From the NCBI GenBank assembly GCA_938091335.1, contig CALLJG010000013.1, positions 1 through 45,255 on the forward strand: a DNA stretch of 45,255 nt, in the 5' to 3' direction. A program made the translations under genes and the position numbers. This DNA comes from an uncultured Thermodesulfobacterium sp. (GTDB lineage Bacteria > Desulfobacterota > Thermodesulfobacteria > Thermodesulfobacteriales > Thermodesulfobacteriaceae). Each line of letters starts with the position of its first letter. The stretch's first letter is position 1. Of the stretch, positions 1 to 45,255 are shown one piece after another. Under the pieces are notes generated by a model. The model searched no databases, was not told the origin of the DNA, and saw only the letters and a list, made by a program, of their open reading frames with translations.

Positions 1-129
1 CTTTGCTAAACCCCTTGTCTCTAAAACCTTCGTTATTGCACTTGTTAAAGTGGTCTTCCCATGATCAATATGCCCAATAGTCCCTACATTCAAATGAGGT
101 TTCTTCCTCTCAAACTTAGGCTTTGCCAT
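1..129 (-). CDS. tuf: Elongation factor Tu, N-terminal 43 codons (cut by window edge)
   Basis: EF-Tu delivers aminoacyl-tRNA to the ribosomal A site as a GTPase. Only the first 43 codons are inside the window. The reading begins [20 protein letters not shown] and continues with the P-loop GHIDHGKTT, which is typical of EF-Tu. The start ATG at 129 is preceded by an AGGAGGAT ribosome-binding site. It lies 23 bp downstream of fusA on the same strand, the usual end of the str operon (rpsL-rpsG-fusA-tuf). The remainder of the gene runs off the left edge. The identity is firm despite the truncation. Confidence 0.95.
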
Positions 130-152
130 TTTTTATCCTCCTGCTTTATTTT

Positions 153-2237
153 TTATATACCTTTAGCTTTTTTTAAAATGTATTCTGCCAAATTAGCAGG
201 TACTTTTTCATAATGAGAAAATTGCATCACAAATGTCCCCCTTCCCTGTGTTAATGATCTTAAAACAGTTGCATAACCAAACATTTCACCCAATGGTACA
301 TATGCTGTAATAACCCTGGCATTTCCTCTTAAACTTATTTCTTCCACTTTACCTCTACGAGATGAAATGTCTCCTAAAACATCTCCCAAATATTCTTCAG
401 ATGTGACAATTTCTACTTTCATAATTGGTTCTAATAAAATAGGATTTGCTTTTCTACAAGCCTCTTTAAAAGCTAAAGACCCAGCTATAGCAAAAGCAAG
501 ATCAGAAGAATCTACTTCATGATAACTTCCATCAACCAATCTTACTTTTACATCAACTACTGGATAACCTGCTAAAACTCCCTCTTGCATAGCTTCTCTT
601 ACTCCTTTTTCAATTGAGGGAATAAATTCTTTAGGAATTATTCCTCCTACAATTTCTGATAAAAAAAGAAATCCTTTACCATGATAAGGTTCCACTATCA
701 ATTTTACATGACCATATTGACCTCTTCCTCCAGTTTGTCTAATATATTTTCCTTCAGCCTCTGCTGTAGTAGTAATAGTTTCTTTATAGGCAACTTCTGG
801 TTTACCCACATTTACTCCTACTTTAAATTCTCTTATTAATCTATCTACAATAATTTCCAAATGAAGTTCTCCCATACCCCAAATTAATGTTTGTCCTGTT
901 TCATTATCTACCTTTATTCTAAAGGAAGGATCTTCTATAGCTATTTTTTGAAGTGCCAAAGATAACTTTTCTTGATCTGCTTTAGTTTTAGGTTCTACTG
1001 CCACAGAAATTACCGGTTCAGGAATTTCGAGTTTTTCAAGCTCAATAGGATAATTCTCATCACATAGTGTATCACCGGTAGTTGTGACTCTCAAACCAAC
1101 AGCTGCTACAATATCTCCTGCAAAAGCTCCTGTAATTTCTTCCTTCTGATTAGCATGCATTCTTACTAATCTTCCAATTCTTTCTTTTTTTCTTTTAGTA
1201 GAATTGTAAACAGAGATACCACTTTCTAATCTTCCAGAATAAATTCTAAGGAAGGTCAAAGTTCCTATATAGGGATCTGTCACAATTTTGAAAGCAAGAG
1301 CTGAAAGTGGGGCATCAGGATCAGTAGGTCGTTCTTCTATTTCTCCAGTCTCAGGATTAATTCCTTTAACTGCAGGAATATCAAGAGGAGAAGGTAAGTA
1401 ATCAATAATGGCATCCAGTAAAGGTTGAATTCCTTTATTTTTAAAAGCTGCTCCACATAAAACCGGAACAATTTTAAAATTTATAGTGCCCTCTCTAATT
1501 GCTTTTTTTATTTCTTCAGGAGTAATTGGAACCTCTTCCAAATATTTCTCCATTATTCCATCATTTATATCAGCAAGTGTTTCAATCATTTTTATTCTAT
1601 ACTCTTGTGCTTTATCTTTCAGTTTCGATGGAATCTTTTCATAGTGATATTTAGCTCCTAAAGATTCTTCATCCCAAATTATAGCTCTCATTTCTACTAA
1701 ATCTATTACTCCTACAAATTCGCTTTCTTCCCCAACTGGAATTTGTATAGGAAGAGGAGTTGCCCCTAATCTTTGTCTAATCTGTTCAACTACTTCTTCG
1801 AAATTAGCTCCTACCCTATCCATTTTATTAATGAAAGCTATTCTTGGAACTTTGTATTTATTAGCCTGCCTCCATACAGTTTCTGATTGAGGTTCAACAC
1901 CACCTACTGCACAGAAAATTACCACTACACCATCTAAAACCCTAAGACTTCTTTCAACTTCAATGGTAAAATCAACATGTCCTGGTGTATCAATAATATT
2001 TATTCTATGACCTCTCCAAAAAGTTGTAGTACAAGCAGAAGTAATAGTAATTCCTCTTTCCTGCTCCTGAGGTAAAAAATCCATAACTGCAGTGCCTTCG
2101 TCAACTTCTCCAATTTTATATGTTTTTCCTGTATAATAAAGAACCCTTTCAGTTGTTGTAGTTTTCCCTGCATCAATATGAGCTACAAATCCTATATTTC
2201 TAGTTGTCTTTAAAATCTTTAATTCTTCAGATATCAT
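153..2237 (-). CDS. fusA: Elongation factor G
   Basis: EF-G catalyses GTP-driven translocation of tRNA and mRNA on the ribosome. The 694-aa product has the normal full length. It carries the P-loop AHIDAGKTT at residues 19-27, the switch II region DTPGH, and NKMD, followed by the EF-G-specific domains II to V. The C-terminal part contains the [10 protein letters not shown] stretch of domain IV. The start ATG at 2237 has only a weak GTAAAG upstream, so expression probably depends on coupling or read-through from rpsG 75 bp upstream. Position and order match the conserved str operon. Nothing unusual is seen in the protein. Confidence 0.98.
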
Positions 2238-2312
2238 ACTTTACATAATTAAAAAATATTTAAAAAACCTTTTGCCCACTTTCTTTGCTTATAACTTTAA
2301 AAGAAAAGAAAA

Positions 2313-2786
2313 TTACCAACGGTAGTGAGCAAAAACTTTATTAGACTCAGCCATTTTATGAGTATCATCTCTTTTTTTAATAGCTGCTCCTTTTTCATGA
2401 TAGGCATCCCATAATTCATTAGCTAGTCTATCAACCATAGTTTTTTCTGGCCGTGCTTTAGCTGCATTAATAATCCATTTTATAGCCAAAGATATTTGCC
2501 TTTCTGGTCTTACTTCTACAGGTATTTGATAATTTGCTCCACCTATTCTCCTTGTACGAGTCTCAAGTAAAGGTTTTACATTTCCTATAGCTCTTTCAAA
2601 AATCTTTAAAGGATTTTCACCCCCTGATTTTTCCTTTAATTTTTCTAATGCAGAATAAAAGATCTTACGTGCAATATTCTTCTTCCCATCCCTCATTAAA
2701 TTATTAATAAATTTTTCAACCAGAATGCTGCCAAATTTAGGATCTGGAGGTATCTCTCTTTTTGATACAGGTCCTTTCCTTGGCAT
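2313..2786 (-). CDS. rpsG: 30S ribosomal protein S7
   Basis: S7 nucleates assembly of the 30S head by binding the 3' domain of 16S rRNA. The 157-aa protein has the typical length and family features: MPRKGPVSKREIPPDPKFGS at the start, then the KKNIARKI and GGANYQIPVEVRPERQ segments, and the C-terminal KMAESNKVFAHYRW. The ATG at 2786 follows a GGAG ribosome-binding site with good spacing. It sits 18 bp after rpsL and upstream of fusA, as in most bacterial str operons. Confidence 0.98.
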   Translation of the reverse strand: MPRKGPVSKREIPPDPKFGSILVEKFINNLMRDGKKNIARKIFYSALEKLKEKSGGENPLKIFERAIGNVKPLLETRTRRIGGANYQIPVEVRPERQISLAIKWIINAAKARPEKTMVDRLANELWDAYHEKGAAIKKRDDTHKMAESNKVFAHYRW

Positions 2787-2804
2787 AAAAATTTCTCCTA
2801 TTTA

Positions 2805-3176
2805 TTATTTAGGTTTAGGGGTACCATATTTAGACCGAGACTTTCTTCTATTCTGTACTCCTGCAGCATCCAATGTTCCTCTAATTATTTTATATCTCAC
2901 TCCAGGCAAATCTCTTACCCTTCCTCCTCTTACCAAAACCACTGAGTGTTCCTGTAAATTATGTCCAATACCTGGAATATATGCAGTAATCTCAACTCCA
3001 TTAGTAAGTCTTACTCTTGCAACCTTTCTTAAGGCTGAATTAGGTTTTTTAGGTGTCACAGTATAAACTCTTACACATACTCCTCTTTTTTGAGGACATC
3101 CTTGCAAAGCAGGTGTCCTCGATCTTTTAATCTTTTTCCCTCTTCCTAATCTTACTAATTGGTTAATAGTAGGCAC
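2805..3176 (-). CDS. rpsL: 30S ribosomal protein S12
   Basis: S12 sits at the decoding centre of the 30S subunit. The 123-aa product is full length and shows the diagnostic [20 protein letters not shown] region, where streptomycin-resistance changes map in other species, and [10 protein letters not shown]. The start codon is GTG at 3176, preceded by AGAGGT. That start gives the conserved [10 protein letters not shown]-terminus, so it is preferred over alternatives. It is the first gene of the str operon, with its promoter about 40 bp upstream at 3217-3244. Confidence 0.97.
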
Positions 3177-3216
3177 AATAACCTCTTATATTTAACTTAA
3201 AATTTAGCAAAGCCTT

Positions 3217-3244
3217 TATATAATACTTTTTATTATATTGTCAA
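3217..3244 (-). promoter_or_regulatory. Promoter of the str operon (rpsL)
   Basis: On the minus strand a perfect -35 TTGACA (3244-3239) is followed after 16 bp by TATATA (3222-3217). Transcription would start about 30 bp ahead of the rpsL GTG. This is a near-consensus sigma-70 promoter, as expected for a highly expressed ribosomal operon. Position and match are seen directly; activity is inferred. Confidence 0.7.
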
Positions 3245-3338
3245 GAGAGAATTTAATTTTTAGTCTCTTTTAAAAAATTAAAAGTATTAATATTATACCA
3301 TCTATATAAAAATTTGTTAAGCTTTCTTATTTATCTTA

Positions 3339-3367
3339 TTGAAAAATTAATTTTTAAAATTTACTAT
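3339..3367 (+). promoter_or_regulatory. Putative promoter giving a leaderless rarA mRNA
   Basis: TTGAAA (3339-3344), a 17-bp spacer and TACTAT (3362-3367) form a plausible sigma-70 promoter. The rarA ATG lies at 3374, exactly where transcription would begin, and no Shine-Dalgarno sequence precedes it. This suggests a leaderless or nearly leaderless mRNA. The whole rarA/rpsL divergent gap is very AT-rich, so chance matches are a real risk. Confidence 0.4.
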
Positions 3368-3373
3368 TAAATT

Positions 3374-4672
3374 ATGGAGAAAAACTTTCAAATACCTTTG
3401 GCAGAAAGATTAAAACCTTTAAATTTTTCTGAATTTGTAGGTCAAAAACATCTATTAGGGGAAAAAGGTATTCTAAAAAATTTATTAAAGACAAATAAAA
3501 TTTTTTCTTTTATTTTATGGGGACCACCTGGCACAGGGAAAACAGTATTAGCCCATTTGATAGGAAAAACTTTAAATGCAAATTTTATTTCTTTAAGTGC
3601 TGTAGATACATCTTTAAAGCAATTAAAAGAAATTATTCATCATGCCCAAAAATTAAAATCCTTGGGTAAATTAACAATTATTTTTATTGATGAATTTCAC
3701 AGATTTAATAAATCCCAGCAGTCTTTTTTACTTCCTTTTATAGAAAAAGGGGAGATTTATCTTATCGGTTCCACAACCCAAAATCCTTCATTTGAAATAA
3801 TTTCTCCTTTGCTCTCAAGATTGAAGGTGTTTACACTAAAACCACTTTCACAAGAAGAAATACTTATTATTTTAAATAGAGCTTTAGAAGATAAAGAAAG
3901 AGGATTAGGTAATTTGGGAATAGAAATAGAAAAGGAGGTTCTTGAAAAAATTGCTTCTACAAGCTCTGGAGATGCCCGATTTGCTTTAAATACTTTAGAA
4001 TGGTTGGTAGAAATTAATCTTGCTCAAGACAAGAGAAAAATTACTATTAAAGATCTTTCCAAGGATTTATTATTTAAACCACTTTATTATGACAAATCGG
4101 AAGAGGAGCATTATAATCTTATTTCAGCTTTTCACAAAAGTATGAGAGGAAGTGATCCAGATGCTACTCTTTATTGGATGGTAAGAATGCTTAAAGCAGG
4201 AGAAGATCCTCTTTATATTGCTAGAAGGATTATTATTTGCGCTGCTGAAGATGTAGGATTAGCAGATCCTATGGCTTTAATTATATCTGTAGCTGCCAAA
4301 CATGCCTTTGAATTTCTTGGCGAACCAGAAGCAGAATTAGCTTTAGCTGAGGCAGCACTTTATGTAGCTTGTGCACCAAAAAGCAATTCAGTCTCTACAG
4401 CTTTAAACTTAGCCTCTGAAGAAGTAGAAAAAACTAAAAATCTTGAAGTACCTTTTCATTTAAGAAATCCTGTAACAAAGCTTATGAAAGAATTAGGTTA
4501 CGGGAAAAATTATAAATATCCTCATCATTTTGAAAAAGGCTTTATAAATCAGTCTTATCTCCCAAAAGAGATCAAAGATAAAATTTTTTATGTACCAAAG
4601 GAAATAGGATTTGAGAAAAAAATAAAAGCTCATTTGAAAAACCTATGGAAAAATCTCAAAAAATGGGATTGA
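3374..4672 (+). CDS. rarA: Replication-associated recombination protein A (MgsA/WRNIP1 family AAA+ ATPase)
   Basis: RarA is a AAA+ ATPase related to clamp-loader subunits that acts at stalled replication forks with SSB. The 432-aa protein starts MEKNFQIPLAERLKP, the usual N-terminal signature. It carries Walker A GPPGTGKT at residues 50-57 and Walker B IFIDEFHRF around 103-111. The RarA tetramerisation region, including HKSMRGSDPDATLYW, follows. Length is normal. No ribosome-binding site precedes the ATG (see the promoter entry). It overlaps the next gene by 28 bp, so the two are probably co-transcribed. Confidence 0.93.
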   Translation: MEKNFQIPLAERLKPLNFSEFVGQKHLLGEKGILKNLLKTNKIFSFILWGPPGTGKTVLAHLIGKTLNANFISLSAVDTSLKQLKEIIHHAQKLKSLGKLTIIFIDEFHRFNKSQQSFLLPFIEKGEIYLIGSTTQNPSFEIISPLLSRLKVFTLKPLSQEEILIILNRALEDKERGLGNLGIEIEKEVLEKIASTSSGDARFALNTLEWLVEINLAQDKRKITIKDLSKDLLFKPLYYDKSEEEHYNLISAFHKSMRGSDPDATLYWMVRMLKAGEDPLYIARRIIICAAEDVGLADPMALIISVAAKHAFEFLGEPEAELALAEAALYVACAPKSNSVSTALNLASEEVEKTKNLEVPFHLRNPVTKLMKELGYGKNYKYPHHFEKGFINQSYLPKEIKDKIFYVPKEIGFEKKIKAHLKNLWKNLKKWD

Positions 4673-5586
4673 AAAAGATATCTTTAGTTATACCTGTTCA
4701 TAATGAAGAAAAAAATATTCCTATAGTATATGAGGAAGCCAAATCTATTTTAGAGGAACTTTTTGAGACAAAAAATTATACTTATGAAATTATCTTTGTC
4801 AATGATGGAAGTACTGACAATACTTTAGAAGTTCTTAAAAAACTTAAACAAAAAGATCCTTTTTTAAGAATTCTCAATATGGATAAAAATAGAGGACAAG
4901 CTTCTGGACTTACTGCTGGTTTTTTTTATGCTAAAGGAGACATAATAGTTACCATGGATGGTGATGGACAAAATGATCCTAAATATATTAAAAAACTAAT
5001 AGAAAAAATAGAAAAAGGTTATAAAGTAGTAACAGGATACAGAATAAAAAGAAAGGAGCCTTTTGTAACAAGAATCTTACCCTCAAAAATTGCAAACTGG
5101 CTCATAAGTGTAGTAACAGGACTTAAAGTTAGAGATAATGGATGTTCTTTAAAGGCTTACCTTTCTCCTATACCTAAAAAATTTCAAATTCCTCATGGAT
5201 TTCATCGCTTTATTCCTGCTTTATTTGGAGTAAAAAATGAAGAAGTTTTTGAAATTTCAGTAATTGATAGACCAAGATTATATGGAAAAACTCATTATAA
5301 CCTTAAAAGAACTTTTGAAGTTATAAGAGATCTACTTACTATACGTTTTATTTTATTAGATCCTATAAAATTTGAAAAAATTTTTAAATATTTATTTTTC
5401 CTTTTGATAATGTTATCTTTTATTGGGTTCTTTTATTTTATTATTATTTTTAAAAAGACCCTTTTTCTCTTTTTAGATCTTTTTTTAGTGATTCCATGTA
5501 TATGTAGTTATATAATATGGAAAAATTTAAAGAGATTTAATATTGCCCAGAAAGAGAAAGTATTTAAGGTAGAAGAAATTTTTTGA
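4645..5586 (+). CDS. GT2-family (dolichyl/undecaprenyl-phosphate) glycosyltransferase with C-terminal membrane hairpin
   Basis: This family transfers a sugar from a nucleotide donor to a lipid phosphate at the inner face of the membrane. The GT-A fold is clear: PVHNEE near residue 18, VNDGSTDNT at 52-60, and the metal-binding MDGDGQND at 104-111. Two hydrophobic segments near residues 245-290 would anchor it in the membrane, as in ArnC- or DPM1-like enzymes. The true sugar is not predictable. The start overlaps the end of rarA; an internal ATG at 4663, giving [12 protein letters not shown], is an equally reasonable start because neither has a strong ribosome-binding site. Confidence 0.85.
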
Positions 5587-5623
5587 AAATCTGATAAAAT
5601 TGAAAAATAAAAAGGAGGCATTT

Positions 5624-6862
5624 ATGTTATCTTTAAAAGAAGTTGATCCTGAAACCTGGAACTTGATTCAAAAAGAAATAGACAGACAGGAATATCAATT
5701 AGAAATGATAGCTTCTGAAAATTTAGTAAATCTTGCTGTGATGGAAGCTGAGGGTTCATGTTTAATGAATAAATATGCTGAAGGATATCCTTATGCTAGA
5801 TATTATGGAGGATGTGAAAATGTGGATGAAGTGGAAAGACTTGCTATAGAAAGAGCCAAGCTTCTTTTTGGAGCTGAACATGCCAATGTTCAACCTCATT
5901 CAGGTACTCAAGCTAATATGGCAGTTTATTTTGCTATTTTAAACCCAGGAGATACTATACTTTCAATGGACCTTTCTCATGGAGGTCATCTTTCACATGG
6001 ATCAACTGTAAACTTTTCAGGGAACTTTTATAAAATTGTACATTATGGAGTTTCTAAAGAAACAGAAACTATAGATTATGAAGAGGTAAAGGACCTTGCT
6101 TTGAAATATAAGCCTAAATTAATTATAGCCGGAGCAAGTGCTTATCCGAGAATAATAGATTTTGAAATTTTTTTTAATATTGCTAAAGAAATAGGAGCTT
6201 ATTTAATGGTAGATATGGCTCACATTGCAGGTCTTATTGCTGCAGGAATTCATCCTTCCCCAGTTCCTTACGCTGATTTTATTACCTCCACTACTCATAA
6301 AACTTTAAGAGGCCCAAGAGGAGGGTTTATTCTTTGTAAGAAGGAATATGCAAAAATAATAGATAAGATGGTTTTCCCTGGGATTCAGGGAGGACCTCAT
6401 ATGAATATCATTGCAGCAAAGGCTGTATGTTTTAAACAAGCTTTACAACCAGAATTTAAACTATATCAACAACAAGTAGTAAAAAACGCTCAAGTAATTG
6501 CTCAAGTTTTTAAACTTGAAGGATTTAGAATAATTTCTGGGGGCACAGATACACATTTAGTTTTAATAGATGTATCTACTAATGGATTAACAGGAGCAGA
6601 AGCTGAAAAAATTTTAGAAGAAGCTGGAATTGTAGTAAACAAAAATACTATCCCTTTTGATCCCAAACCACCTAAAATTACAAGTGGTATAAGAATAGGC
6701 ACTCCTATTATTACTACTAGAGGACTTAAAGAAAAGGAAGTAGAAGAAATAGCTAGTTATATGTGTGAAATATTAAAAAATTCACAAAATGAAAATTTGA
6801 GAAAACGTATAAGAGAAAAAATTAAAAAAATTTGTGAGCAATTTCCCTTTTATAAGAAATAA
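5624..6862 (+). CDS. glyA: Serine hydroxymethyltransferase
   Basis: GlyA is a PLP enzyme that interconverts serine and glycine with tetrahydrofolate and supplies one-carbon units. The 412-aa protein has the active-site [13 protein letters not shown], with the PLP lysine at residue 226, and VDMAHIAG with the cofactor-contacting Asp197 and His200. The N-terminal [20 protein letters not shown] is typical. The ATG at 5624 is chosen because AAAGGAGG lies at ideal spacing; an upstream in-frame start at 5600 would add eight residues without a ribosome-binding site. The C-terminus may overlap the next gene by 29 bp. Confidence 0.96.
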
Positions 6863-7427
6863 ATTGAGCGAAAAAACTCATAGACCTGATTGGCATGAAT
6901 ACTTTATGCTTCTTTCTAAAATAGTAGCATTGCGTTCTGGATGTAATTCTCGTCCTACAGGTGCAGTAATTGTAAAAAATAAAAGAATTTTAGCTACAGG
7001 TTATAATGGTCCTATGCCAGGAGCTTGGCATTGTACTGATAAAGGACCTGATTATTGTTTTAGACGAGAAAAAGGAATTTCTGATATTGACAAATATAAC
7101 TTTTGCAGATCTACTCATGCTGAAGCTAATGCCATTGCTCATGCAGCTAAATTTGGCATTTCAGTAGAAGGAGCAAGTATTTATTGCACTCTTGCTCCTT
7201 GTTATATTTGCTTAAAACTTTTGGCAAGTGCAGGAATTAAAGAAATATATTATGAATACGATTATGAAAGTAGAGATTTTGAAAGAGACGAATTTTGGAA
7301 AAAAGCTATACAAGAAGCAGGAATAAAAGTTTTCAAACAAATTAAGATATCTGAAGAAACCTTTAAAAAACTTTCAGAAATACTTCCTTATCCTACTTCC
7401 AAAAGAAGATTACCTCCTACTGAATAA
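6834..7427 (+). CDS. dCMP deaminase (ComEB-type cytidine/deoxycytidylate deaminase)
   Basis: The enzyme deaminates dCMP to dUMP for dTTP synthesis. The zinc site is complete: HAE at residues 95-97 (within [12 protein letters not shown]) and APCYIC with Cys123 and Cys126. The [10 protein letters not shown] and [12 protein letters not shown] segments are typical of dCMP rather than free cytidine deaminases. The GTG start at 6834 overlaps glyA and has no ribosome-binding site. A TTG at 6864, immediately after glyA and giving [14 protein letters not shown], matches the usual family N-terminus and may be the real start. The C-terminal tail of about 40 residues is family-variable. Confidence 0.9.
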
Positions 7428-7498
7428 ATATTTTTTCTTGATTTTTCTTTTTTTTGAGATTATTTTTTTATATGGGTAAGTTAAAGGAGGTGAATTTT

Positions 7499-8416
7499 AT
7501 GCCTAAGGATTATTATGAAATTCTTGGAGTTTCTAGAAATGCTACTCAAGAAGAGATTAAAAAGGCTTATCGAAAACTTGCTATGAAATATCATCCAGAC
7601 AGAAATAAAGGAGATAAAGAAGCTGAAGAAAAATTTAAAGAAATAAATGAAGCTTATGCAGTTTTGTCTGATCCAGAAAAAAGAAAATTATATGATATGT
7701 ATGGATCTGCAGAATTTGAAAGAAGATATACTACTGAAGACATTTTTAGAGGCTTTGATTTTGAAAGTGTATTTAAAGATCTAGGTATAAACTTAGGAGG
7801 ATTTTTTAAGAAAAGAAATAAAAGGGAAGGAAGAACTTTTTTCTTTGATTTAGGAGACCTTTTTAGTAATCTTTTTGGTACTTATTTTGAAGAAGAAAAT
7901 TTTTCTCCTTTTGGTGATATTTATGAAACTATCCAAATAGATTTGCCTCTTACTTTAGAAGAAATTATGAAAAAAGGAGAAAAAGAAGTAATTTTACCTG
8001 GCACTTTTGAAAGTATTAAAATAAAAATTCCTAAAGGAATTAAGGATGGACAGGTTCTTAGAATCAAAAGAAAAGAAGGTAGAAAAACTAAAGAATATTT
8101 ATTTAAAGTAAAAATAATTTCTCAACCCGGATATAAAGTAGAAGCAGGAAATATTTTTGTTGAAAAAGAAATTCCATTAACAAGTTTTCTTTTAGGAGAT
8201 GAAATAGAAATAATTACCCTAGATGGAAAAAAAGTAAAGGCAAAAGTACCTCCTCTTACAAAGCCCGGAGCTAAGTTAAGGCTTAAAGGTCTTGGGTTAC
8301 CTTTAGAAAATGGAAAACAAGGAGATATGTATGTTATTCTTTTTCCTAAAATTCCAGAAAGATTAACCTCTGAACAAAAAAATCTTTTAGAAAACTTAAA
8401 ACATACAGGTCTTTAA
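7499..8416 (+). CDS. DnaJ-class co-chaperone without zinc finger (CbpA-like)
   Basis: J-domain proteins stimulate DnaK ATPase activity and deliver substrates. The J domain occupies residues 1-70, with HPD at 32-34. Next comes a Gly/Phe-rich linker ([19 protein letters not shown]), then the two beta-rich C-terminal substrate-binding domains ending [15 protein letters not shown]. The CxxCxGxG zinc-finger repeats of true DnaJ are absent, so this resembles CbpA or a type II Hsp40. The ATG at 7499 is preceded by AAAGGAGGTG and gives [11 protein letters not shown]; an upstream TTG start at 7454 is not credible. Length is 305 aa. Confidence 0.92.
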
Positions 8417-8438
8417 TTTTTGGAACCAAGGAGGGTTT

Positions 8439-9344
8439 ATGGTTAAAGAAATAATGGCTGATTCATTAGTTACCGAAGAAAAAGGGGTAAAAGTACTTTT
8501 TGGAGAATTTGTAAATATGGATTATTTATTTTGTTACATAGGAAGAATAATTTACGGAGAATCTGGAGTTCAAAATATATATATATTGGAAAATAAATTT
8601 TGGGGAAGGATGCTTTTTATAAACAATAATCTTCAATTTACTTCAAGAGATGAATTTATCTATCATGAAGCTCTAGTTCATATTCCTGTCCAAGCCTCTC
8701 CTAAAGGAAGTATAAAAAGGGTTCTCATATGTGGAGGTGGAGATTATGGTGCTGCTCGTGAAGTCTTAAAATACCCACAAATAGAAGAAGTAGTTATTGT
8801 GGAGATAGATCCTAAAATCCCCAAAATTGTGGAAAAATACTTCCCCCAACTTTTACCAGAAAATTCAAAAGATAATAGACTTAAACTTATAATAGCTGAC
8901 GCATATGATATGGTAAAACAATATAGAAAAGAGGAACAAAAATTTGATTTAATAATTATAGACTCTACGGATCCAGATATAAGTGAAACAGGAGTCACTC
9001 AAGAACTTTCTCATTCCCTTTTTGATGTAGAATTTCATCAAATGATTTATGAAATATGTCCCAAAGGAATAATAATTCAACAATGTGCAACACCTTTTAC
9101 TATGAAAAATATTCTTATAAAAGCTTATAAAATTTTCAAACAAGTTTATCCAGAAAATGAAATTTATTGTTATAAAGCTAATGTACCCTCCTTTGGAAGT
9201 GATAATGCCTATTTAATGAGATGCCCCTATCCTGATCCAGAAATACCTAAATGGAAAGAAATTCCTAATACTTATTATTATTCCTATGAAATTCATAGAA
9301 GCTCTTTCGGTCTTCCCAAATTTTGGAGAGAGGTTTTGAAATGA
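8439..9344 (+). CDS. speE: Polyamine aminopropyltransferase (spermidine synthase family)
   Basis: The enzyme transfers an aminopropyl group from decarboxylated S-adenosylmethionine to a diamine or polyamine. The Rossmann methyltransferase-like fold is evident: GGGDYGAAREVLKY starts at residue 99, VEIDP (121-125) binds the nucleoside, and DSTDP (175-179) carries catalytic aspartates. Asp154 in the ADAYD segment fits the family. In place of the usual DPxGPA, the sequence reads DSTDPDISETGVTQEL. Thermophilic homologues often act on agmatine or longer polyamines, so the exact acceptor is open. AAGGAGG lies just before the ATG. No speD or speA/B is seen nearby. Confidence 0.88.
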   Translation: MVKEIMADSLVTEEKGVKVLFGEFVNMDYLFCYIGRIIYGESGVQNIYILENKFWGRMLFINNNLQFTSRDEFIYHEALVHIPVQASPKGSIKRVLICGGGDYGAAREVLKYPQIEEVVIVEIDPKIPKIVEKYFPQLLPENSKDNRLKLIIADAYDMVKQYRKEEQKFDLIIIDSTDPDISETGVTQELSHSLFDVEFHQMIYEICPKGIIIQQCATPFTMKNILIKAYKIFKQVYPENEIYCYKANVPSFGSDNAYLMRCPYPDPEIPKWKEIPNTYYYSYEIHRSSFGLPKFWREVLK

Positions 9345-9359
9345 GAAACTCTGTATAGG

Positions 9360-9917
9360 ATGCATTCAAAAGGATATAAAAATGAAACTATGAAAGAACA
9401 ACAATTTAAAGAAACCGTATTTAAAGCTATTTTAGGAAGAAGAAGTATAAGAAGGTATCTTGATAAAATTCCAGAAAGAAATAAAATTCTTAAAATTTTA
9501 GAAGCAGGAATATGGGCTCCTTCAGGACATAACAACCAACCTTGGAGATTTGTAATTATTTGGTCTCAAGAAATAAAAGATAAACTTTCAGAACTAACTA
9601 TTTATAAGTCCCTAATTAAAGAAGCTCCTGTATTAATAGGAGTATTTCTAGATAAAAAGGCTATGTATCATCAAATAAAGGATCATCAATCTGCGGGAGC
9701 TTGTATTCAAAATATAATGCTTTGTGCTTATGAATTAGGATTAGGAACTTGCTGGCTTGGTGAAATTTTGAAAAATGATGATAAAGTAAAAGAGGTTTTA
9801 GGATTAGAAAAAGAAAAATATGAAATGTGCGCTCTTATTGCAGTGGGATATCCAAATGATAAAAGTCAAAGACCAGGAAGATATCCATTAGAGCATTTCA
9901 TATTAAAAGAATTATAA
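9360..9917 (+). CDS. Nitroreductase-family flavoprotein
   Basis: These FMN enzymes reduce nitro compounds, quinones or other acceptors with NAD(P)H; the substrate here is unknown. Family marks are GRRSIRRYLDK (the FMN-phosphate-binding Arg/Ser-Arg motif), WAPSGHNNQPWRF, and LGLGTCWLGEI in the C-terminal half. Length is about 175-185 aa, a compact single-domain form. An ATG at 9390, giving MKEQQFKETVFK, sits 16 nt after AAAAGGA and may be the real start instead of 9360. It lies between speE and a DsbC-like gene in a same-strand run, which says little about its role. Confidence 0.87.
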   Translation: MHSKGYKNETMKEQQFKETVFKAILGRRSIRRYLDKIPERNKILKILEAGIWAPSGHNNQPWRFVIIWSQEIKDKLSELTIYKSLIKEAPVLIGVFLDKKAMYHQIKDHQSAGACIQNIMLCAYELGLGTCWLGEILKNDDKVKEVLGLEKEKYEMCALIAVGYPNDKSQRPGRYPLEHFILKEL

Positions 9918-9941
9918 AATCTTAATAATTAAGGAGGGGAG

Positions 9942-10721
9942 ATGAAAAAATTCCAAATTTTAAATTTTAAAGTGTTTATTATATGTTTGGGTATCCTTTT
10001 TATTTTTAATCTTTTTAACTCTTGTAAAAAAATAAGCTCTTCTTTAGAAGAGTGTCCTCAAAAAGAAGTTATCCAAAAAAAATTAGACATACTTCAGCCT
10101 GGGATAGTTATCGAAAAAATTGAAAAATCTCCCATTCCTGAACTTTGTGAAGTAATAATAAAAATTTCAGAAACACAAAAAGGAATTTTTTATATAGACT
10201 CTAAGGGTGAGTATATAATAAGTGGAAATATTTTGGAGTTTAAATCTTTACGAAATTTAACACAAGAAAAACTTCAACTCATTAATAAAAGATTTCTAAC
10301 AAAAAATCAAATTTCTAAGCTTGATGAGATGACTGACATAATTTATGGAAATTCTAAAAATATAATCTATTTTATTACTGATCCAGATTGTCCTTATTGC
10401 AAAAAATCGGAGATTATTTTAACTCAATTGGTAAAAGAAAAGAAATTAACTGTTAAAGTAATTCTTTTTCCTTTAGAAGATTTACACCCTGGTGCAAAAA
10501 AAAAGGCTATTTCTTTAATATGTGATAAAAAAGGATTTAAGGAGCTTATGAAAGGATATAAAAGTTCTAATCAATGTAAGGCTGGAAAGAAAAAAATTGA
10601 TAAAAATATCAATTTTCTTTTTAATGAGCTAAAAATAAATGCTACCCCTACTTTTGTATTCCCTGATGGAGAAATAAAATCAGGAATATTAGATAAAAAT
10701 TATATAATGAGTAAATATTAA
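9942..10721 (+). CDS. DsbC/DsbG-like thiol:disulfide protein, probable lipoprotein
   Basis: DsbC-type proteins isomerise or reduce disulfides outside the cytoplasm. The thioredoxin-fold active site is TDPDCPYCKK, with Cys150 and Cys153. The N-terminus is a strong hydrophobic signal segment (residues 9-25) ending FNSC, so Cys28 is a plausible but imperfect lipidation site. The middle domain (YIDSKGEYIISGNI) resembles the DsbC dimerisation domain. A second pair, Cys194 (SLICDKKG) and Cys212 (SNQCKAG), may form a structural disulfide, as in DsbC. TAAGGAGGGG precedes the ATG. Length is 259 aa. Confidence 0.85.
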   Translation: MKKFQILNFKVFIICLGILFIFNLFNSCKKISSSLEECPQKEVIQKKLDILQPGIVIEKIEKSPIPELCEVIIKISETQKGIFYIDSKGEYIISGNILEFKSLRNLTQEKLQLINKRFLTKNQISKLDEMTDIIYGNSKNIIYFITDPDCPYCKKSEIILTQLVKEKKLTVKVILFPLEDLHPGAKKKAISLICDKKGFKELMKGYKSSNQCKAGKKKIDKNINFLFNELKINATPTFVFPDGEIKSGILDKNYIMSKY

Positions 10722-10730
10722 AAAAACTAA

Positions 10731-11282
10731 ATGCTTACAAAAAAAGAAAAAATTTATTCTTTAAAATTAGCAAGAGAAACTTTAGAAAATCATTTTTCGG
10801 GGAGATCTGAAACAAAAAAACCTCCTAAAACATTTAAAAATCTTTGGGAAAAAAGAGGAGTATTTGTAACTCTTTTAAAACAAGGACATCTAAGAGGATG
10901 TATAGGGGTTTTAGAACCCATTTACCCTCTTTATGAAGCTATCCAAAAAATGGCTTTATCTGCTGCTTTTGAAGACCCAAGATTCTCTCCTTTAGAATTG
11001 AGTGAATTACCTTTAGTGGAAATAGAAATATCAGTTCTTTCTCCTTTAAAAAGAAGTAGTATTAAAGAAATAGAAATAGGGAAACATGGAATTTATTTAA
11101 AAAAGGGAGTTTATAGAGGAGTTTTACTTCCCCAAGTTCCAGTAGAATATAATTGGGACAAAAAAACCTTTTTAGAACATGTATGTATGAAAGCAGGACT
11201 TCCTCCAGATTGCTATAAAGAATCTGATATAGAACTTTACCTATTTACTGCTCAAGTTTTTAAAGAAAGTGAATATTTTTAA
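10731..11282 (+). CDS. AMMECR1-domain protein (AmmeMemoRadiSam protein A-like)
   Basis: The AMMECR1 domain is widespread, but its biochemical role is unsettled. In bacteria it often occurs with a Memo-like and a radical-SAM protein, neither of which is found here. The signature LRGCIGVLEP is present around residues 55-64, followed by AAFEDPRFSPL and PQVPVEYNWDKKTFLEHVCMKAGLP, all diagnostic. The 183-aa length is normal. The ATG at 10731 lies 9 bp after the DsbC-like gene with a poor ribosome-binding site, suggesting translational coupling. It is the last housekeeping gene before the defence island. Confidence 0.9.
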   Translation: MLTKKEKIYSLKLARETLENHFSGRSETKKPPKTFKNLWEKRGVFVTLLKQGHLRGCIGVLEPIYPLYEAIQKMALSAAFEDPRFSPLELSELPLVEIEISVLSPLKRSSIKEIEIGKHGIYLKKGVYRGVLLPQVPVEYNWDKKTFLEHVCMKAGLPPDCYKESDIELYLFTAQVFKESEYF

Positions 11283-11705
11283 AAAACTATTGAAAGAGGC
11301 ATTATTCACCAATATGTTTCAAAACCTAAATTTTTGTCAAGCTTTGTATTTCCAATATCCTTTCAGAGTATCATCAAGTATTCTCAAGATATAAATTACC
11401 TTTCATATTTATCTATATTCTTAATCTCAACCTTAACATTTTTTTGTTAAAAATAAGATTCTATAAAACCTTTTAGCTTCCTTCCATATGGTTGTCCTGG
11501 TATCTTACGAGGATTAATTACATAAAGCTCATATACTTACTTTTATCTTCACGACACCGAAGTCCCACTGTACTTCTATCTTTTACTATACAAATATTCA
11601 AAACTATTTTTAGATAACTTAAAAAGTGAAAATTTAATTTTAGGTAAGTTTATAACATAATGTTTCAATAATTATCTGTAGAGTAAAATAATATGAAGTT
11701 GATTT

Positions 11706-11734
11706 TTGAAAAAGATTGTGAAATAATATAAAAT
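11706..11734 (+). promoter_or_regulatory. Candidate cas6 promoter
   Basis: TTGAAA (11706-11711), 17 bp, then TAAAAT (11729-11734), about 85 bp ahead of cas6. A second candidate lies closer: TTGAAT (11764-11769), 17 bp, TATAGC (11787-11792). The first overlaps the left arm of the inverted repeat at 11719-11762. AT-richness makes both uncertain. Confidence 0.35.
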
Positions 11735-11762
11735 TAAACTTCTTTAAAGTTATGTTATTTCA
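11719..11762. repeat. Nested inverted repeat in front of cas6
   Basis: Outer arms TGAAATAA (11719-11726) and TTATTTCA (11755-11762) are perfect complements. Inside them, AACTT (11737-11741) and AAGTT (11747-11751) form a second short stem with a 5-nt loop. It overlaps the candidate -10 at 11729, so it could be an operator or an RNA structure in the cas6 leader. There is no T-run after it, so it is not a classical terminator. Confidence 0.4.
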
Positions 11763-11819
11763 TTTGAATGAACAATATTGAGATGATATAGCAATTTTTA
11801 ATAAGTGCCTGATTAAATT

Positions 11820-12797
11820 ATGCGAATACCTTATCAAAAATATACGTTTACGATTGAAGCATTAGAAGAGCTTCAACTTCCTTATTATAAAGGATCTACT
11901 TTCAGAGGTGGATTAGGAAATATATTAAAAAAAATAGTATGTGTTTTAAAAAAATTTGAATGTACTGAATGCATGTTTAGGTCAAAATGTATCTATGCTT
12001 ATTTTTTTGAAACACCCTCTTTTGAAGGTGCCAAAATAATGAATATGCATAAATATGAAAAGGTCCCTCATCCTTTTGTAATAGAACCACCACTTTCAGA
12101 AATAAACTCAAAAGAAAGCAAAATCCAAATCATCCCTCCTGGAAGTAAAATTGAATTTACACTTATACTTATTGGTAAAGCAATAGATTATCTTCCTTAC
12201 TTTATTTACAGCTTTGAAGAACTTGGAAAAAAAGGTATTGGAAGAAAAAAAGGTAAATATAAATTAATTGAAGTAAGTATTAAAAATAAAAACTTAGATC
12301 CAGAAAAAATTATTATCTATCATGAATCTGAGAAAAAATTAAAACATATTAGTATAAATGAAATAGAAATTCCTGATGATTTTATTCCTATTGATAATGT
12401 ATCTAAAATAACACTTCATCTTATAACACCTTTAAGAATAAAATATAAACGCTGTCTTGTAACTAATCCGGAATTTCACATATTAGTAAGAAACCTTATA
12501 AGAAGACTCAGTCTTTTATATTACTTTCACTGTAACAATAAAAAACCAATATGGGATTATAAAGCTATAATAAAATATGCTGAGCATGTAAAAATTGAAA
12601 CTTCAGAAATTAAATGGTTTGATTGGGAAAGATACTCTTTTAGACAAAACACAAGAATGAAATTGGGAGGTTTAATTGGAAAAATTACATATAAAGGGAA
12701 TATTAAATCTTTTTTGCCAATTCTACAAGCTGGTGAAATACTTCATGTAGGTAAAAACACCAGTTTTGGCCTTGGTAAGTATCAACTTATATTTTAA
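11820..12797 (+). CDS. cas6: CRISPR-associated endoribonuclease Cas6
   Basis: Cas6 cuts the CRISPR transcript within each repeat to release crRNAs. The 325-aa protein has the C-terminal Cas6 domain: TLHLITPLRIKYKR near 200, then RNLIRRLSLLYYFH, then the Gly-rich loop GKNTSFGLGKY at 311-321 that contacts RNA in RAMP proteins. The N-terminal half holds four cysteines (41, 48, 51, 57) in the CTECMFRSKCIYAYFFET segment, seen in this Cas6 subfamily and possibly structural or metal-binding. Catalytic residues cannot be fixed from sequence. It leads the type III-B locus but is separated from cmr1 by 135 bp. The ATG has no ribosome-binding site. Confidence 0.88.
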   Translation: MRIPYQKYTFTIEALEELQLPYYKGSTFRGGLGNILKKIVCVLKKFECTECMFRSKCIYAYFFETPSFEGAKIMNMHKYEKVPHPFVIEPPLSEINSKESKIQIIPPGSKIEFTLILIGKAIDYLPYFIYSFEELGKKGIGRKKGKYKLIEVSIKNKNLDPEKIIIYHESEKKLKHISINEIEIPDDFIPIDNVSKITLHLITPLRIKYKRCLVTNPEFHILVRNLIRRLSLLYYFHCNNKKPIWDYKAIIKYAEHVKIETSEIKWFDWERYSFRQNTRMKLGGLIGKITYKGNIKSFLPILQAGEILHVGKNTSFGLGKYQLIF

Positions 12798-12803
12798 AGA
12801 TTT

Positions 12804-12833
12804 TTGAGCGTGGGATAATAGAAAAAATATGAT
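12804..12833 (+). promoter_or_regulatory. Candidate promoter of the cmr operon
   Basis: TTGAGC (12804-12809), 18 bp, then TATGAT (12828-12833), 100 bp before cmr1. Downstream in the untranslated leader a perfect 7-bp inverted repeat, TGAGCTA (12848-12854) and TAGCTCA (12878-12884), could form a stem with a 23-nt loop. It is followed by A residues rather than T, so it is not a terminator for cas6. Confidence 0.3.
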
Positions 12834-12932
12834 CTCATTAAAAATTGTGAGCTATAGTTTTTTAAATAGATGCTACTTAGCTCAAAAAATACTTAAAGTA
12901 ATTATAACATTTGAAAAAAGGAGGAAAAAATA

Positions 12933-13989
12933 ATGTATTCATTAACACTTAAATGTAATTTGATTCCTCCTATGTTTATGGCAGGAGCTGATAATAAAAC
13001 TCCTGAATTGAGACCTTCTGAATTTAAGGGAATGATGAGATGGTGGTGGAGAGCGATAAAAGCAGAAGACAATATTGAAAAACTAAGAAAAGAAGAAGCA
13101 CAAATTTTTGGTGGAACAGGTGAAAAAGAAGGTAAAAGCAAGATTAAAATAGTGGTGACATTGGATAAACCAATAAATGGAAATGATATAAGCACCGAAA
13201 TTAAAAATTATGAAGGAATAAAATATCTTTATTACTCCACATTTTCACTAAGAGCAAGAGGAGAACCTATAATAAGAGCCTTTTACTCTCCTAATACTAC
13301 TTTTAAACTTAAAATAAAATTCATATGATAAAGATTCTTTTCAAAATGCTTGTGTAGCACTTTGGCTTTCAATTTATCTTGGTGGATTTGGAACAAGAGC
13401 AAGAAGAGGTGGCGGCAATATCGCAATTGAAAATGCCGAGTCAAACAATATCCAAGAAATGAATTTTTACTGTAATGCAAAAAATGTAGAGGAGTTAGAA
13501 AGTTGGCTCAAACAGAATTTAGAAATTGTAAAAAGATTTTCCAATCCTAAGGGGAAAACTTCAGAGTACACTACCTTAGTAAAAGGAAAAATTTTACTTT
13601 TTGAACAAACAAATTCATGGAAAGAAGCATTGAATCTCATAGGGAAAAAATATGAAGATTTTAGAGAAAAGAAAAAAAATGAAATTTTCAAAACGCCTGC
13701 ATTCGGAATGCCTGTTATGCATAACCGCTTTACTATGAGATTAGTTCCTTATAAAAATAGCCAGAACCGACTTTCAGATAGGTGGGCTTCTCCAGTAATA
13801 TTTAAAGTAATTAGAGGAAATGAAATTTATTTCCCAGTGATAGTTATTTTAAATCCAGGTGGTATAAAATGGATAGGAAAAGAAAAAAAAGATAGAGATT
13901 GGACTCTTGAAGAGATAAAAGAAGTGGACTGGTCTATTTTAGACGATTTTAAAAAAATTCTTAAACCTATTAAGGAGCTCGCCCTATGA
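12933..13989 (+). pseudogene. cmr1: Cmr1 (type III-B RAMP), interrupted by a frameshift
   Basis: Cmr1 (Cas7 family) caps the 3' end of the crRNA in the Cmr complex. The first 131 codons carry the family mark PELRPSEFKGMMRWWWRAIKA and stop at TGA TAA (13326-13331). The +1 frame then continues without a break through DKDSFQNACVALWLSIYLGG and the glycine-rich GFGTRARRGGGN to the stop at 13989. Together the parts make about 352 aa, the normal length. The switch point lies between 13318 and 13326. The second part has no in-frame start before ATG 13459, which would lose the Gly-rich loop. AAAGGAGG precedes the first ATG. Cause may be a real mutation, a sequencing error or programmed frameshifting. 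The 3' end overlaps cmr2 by ATGA. Confidence 0.85.
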
Positions 13990-16682
13990 GTAATTTCACA
14001 GAAAAATTAAAAGCATTTCTTCATGACCCAATTGATAAATGTCTTGATATCCCTTCTCATAAAGAAAAGGCTAAAAAATATGCTGAAATAATAGACATAA
14101 GTAATATTGAGGAAATAAAAGGACCTGATATGATAGCATCATGTATGGAAAGAAGCTTGCTTCCAAAAGGTATTATCCAAGATTTTGATGAAATAAGACA
14201 TCCATTACTTGGTGAAAAAATAGAAATCCCTAAATTTGATCCCCAAGAAATTTCTTCTATAGTTGAAGAAGTCTTTGAAGAAATTAAAGAAGAAATAAAA
14301 AATTATGATGAAAAAAATAAATTTATTTATTTGTGGCGAAATTTAATTGATAAGCTCATTGAGAAATCTAAAGATAAACCATGGAAAAAATATATTTCTC
14401 TTTTACCAGCTGATACAAGAATCCCAGATCATTCAATATGGGAACATCTTAAAATCACCTCCGCAGTTAACGCATATTGGAGTACTGATTATTTACTCCA
14501 AAATAATTCACTTTTTCTATTTACTATCGGTCCTGTTCAATCTTTCATTTCACAAGCAAGAAAAACTCAAGACTTTTTTATGGGAAGCTTCTTCCTTTCC
14601 TACCTGACCTTTACAGGTATGAAAGTAATAATAGAGGAATACGGTCCAACCTCAATCATATATCCAGATCTTTTTAATCAACCCCTTATGGATTGGTTCC
14701 TTGAAAAAAAGGAAATAAAAGTTTATAAATCAAGCTCACAATTTATAGATATTCCCACAATCCCAAATAGATTTGTTGCTATAATCCCTGAAAGTAATAA
14801 AGATAAAATAAAAGAATTGGCTGAAAAGATAAAAAATAAAATTGAAGAAGAAATTAAATGTATTCAACAAAAGACTTTTGAGGAATTTGAAGTAGAAAAA
14901 ATAAAAAATGAGATAGAAAACCAATTTAAAAATTTTCCAGAAATATACTGGGTAGCAATCCCTTGGAAAAAGGGTGATAGAGACATTACACTGGGGGATC
15001 TAAAAGATTTCTTTGAAGAAAATGAACTGGATAATTGGGAAAATCTATGGGATTTTGCAGATAAAAATGGAGAATATAAACCAAATATTGGTTTACTTTA
15101 TCAAATTCTTTATACAGCACTTGAAAAATCTTTAGCAGGAAGAAAAAATTTAAGAGAATTTAAAAACTTTAAAGAAAAAGGAAGAAAATGCTCAATATGT
15201 GGTGAAAGAAATGTTTTATTTTTCAGAGAAACAAAAAATAAAAATAAATTTAAAAAATATAATCCAGAAGCAATTGACTTAACTGAAAAAATATCTCCTA
15301 AGTATTTAGCTGATGGTGAAGGATTATGCGCAATTTGTTTCATAAAAAGAACATTTGAAATATATCTTGAAAAAAATGTAGACCAAAAATTTAAAGATTT
15401 TTCTTTTCCATCAACAGTAGAAATCGCTATCGCTGATTTTAAAGAAAAAGCAATTGAAAATAAATCATTAGAAAAATTTGAGAAAAAAATTAAAGAAATT
15501 TTAGGTGAAGCTCCTCCTTTAGTAGTTTCTCCTCTTCCAAAACTAAAAAATGAAATCAAAGAGACAATAGATGGTGAACTATTTTTTGAAGAAAATTTAA
15601 AAAAAGAAAGTATAAAAGAAAAATTTGAAAAAGATTTGGATGAAGAAAAAATCAAAGAAATTAAAAAAGATTTGAAAAATTTAAGAGAAGAAATAGGCAA
15701 TCCTAACCCATATTATGCCATTATTTATCTTGATGGGGATAATATGGGGAAATGGCTTTCAGGTGAGCTTCTCCCTAATATAAAAGATGCTTATAATTCA
15801 CAAACATGGGAAAAATTACCACCTAATTTTAAAAATCAATTAAATAAATTATCTTCAAAAAAGTTTTTAACCCCTGCAATTCATTCATCAATCTCAGCTG
15901 CTTTAAGAAATTATGCTATTGAATTTGTAAGGAAAATTGTAGAAGAAGAGCATCTTGGGAAACTTGTATATGCTGGTGGTGATGATGTCCTTGCCTTTGT
16001 CAATTTAAGAGATTTAGCCCAAGTAATGGAAAAATTGAGATTTTCTTTTTCAGGCGAAATAAAAATTGAAAATAAAGAAATTAAAGTTGATCCTCAAAAT
16101 AAAAATGGATTTGTAGAAAAAGATGGGATTTATATCCTTACTATGGGTAAAAATGCTACTCTTTCTATGGGTGTTGTTATTGCTCATTATAAAGAACCAT
16201 TAAAAATTGTTATAAATAAAGTTTTTGAGATGGAAAAGAAAGCAAAATCAAACCATAATAAAGATTCATTTTCAATTCTACTTCTTAAAAAATCAGGAGA
16301 AGAAAGAATTGCAACTTATAAATGGAAATATGATAATATTTTAACCACTGAGATAATAAGAAAAGCAAAAGAGGCAATGAATGATAAGAATGAAAGATAT
16401 ATTTCTCATAATTTTATCCAGAAACTAAAAATAGAATTTGCAAGACTAAAAGAAAAAAATGGATATTTACCAGGTCCAGAAGAAATTTTTAATAAAGAGC
16501 TTTTAAGATTAATTTCTCGTGCTTATAACTATAAAGGAAAAAAAGATAATAAAAATGAAAAAGATAAATTTATTGAGAATTTTCACAAACTACTTAAAGA
16601 CTTTTTCTGGGCTTCAGGTGGAAATTTAGATAATTTTACAAATTTGCTTGAAACTGCAAGTTTTTTAAATAAAGGTGAATAA
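13986..16682 (+). CDS. cmr2: Cmr2/Cas10, large subunit with cyclase motif
   Basis: Cas10 is the signalling subunit of type III complexes and makes cyclic oligoadenylate when target RNA is bound. The 898-aa protein begins with the Cmr2-type LKAFLHDPIDKCLD (His13-Asp14), the remnant HD site. A zinc ribbon uses Cys402/Cys405 and Cys448/Cys451 (CSIC, CAIC). The first palm domain shows YLDGDNMGKW, and the second carries an intact GGDD at residues 664-667 (YAGGDDVLAFV), so cyclase activity is expected. Whether the HD site cuts DNA is uncertain, as it often does not in Cmr2. The ATG overlaps the cmr1 stop. Confidence 0.94.
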   Translation: MSNFTEKLKAFLHDPIDKCLDIPSHKEKAKKYAEIIDISNIEEIKGPDMIASCMERSLLPKGIIQDFDEIRHPLLGEKIEIPKFDPQEISSIVEEVFEEIKEEIKNYDEKNKFIYLWRNLIDKLIEKSKDKPWKKYISLLPADTRIPDHSIWEHLKITSAVNAYWSTDYLLQNNSLFLFTIGPVQSFISQARKTQDFFMGSFFLSYLTFTGMKVIIEEYGPTSIIYPDLFNQPLMDWFLEKKEIKVYKSSSQFIDIPTIPNRFVAIIPESNKDKIKELAEKIKNKIEEEIKCIQQKTFEEFEVEKIKNEIENQFKNFPEIYWVAIPWKKGDRDITLGDLKDFFEENELDNWENLWDFADKNGEYKPNIGLLYQILYTALEKSLAGRKNLREFKNFKEKGRKCSICGERNVLFFRETKNKNKFKKYNPEAIDLTEKISPKYLADGEGLCAICFIKRTFEIYLEKNVDQKFKDFSFPSTVEIAIADFKEKAIENKSLEKFEKKIKEILGEAPPLVVSPLPKLKNEIKETIDGELFFEENLKKESIKEKFEKDLDEEKIKEIKKDLKNLREEIGNPNPYYAIIYLDGDNMGKWLSGELLPNIKDAYNSQTWEKLPPNFKNQLNKLSSKKFLTPAIHSSISAALRNYAIEFVRKIVEEEHLGKLVYAGGDDVLAFVNLRDLAQVMEKLRFSFSGEIKIENKEIKVDPQNKNGFVEKDGIYILTMGKNATLSMGVVIAHYKEPLKIVINKVFEMEKKAKSNHNKDSFSILLLKKSGEERIATYKWKYDNILTTEIIRKAKEAMNDKNERYISHNFIQKLKIEFARLKEKNGYLPGPEEIFNKELLRLISRAYNYKGKKDNKNEKDKFIENFHKLLKDFFWASGGNLDNFTNLLETASFLNKGE

Positions 16683-16683
16683 A

Positions 16684-17769
16684 ATGTGGTATAAAATCAT
16701 TCCAAATGATACTTTATTTTTTAGAGATGGAAAACCATTTAGTATGGGAATGGAAACATGGGCATCTTCTATCTTTCCACCAAATCCATCAACACTTTAT
16801 GGTGCCATAAGAACATGGCTTATATTTGAAAAGGGAAATTTAAAAGCTTTTAAAGAAGGAAAATTAAAAGAAGAACTTGGAACACCAGATGAAAAAGGCA
16901 CACTTAAAATCAAAGGTCCTTTTTTATTTAAAAAAGAAGCATTATTCCCTGTTCCAAAAGATTTACTAAAAGAGAAAGGGAAGACCGATAACGAATTATT
17001 CAGATTAAATTTGGTAAAACCAGAAATTTTTATTTCTGATTATCCAGAAAATAAACATATTTTAGTAAATAAAAGTAATAGAAAGTTAGAAGAAGTTGAA
17101 GGATTTATTACAAGTATCTATTTAGAGGATTATTTATCAGGGAAAGATAAGTTAAGATTAACAAAAAAAGAAGAAATTTATATTGAAGAGCCAAAAATCG
17201 GTATTGCAAGAGAAAAAATAACAAAAACTACAAAAGAAGGCTATCTTTACCAAATATCAATGATTAGATTAAAAGAAGATGTGTCAATGGTTGTAAAAAT
17301 AGAGGGTGTGAAGGATATTCCTGAAAGTGGAATAATACAGCTTGGTGGAGATGGTAGAACTGCAAAAATAGAAAAAATAGAAGATAACATATTCCAAAAT
17401 GTTGAAAACATAAATTTAAAATTTGAAAATAAAAAATTTAAAATTTATCTTGCTACACATGCGATTTTTGAAAATGGATATTTACCAAAATGGATTAATA
17501 AAGATTGGGAAGGAGAATATAATGGAATAAAATTAAGATTAATTTGTTGTGTAATTGGAAGATATAGACTAATAGGTGGTTGGGACTTAGCAAAGAATGA
17601 GCCAAAGGGAATGCACAGAGCAGTTCCAGCAGGAAGCGTTTATTATTTTGAAATCCTTGATAATAGCAGTGCTGAAAGTATTAAAAATGTTTTCCACTTT
17701 AAAAACATTTCTGAGATAAATCCAGAAGAGGGCTATGGCTTATCATTTATTGGGAAGATAAAAGAATGA
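16684..17769 (+). CDS. cmr3: Cmr3 (Cas5-family RAMP)
   Basis: Cmr3 holds the 5' tag of the crRNA at the base of the Cmr complex next to Cmr2. The 361-aa product starts MWYKIIPNDTLFFRDGKPFS, a textbook Cmr3 N-terminus, and continues with SSIFPPNPSTLYGAIRTW. The C-terminal Gly-rich segment EEGYGLSFIGKI matches a RAMP G-loop. The ATG at 16684 follows AAAGGTGA and is preferred over a GTG at 16675. The stop overlaps the next gene as ATGA, so the CARF gene downstream is translationally coupled to the complex genes. Confidence 0.93.
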   Translation: MWYKIIPNDTLFFRDGKPFSMGMETWASSIFPPNPSTLYGAIRTWLIFEKGNLKAFKEGKLKEELGTPDEKGTLKIKGPFLFKKEALFPVPKDLLKEKGKTDNELFRLNLVKPEIFISDYPENKHILVNKSNRKLEEVEGFITSIYLEDYLSGKDKLRLTKKEEIYIEEPKIGIAREKITKTTKEGYLYQISMIRLKEDVSMVVKIEGVKDIPESGIIQLGGDGRTAKIEKIEDNIFQNVENINLKFENKKFKIYLATHAIFENGYLPKWINKDWEGEYNGIKLRLICCVIGRYRLIGGWDLAKNEPKGMHRAVPAGSVYYFEILDNSSAESIKNVFHFKNISEINPEEGYGLSFIGKIKE

Positions 17770-18956
17770 AAAAAATAATTACAATGGTTGGAACTTCCAT
17801 ATTTGAAAATTATTTAGAAGAAGAAAAAAATCAGGGAATTAAAAATTACTGCGAGGATCTCAAAAAAGAAAGAGCAAAAGAATATGATTCAGAAAAAGGT
17901 AAAATTGACAAGATAAAAAAAGAAATTCAAGAGTGGATTAAGAAAAAAGGAAATATAAAAAATGCCTCGGCTGAGGTAAAAAGTCTATTAAAAATCAAAG
18001 AGGAATTAAATAATGAGTTTGAAATTTATCTCCTTTGCTCTGATACAATTTTAAGTAAAGTTGGTGGCGAATTGCTTAAAGAAGAAATTCTTCCAATGAT
18101 AGGTTTTGATAAAAATAAAATTTTTATAGAAATTATTGGAGGTTTACAAATCTGGGATAGAAAAGAATTTAACGAAGGTATGGGAAATCTGATAAATGAA
18201 ATTTATAAAATTGCAGATGAATATTGGGAAAATGTAATTATCAATATTACTGGTGGATACAAAGCAACCATACCTTATCTTACAATTCTTGCTCAGATAA
18301 ATAAATGTTCAATCTATTATATATTTGAAGATACAGATGCATTGATAAAGATCCCATATTTACCATTAGATATTAAATGGAGTTTATTTGAAAAATATGA
18401 AAATTTCTTTAGAAAACTTGAAAAAGAACAGATTCAAGAATTGAAGGATATTAAGTATGAAGATATTGAAGATATTAAAAGCCTGTTAGAAATAGTTGAT
18501 AATCTATATTCTTTTAATCCACTTGGAATGACTCTATGGAAAAGGTATAAACAAAATTTTGAACTTTTTTACATTTCAAGGCTCTTTAAAGAATATATTG
18601 AGAAAGATCCAAATTATGAAAAGATAGCTAACAAATCTTTATTAGAACTTAAAAGAAGAATAAATTTAAATCCGAATGATCCAGATTTAGATCACAAATT
18701 GCAAGGTATTGATTTTGGTGGTTTTAAATGTTTTAAACATAAAGAGGAAAATTTACAAGTAAGGATTTTATATAAAAAAGAGGAATGGGAAACAAAATAT
18801 AAAAGTATAGAATATGATCTTTATATTGGACTTATTTGCATTGGTAGCGATGTTCATAATGTTGAAAATGAATATGTAGAAGATTTTAAAAGAAATTTTG
18901 AAAAAATTAAAGATATAAAAGAGTATGAACTTCATAAAATAAAAAAGGAGGTCTAA
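17766..18956 (+). CDS. CARF-domain effector with RelE-like C-terminal domain (Cami1-like)
   Basis: CARF proteins bind the cyclic oligoadenylate made by Cas10 and switch on a fused effector. The N-terminus, MKKIITMVGTSIFENYLEEE, and NITGGYKATIP (Asn160 to Lys166) are the two ligand-site marks of the APE2256-type CARF family. No HEPN motif R-x4-6-H is found, so it is not Csm6/Csx1. The C-terminal part, about 255-396, instead reads like a RelE toxin: a helical stretch, then LQGIDFGGFKCFKH, then QVRILYKKEEW (Arg333, Tyr336), then IGLICIGSDVHNVENEY. CARF-RelE proteins such as Cami1 cut mRNA on ribosomes; that function is inferred here. It is coupled by ATGA to cmr3 and placed before cmr4. Confidence 0.7.
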   Translation: MKKIITMVGTSIFENYLEEEKNQGIKNYCEDLKKERAKEYDSEKGKIDKIKKEIQEWIKKKGNIKNASAEVKSLLKIKEELNNEFEIYLLCSDTILSKVGGELLKEEILPMIGFDKNKIFIEIIGGLQIWDRKEFNEGMGNLINEIYKIADEYWENVIINITGGYKATIPYLTILAQINKCSIYYIFEDTDALIKIPYLPLDIKWSLFEKYENFFRKLEKEQIQELKDIKYEDIEDIKSLLEIVDNLYSFNPLGMTLWKRYKQNFELFYISRLFKEYIEKDPNYEKIANKSLLELKRRINLNPNDPDLDHKLQGIDFGGFKCFKHKEENLQVRILYKKEEWETKYKSIEYDLYIGLICIGSDVHNVENEYVEDFKRNFEKIKDIKEYELHKIKKEV

Positions 18957-18958
18957 AT

Positions 18959-19921
18959 ATGTTTAAGAAAATTAAAATGTTTTTTATAATTGCAGAAACA
19001 CCAATCCATGCAGGAAGCGGAAGTGAACTCGGAATTGTTGATTTACCCATCCAAAGAGAAAGATATACAGATTTTCCAAAAATTGAAGCATCAGGACTTA
19101 AAGGATGTATAAGAGAAGCATTTGAAAACACTGATAAAAAAAATTATGTTCCCCTTATTTTTGGTCCTGAAGAAGGTGAAGCTTATGCCAGTGCTATTAG
19201 TTTTACTGATGCAAGAATTTTACTTTTCCCAGTTAAATCATTAAAAGGGATTTTTGCATGGATAACCTGCCCAATGGTGCTTGAAAGATTTAAAAAAGAC
19301 CTTGAACTGGCTGGTATAACCAATTTTAATTTCAGTAATTTTATTAACCTTCAAAATACACTACCACAGCAAACAAATCTTGCGATTGAATCAAGAATCG
19401 TTCTTGAGGAGTTTACCTTTGAAGTAAAAGAAGAGCAAATAACTTCTGGTATCGCAAATTGGCTTGCTGATAAGATTTTCCCTAACAATAACTCTTATAA
19501 CTATTGGAAAGAAAAACTAAGAAAAGACCTTGTTATTTTACCTGATGATGATTTTAAGCAATTTGTTAAAACATCAACTGAAGTAATTACAAGAACAAGA
19601 ATTGATGATACTACTGGAACAGTTAAACCAGGTGCTCTTTGGACAGAAGAATATTTACCTCAGGATACGATTTTATATTCCTTAGCAATGTTTACTGGTC
19701 CAAGAAAAAAAGATAGTCAAAAAATGATATTTAAAGCAGATACACCAGAAGAAAAAGTAGAAGAAAAAGAAGATACACCAGAAAAAGCAGCAGAACGTGT
19801 TGCAGAATTTTTTGAAAAATGGATACCAAAAGTAATCCAAATAGGTGGAAACGCCACAATTGGAAAAGGACTTGTAAGAATAAATTTTTTAAAGGAGAGT
19901 AAAAATGAAAGAGGAAAGTAA
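18959..19921 (+). CDS. cmr4: Cmr4 (Cas7-family backbone and target-RNA nuclease)
   Basis: Cmr4 forms the helical backbone and cuts target RNA every six nucleotides. The 320-aa protein shows TPIHAGSGSELGIVDLPIQRE near the N-terminus. Asp28 in VDLPIQRE aligns with the catalytic aspartate of archaeal Cmr4, and this is followed by ASGLKGCIREAF. The C-terminal GGNATIGKGLVRI is the RAMP Gly-rich loop. A strong AAAAAGGAGG stands before the ATG. Its own ribosome-binding site probably gives higher synthesis, fitting its multi-copy role. A Glu/Lys-rich insertion (EEKVEEKEDTPEKAAERV) precedes the last strand. It overlaps cmr5 by 17 bp. Confidence 0.95.
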   Translation: MFKKIKMFFIIAETPIHAGSGSELGIVDLPIQRERYTDFPKIEASGLKGCIREAFENTDKKNYVPLIFGPEEGEAYASAISFTDARILLFPVKSLKGIFAWITCPMVLERFKKDLELAGITNFNFSNFINLQNTLPQQTNLAIESRIVLEEFTFEVKEEQITSGIANWLADKIFPNNNSYNYWKEKLRKDLVILPDDDFKQFVKTSTEVITRTRIDDTTGTVKPGALWTEEYLPQDTILYSLAMFTGPRKKDSQKMIFKADTPEEKVEEKEDTPEKAAERVAEFFEKWIPKVIQIGGNATIGKGLVRINFLKESKNERGK

Positions 19922-20327
19922 AATCACACAACTGGAAAGAGGAAGAGCAGAATTTGCATATAAATGTGTAGAAGAAATAGTAGAAAACCAAAAATATGAA
20001 AAGATAAGAGAAGATTATCGTTCATACTCAAGAAAAATTCCGCAAATGATTCTTTCAAATGGGCTTGGGCAGACAATCGCATTTATGAAATCTAAAGCAA
20101 AAGATGGTAATGCTTATGAAATTTTGTATTCCCAGATAACAGATTATCTTAAAAGTGATACAACAGCAAGAATAAGGATGCCAGATGATAAAAATGAACT
20201 AATTGAATGGGTTATCTCACTTGATTCTTATAATTATCGTTATGCTACTGAGGAAATCCTTGCATTCTTAAACTGGCTGAAAAGGTTCGCAGAAGGAATG
20301 ATTAAAAAAGAAGAAGGAGAAGAATAA
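19905..20327 (+). CDS. cmr5: Cmr5 (small helical subunit)
   Basis: Cmr5 is the small alpha-helical (Cas11-type) subunit that runs along the inner filament of the Cmr complex and contacts RNA. The 140-aa sequence is mostly helical and carries the family marks QLERGRAEFAYKCVEEI near the N-terminus, YRSYSRKIPQMILSNGLGQT around residues 40-60, and ATEEILAFLNWLKRFAEGM near the C-terminus. AAAGGAGAG precedes the ATG, which lies inside cmr4. The stop is shared with cmr6 as TAATG. Confidence 0.92.
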   Translation: MKEESKITQLERGRAEFAYKCVEEIVENQKYEKIREDYRSYSRKIPQMILSNGLGQTIAFMKSKAKDGNAYEILYSQITDYLKSDTTARIRMPDDKNELIEWVISLDSYNYRYATEEILAFLNWLKRFAEGMIKKEEGEE

Positions 20328-21214
20328 TGAGAATAAAATTTCCCAATTCAAATAAGTATTTTCCAAATGATACATATAAAATATTTTCGCGTGTTTCTGC
20401 TACATCAAATTTTAACTTTTACTTTCTTTTCAATGCACCGGTTGTTATTGGAAGAAATTTGCCTGAAAAAATAAGGATTAACGGAGAGATTGAAAAATTC
20501 AAATGGGATCAAAATTTTTTAAACAATATTGAAAAAAGAAAAGACAATTTATTTGAATTTTTAGAAAAAGATGGATATAAATGTGCTAAATTCAATGGTA
20601 AATGTAACTGGCGGCTTATAATAGGGCTTGGTGCTTCGCATCCTCAGGAAACATCTATGACACTTCACCATATATACGGAATCCCTTATATTCCTGGTAG
20701 TGCAATTAAAGGTGTTACAAGACATTATGCAGTTTTAAAGTTTGCAGAGAAAGATATAAAAAATGATGAAAAATTTGAAGATGCAGTTAAAAGGGTTTCA
20801 CAAAATCTTGAAAATGGAAAAGAGCTTAATATAGAAGTTGAATTTAAAGAGGAGAATAAAAATGAAAAAATTAAATTTTCAGAATTGATAGAGATTTTTG
20901 GAACCCAAAATCAAAAAGGAAAAGTGATATTTATGGATGCCTATCCTATAAATAAAGTAAATTTAAAGATTGATATAATGAATCCGCATTATCCTGAATA
21001 TTATTCACAAGGGAAACCACCAGCAGACTGGCAAAACCCAAGACCCATAAAATTTTTAACAGTTGAAAATACAGATTTTAAATTTTATTTATTTTCAAAA
21101 AGTGAAGAACTTTTAGAAAAAGCAAAAATTCTTTTAAAAGGTGCATTAAAAGAAGAAGGGATTGGAGCAAAAACATCACTTGGATATGGAATATTTAATT
21201 ATACGGAGGAATAA
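20327..21214 (+). CDS. cmr6: Cmr6 (Cas7-family RAMP)
   Basis: Cmr6 stacks between the Cmr4 backbone and Cmr1 at the 3' end of the crRNA. The 295-aa protein has the central RAMP motif ASHPQETSMTLHHIYGIPYI, followed by PGSAIKGVTRHYAV, the hallmark of Cmr6. A second region reads FMDAYPINKVNLKIDIMNPH, then the family-typical PADWQNPRPIKFLTVE, and the C-terminal Gly-rich loop is GIGAKTSLGYGIF. The ATG overlaps the cmr5 stop, and the stop is one base from the next ATG. No defect is visible. Confidence 0.94.
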   Translation: MRIKFPNSNKYFPNDTYKIFSRVSATSNFNFYFLFNAPVVIGRNLPEKIRINGEIEKFKWDQNFLNNIEKRKDNLFEFLEKDGYKCAKFNGKCNWRLIIGLGASHPQETSMTLHHIYGIPYIPGSAIKGVTRHYAVLKFAEKDIKNDEKFEDAVKRVSQNLENGKELNIEVEFKEENKNEKIKFSELIEIFGTQNQKGKVIFMDAYPINKVNLKIDIMNPHYPEYYSQGKPPADWQNPRPIKFLTVENTDFKFYLFSKSEELLEKAKILLKGALKEEGIGAKTSLGYGIFNYTEE

Positions 21215-21215
21215 A

Positions 21216-22049
21216 ATGAAAAAAGAATTTCATATAATCTCAACTGGTGTTTCAATTATTACAAATGCACAGAAAAATAATGTTATACCGCAAGATAAAA
21301 AAATAAGAGATGAGGAATACTGGAGAGAACTCCTTGATAACCCTTCAGAAATACAAAAATTAAAATCTTTTGTAGAAAAAGACCCACATAAAAATTCAGC
21401 AGAACTTAATACATTTTTAAGAGTTGTAGAAGATAAAGACCCCTCAAATATTGAAATTTATCTTTTTGGAACAAAAACATATTCAAATGAATTATGTAGA
21501 AGGATATTAGAATTGTATCTTAGAGAACTAGGATATAAATTATACACACCTTATGAAATAAGTGGTTATTTCTGGGAAGCAAAATATTATGATGAAAATT
21601 ATGCAAAGGATGAGTTTAAAAAAGGCATCTCCGAACTTCTTGATAGACTTATTCATATTGCTCAGAAAAAAAAGAAAGAAGGTTATGAAATTTATTTTAA
21701 TCCAACAGGTGGACTTAAAGCACATGTTATAACAACAGCACTTGCCGGTTATCTTGTAGATGCTCAAATTTATTATATGAATGAAGAATTTAATGAGACA
21801 GTTTTTTTGCCAAAACTCTTTTATCTGCCAAAAGGTAAAGAAATAGAAATACTTAATAAATTAAACTCCTCTTCAATAATCTCTGGAAAAGAAACAAAAG
21901 ATTTATATTCTTCTTATCAAAATGAGATAGAAAGACTTATTGTTTATAACCTAATTACCACAGAAACCAATGAATCTGGCGAGATTTTTAAAATTAAAAT
22001 AACATATAAAGGAAAGTTAATTTTAGAAGAACTAAAACAAAATACTTGA
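21216..22049 (+). CDS. CARF-domain protein with C-terminal winged helix (Crn1-like candidate)
   Basis: This is a second APE2256-type CARF protein. It has an N-terminal strand plus ligand loop, MKKEFHIISTGVSIITNAQ, and the second loop NPTGGLKAHV (Asn162 to Lys168). The C-terminal 60 residues (EIERLIVYNLITTET, then IKITYKGKLILEELK) read as a winged helix. There is no HEPN, RelE or PD-(D/E)XK site. Stand-alone CARF-wHTH proteins of this type include Crn1 ring nucleases (Sso1393/Sso2081), which degrade cyclic tetra-adenylate, and possible regulators; either role is inferred. The ATG at 21216 follows CGGAGGA and is clearly better than upstream starts. The leader promoter overlaps its stop. Confidence 0.72.
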   Translation: MKKEFHIISTGVSIITNAQKNNVIPQDKKIRDEEYWRELLDNPSEIQKLKSFVEKDPHKNSAELNTFLRVVEDKDPSNIEIYLFGTKTYSNELCRRILELYLRELGYKLYTPYEISGYFWEAKYYDENYAKDEFKKGISELLDRLIHIAQKKKKEGYEIYFNPTGGLKAHVITTALAGYLVDAQIYYMNEEFNETVFLPKLFYLPKGKEIEILNKLNSSSIISGKETKDLYSSYQNEIERLIVYNLITTETNESGEIFKIKITYKGKLILEELKQNT

Positions 22050-22204
22050 AATAAATACCAATCTTTGATATATAATGAAATTGCTTTCTTTTTTGTTCTT
22101 TGAAAATTGAAACTGGAGGTTTGACGCAAAAAATAAGATAATTTTTTTAAGATAAAACCCTAAAATTAAGAAATATCAATAACTTTACTCTGTCTAATTT
22201 TAGG
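22050..22204 (+). promoter_or_regulatory. CRISPR leader
   Basis: This is an AT-rich stretch directly before repeat 1. A promoter candidate begins within the last codons of the CARF gene: TTGAAA (22046-22051) with TATATA (22069-22074, 17-bp spacing) or TATAAT (22071-22076). A fragment at 22118-22125 matches the repeat start (GTTTGAC). A 14-bp inverted repeat (22155-22168 / 22195-22208) closes the leader and enters repeat 1. Array direction is set by the 3' end of the repeat, ATTGCGAC, the usual 8-nt crRNA tag. Confidence 0.7.
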
Positions 22205-22208
22205 GTTT
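22155..22208. repeat. 14-bp perfect inverted repeat spanning the leader-repeat junction
   Basis: Left arm AAACCCTAAAATTA (22155-22168) and right arm TAATTTTAGGGTTT (22195-22208) are exact reverse complements with a 26-nt loop. The last four bases of the right arm are the first four of CRISPR repeat 1. The symmetry stops immediately beyond these arms. Confidence 0.85.
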
Positions 22209-23405
22209 GACCTCATCAAAAAGGGATTGCGACATCTTAAGCATGTCCTGCTTAAACTCCTCAAAGAGTGTTTGACCTCATCAAAAAGGGATTGCGACTT
22301 TACACCTCCTTTTTATTTTTTTTTGTTTAAATATGTTTGACCTCATCAAAAAGGGATTGCGACTTCTTTACAAATCGCTATTTGACACATAATTTAACCG
22401 TTTGACCTCATCAAAAAGGGATTGCGACTACACTTGACAGTTAACAAAAAAGGTTTATAATATAGTTTGACCTCATCAAAAAGGGATTGCGACTCTCTTA
22501 AATTTAATTCTTGTAGAATTTGTTTTTCCGTTTGACCTCATCAAAAAGGGATTGCGACAAAATTATTGTTATAAATTCTGGGTTTATTTTCAACGTTTGA
22601 CCTCATCAAAAAGGGATTGCGACATTTCCCCCGATATGACAAGACAAGAAGTTTCAAAAGTTTGACCTCATCAAAAAGGGATTGCGACATAATGAATAAA
22701 CAAGGAATTTTGTATTCCTCTGAGGTTTGACCTCATCAAAAAGGGATTGCGACAATGTTCCGGAGTTGCATCCTCCGGAACATCAATAAGTTTGACCTCA
22801 TCAAAAAGGGATTGCGACTAATTTTTCCTCCTTTAAAACAATTTCATTTTTAGAGTTTGACCTCATCAAAAAGGGATTGCGACTTGCCTGCTTACTCTTA
22901 CATAAGTTTTCCATGTTTCTCGTTTGACCTCATCAAAAAGGGATTGCGACAAAATAAAAAATAAATAAAACTGCTTCCCGGGTAGAGTTTGACCTCATCA
23001 AAAAGGGATTGCGACACGTAAAAAGGCTGGGAAGAAAGGTAAAGAAAAAGTGTTTGACCTCATCAAAAAGGGATTGCGACTATTTCCATTTGGCTTGGTT
23101 ATTTGTGTTTATATAAGTTTGACCTCATCAAAAAGGGATTGCGACTATCCCCTGTAAGTTGTCCTTACAGGATGATATGAAGTTTGACCTCATCAAAAAG
23201 GGATTGCGACTCTTTTTTTGAAAAAACTTTTATTCCTTGACATAATGTTTGACCTCATCAAAAAGGGATTGCGACTTTCTGATGTAATACGGTAATCCTA
23301 CGCAAAAATTAGTTTGACCTCATCAAAAAGGGATTGCGACAGATTTTCTTTTCCCGTTAATTCTGGTTAGTTCTCTGTTTGACCTCATCAAAAAGGGATT
23401 GCGAC
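22205..23405 (+). CRISPR. CRISPR array: 19 identical 29-nt repeats, 18 spacers
   Basis: The repeat begins GTTTGACCTCATC, runs through AAAAAGGG and ends ATTGCGAC. Repeats start at 22205, 22270, 22335, 22400, 22465, 22530, 22595, 22660, 22725, 22790, 22855, 22922, 22987, 23052, 23117, 23182, 23247, 23312 and 23377. Seventeen spacers are 36 nt; the eleventh (22884-22921) is 38 nt. All repeats are identical, including the last, so no degenerate trailer end is seen. The repeat itself has a small 5' hairpin, TTTGA-CCTCA-TCAAA. The ATTGCGAC end implies plus-strand transcription and Cas6 cutting 8 nt from the repeat 3' end. It lies directly behind the type III-B genes. Confidence 0.98.
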
Positions 23406-23650
23406 ATTTCTAACGCTATTTTGACAAGCTTATTATAGATAATTGACTTTTTAAAAGATTTTGAATAATTTATAATAAAAATTGAATGCTGAATTTTCGA
23501 AACATCTTCAGAGGTAGTAGCATAAAGGAAATAGAGATTTCTGAATGGGTTTGTAAGTCTGCGTTTCAAAATCTTGCTCTCAGCTTTTACCAGGGTTGAC
23601 CCCAACTATAAGGATTGTGAGTGCTAAGGAAATAACAAAAGGAGGTTTGT
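23406..23650. other. 245-bp trailer between the CRISPR array and the ATPase-nuclease operon
   Basis: No convincing gene. A minus-strand frame covers most of it but runs into the last CRISPR repeat and has no family resemblance I can name. Near the right end TTTTAC and TATAAG (about 23587-23615, 16 bp apart) could be the operon promoter, weakly supported, followed by the AAAAGGAGG site of the 61-aa gene. Confidence 0.4.
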
Positions 23651-23836
23651 ATGAATTATAAAGATGCAGTGAAAGAAAAAATTAAAGATGAGACAACTAA
23701 AAATCTTTGGGAGGAAATTGCTAAAAGTTATGAACAAGGTGGTAAAGAAGGGATTAAAACTGTGTTAAGTAAAAAAGCTGATGAAATAGTTACTGAATTT
23801 AAAAAATTACTAGAATCTTTAGAGCAGAAACTTTAA
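23651..23836 (+). CDS. Small helical protein, first gene of an ATPase-nuclease operon
   Basis: I do not recognise this 61-aa protein. It is highly charged, starts MNYKDAVKEKIKDETTKNLW and looks wholly alpha-helical, with a C-terminal amphipathic segment EIVTEFKKLLESLEQKL. A strong AAAAGGAGG ribosome-binding site sits 6 nt before the ATG, and the gene ends 13 bp before the Rad50-like gene. Translation is therefore likely real. The arrangement suggests a small partner or regulator of the ATPase or nuclease, comparable in position to small subunits of other SMC-like defence systems. That is inference from context only. Confidence 0.65.
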   Translation: MNYKDAVKEKIKDETTKNLWEEIAKSYEQGGKEGIKTVLSKKADEIVTEFKKLLESLEQKL

Positions 23837-23849
23837 AGGAGACAAATAA

Positions 23850-26003
23850 ATGCTTGGTATTAAAATGCTTAAGATAAAAGGTTTTCGTGGCTATGTAGAT
23901 GAAAAAGAGTTCACTTTTGAAACCCCAGTTATAATTCTTTTTGGCGAAAACCATCGCGGAAAAAGTAGCACACTTAATGCAATTGAGTGGTGTCTATTTG
24001 GAAAGGAGTGTATTGGAAGAGATACAGGAATCCGTGAACGAATTGACTGGGAAGTTCGTAATCGGAACTTACCTCTAAAGGATGAGGTATTTGTAGAAAT
24101 AGAATTAAAAGATGAGAATAATGATACTTTTAAGATAATGCGCAAATGGATTAGCAAAGAAAAAGATGAATTGCAAATAACATTACCTGATGGACAATTG
24201 TTAACAAAAGAAGAGGCGGAAAAGAGACTTGATCAGATTTTAAAGTGTTCATTCAGGGATTTTTTAACTACAGTCTATCAGCATCAGGAAGCAATTCGTG
24301 CTATTCTTACACAAGAGCCAAGAGATAGAAATGATGCTATTGACCGCTTGCTTGGGCTTTCTGATTATAGAAACATATTATCTGGTATAAATGAGGCAAA
24401 AATAGATGAGAAACAGAGAAAACTAAATGAAAAACTTGAAATCTTTAAAGGCAACATAGAAACTGCCTTGAAGACCAGGCAAAAGGACTTGGAAGAAAAA
24501 AGAAAAGAATTAATCAATAAGGGAATAAAAGAAAGCTTTATCAATGAAAATGGAGCCTATGAGATCGCCAAAATTGTTAAAGAGGCTCTATCTCAATTTG
24601 CCTCAGAGATAGGACTTACTCTCACAGATTTACCTATTTCTGAAAACTGGAAGGAAATAAAGGAAAAATTCTTAGATAAGGTAAACAAGGAGATAACCAG
24701 ATTTAGGTCAGAAATGCCAGATGTAAAAAGACAAGGAGAATTAGTGAAAGAGAAACATAAGATAACTTCACTTCAATCAATACTGGAAATAAAGAATAAA
24801 AAATATCAAGATGCAAAAAAGAAAATTGAAGAATTTATTAAAGACATTGGAGATGAAGAAAAATTGAATAACACTAAATCTCACATAGAGAAACAAATTG
24901 CTCTGAAAGAAAAAGAATTGAAGGAAATCAATGCAAAAGGGAAAACTATAAGTGAGGCTATAGAGTATTTGAAATTAGAGAGTATAGACAAAAATATTTG
25001 TCCTGTATGTGAAAAAGAAACTCCTGATTTATTAACTCATTTAGAACAAGAATGGAACAAAAAATATAAAGAGCAAATGGGAAAAATAAAGGATGAAAGA
25101 GAAAAACTTAAAAAAGATTTAGATAATGTAGAACAGAGGCTTAAACAGTTAAGAGAACTGGATAAAAACAAGAAAACTGCTGAAAACGAATTAAAAGAGA
25201 TTTATAAAGAAATTGCAGCTTATCTAAAGAGAGAGATTACCGAAAAGGATGATCCTTCTACAATCCTTGCCAAACACTTGAATGAGCTTGATGAGGAGAT
25301 TAATAAATTAAAGGAGTCCATTGACTCACGACAGAAAAAATTAGATGACATCCAGGAAAAGGCGAAAGAACTTGAGCAGATTTTAGAAATATTAAATCTT
25401 GAGGAAAAGAGAAAAATTGTTGAAGAAATAAAGGAGACACCTGAATATAAAAAGATTGAAGACCTAAAGGATAAAATGGCTGAATTGGCAAATGAGCTAA
25501 ATAAAATTAAGGAGGCTATAAATCAAGCCTCGCACGAGGAAGCAAAAGAGAAAATAATTTTTGCTTGTAAAAAAATAAATGAACTTTTTTGCAAAATTAC
25601 AAATAACCCTGCTATAAGCAAAATTGAACTTTCGGTAACTCCAGACAGCAGAACTGGTAGAAACAATTATGAATTTAAAGACCAAAATGGAAAAGACTTA
25701 ACTCCTATCTTAAGTCAGGGAGATTTAAATGCATTAGCATTATCAATCTTTTTAGGATTATCTTCCCTGAACAATCAGTTTGGCTTTCTTATGCTTGATG
25801 ACCCATCACAGAGCCTGGGATCTGCTCATAAAGAAAAATTTGTGGAAATATTAGATGATATATCTGCTCATCGATCAATCATTCTTTCTACCATGGATAA
25901 GGAATTGCAAGATTTAATAGTTTCAAAACTAACTAAAGCAAAAACGAAATACATTTTTACAAATTGGACACCCACAGGAGGACCTGAAGTAAGAAGGGAA
26001 TAA
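23850..26003 (+). CDS. Rad50/SMC-like ATPase with CxxC hook
   Basis: The 717-aa protein is an ABC-type ATPase of the Rad50/SMC class. Walker A is GENHRGKSS (residues 32-40); QHQEAIRAIL around 147-156 is the Q-loop region. Two long coiled-coil arms (about 185-370 and 395-570) flank a zinc-hook motif CPVC at 384-387. The signature LSQGDLNALALS starts at 621, and Walker B is FLMLDDPSQSLGS, with Asp650-Asp651. It is shorter than housekeeping SbcC or SMC. The DDPSQSLG box is common in SMC-like ATPases of defence operons. It is preceded by AAAGGAGA and followed after 1 bp by a nuclease gene. More CGN arginine codons occur near the start than in neighbours, hinting at transfer. Confidence 0.85.
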   Translation: MLGIKMLKIKGFRGYVDEKEFTFETPVIILFGENHRGKSSTLNAIEWCLFGKECIGRDTGIRERIDWEVRNRNLPLKDEVFVEIELKDENNDTFKIMRKWISKEKDELQITLPDGQLLTKEEAEKRLDQILKCSFRDFLTTVYQHQEAIRAILTQEPRDRNDAIDRLLGLSDYRNILSGINEAKIDEKQRKLNEKLEIFKGNIETALKTRQKDLEEKRKELINKGIKESFINENGAYEIAKIVKEALSQFASEIGLTLTDLPISENWKEIKEKFLDKVNKEITRFRSEMPDVKRQGELVKEKHKITSLQSILEIKNKKYQDAKKKIEEFIKDIGDEEKLNNTKSHIEKQIALKEKELKEINAKGKTISEAIEYLKLESIDKNICPVCEKETPDLLTHLEQEWNKKYKEQMGKIKDEREKLKKDLDNVEQRLKQLRELDKNKKTAENELKEIYKEIAAYLKREITEKDDPSTILAKHLNELDEEINKLKESIDSRQKKLDDIQEKAKELEQILEILNLEEKRKIVEEIKETPEYKKIEDLKDKMAELANELNKIKEAINQASHEEAKEKIIFACKKINELFCKITNNPAISKIELSVTPDSRTGRNNYEFKDQNGKDLTPILSQGDLNALALSIFLGLSSLNNQFGFLMLDDPSQSLGSAHKEKFVEILDDISAHRSIILSTMDKELQDLIVSKLTKAKTKYIFTNWTPTGGPEVRRE

Positions 26004-26004
26004 C

Positions 26005-26529
26005 ATGAATACAAAGACTTTTGAACAATTAAAAAGTTTATATGATACAGTGGGAGGTCAGGAATTTGGTAAACTTTGCCAGAAACTTTTAGCAATCGCA
26101 TTTCAAAAAGCGGGTTATTCATGTGTAGCAGAATCTGAAAGAGGTGTTCAAGGAGTAGATATAGGAGAAGTAGAAAAAGGAGATGAAAAATATTCTATTG
26201 AGGTTAAAACTACTACCACAGATTATGTCACTTATGAGAAGAAAGACGAAGAAGGACTCAAGTACAAAAAAGAAAAGGGTTATACACCTGTTTTGGCTGT
26301 TCTTAAACTTGACAGATTCTCAGATTGGTTTTTCATAAAAGCTGATAGCCTCAAAGTAGGAAGGATATACATAGATTCCCTCAGACCTTTCAGAATGCAT
26401 AACCTTGAACAAAAGATTTCTCCTTATTTTGAGAAAACAGTGGAAGAGCATTATAAAGGAGCTCTACAACATGGACAAAGTTATTTAGACAATGTTTTAA
26501 AACAAAAAAGGGAAATTAGAAAGGTTTGA
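26005..26529 (+). CDS. PD-(D/E)XK (Mrr-like) nuclease partner of the Rad50-like ATPase
   Basis: The 174-aa protein has a restriction-endonuclease-like core. VGGQEFGKLCQKLLAIAFQK (from residue 16) supplies the first helix with Glu20. GVDIGEVEKGDEKYSIEVKT then gives the catalytic set Asp52, Glu66 and Lys68 (D-x13-ExK). The remaining 100 residues, including DWFFIKADSLKVGRIY, continue the fold and end in a charged helix. It is one base after the ATPase stop, with AAGAAGGGA as ribosome-binding site, so the two proteins probably act together on DNA. I recognise no named defence system with this exact small three-gene form. It could also be a restriction-type or repair nuclease. Confidence 0.72.
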   Translation: MNTKTFEQLKSLYDTVGGQEFGKLCQKLLAIAFQKAGYSCVAESERGVQGVDIGEVEKGDEKYSIEVKTTTTDYVTYEKKDEEGLKYKKEKGYTPVLAVLKLDRFSDWFFIKADSLKVGRIYIDSLRPFRMHNLEQKISPYFEKTVEEHYKGALQHGQSYLDNVLKQKREIRKV

Positions 26530-26584
26530 GCTCAACTATAGTTAATGGGAAAAATTGAAAAATGAATTATATTAAAAATCAAAA

Positions 26585-26830
26585 ATGATCATTTTTTTAA
26601 TTATTTTGGTGTTATTTATCTCTAGTTGCGCTACTTTACCAAAGATTGATAGTACTTCTCAAGGCAGATTTCAAGTAGAAACGTTCAAATTTTTGGATTG
26701 TGGCATTTATTCTCCTGGAAGACTTATAACTGTTTTAGGAAGTTTTAAAGGTCTTAAAGAAGGAAAAATTGGAGTTTATTGGCATCCTTGGTGGGAACCT
26801 TGGTGGTATCATCCCTGGTGTTGGCCTTAA
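26585..26830 (+). CDS. Short Slp-like lipoprotein with Trp/His-rich tail
   Basis: This 81-aa lipoprotein has a hydrophobic signal (residues 2-12) and a lipobox ending SSC, with Cys15 as the lipidation site. FDCGIYSPGRLITVLGSFKG-like sequence in the middle (read FLDCGIYSPGRLITVLGSF) and LKEGKIGVY resemble the Slp/YeaY outer-membrane lipoproteins, which are normally 160-190 aa. This copy lacks much of the domain and ends in a Trp-, His- and Pro-rich tail (YWHPWWEPWWYHPWCWP). It may be a degraded or minimal Slp. The ATG has no good ribosome-binding site. It marks the return to chromosomal genes after the island. Confidence 0.6.
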   Translation: MIIFLIILVLFISSCATLPKIDSTSQGRFQVETFKFLDCGIYSPGRLITVLGSFKGLKEGKIGVYWHPWWEPWWYHPWCWP

Positions 26831-26895
26831 CTTTATCAATTTTCATTAATTCTAAATTCTTGTTTTTTATTTAAAATTAATTTAAAATTTTTAAA

Positions 26896-27192
26896 ATGTT
26901 TATTAAGACTAAATGGAAAGAAATTGAAGAGGCAAGAAAAATTTTAAAACTTCCTAAGAAAACTACAAGAAAAAAAATAATAGAAAATTATAGAAGATTA
27001 GTAAAAAAATACCATCCTGATCATGGAGGAGATGAAGATTTGATTAAAAAGCTTAATTTTGCTTACCAAGTTCTTATGCAATATTGTGACAATTACTTAA
27101 TAAACTTAGAACCTGAAGAAAATAACCTAAATCCTGAAGAATGGTGGTTTAAAAAATTTGGAGAAGATCCCATATGGGGTAAAAAGGAGTAA
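26896..27192 (+). CDS. Small J-domain protein
   Basis: This 98-aa protein consists almost entirely of a J domain. Helix II, KKIIENYRRLVKKYHPDHGG, holds the HPD motif at residues 40-42, and helix III, DLIKKLNFAYQVLMQY, follows. There is no G/F region or substrate-binding domain. Such short proteins act as specialised DnaK co-chaperones or targeting factors. A short acidic C-terminus (EPEENNLNPEEWWFKKFGED) is unique. The stop lies 3 bp before lysC, so they share a transcript. The partner is unknown. Confidence 0.82.
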   Translation: MFIKTKWKEIEEARKILKLPKKTTRKKIIENYRRLVKKYHPDHGGDEDLIKKLNFAYQVLMQYCDNYLINLEPEENNLNPEEWWFKKFGEDPIWGKKE

Positions 27193-27195
27193 GTT

Positions 27196-28431
27196 ATGTT
27201 AATAGTGCAAAAGTATGGAGGAACCTCTGTTGCTAATTTAGAAAGAATGAGGGCTGTTGCTGAAAGGATTATAAAGTATAAAAAAGAAGGGCATGATATA
27301 GTAGTTGTAGTTTCTGCTATGGCAGGAGAAACTGATCGTCTTATACATCTGGCAAAACAAATTATATCAAATCCTCCTCCAAGAGAATTAGATCTTCTTA
27401 TTTCAACAGGAGAACAGATAAGTTCAGCTTTACTTTCTATTATGCTTTATAGCCTTGGATATCCTTCTATTAGTTTTTTAGGATTTCAAATACCTATTTA
27501 TACCACAGATTTATTTAATAAAGCAAGAATAAAAGAAATTAAAGGAGAGAAAATAAAAAATGAACTTTATCAAGGTAAAATTGTAGTTGTTGCAGGATTT
27601 CAAGGAGTAACTGAAAAAGGAGATATAACTACTCTTGGAAGAGGAGGTTCAGACACTACTGCTGTAGCACTTGCTGCAGCTTTAAAGGCAGATCTTTGTG
27701 AAATTTATACAGATGTTGAAGGTGTTTATACTGCGGATCCAAGAATTGTTAGGAATGCAAGGAAACTTAAAAAAATCTCTTATGAAGAAATGCTTGAAAT
27801 GGCAAGTAGTGGTGCAAAGGTTTTGGAAATGAGATCAGTTGAACTTGCAATGATTTATAAAGTTCCCCTTATTGTAAAATCAAGTTTTATTAACTCTGAG
27901 GGCACTTTGATAACAGAGGAGGATGAAGAAATGGAAAAGGTTTTAGTTTCAGGTATTACTTATAGTAGAAACGAAGCTCGTATAAGCATTTATGGTGTAC
28001 CAGACAGACCAGGAGTTGCTGCTCAGATTTTTGGCCCTATAGGAGAAAATGGCATTATAGTAGATATGATAATCCAAACTGCTCGTCCTGATGGTAAAGC
28101 TGACCTTAGTTTTACAGTGCCAAGAACAGACTATAAACAAACTTTAGAAATTATAAAAGAAGTGGGTAAAACTCTTGGAGCTGAAAAAGTAGAAGGAGAT
28201 GATAAAATAGCTAAAGTTTCTATAGTAGGTGCAGGGATGAGAACTCATTCAGGAGTAGCAACTAAAATGTTTTCCACTTTAGCAAAACACAACATAAATA
28301 TTATGATGATTTCTACCTCAGAAATTAAACTCTCTTGTGTAATAGACGAAAAGTATACAGAGCTTGCTGTAAGAGCTTTACATGAAGCCTTTCAATTGGA
28401 AAATGAAGTCTATATAAAAGAGGAAAATTAA
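27196..28431 (+). CDS. lysC: Aspartate kinase
   Basis: Aspartate kinase phosphorylates aspartate, the first step towards lysine, threonine and methionine. The 411-aa protein has the [13 protein letters not shown] nucleotide/substrate motif at the N-terminus, [15 protein letters not shown], and [16 protein letters not shown] for catalysis. Two ACT domains follow ([19 protein letters not shown] and [20 protein letters not shown]), so feedback inhibition by lysine and/or threonine is expected. An AAAAAGGAG site precedes the ATG. It is part of a same-strand run with cimA, so amino-acid synthesis genes are grouped here. No riboswitch is seen. Confidence 0.96.
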
Positions 28432-28434
28432 TTT

Positions 28435-30021
28435 ATGGAAAGAATAGAAATTTATGATACAACATTAAGAGATGGAGCCCAGGCTGAAGAGATCAGTTTT
28501 TCTTTAGAAGATAAAATTAGAATTGCTTTAAAATTAGATGAATTTAAAATTGATTATATTGAGGGTGGTTGGCCTGGATCCAATCCAAAAGATCTTCAGT
28601 TTTTTAAAGAAATAAAGGATTATAATTTAAAACATTCTAAAATTGTTGCTTTTGGAAGCACCCATCATCCTAAAAAAAACCCAGAAAATGATGAAAATTT
28701 GAAGCATTTACTTCTTGCTAAAACACCTGTGGTTACCATTTTTGGTAAATCATGGACATTACATGTAAAGGAAGCTTTAAAAACAACTTTAGAGCATAAT
28801 TTACAAATTATTTCTGAGTCTATAAAATTTTTAAAGGCTCATGTAGAAAAGGTGTTTTATGATGCTGAACATTTTTTTGATGGCTTCAAAGAAGACCCTG
28901 AATATGCCATAACAACTATTAAAAAAGCCAAAGAAGCTGGAGCAGATTGTATTATTCTTTGTGATACTAATGGTGGAACCCTTCCTTATGAAATTGTAAA
29001 AATTATAAAGGAAGTACAAAATAGATTAGGTAAAGAGATTCCATTAGGAATTCATGCACATAATGATTCTGAATGTGCAGTTGCAAATACTTTAATTGCT
29101 GTAAACTTAGGAGTTACTCATGTTCAGGGGACTATAAATGGAATAGGTGAAAGATGCGGAAATGCCAATTTGTGTTCTGTAATCCCAAACCTTGTTTTAA
29201 AAATGGGATATCAATGTAGCTCAGGAGAGGTTTTACACAAACTTACAGAAGTTTCAAGATATGTATATGAAATTGCTAATTTACCTCATCCTTCAAGACT
29301 TCCTTTTGTAGGTTCTTCTGCCTTTGCCCATAAAGGTGGAGTGCATGTGTCAGCTGTTCTTAAATCCCCTAAAACTTATGAACATATAGATCCCATATTA
29401 GTGGGAAATGTCAGAAGAGTATTAGTTTCTGAACTTTCTGGAAAAAGTAATATTATTTATAAAGCTAAAGAATTTGGAATTGAACTTGAAATAGATAGTC
29501 CTCTTTTAAATAAAATAGTTTCAGAAATAAAAAAGTTAGAAGCTGAAGGATATGAATTTGAAGCAGCAGAAGCCTCTTTGGAACTTCTTATTTACAAACT
29601 TATGGGAGAACCAAAACAATATTTTGAACTTTTAAGTTATAAAGTATTTGATTTAAAGGTAAATAAAGAGTTTCCTAAAGCCGAAGCAACTGTTTTGGTA
29701 AGAGTTCCACCTGGGGTAGGAGAAGTAGAACATACTGCTGCTTTAGGTAATGGCCCTGTTAATGCTTTAGATAATGCTTTAAGAAAGGCTTTAGAAAGAT
29801 TCTATCCCCAAATAAAGGAAATGGAGTTAGAAGATTATAAAGTTAGGGTTTTGCCAGGACTTCCTGGAACAGCATCTAAAGTAAGAGTTCTTATAATTTC
29901 AAAAAGTAAAAATAAAAAATGGGGAACTGTTGGAGTTTCAACTGATATTTTGGAAGCAAGTTGTCAAGCCTTGATAGATTCTTTTACTTATAAACTTTTC
30001 TTAGATAAAAGAAAAAAATAA
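28435..30021 (+). CDS. cimA: (R)-citramalate synthase
   Basis: CimA condenses pyruvate with acetyl-CoA to citramalate, giving a threonine-independent route to isoleucine. The 528-aa length and sequence fit the CimA branch of the LeuA/homocitrate family. [20 protein letters not shown] is at the start, [14 protein letters not shown] and [20 protein letters not shown] follow in the HMGL barrel, and a LeuA-type allosteric domain closes the protein. 2-Isopropylmalate synthase would be shorter in the barrel and lack [11 protein letters not shown]. It starts 3 bp after lysC with little of a ribosome-binding site, so translation is probably coupled. Confidence 0.93.
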
Positions 30022-30791
30022 TGCCAACAAAAATTTCAATAGTAGGTAAAGGAGGCACAGGAAAAACCACTATAGCTGCTCTTTTAATAGATTTTTTAAT
30101 CAAAAAAAATAAAATTCCTATTTTAGCTGTAGATGCAGATCCCAATTTTAATCTAAATGAGCTTCTTGGAGTAAAAATAAATACTACTTTAAGTGAAATA
30201 AGAGAAAGCGTCCTAAAACATGAAGTCCCAGATTTTATGACTCATCAAGATTATATAGAAATGAAAATTCATCAAATTTTAGTAGAAGATAAACATTTTG
30301 ACCTTCTTACTATGGGATACCCTGAAAAATCTGGTTGTTATTGCCCTGTTCATTATTTTTTCTCTCGAACTTTAGAAAAAATTATAAATGCCTATGAATA
30401 CATAATAATAGATAATGAAGCTGGAATGGAACACATATCAAGATTAAATATTACAGAAATGGATCACTTAATAATTATCTCAGATTCTAGTCAAAGAGGA
30501 ATTGTTACAGGAATAAGAGTAACAGAATTAATAAAAGTTCTTAATATAAAAGCTCAAAAAATATGGCTTATAGTAAATCAAACACCTAAAAATGAAGAAG
30601 AAAAATTAAACCTTTTGATAAAAGAAATGATAAAAAATACCAAAATTAAATTTATGGGGTTTCTTCCTCAAGATCCACTTCTTTTTTATTATGAATTAAA
30701 CCATATTCCTGTGTTCAAATGGGAATGTCCCTTGAAAGAAGCTTCAATTAACATTTTTGAAAAACTTTTTAAAGAAAACCAAAATGGATAA
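30021..30791 (+). CDS. CooC-like P-loop ATPase (CODH nickel-insertion family)
   Basis: CooC-type ATPases of the MinD/ParA class help insert nickel into carbon monoxide dehydrogenase. The 256-aa protein has the deviant Walker A GKGGTGKTT at residues 9-17, VDADPN after it, and the CooC-typical CYC (Cys106 and Cys108), which in CooC1 binds metal between subunits. EYIIIDNEAGMEHISR is the Walker B/switch region. No CODH gene is in the window, so its client is unknown. The ATG overlaps the last base of cimA, and the end overlaps cysS by 8 bp. Confidence 0.85.
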   Translation: MPTKISIVGKGGTGKTTIAALLIDFLIKKNKIPILAVDADPNFNLNELLGVKINTTLSEIRESVLKHEVPDFMTHQDYIEMKIHQILVEDKHFDLLTMGYPEKSGCYCPVHYFFSRTLEKIINAYEYIIIDNEAGMEHISRLNITEMDHLIIISDSSQRGIVTGIRVTELIKVLNIKAQKIWLIVNQTPKNEEEKLNLLIKEMIKNTKIKFMGFLPQDPLLFYYELNHIPVFKWECPLKEASINIFEKLFKENQNG

Positions 30792-32256
30792 AAGTAAAGT
30801 TTTTAAAATTTATAATTCTTTAACTAAAAGGATAGAAGAATTTATTCCTATAAATCCTCCCAAAGTTACTATGTATGTATGTGGAATTACTGCATATGAT
30901 TCTTCTCATTTAGGTCATGCTCGTTCTGCTGTAATTTTTGATGTCCTTTATAGATTTCTCAAATATTTAGGATACGAAGTAATTTACGTGAGAAATATTA
31001 CTGATATTGATGATAAAATAATAAATCGTTCTAATAAAGAGGGCATTTTTTGGAAGGATCTTACAGAAAAATATATAAAAGAATATGAAGAAATAACAAA
31101 AATTTTAAAGATTATGGAGCCTACCTTTGAACCCAGAGCATCAGAACATATTCCAGAAATAATTAATTTTATCAAAAAACTTATAGATAAAGGGGTTGCC
31201 TATCAAAGCAATGGAGATGTATATTTTGAGGTTAAAAAATTTCACTCCTATGGAAAATTGTCAGGAAGAAAGCTTGATGAACTTCTTATAGGAGTAAGAA
31301 TTGATGTTTCAGAAAAGAAAAAAAATCCCTTAGATTTTGCACTATGGAAAAACTCTAAACCAGGGGAACCCTTTTGGGAAAGTCCTTGGGGAAAAGGTAG
31401 ACCAGGTTGGCATATAGAATGTTCTTCTATGGCTCTAAAATACTTAGGAGAAACTATAGATATTCATGGAGGAGGAATTGATCTCATCTTTCCTCATCAT
31501 GAAAATGAAATTGCTCAAAGTGAATGCGCCAATAATAAGTCCTTTGCAAAATATTTCATTCATCATGGACTTATTACAGTAAACGGAGAAAAAATGTCTA
31601 AAAGTCTTGGAAATTATGTAACTATGAAATATCTTTTAGAAAAATTTCATCCAGAGGTTATAAGAGCATTCCTTATCTCCACTCATTATAGAAGCCCTTT
31701 AGATTATTCAGAAAATAAAGTAAAAGATATGGAAAAAGCAATTTATCATTTTTATGAAACCTTATATTGGATCAAAAAAATTCAACCCTTTAAAGAGGGG
31801 CTCCTTTCTGAAAAAGCAAGAGCTCTTGAAAGAAAATGGCAAAATTTTAAAAATAAGTTCATTTCTGCACTTTTAGAAGATTTCAATACTGCATTAGCCC
31901 TCGGATATCTTTTCGATTTGGAAAGTGAAATTTATGATTTTATAACAAAATATCCCTTTTTAACTACAGAAGAAACAATTTTGCTAGAAAAAATAGAAAA
32001 GGAAATAAAAGAAGTTTGTGGAAAAATTTTAGGAATAGGAGAAACTGATCCTTTTGAATTTTGGCTAAGTGAAAGAAAAAGAAAACTAAAAAATACAGAA
32101 AAAACTTTAGAAGAAATAGAAAGCTTAATAAGAACAAGAGATAGGGCAAGAAAAGAAAAAAATTTTGAAGAAGCTGATAAAATTAGAGAAAAATTGAAAA
32201 ATTTAGGTATAATTTTAAAAGATACAAGAATAGAAACTTTTTGGTATATAGAGTAG
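30784..32256 (+). CDS. cysS: Cysteinyl-tRNA synthetase
   Basis: CysRS charges tRNA-Cys using ATP. The 490-aa class I enzyme shows the HIGH-type motif HLGH at residues 42-45 and KMSKS at 270-274 (GEKMSKSLGNYVT). Zinc-binding residues are expected at Cys33, in GWHIECSSMA and in HHENEIAQSECA. The anticodon-binding domain ends in RDRARKEKNFEEADKIREKL. The ATG at 30784 lies within the end of the upstream gene. A TTG start at 30757 would add nine unusual residues and is rejected. There is only a poor ribosome-binding site, so coupling is likely. Confidence 0.96.
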   Translation: MDKSKVFKIYNSLTKRIEEFIPINPPKVTMYVCGITAYDSSHLGHARSAVIFDVLYRFLKYLGYEVIYVRNITDIDDKIINRSNKEGIFWKDLTEKYIKEYEEITKILKIMEPTFEPRASEHIPEIINFIKKLIDKGVAYQSNGDVYFEVKKFHSYGKLSGRKLDELLIGVRIDVSEKKKNPLDFALWKNSKPGEPFWESPWGKGRPGWHIECSSMALKYLGETIDIHGGGIDLIFPHHENEIAQSECANNKSFAKYFIHHGLITVNGEKMSKSLGNYVTMKYLLEKFHPEVIRAFLISTHYRSPLDYSENKVKDMEKAIYHFYETLYWIKKIQPFKEGLLSEKARALERKWQNFKNKFISALLEDFNTALALGYLFDLESEIYDFITKYPFLTTEETILLEKIEKEIKEVCGKILGIGETDPFEFWLSERKRKLKNTEKTLEEIESLIRTRDRARKEKNFEEADKIREKLKNLGIILKDTRIETFWYIE

Positions 32257-32260
32257 CTCA

Positions 32261-32770
32261 ATGATATGGTTTGATTATTTTGCTTTAGGTTTTTTAGCTT
32301 ATTTTATTATAAGAGGTTTTTTATCAGGTTTTGTAAAAGTAGTTTTTTCTTTTATAGGAATGGTTATAGCCTTTCTTTATACAGGATGGCTTTCTATAAA
32401 AATTAGTCCTTTTTTAGGAACTATCACTACTACACACCCAAAAGTTCTTTCTATTTTGAGCTATATTATAGCTTTTATTTTAATCTATCTGAGTTTTATA
32501 ATAATGGGTTTTATAATAATAAATCTTTTAGGTAAATTTAATCTTACAGCGGCAGATTATATTTTGGGTGCATTTTTGGGATTTATAAAAGGACTTCTTT
32601 TTATTACCATTTTTTATCTTGCTTTAGTAATTCCTTTTCCATCTTCTCAAAAAGTTTTAAATAAAGCTTTGACTTATTCTTTAATAAAATATAGCTTAAA
32701 AATTTCTTATAAATTTAGTCCTAAAAGCTGGAAAGAATTTTTAAATAAAAGGGATATAAAAATTGAATGA
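32261..32770 (+). CDS. CvpA-family membrane protein
   Basis: This 169-aa protein has four hydrophobic segments, roughly residues 5-25, 27-47, 63-88 and 98-122, and fits the CvpA (colicin V production) family. Marks are FDYFALGFLAYFIIRGFLSG at the N-terminus and the central LLGKFNLTAADYILGAFLGF. The family lies in the inner membrane; in several bacteria it supports envelope integrity, but no clear activity is fixed. It starts 4 bp after cysS. It converges with hisB, with only 2 bp between the stops and no visible terminator. Confidence 0.82.
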   Translation: MIWFDYFALGFLAYFIIRGFLSGFVKVVFSFIGMVIAFLYTGWLSIKISPFLGTITTTHPKVLSILSYIIAFILIYLSFIIMGFIIINLLGKFNLTAADYILGAFLGFIKGLLFITIFYLALVIPFPSSQKVLNKALTYSLIKYSLKISYKFSPKSWKEFLNKRDIKIE

Positions 32771-32772
32771 TT

Positions 32773-33357
32773 TCAAAGTTCACCTTTGGTTGAAAGTATT
32801 TCTATCTTAGTAGATTGGATAGCTTTCTTAAAAGCATAAGCTAAAGCCTTAAATATACTTTCAGCTATATGATGAGCATTTTTCCCATAGAAATTTCTTA
32901 TATGTAAAGTAAATTTCCCATTGAGAGCAAATGCTTTAAGAAACTCTTCTATGAGCTGTGTGTCAAAATCTTTTATTTTTTCAGTAGGAAAATTAACATC
33001 ATAATAGAAATAGGGTCTTTTAGCTAAATCAATAATTACCTGAGTCAAAGCTTCTTCCATAGGAATAGTTGCCTCACCATATCGGGAAATTTCTTTTCTT
33101 TCACCTAAAGCTTCATTTAGAGCTTCACCTAATGTAATACCTATATCCTCTATTGTATGATGCCAATCTACTTCCAAATCTCCTTTAGCTAAAATTTGAA
33201 GCTTTATACCTGAATGGTAAACAAAAAGCTCAAGCATATGATTTAAAAATCCAATAGGAGTATTAATTATATTTTTTTCTAAAAAATCACCCTTTAAATC
33301 TAGTTTTAAAACTATTTCTGTTTCTAAAGTCTTTCTTTCTTTTTCAACTAATTTCAT
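32773..33357 (-). CDS. hisB: Imidazoleglycerol-phosphate dehydratase
   Basis: HisB dehydrates imidazole-glycerol phosphate in histidine synthesis. The 194-aa monofunctional form contains the metal-binding motifs FLNHMLELFVYHSG and DWHHTIEDIGITLGEAL near the first half, and the mirror motif KNAHHIAESIFKALAYAFKKA near the end, which together hold the Mn ions. The start ATG at 33357 follows AGAGGGGG. Length is standard. It is the last gene of a minus-strand run with truA and argC; other his genes are elsewhere. Confidence 0.95.
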   Translation of the reverse strand: MKLVEKERKTLETEIVLKLDLKGDFLEKNIINTPIGFLNHMLELFVYHSGIKLQILAKGDLEVDWHHTIEDIGITLGEALNEALGERKEISRYGEATIPMEEALTQVIIDLAKRPYFYYDVNFPTEKIKDFDTQLIEEFLKAFALNGKFTLHIRNFYGKNAHHIAESIFKALAYAFKKAIQSTKIEILSTKGEL

Positions 33358-33371
33358 AAATAACCCCCTCT

Positions 33372-34178
33372 TTATAATTCTACTTTAAATTTAGGATAGC
33401 AACCTAAAACCTTTATTGAAGGATATTCAATTTTTTTTAAAAAAAGTCCTTGAGGTGGAGCTGGAGGGGGAGCTAAACTTCTGTCTTTTGCTTCTAAAAT
33501 TTTTTTAAAATCTTCTAAAGATATACTCCCTTTACCAACTTCTACTAAAGCTCCAACGATGTTTCTGACCATATATCGCATAAATCCTTTACCAGTGATT
33601 TCAAAAGCAATAATGTGCTTTCTTCCCGGGACCCTTTTTAGATTTGCCATATATATAGTTCTCACTGTAGTTTTAATATCACTTCCAGATTTTCTAAAAC
33701 TTGCAAAATCCTTTTCTCCTATAATTAAAGGTAAACAAGCTTTCATAGCTTTTAAGTCAAGCTTTTCAGGAACCCACCAAGAATAAAATCTTACTAAGGG
33801 ATTCCTCACTGGATAATTATAAATATAATATATATAAGTTTTTTTAATCACATCCCTTTGAGAATGAAATTTAAAGTCTACTTCTTCTACTTTCCATACT
33901 ACTATATCTTTAGGAATCATAGCGTTTACTGCTTTATATATAATTTCAAGAGGTTTTTGTGAAGTAGTAAGAAAGTGAGCCACTTGATAAAAGGCGTGAA
34001 CTCCTGTATCAGTTCTTCCTGCAGATTTTAGTCTCACTTTATGTCCTAAAATTTTAGATAAAGCTTCCTGAATCGCACCTTGGATAGTTGGACCTTTAGG
34101 TTGGATCTGCCAACCTAAATAATTAGTCCCATCATATGCTAAAAAAATCCTTATATTTCTTACATTTATTTGAGTCAT
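33372..34178 (-). CDS. truA: tRNA pseudouridine(38-40) synthase
   Basis: TruA isomerises uridines 38-40 of the anticodon stem. The 268-aa enzyme has the active-site block SAGRTDTGVHAFYQVAHF, with the catalytic aspartate in RTDTG. LAYDGTNYLGWQIQPKGPTIQ is at the N-terminus, and GKGFMRYMVRNIVGALVEVGKG is in the C-terminal RNA-binding half. The ATG at 34178 has no clear ribosome-binding site and lies 24 bp after argC. Length is slightly above the usual 245-265 aa. Confidence 0.95.
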   Translation of the reverse strand: MTQINVRNIRIFLAYDGTNYLGWQIQPKGPTIQGAIQEALSKILGHKVRLKSAGRTDTGVHAFYQVAHFLTTSQKPLEIIYKAVNAMIPKDIVVWKVEEVDFKFHSQRDVIKKTYIYYIYNYPVRNPLVRFYSWWVPEKLDLKAMKACLPLIIGEKDFASFRKSGSDIKTTVRTIYMANLKRVPGRKHIIAFEITGKGFMRYMVRNIVGALVEVGKGSISLEDFKKILEAKDRSLAPPPAPPQGLFLKKIEYPSIKVLGCYPKFKVEL

Positions 34179-34202
34179 AATAATTTTTTGAAAAATTAAA
34201 TT

Positions 34203-35237
34203 TTAAACAAAAAAAGGTACTTTGGAAAGACCTATATTTTCTGAGAATCCAAACATCAGATTAAAATTTTGTAAAGCCTGCCCACTTGCTCCTTTTATTA
34301 AATTATCCAATACAGAAATTATTATTCCAAAATTTCTTTTTTTGTCTTCAAATACACTTATTTTACATAAATTAGTGCCTTTTACTTCTGAAATTCTGGG
34401 AATATAACCTAAGGGCATAATCTCTACAAAGGCACATTCTTGATAAAACTCTTTCAAAAACCTATGAATCTCTTCAACTTTAGTCTTAAATCTTACATAA
34501 ATTGTCGAAAGTAAACCTCTATTTATAGGCAAAAGATGAGGAACAAATACTGCTTCTATACTTTTAGTTGAAAAAAAACTTAATTTTTCTTCTATTTCTG
34601 GATTGTGCCTATGCTGAGCAATTTTGTATGCTTTAAAGTCTTCATTTATTTCACAAAAACTGTAATAATTTTCCGATTTCCTTCCTGCCCCAGAAGTTCC
34701 ACTTTTAGAATCTATAATAATAGGACTTTCTTCAATAAGATCATTTTTTATAAGTGGAATTAAAGGTAAAAGAACAGAAGTAGGATAACATCCAGGATTA
34801 GCTACAAGATCTGCTTTTTTTATTTCTTCTTGAAAAATTTCTGATAATCCATATACTGCTTTTTTACACAATTCAGGATATAAATGTTTTCTTCTATAAG
34901 TTTCTTCATAAATTTTAATATTTTTAAACCTAAAATCTGCTGAAAAATCTATGACCTTTACCCTTTTTTGTAAAAAGATTTGTGCCATTTCCTGTGCTAT
35001 TCCTGATGGAACACAAAGAAAGGCAACTTCAATTTTTTCTGCTATTTTCTCAATAACTGGCTCTTCAAAAATAAGGTCTGCATATTTACCATTCCAATTA
35101 TTAAAATCTTTTAACTTTTTACCTGCATGTTCACGAGAGGTAATAATTGAGATTTCTAAATAGGGATGATTTTCTGAAAGTCTTATAAGCTCTAATCCTG
35201 TATACCCACTAGCTCCGATAACAGCTGCTTTTATCAT
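34203..35237 (-). CDS. argC: N-acetyl-gamma-glutamyl-phosphate reductase
   Basis: ArgC makes N-acetylglutamate semialdehyde with NADPH in arginine synthesis. The 344-aa protein has the N-terminal Rossmann motif IGASGYTGLELIRL and the catalytic cysteine in VANPGCYPTS. SKSGTSGAGRKS and the histidine motif AQHRHNPEI follow. The ATG is coupled to the rpsI stop through TAATG, an unusual physical link between an amino-acid gene and a ribosomal protein operon, though it is seen in several lineages. Length and motifs are normal. Confidence 0.95.
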   Translation of the reverse strand: MIKAAVIGASGYTGLELIRLSENHPYLEISIITSREHAGKKLKDFNNWNGKYADLIFEEPVIEKIAEKIEVAFLCVPSGIAQEMAQIFLQKRVKVIDFSADFRFKNIKIYEETYRRKHLYPELCKKAVYGLSEIFQEEIKKADLVANPGCYPTSVLLPLIPLIKNDLIEESPIIIDSKSGTSGAGRKSENYYSFCEINEDFKAYKIAQHRHNPEIEEKLSFFSTKSIEAVFVPHLLPINRGLLSTIYVRFKTKVEEIHRFLKEFYQECAFVEIMPLGYIPRISEVKGTNLCKISVFEDKKRNFGIIISVLDNLIKGASGQALQNFNLMFGFSENIGLSKVPFFV

Positions 35238-35626
35238 TAACGTTTAGAATATTGTTGACCTCTTCTGGCACCTCTTAACCCATATTTCTTCCTTTCCTTT
35301 TCACGAGCGTCTCTCATAAGATAACCTGCTTTTTTAAGAATCGGCTTAAGATCTGGAAGATAAGATACAAGAGCCCTGGCTATCCCATGTCTTATAGCTT
35401 GAGCTTGGACTGACTTTCCACCTCCTTCTACAGTACATTTTATATCAAATTTACCAAGAAGGTTGGTTACTCTGAATGGCGCAAAAATTATATCTTCTGC
35501 CACCATATGGTCATAAAAATATTCTTTAAAAGGTTTTTCATTAACAATTACTTGACCATTCCCAGGAAACATCCAAATCCTTGCTATAGCAGTCTTTCTT
35601 TTCCCAGTAGCATAAATTTTATCCAT
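35237..35626 (-). CDS. rpsI: 30S ribosomal protein S9
   Basis: S9 is a 30S head protein whose C-terminal tail reaches the P-site tRNA. The 129-aa product begins YATGKRKTAIARIWMFPGNG, contains GGGKSVQAQAIRHGIARAL and DLKPILKKAGYLMRDAREKE, and ends GARRGQQYSKR, the normal basic tail. AAGGAGGG precedes the ATG at 35626. It follows rplM by 12 bp in the conserved L13-S9 pair. Confidence 0.98.
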   Translation of the reverse strand: MDKIYATGKRKTAIARIWMFPGNGQVIVNEKPFKEYFYDHMVAEDIIFAPFRVTNLLGKFDIKCTVEGGGKSVQAQAIRHGIARALVSYLPDLKPILKKAGYLMRDAREKERKKYGLRGARRGQQYSKR

Positions 35627-35638
35627 TTCTAACCCTCC

Positions 35639-36085
35639 TTAAATTTCAAGTGGTTTTGGATTTTGGGCTATATGAGGATGATTGGGACCTGCATAAATTT
35701 TTAATTTTTTCAAAAGTTTTTTTCTCATTCTGTTTCTAGGTAACATCCTTTTTACAGCTAAATAAATGAGCTGTTCCGGTTTTTTTTCTAATAATTTCCG
35801 AGCAGTTTCCAGCTTTAAACCACCCATATATCCAGAATGACGCCAATAAATTTTTTGATCAAGTTTTTTACCAGTTAATCTTATTTTTTCTGCATTAATA
35901 ATTACAATAAAGTCAGCTTGATCTACATGAGGAGTGTAATCACTTCTATGTTTTCCTTGAAGCATATATGCTAATTTAGAAGCAAGTCTTCCTAAAATTT
36001 TATCTTTAGCATCAACAACAAACCATTCCCTTTTAACATCTTCTTTTTTAACCCAGGGAGTTTGACAAGTAAAAACTAAAGACAT
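35639..36085 (-). CDS. rplM: 50S ribosomal protein L13
   Basis: L13 is an early-assembly protein of the 50S subunit. The 148-aa protein carries [20 protein letters not shown], the [20 protein letters not shown] segment, [12 protein letters not shown] and [20 protein letters not shown], all diagnostic. The start ATG at 36085 has a strong GGGGGAGG site. It is the first gene of the rplM-rpsI-argC transcript, with a promoter at 36121-36148. Confidence 0.98.
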
Positions 36086-36120
36086 AATTTTTATCCTCCC
36101 CCATTCTCAAAGTATCTTTA

Positions 36121-36148
36121 ACTCTATGACAATTTTCCAATTTGTCAA
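36121..36148 (-). promoter_or_regulatory. Promoter of rplM-rpsI
   Basis: On the minus strand TTGACA (36148-36143) and TAGAGT (36126-36121) are 16 bp apart and lie about 35 bp upstream of the rplM ATG. The -35 box is also one arm of a short dyad, TGACAA...TTGTCA, which could be an operator or chance. A perfect -35 this close to a ribosomal gene supports the call. Confidence 0.65.
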
Positions 36149-36206
36149 GATAAATTATAAAAATAAAAACCCACAAAAAGAGATAAAGTTTTTCGTTAAA
36201 CAAATT

Positions 36207-36989
36207 TTATTCACTTGTAACTTCTCTTTGTTCTATAATTACATCTGGAGAATATTTTTTCAATTCATTTATTATTAAAGTAACTGCATTAGCTATAAGG
36301 TCCCTTGTTGCTTCTTCTAAAGGTGTATTTTTTATTGCTTCAAACCATCCTCCTCCCACCGTACTTCCAAAAAGACCTCCTCCTGCTACTCCAAATTTCC
36401 ATCTTTCTGATTTTCCTTCCACAGTCTTAGCTACTAATACTTCTGCATCTTTTACTCTAACAATTCTCATATCTACTCCTATATGAGCCTTTGCTTTATC
36501 AAGCTTTAACCCTCCACCAAATTTCCAAGGAAGAGGAATAATAAATCCTCCTCCACCAATTCCAGAAGTATTTAATTCTAAAGCTGTCACAGCTCCGACA
36601 ATAATAAAATCTGCTGCTTTTAAAGTCTTTTTAGGTGTAACTCCCATAAGCTCAAGCTCTTCCTTTATTTCTTCCAACGCCACTCTTTCTACCACTTTAA
36701 AACATCCTGTATTTGTTAAAGCAGTTATCAACATATCAGCAAGCCCATCTCCTAGAGCTTGAGGAGTAGCCTCAATAACAAAATCTTTCCCAAATACAAT
36801 TCTTCCTCCCTGGCAGGCAGCAGCTTTACATTTAAAACTTTTAGCTGTAATTATTCCTATAGGCTTATTACAATATGGAAGAATTAAAGTTCTTTCCTTT
36901 ACTTCCTTAGCATATTCTTCTGCAAAAGAAATTGTAATAAAAACTAATAGGGAAAGCCAAGTAAATAAAAAGAATTTTATAATTTTCAT
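36207..36989 (-). CDS. CsgG-family protein with signal peptide
   Basis: This is a 260-aa exported protein with a signal segment (residues 4-22) ending ITISFAEE, so cleavage after SFA is likely. The mature part matches the CsgG/HfaB fold: QALGDGLADMLITALTNTGCFKVVER around 78-103, then EIKEELELMG, ADFIIVGAVTALE, VDMRIVRVKDAEVLVAKTVEG, and a C-terminal helix ATRDLIANAVTLIINELKKY. CsgG itself is an outer-membrane secretion pore, but many homologues are periplasmic. No lipobox is present and no curli genes are nearby, so the role is unknown. AAAGGAGG precedes the ATG. Confidence 0.78.
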   Translation of the reverse strand: MKIIKFFLFTWLSLLVFITISFAEEYAKEVKERTLILPYCNKPIGIITAKSFKCKAAACQGGRIVFGKDFVIEATPQALGDGLADMLITALTNTGCFKVVERVALEEIKEELELMGVTPKKTLKAADFIIVGAVTALELNTSGIGGGGFIIPLPWKFGGGLKLDKAKAHIGVDMRIVRVKDAEVLVAKTVEGKSERWKFGVAGGGLFGSTVGGGWFEAIKNTPLEEATRDLIANAVTLIINELKKYSPDVIIEQREVTSE

Positions 36990-37024
36990 TTTTAACCTCC
37001 TTTAATTAATAGCTGTAGTTTCTT

Positions 37025-39064
37025 CTATATAGATTTTATATAGATCTTTTCCAAAGGTTGTAAAATAAAAAGAAGTTGTCCTTCTTCCACCCTTTGATTT
37101 AATTTTACACATATTTCTACAATTTGAGCATCAAAAGGTGCTAATACTGGATTTTCCATTTTCATTGACTCTAAATTAGCAATTTCTTCACCTTTATGAA
37201 CAATATCTCCTACTTTTAAGGAACTTCTTTTAGAATTTCCTATTCTCCAAATAGTTCCACTAATTGGGGCACCTATTTCATTGGGTTTAATAGCTTTTCT
37301 AACTTCTTCTTTTTTAGCTCTTGGAGTTTTAACCTCAAAAACCCTTGTTTTATTATTTACTTTTAAAACCACATGAATTACTCCGTCAGTTTCAGCTCCT
37401 ATAGAAACAAGCTCTATGGAATAGGGCTTCCCTTGATATTCAAATTCTACTTTTTCTCCTGGTTTTTTAAGACCTTCTCTCCATACTTTAGTAGGTAAGA
37501 CAAGTGGAGCATCTCCATATTTTTCTCTAAATCTAATAAAATCTAAAGTATCTTTAGGATGCATTAAATAAAGGATAAATTCCTCTTCTGTAGCTGGTCT
37601 TCCAAGTTCATCTTCAAGTTGTTTTCTTAATAAAAAGAGATCTTCATCTGGAATAGCCTCTAAGGGTGAAGTTTCCTTTCTTTCTTTTATCTTTTCTTTC
37701 CATTGATCTCCAAAAGCACTTTGATAAACCCATTCATCAGGCCATCCCACTGGCAATTTCCCATAATGCCCAAGAATTAAATTTTTAAAATCACCTGGAG
37801 CATGTCTAAAAAGTTGTAAAAGCTCTTCTTGTTCTTCAGGATCCATAGAATAAAAATCTTGATTTTTTTCTTCTACAAATTTTTTAAGAAGATTTATTAT
37901 ATGCTTAACTCCTTCTTCTCCTCTTTCTTTAGCATATCTATTTACTATTCCACTACAAGTAACCCAAGTAATCTGAGAACCTGGAGTCACATCAAAATAT
38001 TTTACAATTTGATTGTAAAGGGACATAACTTGCAAAATGTAAGGCATATAATGCAAAAATCCACCTTTTTCTGCTTGCTCAAAAGAGCTTGGAAAAGCAC
38101 CTCCTGGCATTTTATGCTTTGTAACCATATGATCAAAACCTTTAAAAGGAGATTCTGACCATTCATAATCCCTTATCCACTCTCTTACTTTTTCTACTGC
38201 CTTTTCTGCTGCTTCTCTATTTAAATTAACTGGAATACCATGTTCTCTTAATAAAGCCTCAACTGCTAAAATTGGAGAATGTCCATAAAATCTTACTAAA
38301 GTATCTTCTTCTACATCAAGTATTTTGGCACCTGCTTTTGCTGCTGCTAATAATACTGGCATAGCCAGTCCGTCAGTAATATGTCTATGATAATTTATAA
38401 CAAGTTCAGGATATTTTTGTTTTATTGCATCTATTAAACTTGTTACAGAATTTACAGTTCCTACCCCTGCCATATCTTTAATACAAAGGATAATTTCATC
38501 TATTCCACCACAAAGACTTATTATCTCATCTACTACCTTCAAATAATATTTAGTATCAAACCAGGGAGCAACAGTATAAGAAATAGCTGGTTCAAAAAGT
38601 TTGCCTCTTTTCATAACCACTTCTGCTACTGTCCTCATATTTCTAACATCATTAAGAAAAGAAAAACATCTCCAAACATCAATATCTACTTTTTCCACTA
38701 CATATTCAATAACGTTTTTTGGATAAGGTCTATAACCCCACATATTAGTTTCTCGAATAAGTGTTTGCAAAAGTACATTAGGCATAAGTTCTCTTAAGAG
38801 AGCTATTTCTTCAAAAGGACTTTCTTTTCTATTCATAATTCCAACATGCCACCTTGCTCCACCATGACACTCAGCTGCAAAAAGTCCCATCTCATTGTAA
38901 TAAGGAGCTAGTGTTTTTAAATCATATATTCTCAAACGGTTTTTATAATCTGATTGCCCTGCATCTCTCATACCTACAGAAACAAAACAAACTCCAGGAA
39001 GCGCTCTTACTCTTTTTACTATCTCTTTTGGCTCCATACCTGGTTTAACAAATATATAATCCAT
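37025..39064 (-). CDS. pycB: Pyruvate carboxylase subunit B (carboxyltransferase plus biotin carrier)
   Basis: This subunit moves CO2 from biotin to pyruvate to form oxaloacetate. The 679-aa protein has an HMGL-like barrel with MRDAGQSD (Asp34 onward), CHGGARWHVG, IKDMAGVGTVNSVTSLIDAI and YHRHITDGLAMPVLLAAAKA. A conserved carboxylase domain follows, and the C-terminal biotinyl domain has ESMKME with the biotinylated Lys635. An oxaloacetate decarboxylase alpha subunit has the same layout, but the adjacent biotin carboxylase gene and absence of membrane subunits favour pyruvate carboxylase. Residue use around the active site is intact. A GGGGGG-rich ribosome-binding site precedes it. Confidence 0.88.
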   Translation of the reverse strand: MDYIFVKPGMEPKEIVKRVRALPGVCFVSVGMRDAGQSDYKNRLRIYDLKTLAPYYNEMGLFAAECHGGARWHVGIMNRKESPFEEIALLRELMPNVLLQTLIRETNMWGYRPYPKNVIEYVVEKVDIDVWRCFSFLNDVRNMRTVAEVVMKRGKLFEPAISYTVAPWFDTKYYLKVVDEIISLCGGIDEIILCIKDMAGVGTVNSVTSLIDAIKQKYPELVINYHRHITDGLAMPVLLAAAKAGAKILDVEEDTLVRFYGHSPILAVEALLREHGIPVNLNREAAEKAVEKVREWIRDYEWSESPFKGFDHMVTKHKMPGGAFPSSFEQAEKGGFLHYMPYILQVMSLYNQIVKYFDVTPGSQITWVTCSGIVNRYAKERGEEGVKHIINLLKKFVEEKNQDFYSMDPEEQEELLQLFRHAPGDFKNLILGHYGKLPVGWPDEWVYQSAFGDQWKEKIKERKETSPLEAIPDEDLFLLRKQLEDELGRPATEEEFILYLMHPKDTLDFIRFREKYGDAPLVLPTKVWREGLKKPGEKVEFEYQGKPYSIELVSIGAETDGVIHVVLKVNNKTRVFEVKTPRAKKEEVRKAIKPNEIGAPISGTIWRIGNSKRSSLKVGDIVHKGEEIANLESMKMENPVLAPFDAQIVEICVKLNQRVEEGQLLFILQPLEKIYIKSI

Positions 39065-39082
39065 TTTTAATCCCCCCTTCTT

Positions 39083-40537
39083 TTACATCCAGCTTTGTGG
39101 ACCAAGAGCTGATACTTCAGCTATATACTGAGCTATTTTTAATATCTCATCTTCAGGTGTTTTTTCTTTAAACATACCCAACAATTCAGTATAATATTCA
39201 TCAATAAATCTGGTAGAATAGTTTCCTTTAATAAATTCTGGATGTCTTATTATACTTAAAAGTAAAGGAGCTGTGGTTTTTATTCCTTCAACTCTTAAGC
39301 CTCTACTTAAAGCCCTATCCATAACTCTAATTGCCTCTTCTCTATCTGCTCCTGCAGCCATAACAAGCATTATAAGAGAATCATAATAAGGTGGAACTTC
39401 TGCCCCTTCATAAACTCCTGAAGAAACTCTTATACCTGGTCCTTGAGGTATCTCCAATCTTGTTATGGTTCCAAAAGAAGGATTAAAATTCTTAGGATCT
39501 TCTGCATTAATTCTTACTTCAATAGCATGTCTATTAGGAAAGACATCCTCTTGAGAAAAAGAAAGCTCTTTACCTTCAGCAATATCAAACATAAGACTTA
39601 CAATATCAAGTCCTGTAACAAGCTCTGTTATGCCATGCTCCACCTGAAGTCTTGTATTGACTTCAAGAAAATAAAATCTCTTTGTTTGAGGATCAAACAA
39701 AAATTCTACAGTTCCTGCTGAATAGTATCCAATTTCTCTCATAAGCCTTATGGCTGTAAAACAGATCTCTTGTCTTAAGTCTTCATTTATGCTAGGAGAA
39801 GGAGCCTCTTCTAAAATTTTTTGATTTCTTCTTTGGATAGTACATTCTCTTTCATAAAGATGAACTATATTGCCATGTTTATCAGCACAAATTTGAACTT
39901 CAATATGTCTTCCCTTTTGAATATATTTTTCAACAAATACTGTATCATCCCCAAAAGCTTTTCTTGCTTCTGATTTAGCTTTTTCCAACGCTAAGGGAAT
40001 AGCTTCCTTTCTGTCAACTCTTATCATGCCCTTTCCTCCACCACCAGCTGCTGCTTTAATCATAATAGGAAAATCAATCTCTTCATCTTCCATCCATTTC
40101 AAAATATCTTCCACACCTTCTACTTTTAATAAAGCAGGAATAGTAGGAACATTAGCTCTTTGAGCAATCTTTTTTGCTCTTATTTTATCTCCCATAAGAC
40201 GAATTACCTTAGGTGGAGGACCTACCCAAATAAGTCCTGCTGACTCCACCATCTCTGCAAAATCGGGATTTTCAGCTAAAAACCCCCAACCAGGATGAAT
40301 AGCATCACAACCAGTTTTTAAGGCAACATTAACTATCTTTTCCATGTTTAAATAAGACTCCTGAGGAGGAGCCTCTCCTATATGCACTGCTTCATCTGCT
40401 ATAAATACATGATAAGCCAATCTATCAGGAGTACTATAAATAGCTACTGCCTTTATCTTTTTATCCCTACAGGTATTCATAACTCTAACTGCAGGAACAC
40501 CTCTATTAGCAATCAAAACTTTTTTTATCTTTCTCAT
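39083..40537 (-). CDS. pycA: Pyruvate carboxylase subunit A (biotin carboxylase)
   Basis: This ATP-grasp enzyme carboxylates the biotin carried by the partner subunit. The 484-aa protein starts MRKIKKVLIANRGVPAVRVM and shows AIHPGWGFLAENPDFAEMVE. The glycine-rich ATP loop KAAAGGGGKGMIRV and the catalytic LEVNTRLQVEHGITELVTGL are both present. A similar AccC of acetyl-CoA carboxylase would be about 450 aa; the tail and the location 18 bp before pycB point to the pyruvate enzyme. Together they refill the oxaloacetate pool. GGAGGAG precedes the ATG at 40537. Confidence 0.9.
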   Translation of the reverse strand: MRKIKKVLIANRGVPAVRVMNTCRDKKIKAVAIYSTPDRLAYHVFIADEAVHIGEAPPQESYLNMEKIVNVALKTGCDAIHPGWGFLAENPDFAEMVESAGLIWVGPPPKVIRLMGDKIRAKKIAQRANVPTIPALLKVEGVEDILKWMEDEEIDFPIMIKAAAGGGGKGMIRVDRKEAIPLALEKAKSEARKAFGDDTVFVEKYIQKGRHIEVQICADKHGNIVHLYERECTIQRRNQKILEEAPSPSINEDLRQEICFTAIRLMREIGYYSAGTVEFLFDPQTKRFYFLEVNTRLQVEHGITELVTGLDIVSLMFDIAEGKELSFSQEDVFPNRHAIEVRINAEDPKNFNPSFGTITRLEIPQGPGIRVSSGVYEGAEVPPYYDSLIMLVMAAGADREEAIRVMDRALSRGLRVEGIKTTAPLLLSIIRHPEFIKGNYSTRFIDEYYTELLGMFKEKTPEDEILKIAQYIAEVSALGPQSWM

Positions 40538-40571
40538 AACTTTCTCCTCCTACTTTCAAACCAATTTTTAA

Positions 40572-41876
40572 TTATAAACTAAATTTTTTAAAAAAGCTAT
40601 AAATTCCTAAAATTCTATCTATTAAAATGGAAGCTGCTGAACGCACTGAAAGATGATTATAAAAATCAAGCCTTCCCCATATGGGTTCTAAAAAATAATC
40701 ACATTTATCTAAAATTTCTTCATCTAACCCCCAAGCTGTTCCTAAAACTAAAACTATTGGTTTCTCCCACAAAAATCTTCTTACTTCTTCATATTTTATA
40801 TATTTTCTTTTAGGTGAGGCATCAGTTGCTATAAGTATGGGTCTTTCTCTTTCTATCTTTTCTACTTCTAAAATCGCAGATTCCAAATCTTCAAAAATTC
40901 TTATAAGTTTTATAGCCTCTTTTCTCAAAGGATTATATTGAGCTCCTTTTTTATTTAACCAATAATCTATCAATTGTTCTGCTAAAATTCTTTGGTCTTC
41001 CAAAGGTTGAACAATGTATAAGCCTTTTAAACCATAAGTCCTTGCAAGTCTTGAAAGATCATGAAGATCAAGGTTTGTAATAGCTGAGGCTATTTTTTCT
41101 CCTCTTTTATTTAAAACAGGATAATGAACTAAAAATAAATAAATTTTTTGAAGACTCAAAAACTCTACTAATATTTTTCTATCTTCTTCTGAAAAGTCTA
41201 AATCTTTAAGTAAATAAGGCTTCTTTTTAAGAGTTATTTCCAAAGACTTTTTTCTTCTATATTTTTCTATTTCCAAATGATTACCACTCAAAAGAATCTC
41301 AGGAACTTTGTATCCCATAAACTCTCTTGGACGAGTATAACAAGGGTATTTCAGAAGCCCACTGGAAAAGGATTCCTTTTCTACAGAATCTTTTTTTCCA
41401 ACTACCTCCGGAATAAGTCTTACAATAGTTTCTATTAAAACAAGACTAGCTACCTCACCTCCAAAAACAACATAATCTCCAATAGAAATCTCTTCATCTA
41501 TAAAATATTGCCTTATCCTTTCATCAATCCCTTCATATCTTCCGCAAATAAAAACTATATGATTTTTTTTAGAAAGTCTTTCTGCTATTTTTTGATTAAG
41601 AATTTCTCCTTGAGGAGACAGATATATTATCCAAGCAGAAGGATCTTTGTTTTTGATATAAGAAATAGCCTTATAAAGTGGCTCAGGCTTAAATACCATT
41701 CCTTCTCCACCACCAAATGGTTCATCATCAATTGTTTTGTGTTTATCCTCTGCAAAATCTCTAAGATTATATATATTTATCCCAATTAATCTCTTATGGA
41801 TAGCCTTTTTAAGAAGCCCCACTTTTAAAGGTGTTTCAAAATATTCAGGAAAAATGGTAATTATATCTATTTGCAT
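40572..41876 (-). CDS. trmD: TrmD tRNA m1G37 methyltransferase fused to a second SPOUT-like methyltransferase domain
   Basis: TrmD methylates G37 of tRNA, preventing frameshifting. Residues 1-238 are a full TrmD: DIITIFPEYF, DDEPFGGGEGMVF, the trefoil-knot region SIGDYVVFGGEVASLVLIE, and RPREFMGYKVPEILLSGNH. From about 243 to 434 a second domain starts IYLFLVHYPVLNKRGE and contains LHDLSRLARTYGLKGLYIVQ, PIVLVLGTAWGLDEEIL and HLSVRSAASILIDRILG. This is a SPOUT-like RNA methyltransferase domain usually encoded by a separate gene next to trmD. Normal TrmD is about 240 aa. The fusion may put both activities on one polypeptide. The ATG has no ribosome-binding site. Confidence 0.88.
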   Translation of the reverse strand: MQIDIITIFPEYFETPLKVGLLKKAIHKRLIGINIYNLRDFAEDKHKTIDDEPFGGGEGMVFKPEPLYKAISYIKNKDPSAWIIYLSPQGEILNQKIAERLSKKNHIVFICGRYEGIDERIRQYFIDEEISIGDYVVFGGEVASLVLIETIVRLIPEVVGKKDSVEKESFSSGLLKYPCYTRPREFMGYKVPEILLSGNHLEIEKYRRKKSLEITLKKKPYLLKDLDFSEEDRKILVEFLSLQKIYLFLVHYPVLNKRGEKIASAITNLDLHDLSRLARTYGLKGLYIVQPLEDQRILAEQLIDYWLNKKGAQYNPLRKEAIKLIRIFEDLESAILEVEKIERERPILIATDASPKRKYIKYEEVRRFLWEKPIVLVLGTAWGLDEEILDKCDYFLEPIWGRLDFYNHLSVRSAASILIDRILGIYSFFKKFSL

Positions 41877-41888
41877 ATTGAAAGATTC

Positions 41889-42404
41889 TTAAGGTTTTTG
41901 ACTTTCTATCAATTCTCTAATTTTTTTTACTACTATTGTTTTAGACGGAAAATCTATTTCTTCTATATACTCTTCAACTAAGGGAATATAAAACTCTCCA
42001 TATTCCTCACTTTTAACCAAAAGAAGTTCATATTCACTTACTGGCAAGATTTCTTTCACTTCTCCCCAAAATTTATTATTTTTATCTATTATTTTAAGAT
42101 TAAGAATTTCATAATAATAAAATTCATCTTCTTCTAAAGGAGGTAGTTCTTGAATGTCCACAAAAAGAATTTGGTTTTTTAAATTTTTTGCATCCTCAAA
42201 TTCTACATCCTTAAATTTAACTAAAAATATATTTGAACCAGGGCCTTTTTTAACACTTTCTACTTTTAAAGAATTTTCCTTATTTTTAGAAAAATAATAA
42301 TTTTTAATTTTAAAAATAATATCTGAATAAGAAGTTAAGGGAGAAACTTTTACTTCTCCCTTTAGACCATGAGTATTCAATATTTTAGCAATTGGAATTA
42401 ACAC
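41889..42404 (-). CDS. rimM: Ribosome maturation factor RimM
   Basis: RimM assists processing of the 16S 3' domain during 30S assembly. The 171-aa protein begins MLIPIAKILNTHGLKGEVKV, the family hallmark, contains the FEDAKNLKNQILFVDIQELP region, and a PRC-barrel second half including EYELLLVKSEEYGEFYIPLVEEYIEEID. The start is GTG at 42404, coupled to the khpA stop as TAGTG. It sits in the standard rpsP-khpA-rimM-trmD order. Confidence 0.94.
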   Translation of the reverse strand: MLIPIAKILNTHGLKGEVKVSPLTSYSDIIFKIKNYYFSKNKENSLKVESVKKGPGSNIFLVKFKDVEFEDAKNLKNQILFVDIQELPPLEEDEFYYYEILNLKIIDKNNKFWGEVKEILPVSEYELLLVKSEEYGEFYIPLVEEYIEEIDFPSKTIVVKKIRELIESQKP

Positions 42405-42643
42405 TATTCAATAATTTCTAAAACAACTCTTTTACGAAGTTTACTTGAAGCAGCTCCAAGAATAGTTCTGATAGCTTTTGCAGTTCTTCCTTCTTTTCCA
42501 ATAATTTTACCTAAATCTTCTTTAGCTACTTTTAACTCAATCACAGAGGTTTGCTCACCCTCTATTTCATTAATCTGAACTGCATCAGGATTGTCAACTA
42601 ATACTTTGGCAATATGCTCCACTAAATCCTTAAGTCTGCTCAT
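42404..42643 (-). CDS. khpA: KH-domain RNA-binding protein KhpA (YlqC)
   Basis: KhpA is a small KH protein that binds RNA, often with KhpB, and affects cell division and sRNA use in some bacteria. The 79-aa sequence shows [20 protein letters not shown] and the KH loop [29 protein letters not shown] precedes the ATG at 42643. Its position between rpsP and rimM is the usual one. Length matches the family. Confidence 0.94.
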
Positions 42644-42664
42644 CCTGTCCCCCTATTCTGTGTG

Positions 42665-42928
42665 CTATTTTGAAGCTTTAGATTTTACATTTATTCCTAT
42701 TTTTTTAAGTAGGGCTCTAACAGTTTCAGTTGGTTCTGCTCCTTTTTCAAGCCACATTTTTACCTTATTTACATCTACTTTAAATTCATAAGGCTCTTTT
42801 AATGGATCATAATAGCCTAAAATGTCTAAAAACTTCCCATCTCTGGGTGCACGAGAATCAGCTGCTACCACTCTATAAAAAGCTCTTTTTTTCCTCCCAA
42901 ACCTCATTAATCTAATTCTTACAGGCAC
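42665..42928 (-). CDS. rpsP: 30S ribosomal protein S16
   Basis: S16 is a core 30S assembly protein. The 87-aa product starts [20 protein letters not shown] and continues [20 protein letters not shown], both diagnostic. The start codon is GTG at 42928, with GGAGGG upstream at good spacing. It is followed by khpA after 21 bp. It likely shares a transcript with ffh, whose stop is 72 bp upstream. Confidence 0.97.
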
Positions 42929-43000
42929 CTAATCCCTCCTTTTATAATTTTAAAATTTTTTTTATTTTATCACTTCTTTTCATTTTTGCCAATTTTTATT

Positions 43001-44329
43001 TTATATTCCTATTAATCTTCTTATCATGCTCTGAAATTTACCAGGTGCCCTTATTTGTTTAAGAAGTTGTAACATTTCTTCATAACTTCTTAAAAGTTTA
43101 TTCACATCTTGTATGGTAGTTCCACTTCCTTTAGCAATTCTTCTTTTTCTACTTGCATTTATAATTTTAGGATTTCTCCGTTCTTGCTTTGTCATCGAAT
43201 TTATAATAGCTTCCATTTTTATTAGTTCCTTTTCATCAAACTCTATTTCATTTAATTTACTGCCTAAACCAGGAAAGAACTTTAAAATTTCTTTAAGAGA
43301 CCCCAACTTTCTTATTTGTCGAAATTGCTCTCTCAGATCCTCTAAATCAAATTCAAGTTTTTTTATTTTCTTTTCAAGTTCTTTAGCTTTTTTAATATCA
43401 AGAGTTTCCTGAGCTTTTTCAATTAAGGTTAAAATATCTCCCATCCCAAGAATTCTTCCTGCAAGTCTCTCAGGATAAAAAATTTCTAAAGCATCTAACT
43501 TTTCCCCTACCCCTAAAAACTTAATGGGACAGCCTGTAACTTCTTTTATAGATAAAGCTGCCCCTCCTCTTGCATCTCCCTCTATCTTTGTAAGAATAAT
43601 TCCTGTTAAACCAATCCTTTCATTAAAAACTTGAGCAACATTTACTGCATCTTGCCCCATCATAGCATCAACTACTAATAAAACTTCAGAAGGATTAAAA
43701 TTTTGTTTTAATTCTATAAGTTCTTCCATTAACTTCTCATCTATGTGTAACCTTCCTGCAGTATCTATAATTACAATATCTCTTCCATTATTTTTAGCCA
43801 TTTCTAAGGCACTTTTTACAATCTCTACAGGTTTCTCTTCTGCTTGAGGTTCATAAAAAGGAACTTCCACTTTTTGAGCCAAAACTTTTAATTGTTCAAT
43901 AGCAGCAGGACGATATATATCAGTTGAAACAAGTAAAGGATGATGACCTTTCTTTTTTAAAAATCTTGCTAATTTCCCAGCAGTGGTTGTTTTTCCAGAT
44001 CCCTGAAGACCAGCTAAAAGGATCTTTGCCGGCCTCGAGCTCCCTAATTCTAAACCCCTTGCAGATCCTCCCAGCGTTTCTATCAATTCTTCATAAACTA
44101 TTTTTACTATCTGCTGAAAAGGAGTAAGACTTTCTATAACCTCTGAAGAAAGAGCTCTTTTCTCAACCCTCTCAATAAAATTCTTAACTACCTTATAATT
44201 TACATCAGCCTCTAGAAGAGCAAGCCTAATCTCCCTTAAACCCCTTTTTATATCATCTCCATTAAGCTTCCCCTTTTCCTTAAATTTCTTGAAAGCATTT
44301 TCTAATCTCTCACTTAATCCCTCAAACAT
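43001..44329 (-). CDS. ffh: Signal recognition particle protein Ffh (SRP54)
   Basis: Ffh binds signal sequences and 4.5S RNA and docks with FtsY to target membrane proteins. The protein has an N domain, then the G domain with GLQGSGKTTTAGKLARFL near residue 107, DTAGRLHIDEKL and TKIEGDARGGAALS. The methionine-rich M domain carries SGTTIQDVNKLLRSYEEM. I choose ATG 44329 (442 aa, MFEGLSERLENAF) over a TTG at 44335, because MFE(G/N)L is the family start. The upstream ribosome-binding site is weak in both cases. It is divergent from nrdD. Confidence 0.95.
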   Translation of the reverse strand: MFEGLSERLENAFKKFKEKGKLNGDDIKRGLREIRLALLEADVNYKVVKNFIERVEKRALSSEVIESLTPFQQIVKIVYEELIETLGGSARGLELGSSRPAKILLAGLQGSGKTTTAGKLARFLKKKGHHPLLVSTDIYRPAAIEQLKVLAQKVEVPFYEPQAEEKPVEIVKSALEMAKNNGRDIVIIDTAGRLHIDEKLMEELIELKQNFNPSEVLLVVDAMMGQDAVNVAQVFNERIGLTGIILTKIEGDARGGAALSIKEVTGCPIKFLGVGEKLDALEIFYPERLAGRILGMGDILTLIEKAQETLDIKKAKELEKKIKKLEFDLEDLREQFRQIRKLGSLKEILKFFPGLGSKLNEIEFDEKELIKMEAIINSMTKQERRNPKIINASRKRRIAKGSGTTIQDVNKLLRSYEEMLQLLKQIRAPGKFQSMIRRLIGI

Positions 44330-44376
44330 ATCCAACCAAAAATTAACACATATTTTCTTTTTTACAATTTTTTATC

Positions 44377-44409
44377 TTGACTTTTAACTTTTTTATATAA
44401 AAATACAAT
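44377..44409 (+). promoter_or_regulatory. Probable nrdD promoter region
   Basis: TTGACT (44377-44382) is a good -35, and TATA-like elements follow (TATATA at 44394, TACAAT at 44404-44409), but no pair has ideal 16-18 bp spacing. TACAAT lies inside the first NrdR-like box, which fits repression by promoter occlusion. The exact start is not resolvable by eye. Confidence 0.4.
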
Positions 44410-44450
44410 ATATAGAGGTTTTAAAAAATTTATACCACAATATTTTGTGT
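44403..44450 (+). promoter_or_regulatory. Two NrdR boxes upstream of nrdD
   Basis: Box 1 ATACAATATATAGAGG (44403-44418) matches the NrdR consensus acaCwAtATaTwGtgt at 13 of 16 positions, and box 2 CCACAATATTTTGTGT (44435-44450) at 14 of 16. Their starts are 32 bp apart, about three helical turns, the arrangement used by NrdR elsewhere. Box 2 abuts the ribosome-binding site. NrdR represses ribonucleotide reductase genes when dATP is plentiful; its gene is not in this window. Confidence 0.72.
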
Positions 44451-44463
44451 TAAGGAGGTAAAG

Positions 44464-45255
44464 ATGGAACCTTTAGTTAGAAAGAGAAGTGGGAAGGTGG
44501 TTCCTTTTTCGAGGTTTAGGATCATCAATGCAGTTTATAAAGCTATGAAAGCTACCAATATAGGGACTAAAGCTGATGCTGAAAAAATTGCTGATGCAGT
44601 TGCAGTATATCTTTATAGGCAATATTTCAAAAAAGGAGATATTCCACATGTTGAAACGATACAAGACATAATTGAAAAAACATTAATGGAAAGAGGATTT
44701 CCTGAAGTTGCCAAAGCTTATATTTTATATCGTGAAAAAAGAAGACAAGCAAGAGAAATTGGAAAGGCTTTAGTTGATGGAATTAACTTAATTGAAGAGT
44801 ATTTAGGAAATGAAGATTGGAGAGTTAGGGAAAATTCGAACATGAGTTTTTCTTTGCAAGGACTTAATTTTCATGTTTCTTCTTCTGTAATAGCTAGATA
44901 CTGGCTTGAAAAACTCTATCCCCAAGAAATAGCCAATGCTCATAAAGATGGAGATTTTCATATACATGATTTGGGTTGTTTATCAGCTTATTGTGTAGGT
45001 TGGGATCTTTATGAACTTTTGTTAAGAGGTTTTGGAGGGGTTTATGGTAAAGTAGAAAGTGCTCCTCCTAAACATTTTAGAAGTGCTCTTGGGCAAATTG
45101 TAAACTTTTTTTATACCTTACAAGGAGAAAGTGCTGGAGCACAAGCTTTTTCAAATTTTGATACTTTGCTTTCTCCTTTTATAAGATATGACAAACTTTC
45201 TTATGAAGATGTAAAACAATGCATGCAAGAGTTTCTTTTTAATCTTAATGTTCCT
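44464..45255 (+). CDS. nrdD: Anaerobic ribonucleoside-triphosphate reductase, N-terminal part (cut by window edge)
   Basis: NrdD is the class III glycyl-radical reductase that makes deoxynucleotides without oxygen. The visible 264 codons start MEPLVRKRSGKVVPFSRF, an ATP-cone (residues about 3-95) that senses ATP/dATP. The catalytic domain then begins around NSNMSFSLQGLNFHVSSSV, with HKDGDFHIHDLG and GESAGAQAFSNFDTLL typical of the NrdD barrel. TAAGGAGG precedes the ATG at 44464. The radical-glycine end and nrdG lie beyond the right edge. The gene marks an anaerobic life style. Confidence 0.95.
   Translation, partial: MEPLVRKRSGKVVPFSRFRIINAVYKAMKATNIGTKADAEKIADAVAVYLYRQYFKKGDIPHVETIQDIIEKTLMERGFPEVAKAYILYREKRRQAREIGKALVDGINLIEEYLGNEDWRVRENSNMSFSLQGLNFHVSSSVIARYWLEKLYPQEIANAHKDGDFHIHDLGCLSAYCVGWDLYELLLRGFGGVYGKVESAPPKHFRSALGQIVNFFYTLQGESAGAQAFSNFDTLLSPFIRYDKLSYEDVKQCMQEFLFNLNVP

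Follow-up and report, generated by a model that had tools for sequence, protein, structure and literature searches.

The window analyzed here is the whole stretch of 45,255 nucleotides from an uncultured Thermodesulfobacterium sp. (contig CALLJG010000013.1), and positions 23651-26529 of its forward strand carry three open reading frames of 61, 717, and 174 aa, separated by gaps of 13 and 1 bp. These genes, together with the CRISPR features next to them, are given below.

11820..22049, + strand, type III CRISPR-Cas genes, a neighbor of the module (Pfam on three genes, others by eye)
22205..23405, + strand, CRISPR array, a neighbor outside the module (19 exact 29-nt repeats)
23651..23836, + strand, gene 1, small subunit, 61 aa, with AAAGGAGG directly upstream
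23850..26003, + strand, gene 2, Rad50-like coiled-coil ABC ATPase, 717 aa, with AAAGGAGA upstream
23943..23966, + strand, Walker A motif GENHRGKS, ATPase residues 32-39
24999..25010, + strand, zinc-hook motif CPVC, ATPase residues 384-387
25785..25820, + strand, Walker B and D-loop FLMLDDPSQSLG, ATPase residues 646-657
26005..26529, + strand, gene 3, Hjc-like PD-(D/E)XK nuclease, 174 aa, with GAAGGGA upstream
26158..26160, + strand, predicted catalytic Asp52 of the nuclease, invariant in 7/7 aligned sequences
26200..26208, + strand, predicted catalytic Glu66-Val67-Lys68 of the nuclease, invariant in 7/7 aligned sequences

The tight packing and the adjacent array had both been pointed out in a preliminary description of this DNA and were found as stated. 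The strong ribosome-binding sites claimed there are present for genes 1 and 2, but the site of gene 3 is weaker. A degenerate CRISPR repeat suspected near 23595 was not supported on checking.

The ATPase has a match to AAA_23 (E 7.6e-19), and a profile built from six trio ATPases retrieved Rad50 from the PDB (3aux, E 7.7e-27). In its structural model (pLDDT 85.5, pTM 0.53), which Foldseek matches best to a chain in 7zr1, an Mre11-Rad50-Nbs1 entry, the CPVC hook loop (residues 377-393) sits between two long helices, the pLDDT of the loop itself being only 60-69. The protein had been credited with all ABC motifs. Walker A, the CPVC hook, and the Walker B motif were recovered in the window ATPase, and across the eight trio ATPases, the window counted, the hook and a Walker B D-D-P are present in all; by eye, however, most of them show a variant ABC signature, S-x-G-(D/Q), Asp replaces the Walker B glutamate, and no H-loop histidine was seen at the usual place. 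Given the missing histidine and the altered Walker B, ATP turnover is uncertain. On sequence comparison, the trio ATPases are a family of their own; leave-one-out searches recovered 8/8 of them with 269-924 bits, every control scoring at most 39 bits. With the trio profile, L035, the bacterial control for SbcC, reaches at most 16.5 bits and does no better than the LmuB pieces (at most 22.1 bits), so the term Rad50-like is based on the PDB comparisons. Among NCBIfam models, arcadin-4 (79.2 of 860 bits) leads Rad50 (53.1 of 700) for the window ATPase, both far below their cut-offs, and sbcc (36.9 of 478.5 bits) falls below its cut-off as well. The arcadin-4 match was set aside as weak, as was one to the SbcC-like family phrog_77 (E 3.8e-25). 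The Pfam scan covered six trio ATPases, those of loci L011 and L022 being left out.

For the third gene, the proposed Asp52...Glu66-x-Lys68 nuclease motif held, the window being counted among the seven aligned sequences in which D52, E66, and K68 do not vary. The nuclease model (pLDDT 86.3, with residues 44-50 under 50) contains a long C-terminal helix at residues 132-172, and its best 24 Foldseek matches are all archaeal Holliday-junction resolving enzymes; the nuclease profile also matched Hjc (1gef, E 7.3e-6). A Hjc-type PD-(D/E)XK fold with D/E/K in place is thus predicted from the model. The possibility of a true Hjc orthologue was rejected, as the scores lie below the NCBIfam (20.2 of 70 bits for the window nuclease) and Pfam cut-offs (17.0 of 21.1 bits in three of six nucleases, no match in the other three). 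While the core fold and D...ExK are shared with Hjc, the trio nuclease differs by its long C-terminal helix and by an invariant Gln26 at the position of what we take to be residue E9 of Hjc. A match to MPN551_DNA_bnd (18.8 of 250 bits) was set aside.

Leave-one-out recovery of the nuclease succeeded in 7/7 cases, with the most distant locus, L046, kept apart. There, the nuclease is encoded by the open reading frame at 5403-6008 (- strand), to which the profile aligns as two halves that have changed places (E 6.5e-9 in total, with 960 ORFs searched; 4.1e-5 and 0.026 for the halves), and the protein appears to be circularly permuted. A truncated nuclease was rejected, since both halves are matched; a Pfam scan found no nuclease domain in this protein.

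The product of gene 1 is predicted to be helical, judging from its amino-acid composition and the earlier reading. A homologue of 59-74 aa lies immediately 5' of the ATPase gene in 8/8 loci (E 3.7e-24 to 0.0041, 1174 ORFs), the starts in L011, L014, and L045 being a chosen inner ATG. A spurious ORF was ruled out, given that the small gene was the best new match of the leave-one-out profile in all eight loci and has a dN/dS of 0.11-0.18 (four pairs). Three matches, those to ModE_repress (21.6 of 98.5 bits) and phrog_5072 (20.3 bits) and that of the six-member profile to the designed helical protein 7rmx in the PDB (E 2.7e-6), were all attributed to a chance resemblance between short charged helices.

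The order small gene, ATPase, nuclease is found in eight distinct genomes (8/8 loci), of which five belong to the phylum of the window, one is labelled Dehalococcoidia, and two fall in a phylum labelled archaeal. Since none of the eight departs from this order for any of the parts, the trio is more than chance, and the analysis shows that the three genes constitute a conserved, tightly coupled unit; dN/dS across them is 0.11-0.26 (four pairs). G830 and G914, taken to be repeats of G050 (the genome with locus L011) and G132, and L021, taken to be the G132 contig, are left out of the tallies, judging from an identical contig number, place, or length. The trio is rare, with 3/395, 4/395, 1/400, and 2/295 genomes having it (the starting genome counted in each), class-level searches around G050 and G132 returned only these genomes themselves (1/10 and 1/3), and the nuclease is absent from 13/13 genus mates of the window genome. 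No trio match was found in the plasmids or phages searched; viral contigs gave two weak matches of 29% identity to ATPase residues 1-155 and otherwise no trio match, a point that weighs against the defense reading. Several trio loci are on short MAG contigs and are possibly misbinned (L019 has 3.6 kb).

Within the genus of the window, the trio, the array, and the type III CRISPR-Cas genes (Cmr3 and two Cas_APE2256 proteins by Pfam) fill an interval that varies, measuring 15.3 kb in the window, about 2.5 kb in G013, and 1.4 kb in G001; in G005 it is filled by other genes over 8.5 kb. Six loci have usable flanks, and four of them, the window counted, are near other defense genes, the neighbors having been picked by eye and without a random-locus control. 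These are type III CRISPR-Cas in the window, OLD-TOPRIM and a DNA methylase in L011, HNH and HSDR_N/N6-methylase in L022, and AbiEi/AbiEii and an SNF2-type helicase in L046; the trio of L020 is flanked by housekeeping genes and that of L045 by transposases. Around none of the six was a housekeeping repair operon seen by eye. A WYL-like ORF lies upstream of the trio in L011 and L014 (52% identical to each other); inspection by eye did not reveal it in the remaining loci (only 0.7 kb upstream is available in L019), and it was left out of the module.

Lamassu (ABC-3C) is one of the named systems close to the trio, which could be a divergent form of it, with the ATPase as LmuB, the nuclease as LmuA, the small protein as a shrunken LmuC or middle component, and abortive infection as the outcome, a reading that we consider unlikely. 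The PADLOC LmuB model PDLC03859 is the top match for 6/6 ATPases scanned (124-160 bits), and the G050 ATPase, outside these six, gets 136.9 bits with it. The window ATPase reaches 159.5 bits with this model versus 60.6 with PbeC; LmuB likewise has a CPxC hook and a similar length. However, two control LmuB reach 502 and 380 bits with this model, and five further proteins, of which three look like SMC or SbcC by eye, get 75-81 bits from it. Conversely, the trio ATPase profiles give at most 20.9 bits to LmuB of control L032 and at most 22.1 bits to the LmuB piece of control L033. DUF3732 (PF12532) is found in 0/6 trio ATPases scanned versus 190 and 164 bits in the LmuB of L032 and L033, Walker B reads D-Q-P in both LmuB controls instead of the D-D-P of all eight trio ATPases, and the trio profile finds Rad50 and SMC chains in the PDB and misses the DUF3732 chains retrieved with L032. 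Effector swapping in Lamassu includes PD-(D/E)XK nucleases (PMC10586767), but the PADLOC LmuA model matches 0/2 trio nucleases scanned versus 2/2 LmuA controls, and an ABC-3C CTD was found by Pfam in 0/6 trio nucleases versus CTD7 in one of two controls. The scan for LmuC or MC models covered the small protein of the window and gave no match, whereas LmuC of L033 matches MC3 and LmuC (no LmuC was seen in L032). Lamassu membership by PADLOC label was thus rejected. What the trio has in common with Lamassu is the three-part composition, an SMC/Rad50-like CPxC ATPase of similar length, a small partner, a nuclease effector, and the defense context; it differs by the lack of DUF3732, of the Walker B E-to-Q change, of the LmuA C-terminal domain, and of a middle-component family, as well as by another gene order and a separate ATPase family.

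Further likenesses exist to DndD and the CxC-ATPase PbeC, with a Zn-hook ABC ATPase, a coiled coil of about 400 residues, and a small cognate partner (PMC10853773). The window ATPase, however, has only 60.6 bits with PbeC and 45.8 bits with DndD, against the much higher LmuB score, and its small protein and nuclease have no DndE-like or other Dnd match. Wadjet/MksBEFG is built on a hinge-type SMC with kleisin/KITE partners. Its nuclease is a Toprim, and the small protein and nuclease of the window have no Wadjet-type match. Like the trio, Wadjet pairs an SMC-like ATPase with a nuclease, in its case directed against foreign DNA (PMC10586767).

A second alternative, which we regard as distinctly improbable, is a DNA-repair complex that replaces SbcCD/Mre11-Rad50, for example in hairpin opening or stalled-fork resolution, with no part in defense. 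A Rad50-like ATPase with a zinc-hook motif next to a Hjc-like DNA nuclease would suit such a role, and SbcD is above cut-off in 13/13 other genomes of the genus and nowhere in the window genome. Of nine AAA_23 matches in this genome, only that of the trio ATPase has E < 4e-7, and only its open frame exceeds 564 aa, so no SbcC is evident either. Since SbcD was not found here and is present in all genus mates, a repair role retains some probability. On the other hand, the window genome is 92.4% complete and the gap can hide one gene; sbcD neighbors from three relatives were unmatched in the terminal 4 kb of its contigs (16 starts, 15 ends). The patchy distribution, the island location, and the defense neighbors also argue against repair. 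Like SbcCD, the trio pairs a coiled-coil Rad50-like ABC ATPase carrying a zinc-hook motif with a DNA nuclease. Unlike SbcCD, it has a PD-(D/E)XK nuclease of Hjc fold and not a calcineurin-like Mre11, an additional small subunit, a patchy spread with defense genes often alongside, and a short ATPase (717 aa) whose scores with the SbcC and Rad50 families stay far under the cut-offs. An antitoxin-like nuclease inhibitor as the small protein, which would make the unit a toxin-antitoxin pair plus an ATPase, is very improbable: its short gene stands first, as many antitoxin genes do in their operon, but it adjoins the ATPase gene and not the nuclease gene in 8/8 loci, and family-library scans gave no antitoxin-family match for the window protein. 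Between a missing third subunit and an inhibitor, both offered in the preliminary description, a constitutive third subunit is judged the likelier.

We infer a defense role from the genomic context and the spread of the trio, and the three proteins probably form a single complex protecting the cell from foreign DNA. Rare and present in few, distant microbes, the trio looks like an undescribed defense machine against foreign DNA, and the preliminary proposal of an undescribed defense module is supported insofar as none of the three results set beforehand as refuting appeared: the 61-aa gene is conserved, the six usable flanks have no repair operon, and the trio does not fall squarely in a named system, with a weak PADLOC LmuB label for the ATPase and no match to LmuA or LmuC models for the window small protein or the two nucleases scanned. 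No prior description of the trio was found in the literature searched; Krishnan et al. 2020, reportedly on ABC ATPase conflict systems and the likeliest place for one, and the Lamassu structure papers were outside that search.

Most likely, the trio is a laterally moving, DNA-structure-sensing defense complex with an SbcCD- or Lamassu-like action and a Hjc-like nuclease. Two ATPase chains would dimerize via the hook, and with ATP bound their heads would close around abnormal DNA, for instance the ends, hairpins, or branched replication intermediates that arise from phages and plasmids. The small protein may bind the ATPase and relay or restrain its state, while the nuclease, docked on the ATPase perhaps through its long C-terminal helix, would be off by default and cut DNA once the heads engage, either attacking invader DNA only or bringing about cell killing as well. 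In its action, a clamp licensing a nuclease, the trio would be like SbcCD, and in its purpose like Lamassu.

For annotation, it is a warning that one PADLOC LmuB model also picks up ATPases failing the other Lamassu tests. More generally, the SMC/Rad50-type defenses Lamassu and Wadjet make one ask how a clamp for DNA repair became a sensor of foreign DNA, and the trio, which has a nuclease of its own and only 59-74 aa in its third subunit, would be a compact relative, a near-minimal version that could be reconstituted. We see an even balance for and against a distinct class of Rad50-based immune complexes, common to bacteria and, probably, archaea, that would have a resolvase-fold nuclease and a dedicated mini-subunit in place of Mre11, so that a Rad50-like clamp senses invader ends or junctions and a Hjc-like blade cuts them, with a permuted nuclease kept in the same slot. 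If true, the trio would show that Mre11 is exchangeable for a resolvase-fold nuclease.

The three ORFs of the preliminary description were recovered on the plus strand with gaps of 13 and 1 bp, and the CRISPR array said to lie beside them was also found, with 19 exact repeats, between type III cas genes and the trio. The features of this region are as follows.

23651-26529, plus strand: genes for a small protein (61 aa), a Rad50-like ATPase (717 aa) and an Hjc-like nuclease (174 aa)
17766-18956 and 21162-22049: two different Cas_APE2256 proteins, found with Cmr3 (Pfam) in the type III cas operon near the trio
26585-26830: Slp-type lipoprotein (81 aa), adjoining the trio

The presence of two different Cas_APE2256 proteins, which we take to be CARF-type, suggests cyclic-oligoadenylate signalling in the cas operon. 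The Slp copy seems shortened, given that its counterpart in the related genome G005 has 175 aa. In Pfam, the ATPase matches AAA_23 (7.6e-19) and SMC_N (3.2e-13), the nuclease has no match at E <= 1, and the small protein has chance-level matches only.

Cas genes, array and trio occupy a variable interval (11282-26585, 15.3 kb) between flanks conserved in the genus. The DnaJ-aspartokinase flank is present in 14/14 genus genomes; the second consists of homologues of window ORFs up to 11282 and, among six relatives fetched, is held together with the first on the contigs of G001, G005 and G013, the other three contigs ending before it. The interval measures ~1.4 kb in G001, ~2.5 kb in G013 (a transposase-like ORF and a membrane protein) and 8.5 kb in G005 (receptor-like, permease and ABC-transporter-like genes), the gene names being assigned by eye. 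The nuclease is absent from the 13 other genus genomes, two of which are only 70% and 82% complete.

A protein search found the nuclease in 2 of 99 genomes (the window's own and G050), and the ATPase was found in these two and in G132 among 395 genomes of the window's phylum (E <= 1e-30). Scanning contigs for homologues of three nucleases yielded four loci, L019 to L022, of which L021 is, judged by length and content, the G132 contig and was not counted as a separate genome; the remaining contig titles read Micrarchaeota (L019), Dehalococcoidia (L020) and Proteobacteria (L022). Further draws around the genomes of these three loci were searched with a six-ATPase profile, only two or three candidates being scored per genome. 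One draw returned the starting genome only (1/400, E <= 1e-40), the second 4/395 (E <= 1e-30), namely the starting genome, two that place and size identify as G050 and G132 again, and the new G1041, and the third 2/295, the starting genome and the new G1458. The trio is thus carried by eight distinct genomes, five of the window's phylum, one labelled Dehalococcoidia and two of the L019 genome's phylum; the L022 genome and G1041 were placed in the window's phylum because their draw repeats its members, and MAG binning errors are possible, foremost for the 3.6-kb L019 contig. The window ATPase shares 51% identity with that of L019 and 33-34% with those of L011 (from G050), L020 and L022, which are 73-77% identical among themselves, yet L020 is labelled Dehalococcoidia and L011 and L022 belong to the window's phylum. 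These identities do not track host descent, which points to lateral transfer.

The trio recurs with all its parts, the order small gene, ATPase, nuclease being kept in all eight genomes (gaps of 1-20 bp or overlaps; the L014 nuclease is broken off by the contig end). The short first gene, on whose conservation the preliminary description had made its case depend, is indeed conserved: in a leave-one-out profile search of 1174 ORFs, each left-out small ORF was the top new match (8/8 loci), with E-values from 3.7e-24 to 0.0041, the weakest being L014 (0.0041) and L046 (0.0026). Over four pairs, dN/dS ranged between 0.11 and 0.18 (small gene), 0.16 and 0.24 (ATPase) and 0.16 and 0.26 (nuclease), the window-L019 pair having a dS (2.2-3.8) near or past saturation.

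Other defence genes, among neighbours picked by eye and without a random-locus control, lie near four of six usable trio loci, window included (L014 and L019 are too short for judgement). In L011, a WYL-like ORF stands directly before the small gene and an OLD-TOPRIM ATPase before that ORF, and ~3 kb downstream there is a DNA methylase. L022 encodes one HNH and one HSDR_N/N6-methylase protein nearby, and the neighbours in L046 are AbiEi/AbiEii, an SNF2-type helicase with DUF4391, and Fic. By eye, the neighbours are transposases in L045 and mostly housekeeping genes in L020. Two of the eight loci (L011:8218-8511 and L014:45-338) have such a WYL-like ORF of 97 aa, 52% identical between them, directly before the small gene; that of L011 scores 20.5 of the 21.8 bits needed for Pfam WYL, that of L014 has no match, and the protein may be a regulator.

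An AlphaFold model of the nuclease built from five sequences (pLDDT 86.3) had archaeal Holliday-junction resolving enzymes as its top 24 Foldseek PDB matches (best E 9.4e-6; TM 0.56-0.70 when scaled by target length and 0.37-0.49 when scaled by query length). Sequence comparison alone, with a six-sequence profile, also led to P. furiosus Hjc (7.3e-6). The proposed D52, E66 and K68 are invariant in seven sequences, as are V67 and Q26. By gapless extension of the profile alignment, Q26 stands where Hjc has E9, which sets the trio nuclease apart from true resolvases. The most distant locus, L046 (ATPase identity of 20-23% to the others), has the following nuclease.

L046 5403-6008, minus strand: nuclease ORF of 201 aa, beginning 7 bp past the ATPase stop; the nuclease profile matches two pieces in swapped order, ExK half first and D half last

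A circular permutation would give such a swapped order, and the protein appears to be a naturally permuted Hjc-like nuclease kept in the same operon slot.

The ATPase model (pLDDT 85.5, pTM 0.53) shows two head halves and long helices, with a CPVC loop between helices (pLDDT 60-69 at the hook). In the Foldseek ranking Rad50 came first and a type II Lamassu chain 45th, behind SMC, cohesin, MukB and JetABC chains as well; this is weak evidence because rmsd values are large. A six-member sequence profile matched Rad50 in the PDB with E 7.7e-27 and found no DUF3732 chain with E below 1e-3. The trio profiles gave at most 16.5 bits to a bacterial SbcC control, 22.1 to LmuB pieces and 39.0 to two SMC controls, and NCBIfam ranked arcadin-4 (79 bits) above Rad50 (53 bits) for the window ATPase. 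Judged by these profile and fold matches, the ATPase makes up a separate family, close to Rad50 but not orthologous to it. The proposed D-D-P Walker B is found in 8/8 trio ATPases, and no H-loop histidine was seen by eye.

A divergent Lamassu is among the best alternatives. PADLOC labels the window ATPase LmuB (PDLC03859, 159.5 bits), a model that is the top match in 6/6 scanned trio ATPases, and the plan is similar: the review PMC10586767 gives Lamassu as LmuA-LmuC-LmuB, with an LmuB of ~650 aa, a general E-to-Q change in Walker B, and PD-(D/E)XK among the effectors. For comparison, genuine Lamassu loci from two related genomes, L032 and L033, were taken as controls. Their LmuB proteins score 502 and 380 bits and both have DUF3732 and D-Q-P; each lies beside a PADLOC LmuA, with Pfam CTD7 matched in L032 only, and L033 also has an MC3-family middle component. 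In what was scanned of the trio, however, none of DUF3732, D-Q-P, LmuA, CTD7 or MC3 middle component was found, and the trio was not accepted as Lamassu. Searched against the PDB, the L032 LmuB matched three distinct DUF3732 sequences (7e-65 to 3e-59), with Rad50 absent up to E 0.1. As separate observations, PDLC03859 is unspecific, as trio ATPases score 124-160 bits with it and five other proteins in relatives, three of which resemble SMC or SbcC by eye, score 75-81 bits; and in L033 the LmuB gene (6241-8265) is interrupted by a stop codon in an otherwise complete-looking LmuA-LmuC-LmuB operon.

A repair complex is likewise among the best alternatives. A search of the window's genome (92.4% complete) gave no SbcD, although 13/13 genus relatives have it; the neighbours of sbcD were not found near the contig ends examined. 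In three inspected relatives, sbcD lies by eye beside rlmE-like and other housekeeping genes, without an adjacent sbcC.

In the literature covered, PMC12839542 and PMC10853773 included, we found no description of this trio; a 2020 ABC ATPase survey lies outside this scope. We lean, with some reserve, towards the trio being a defence system. The pairing of a Rad50-type clamp with a nuclease from a group that works on branched DNA suggests a complex that would act as a sensor-cutter, triggered by ends, hairpins or junctions in the DNA of invaders; the small protein would be a third subunit on the ATPase, and the nuclease would dock there too.
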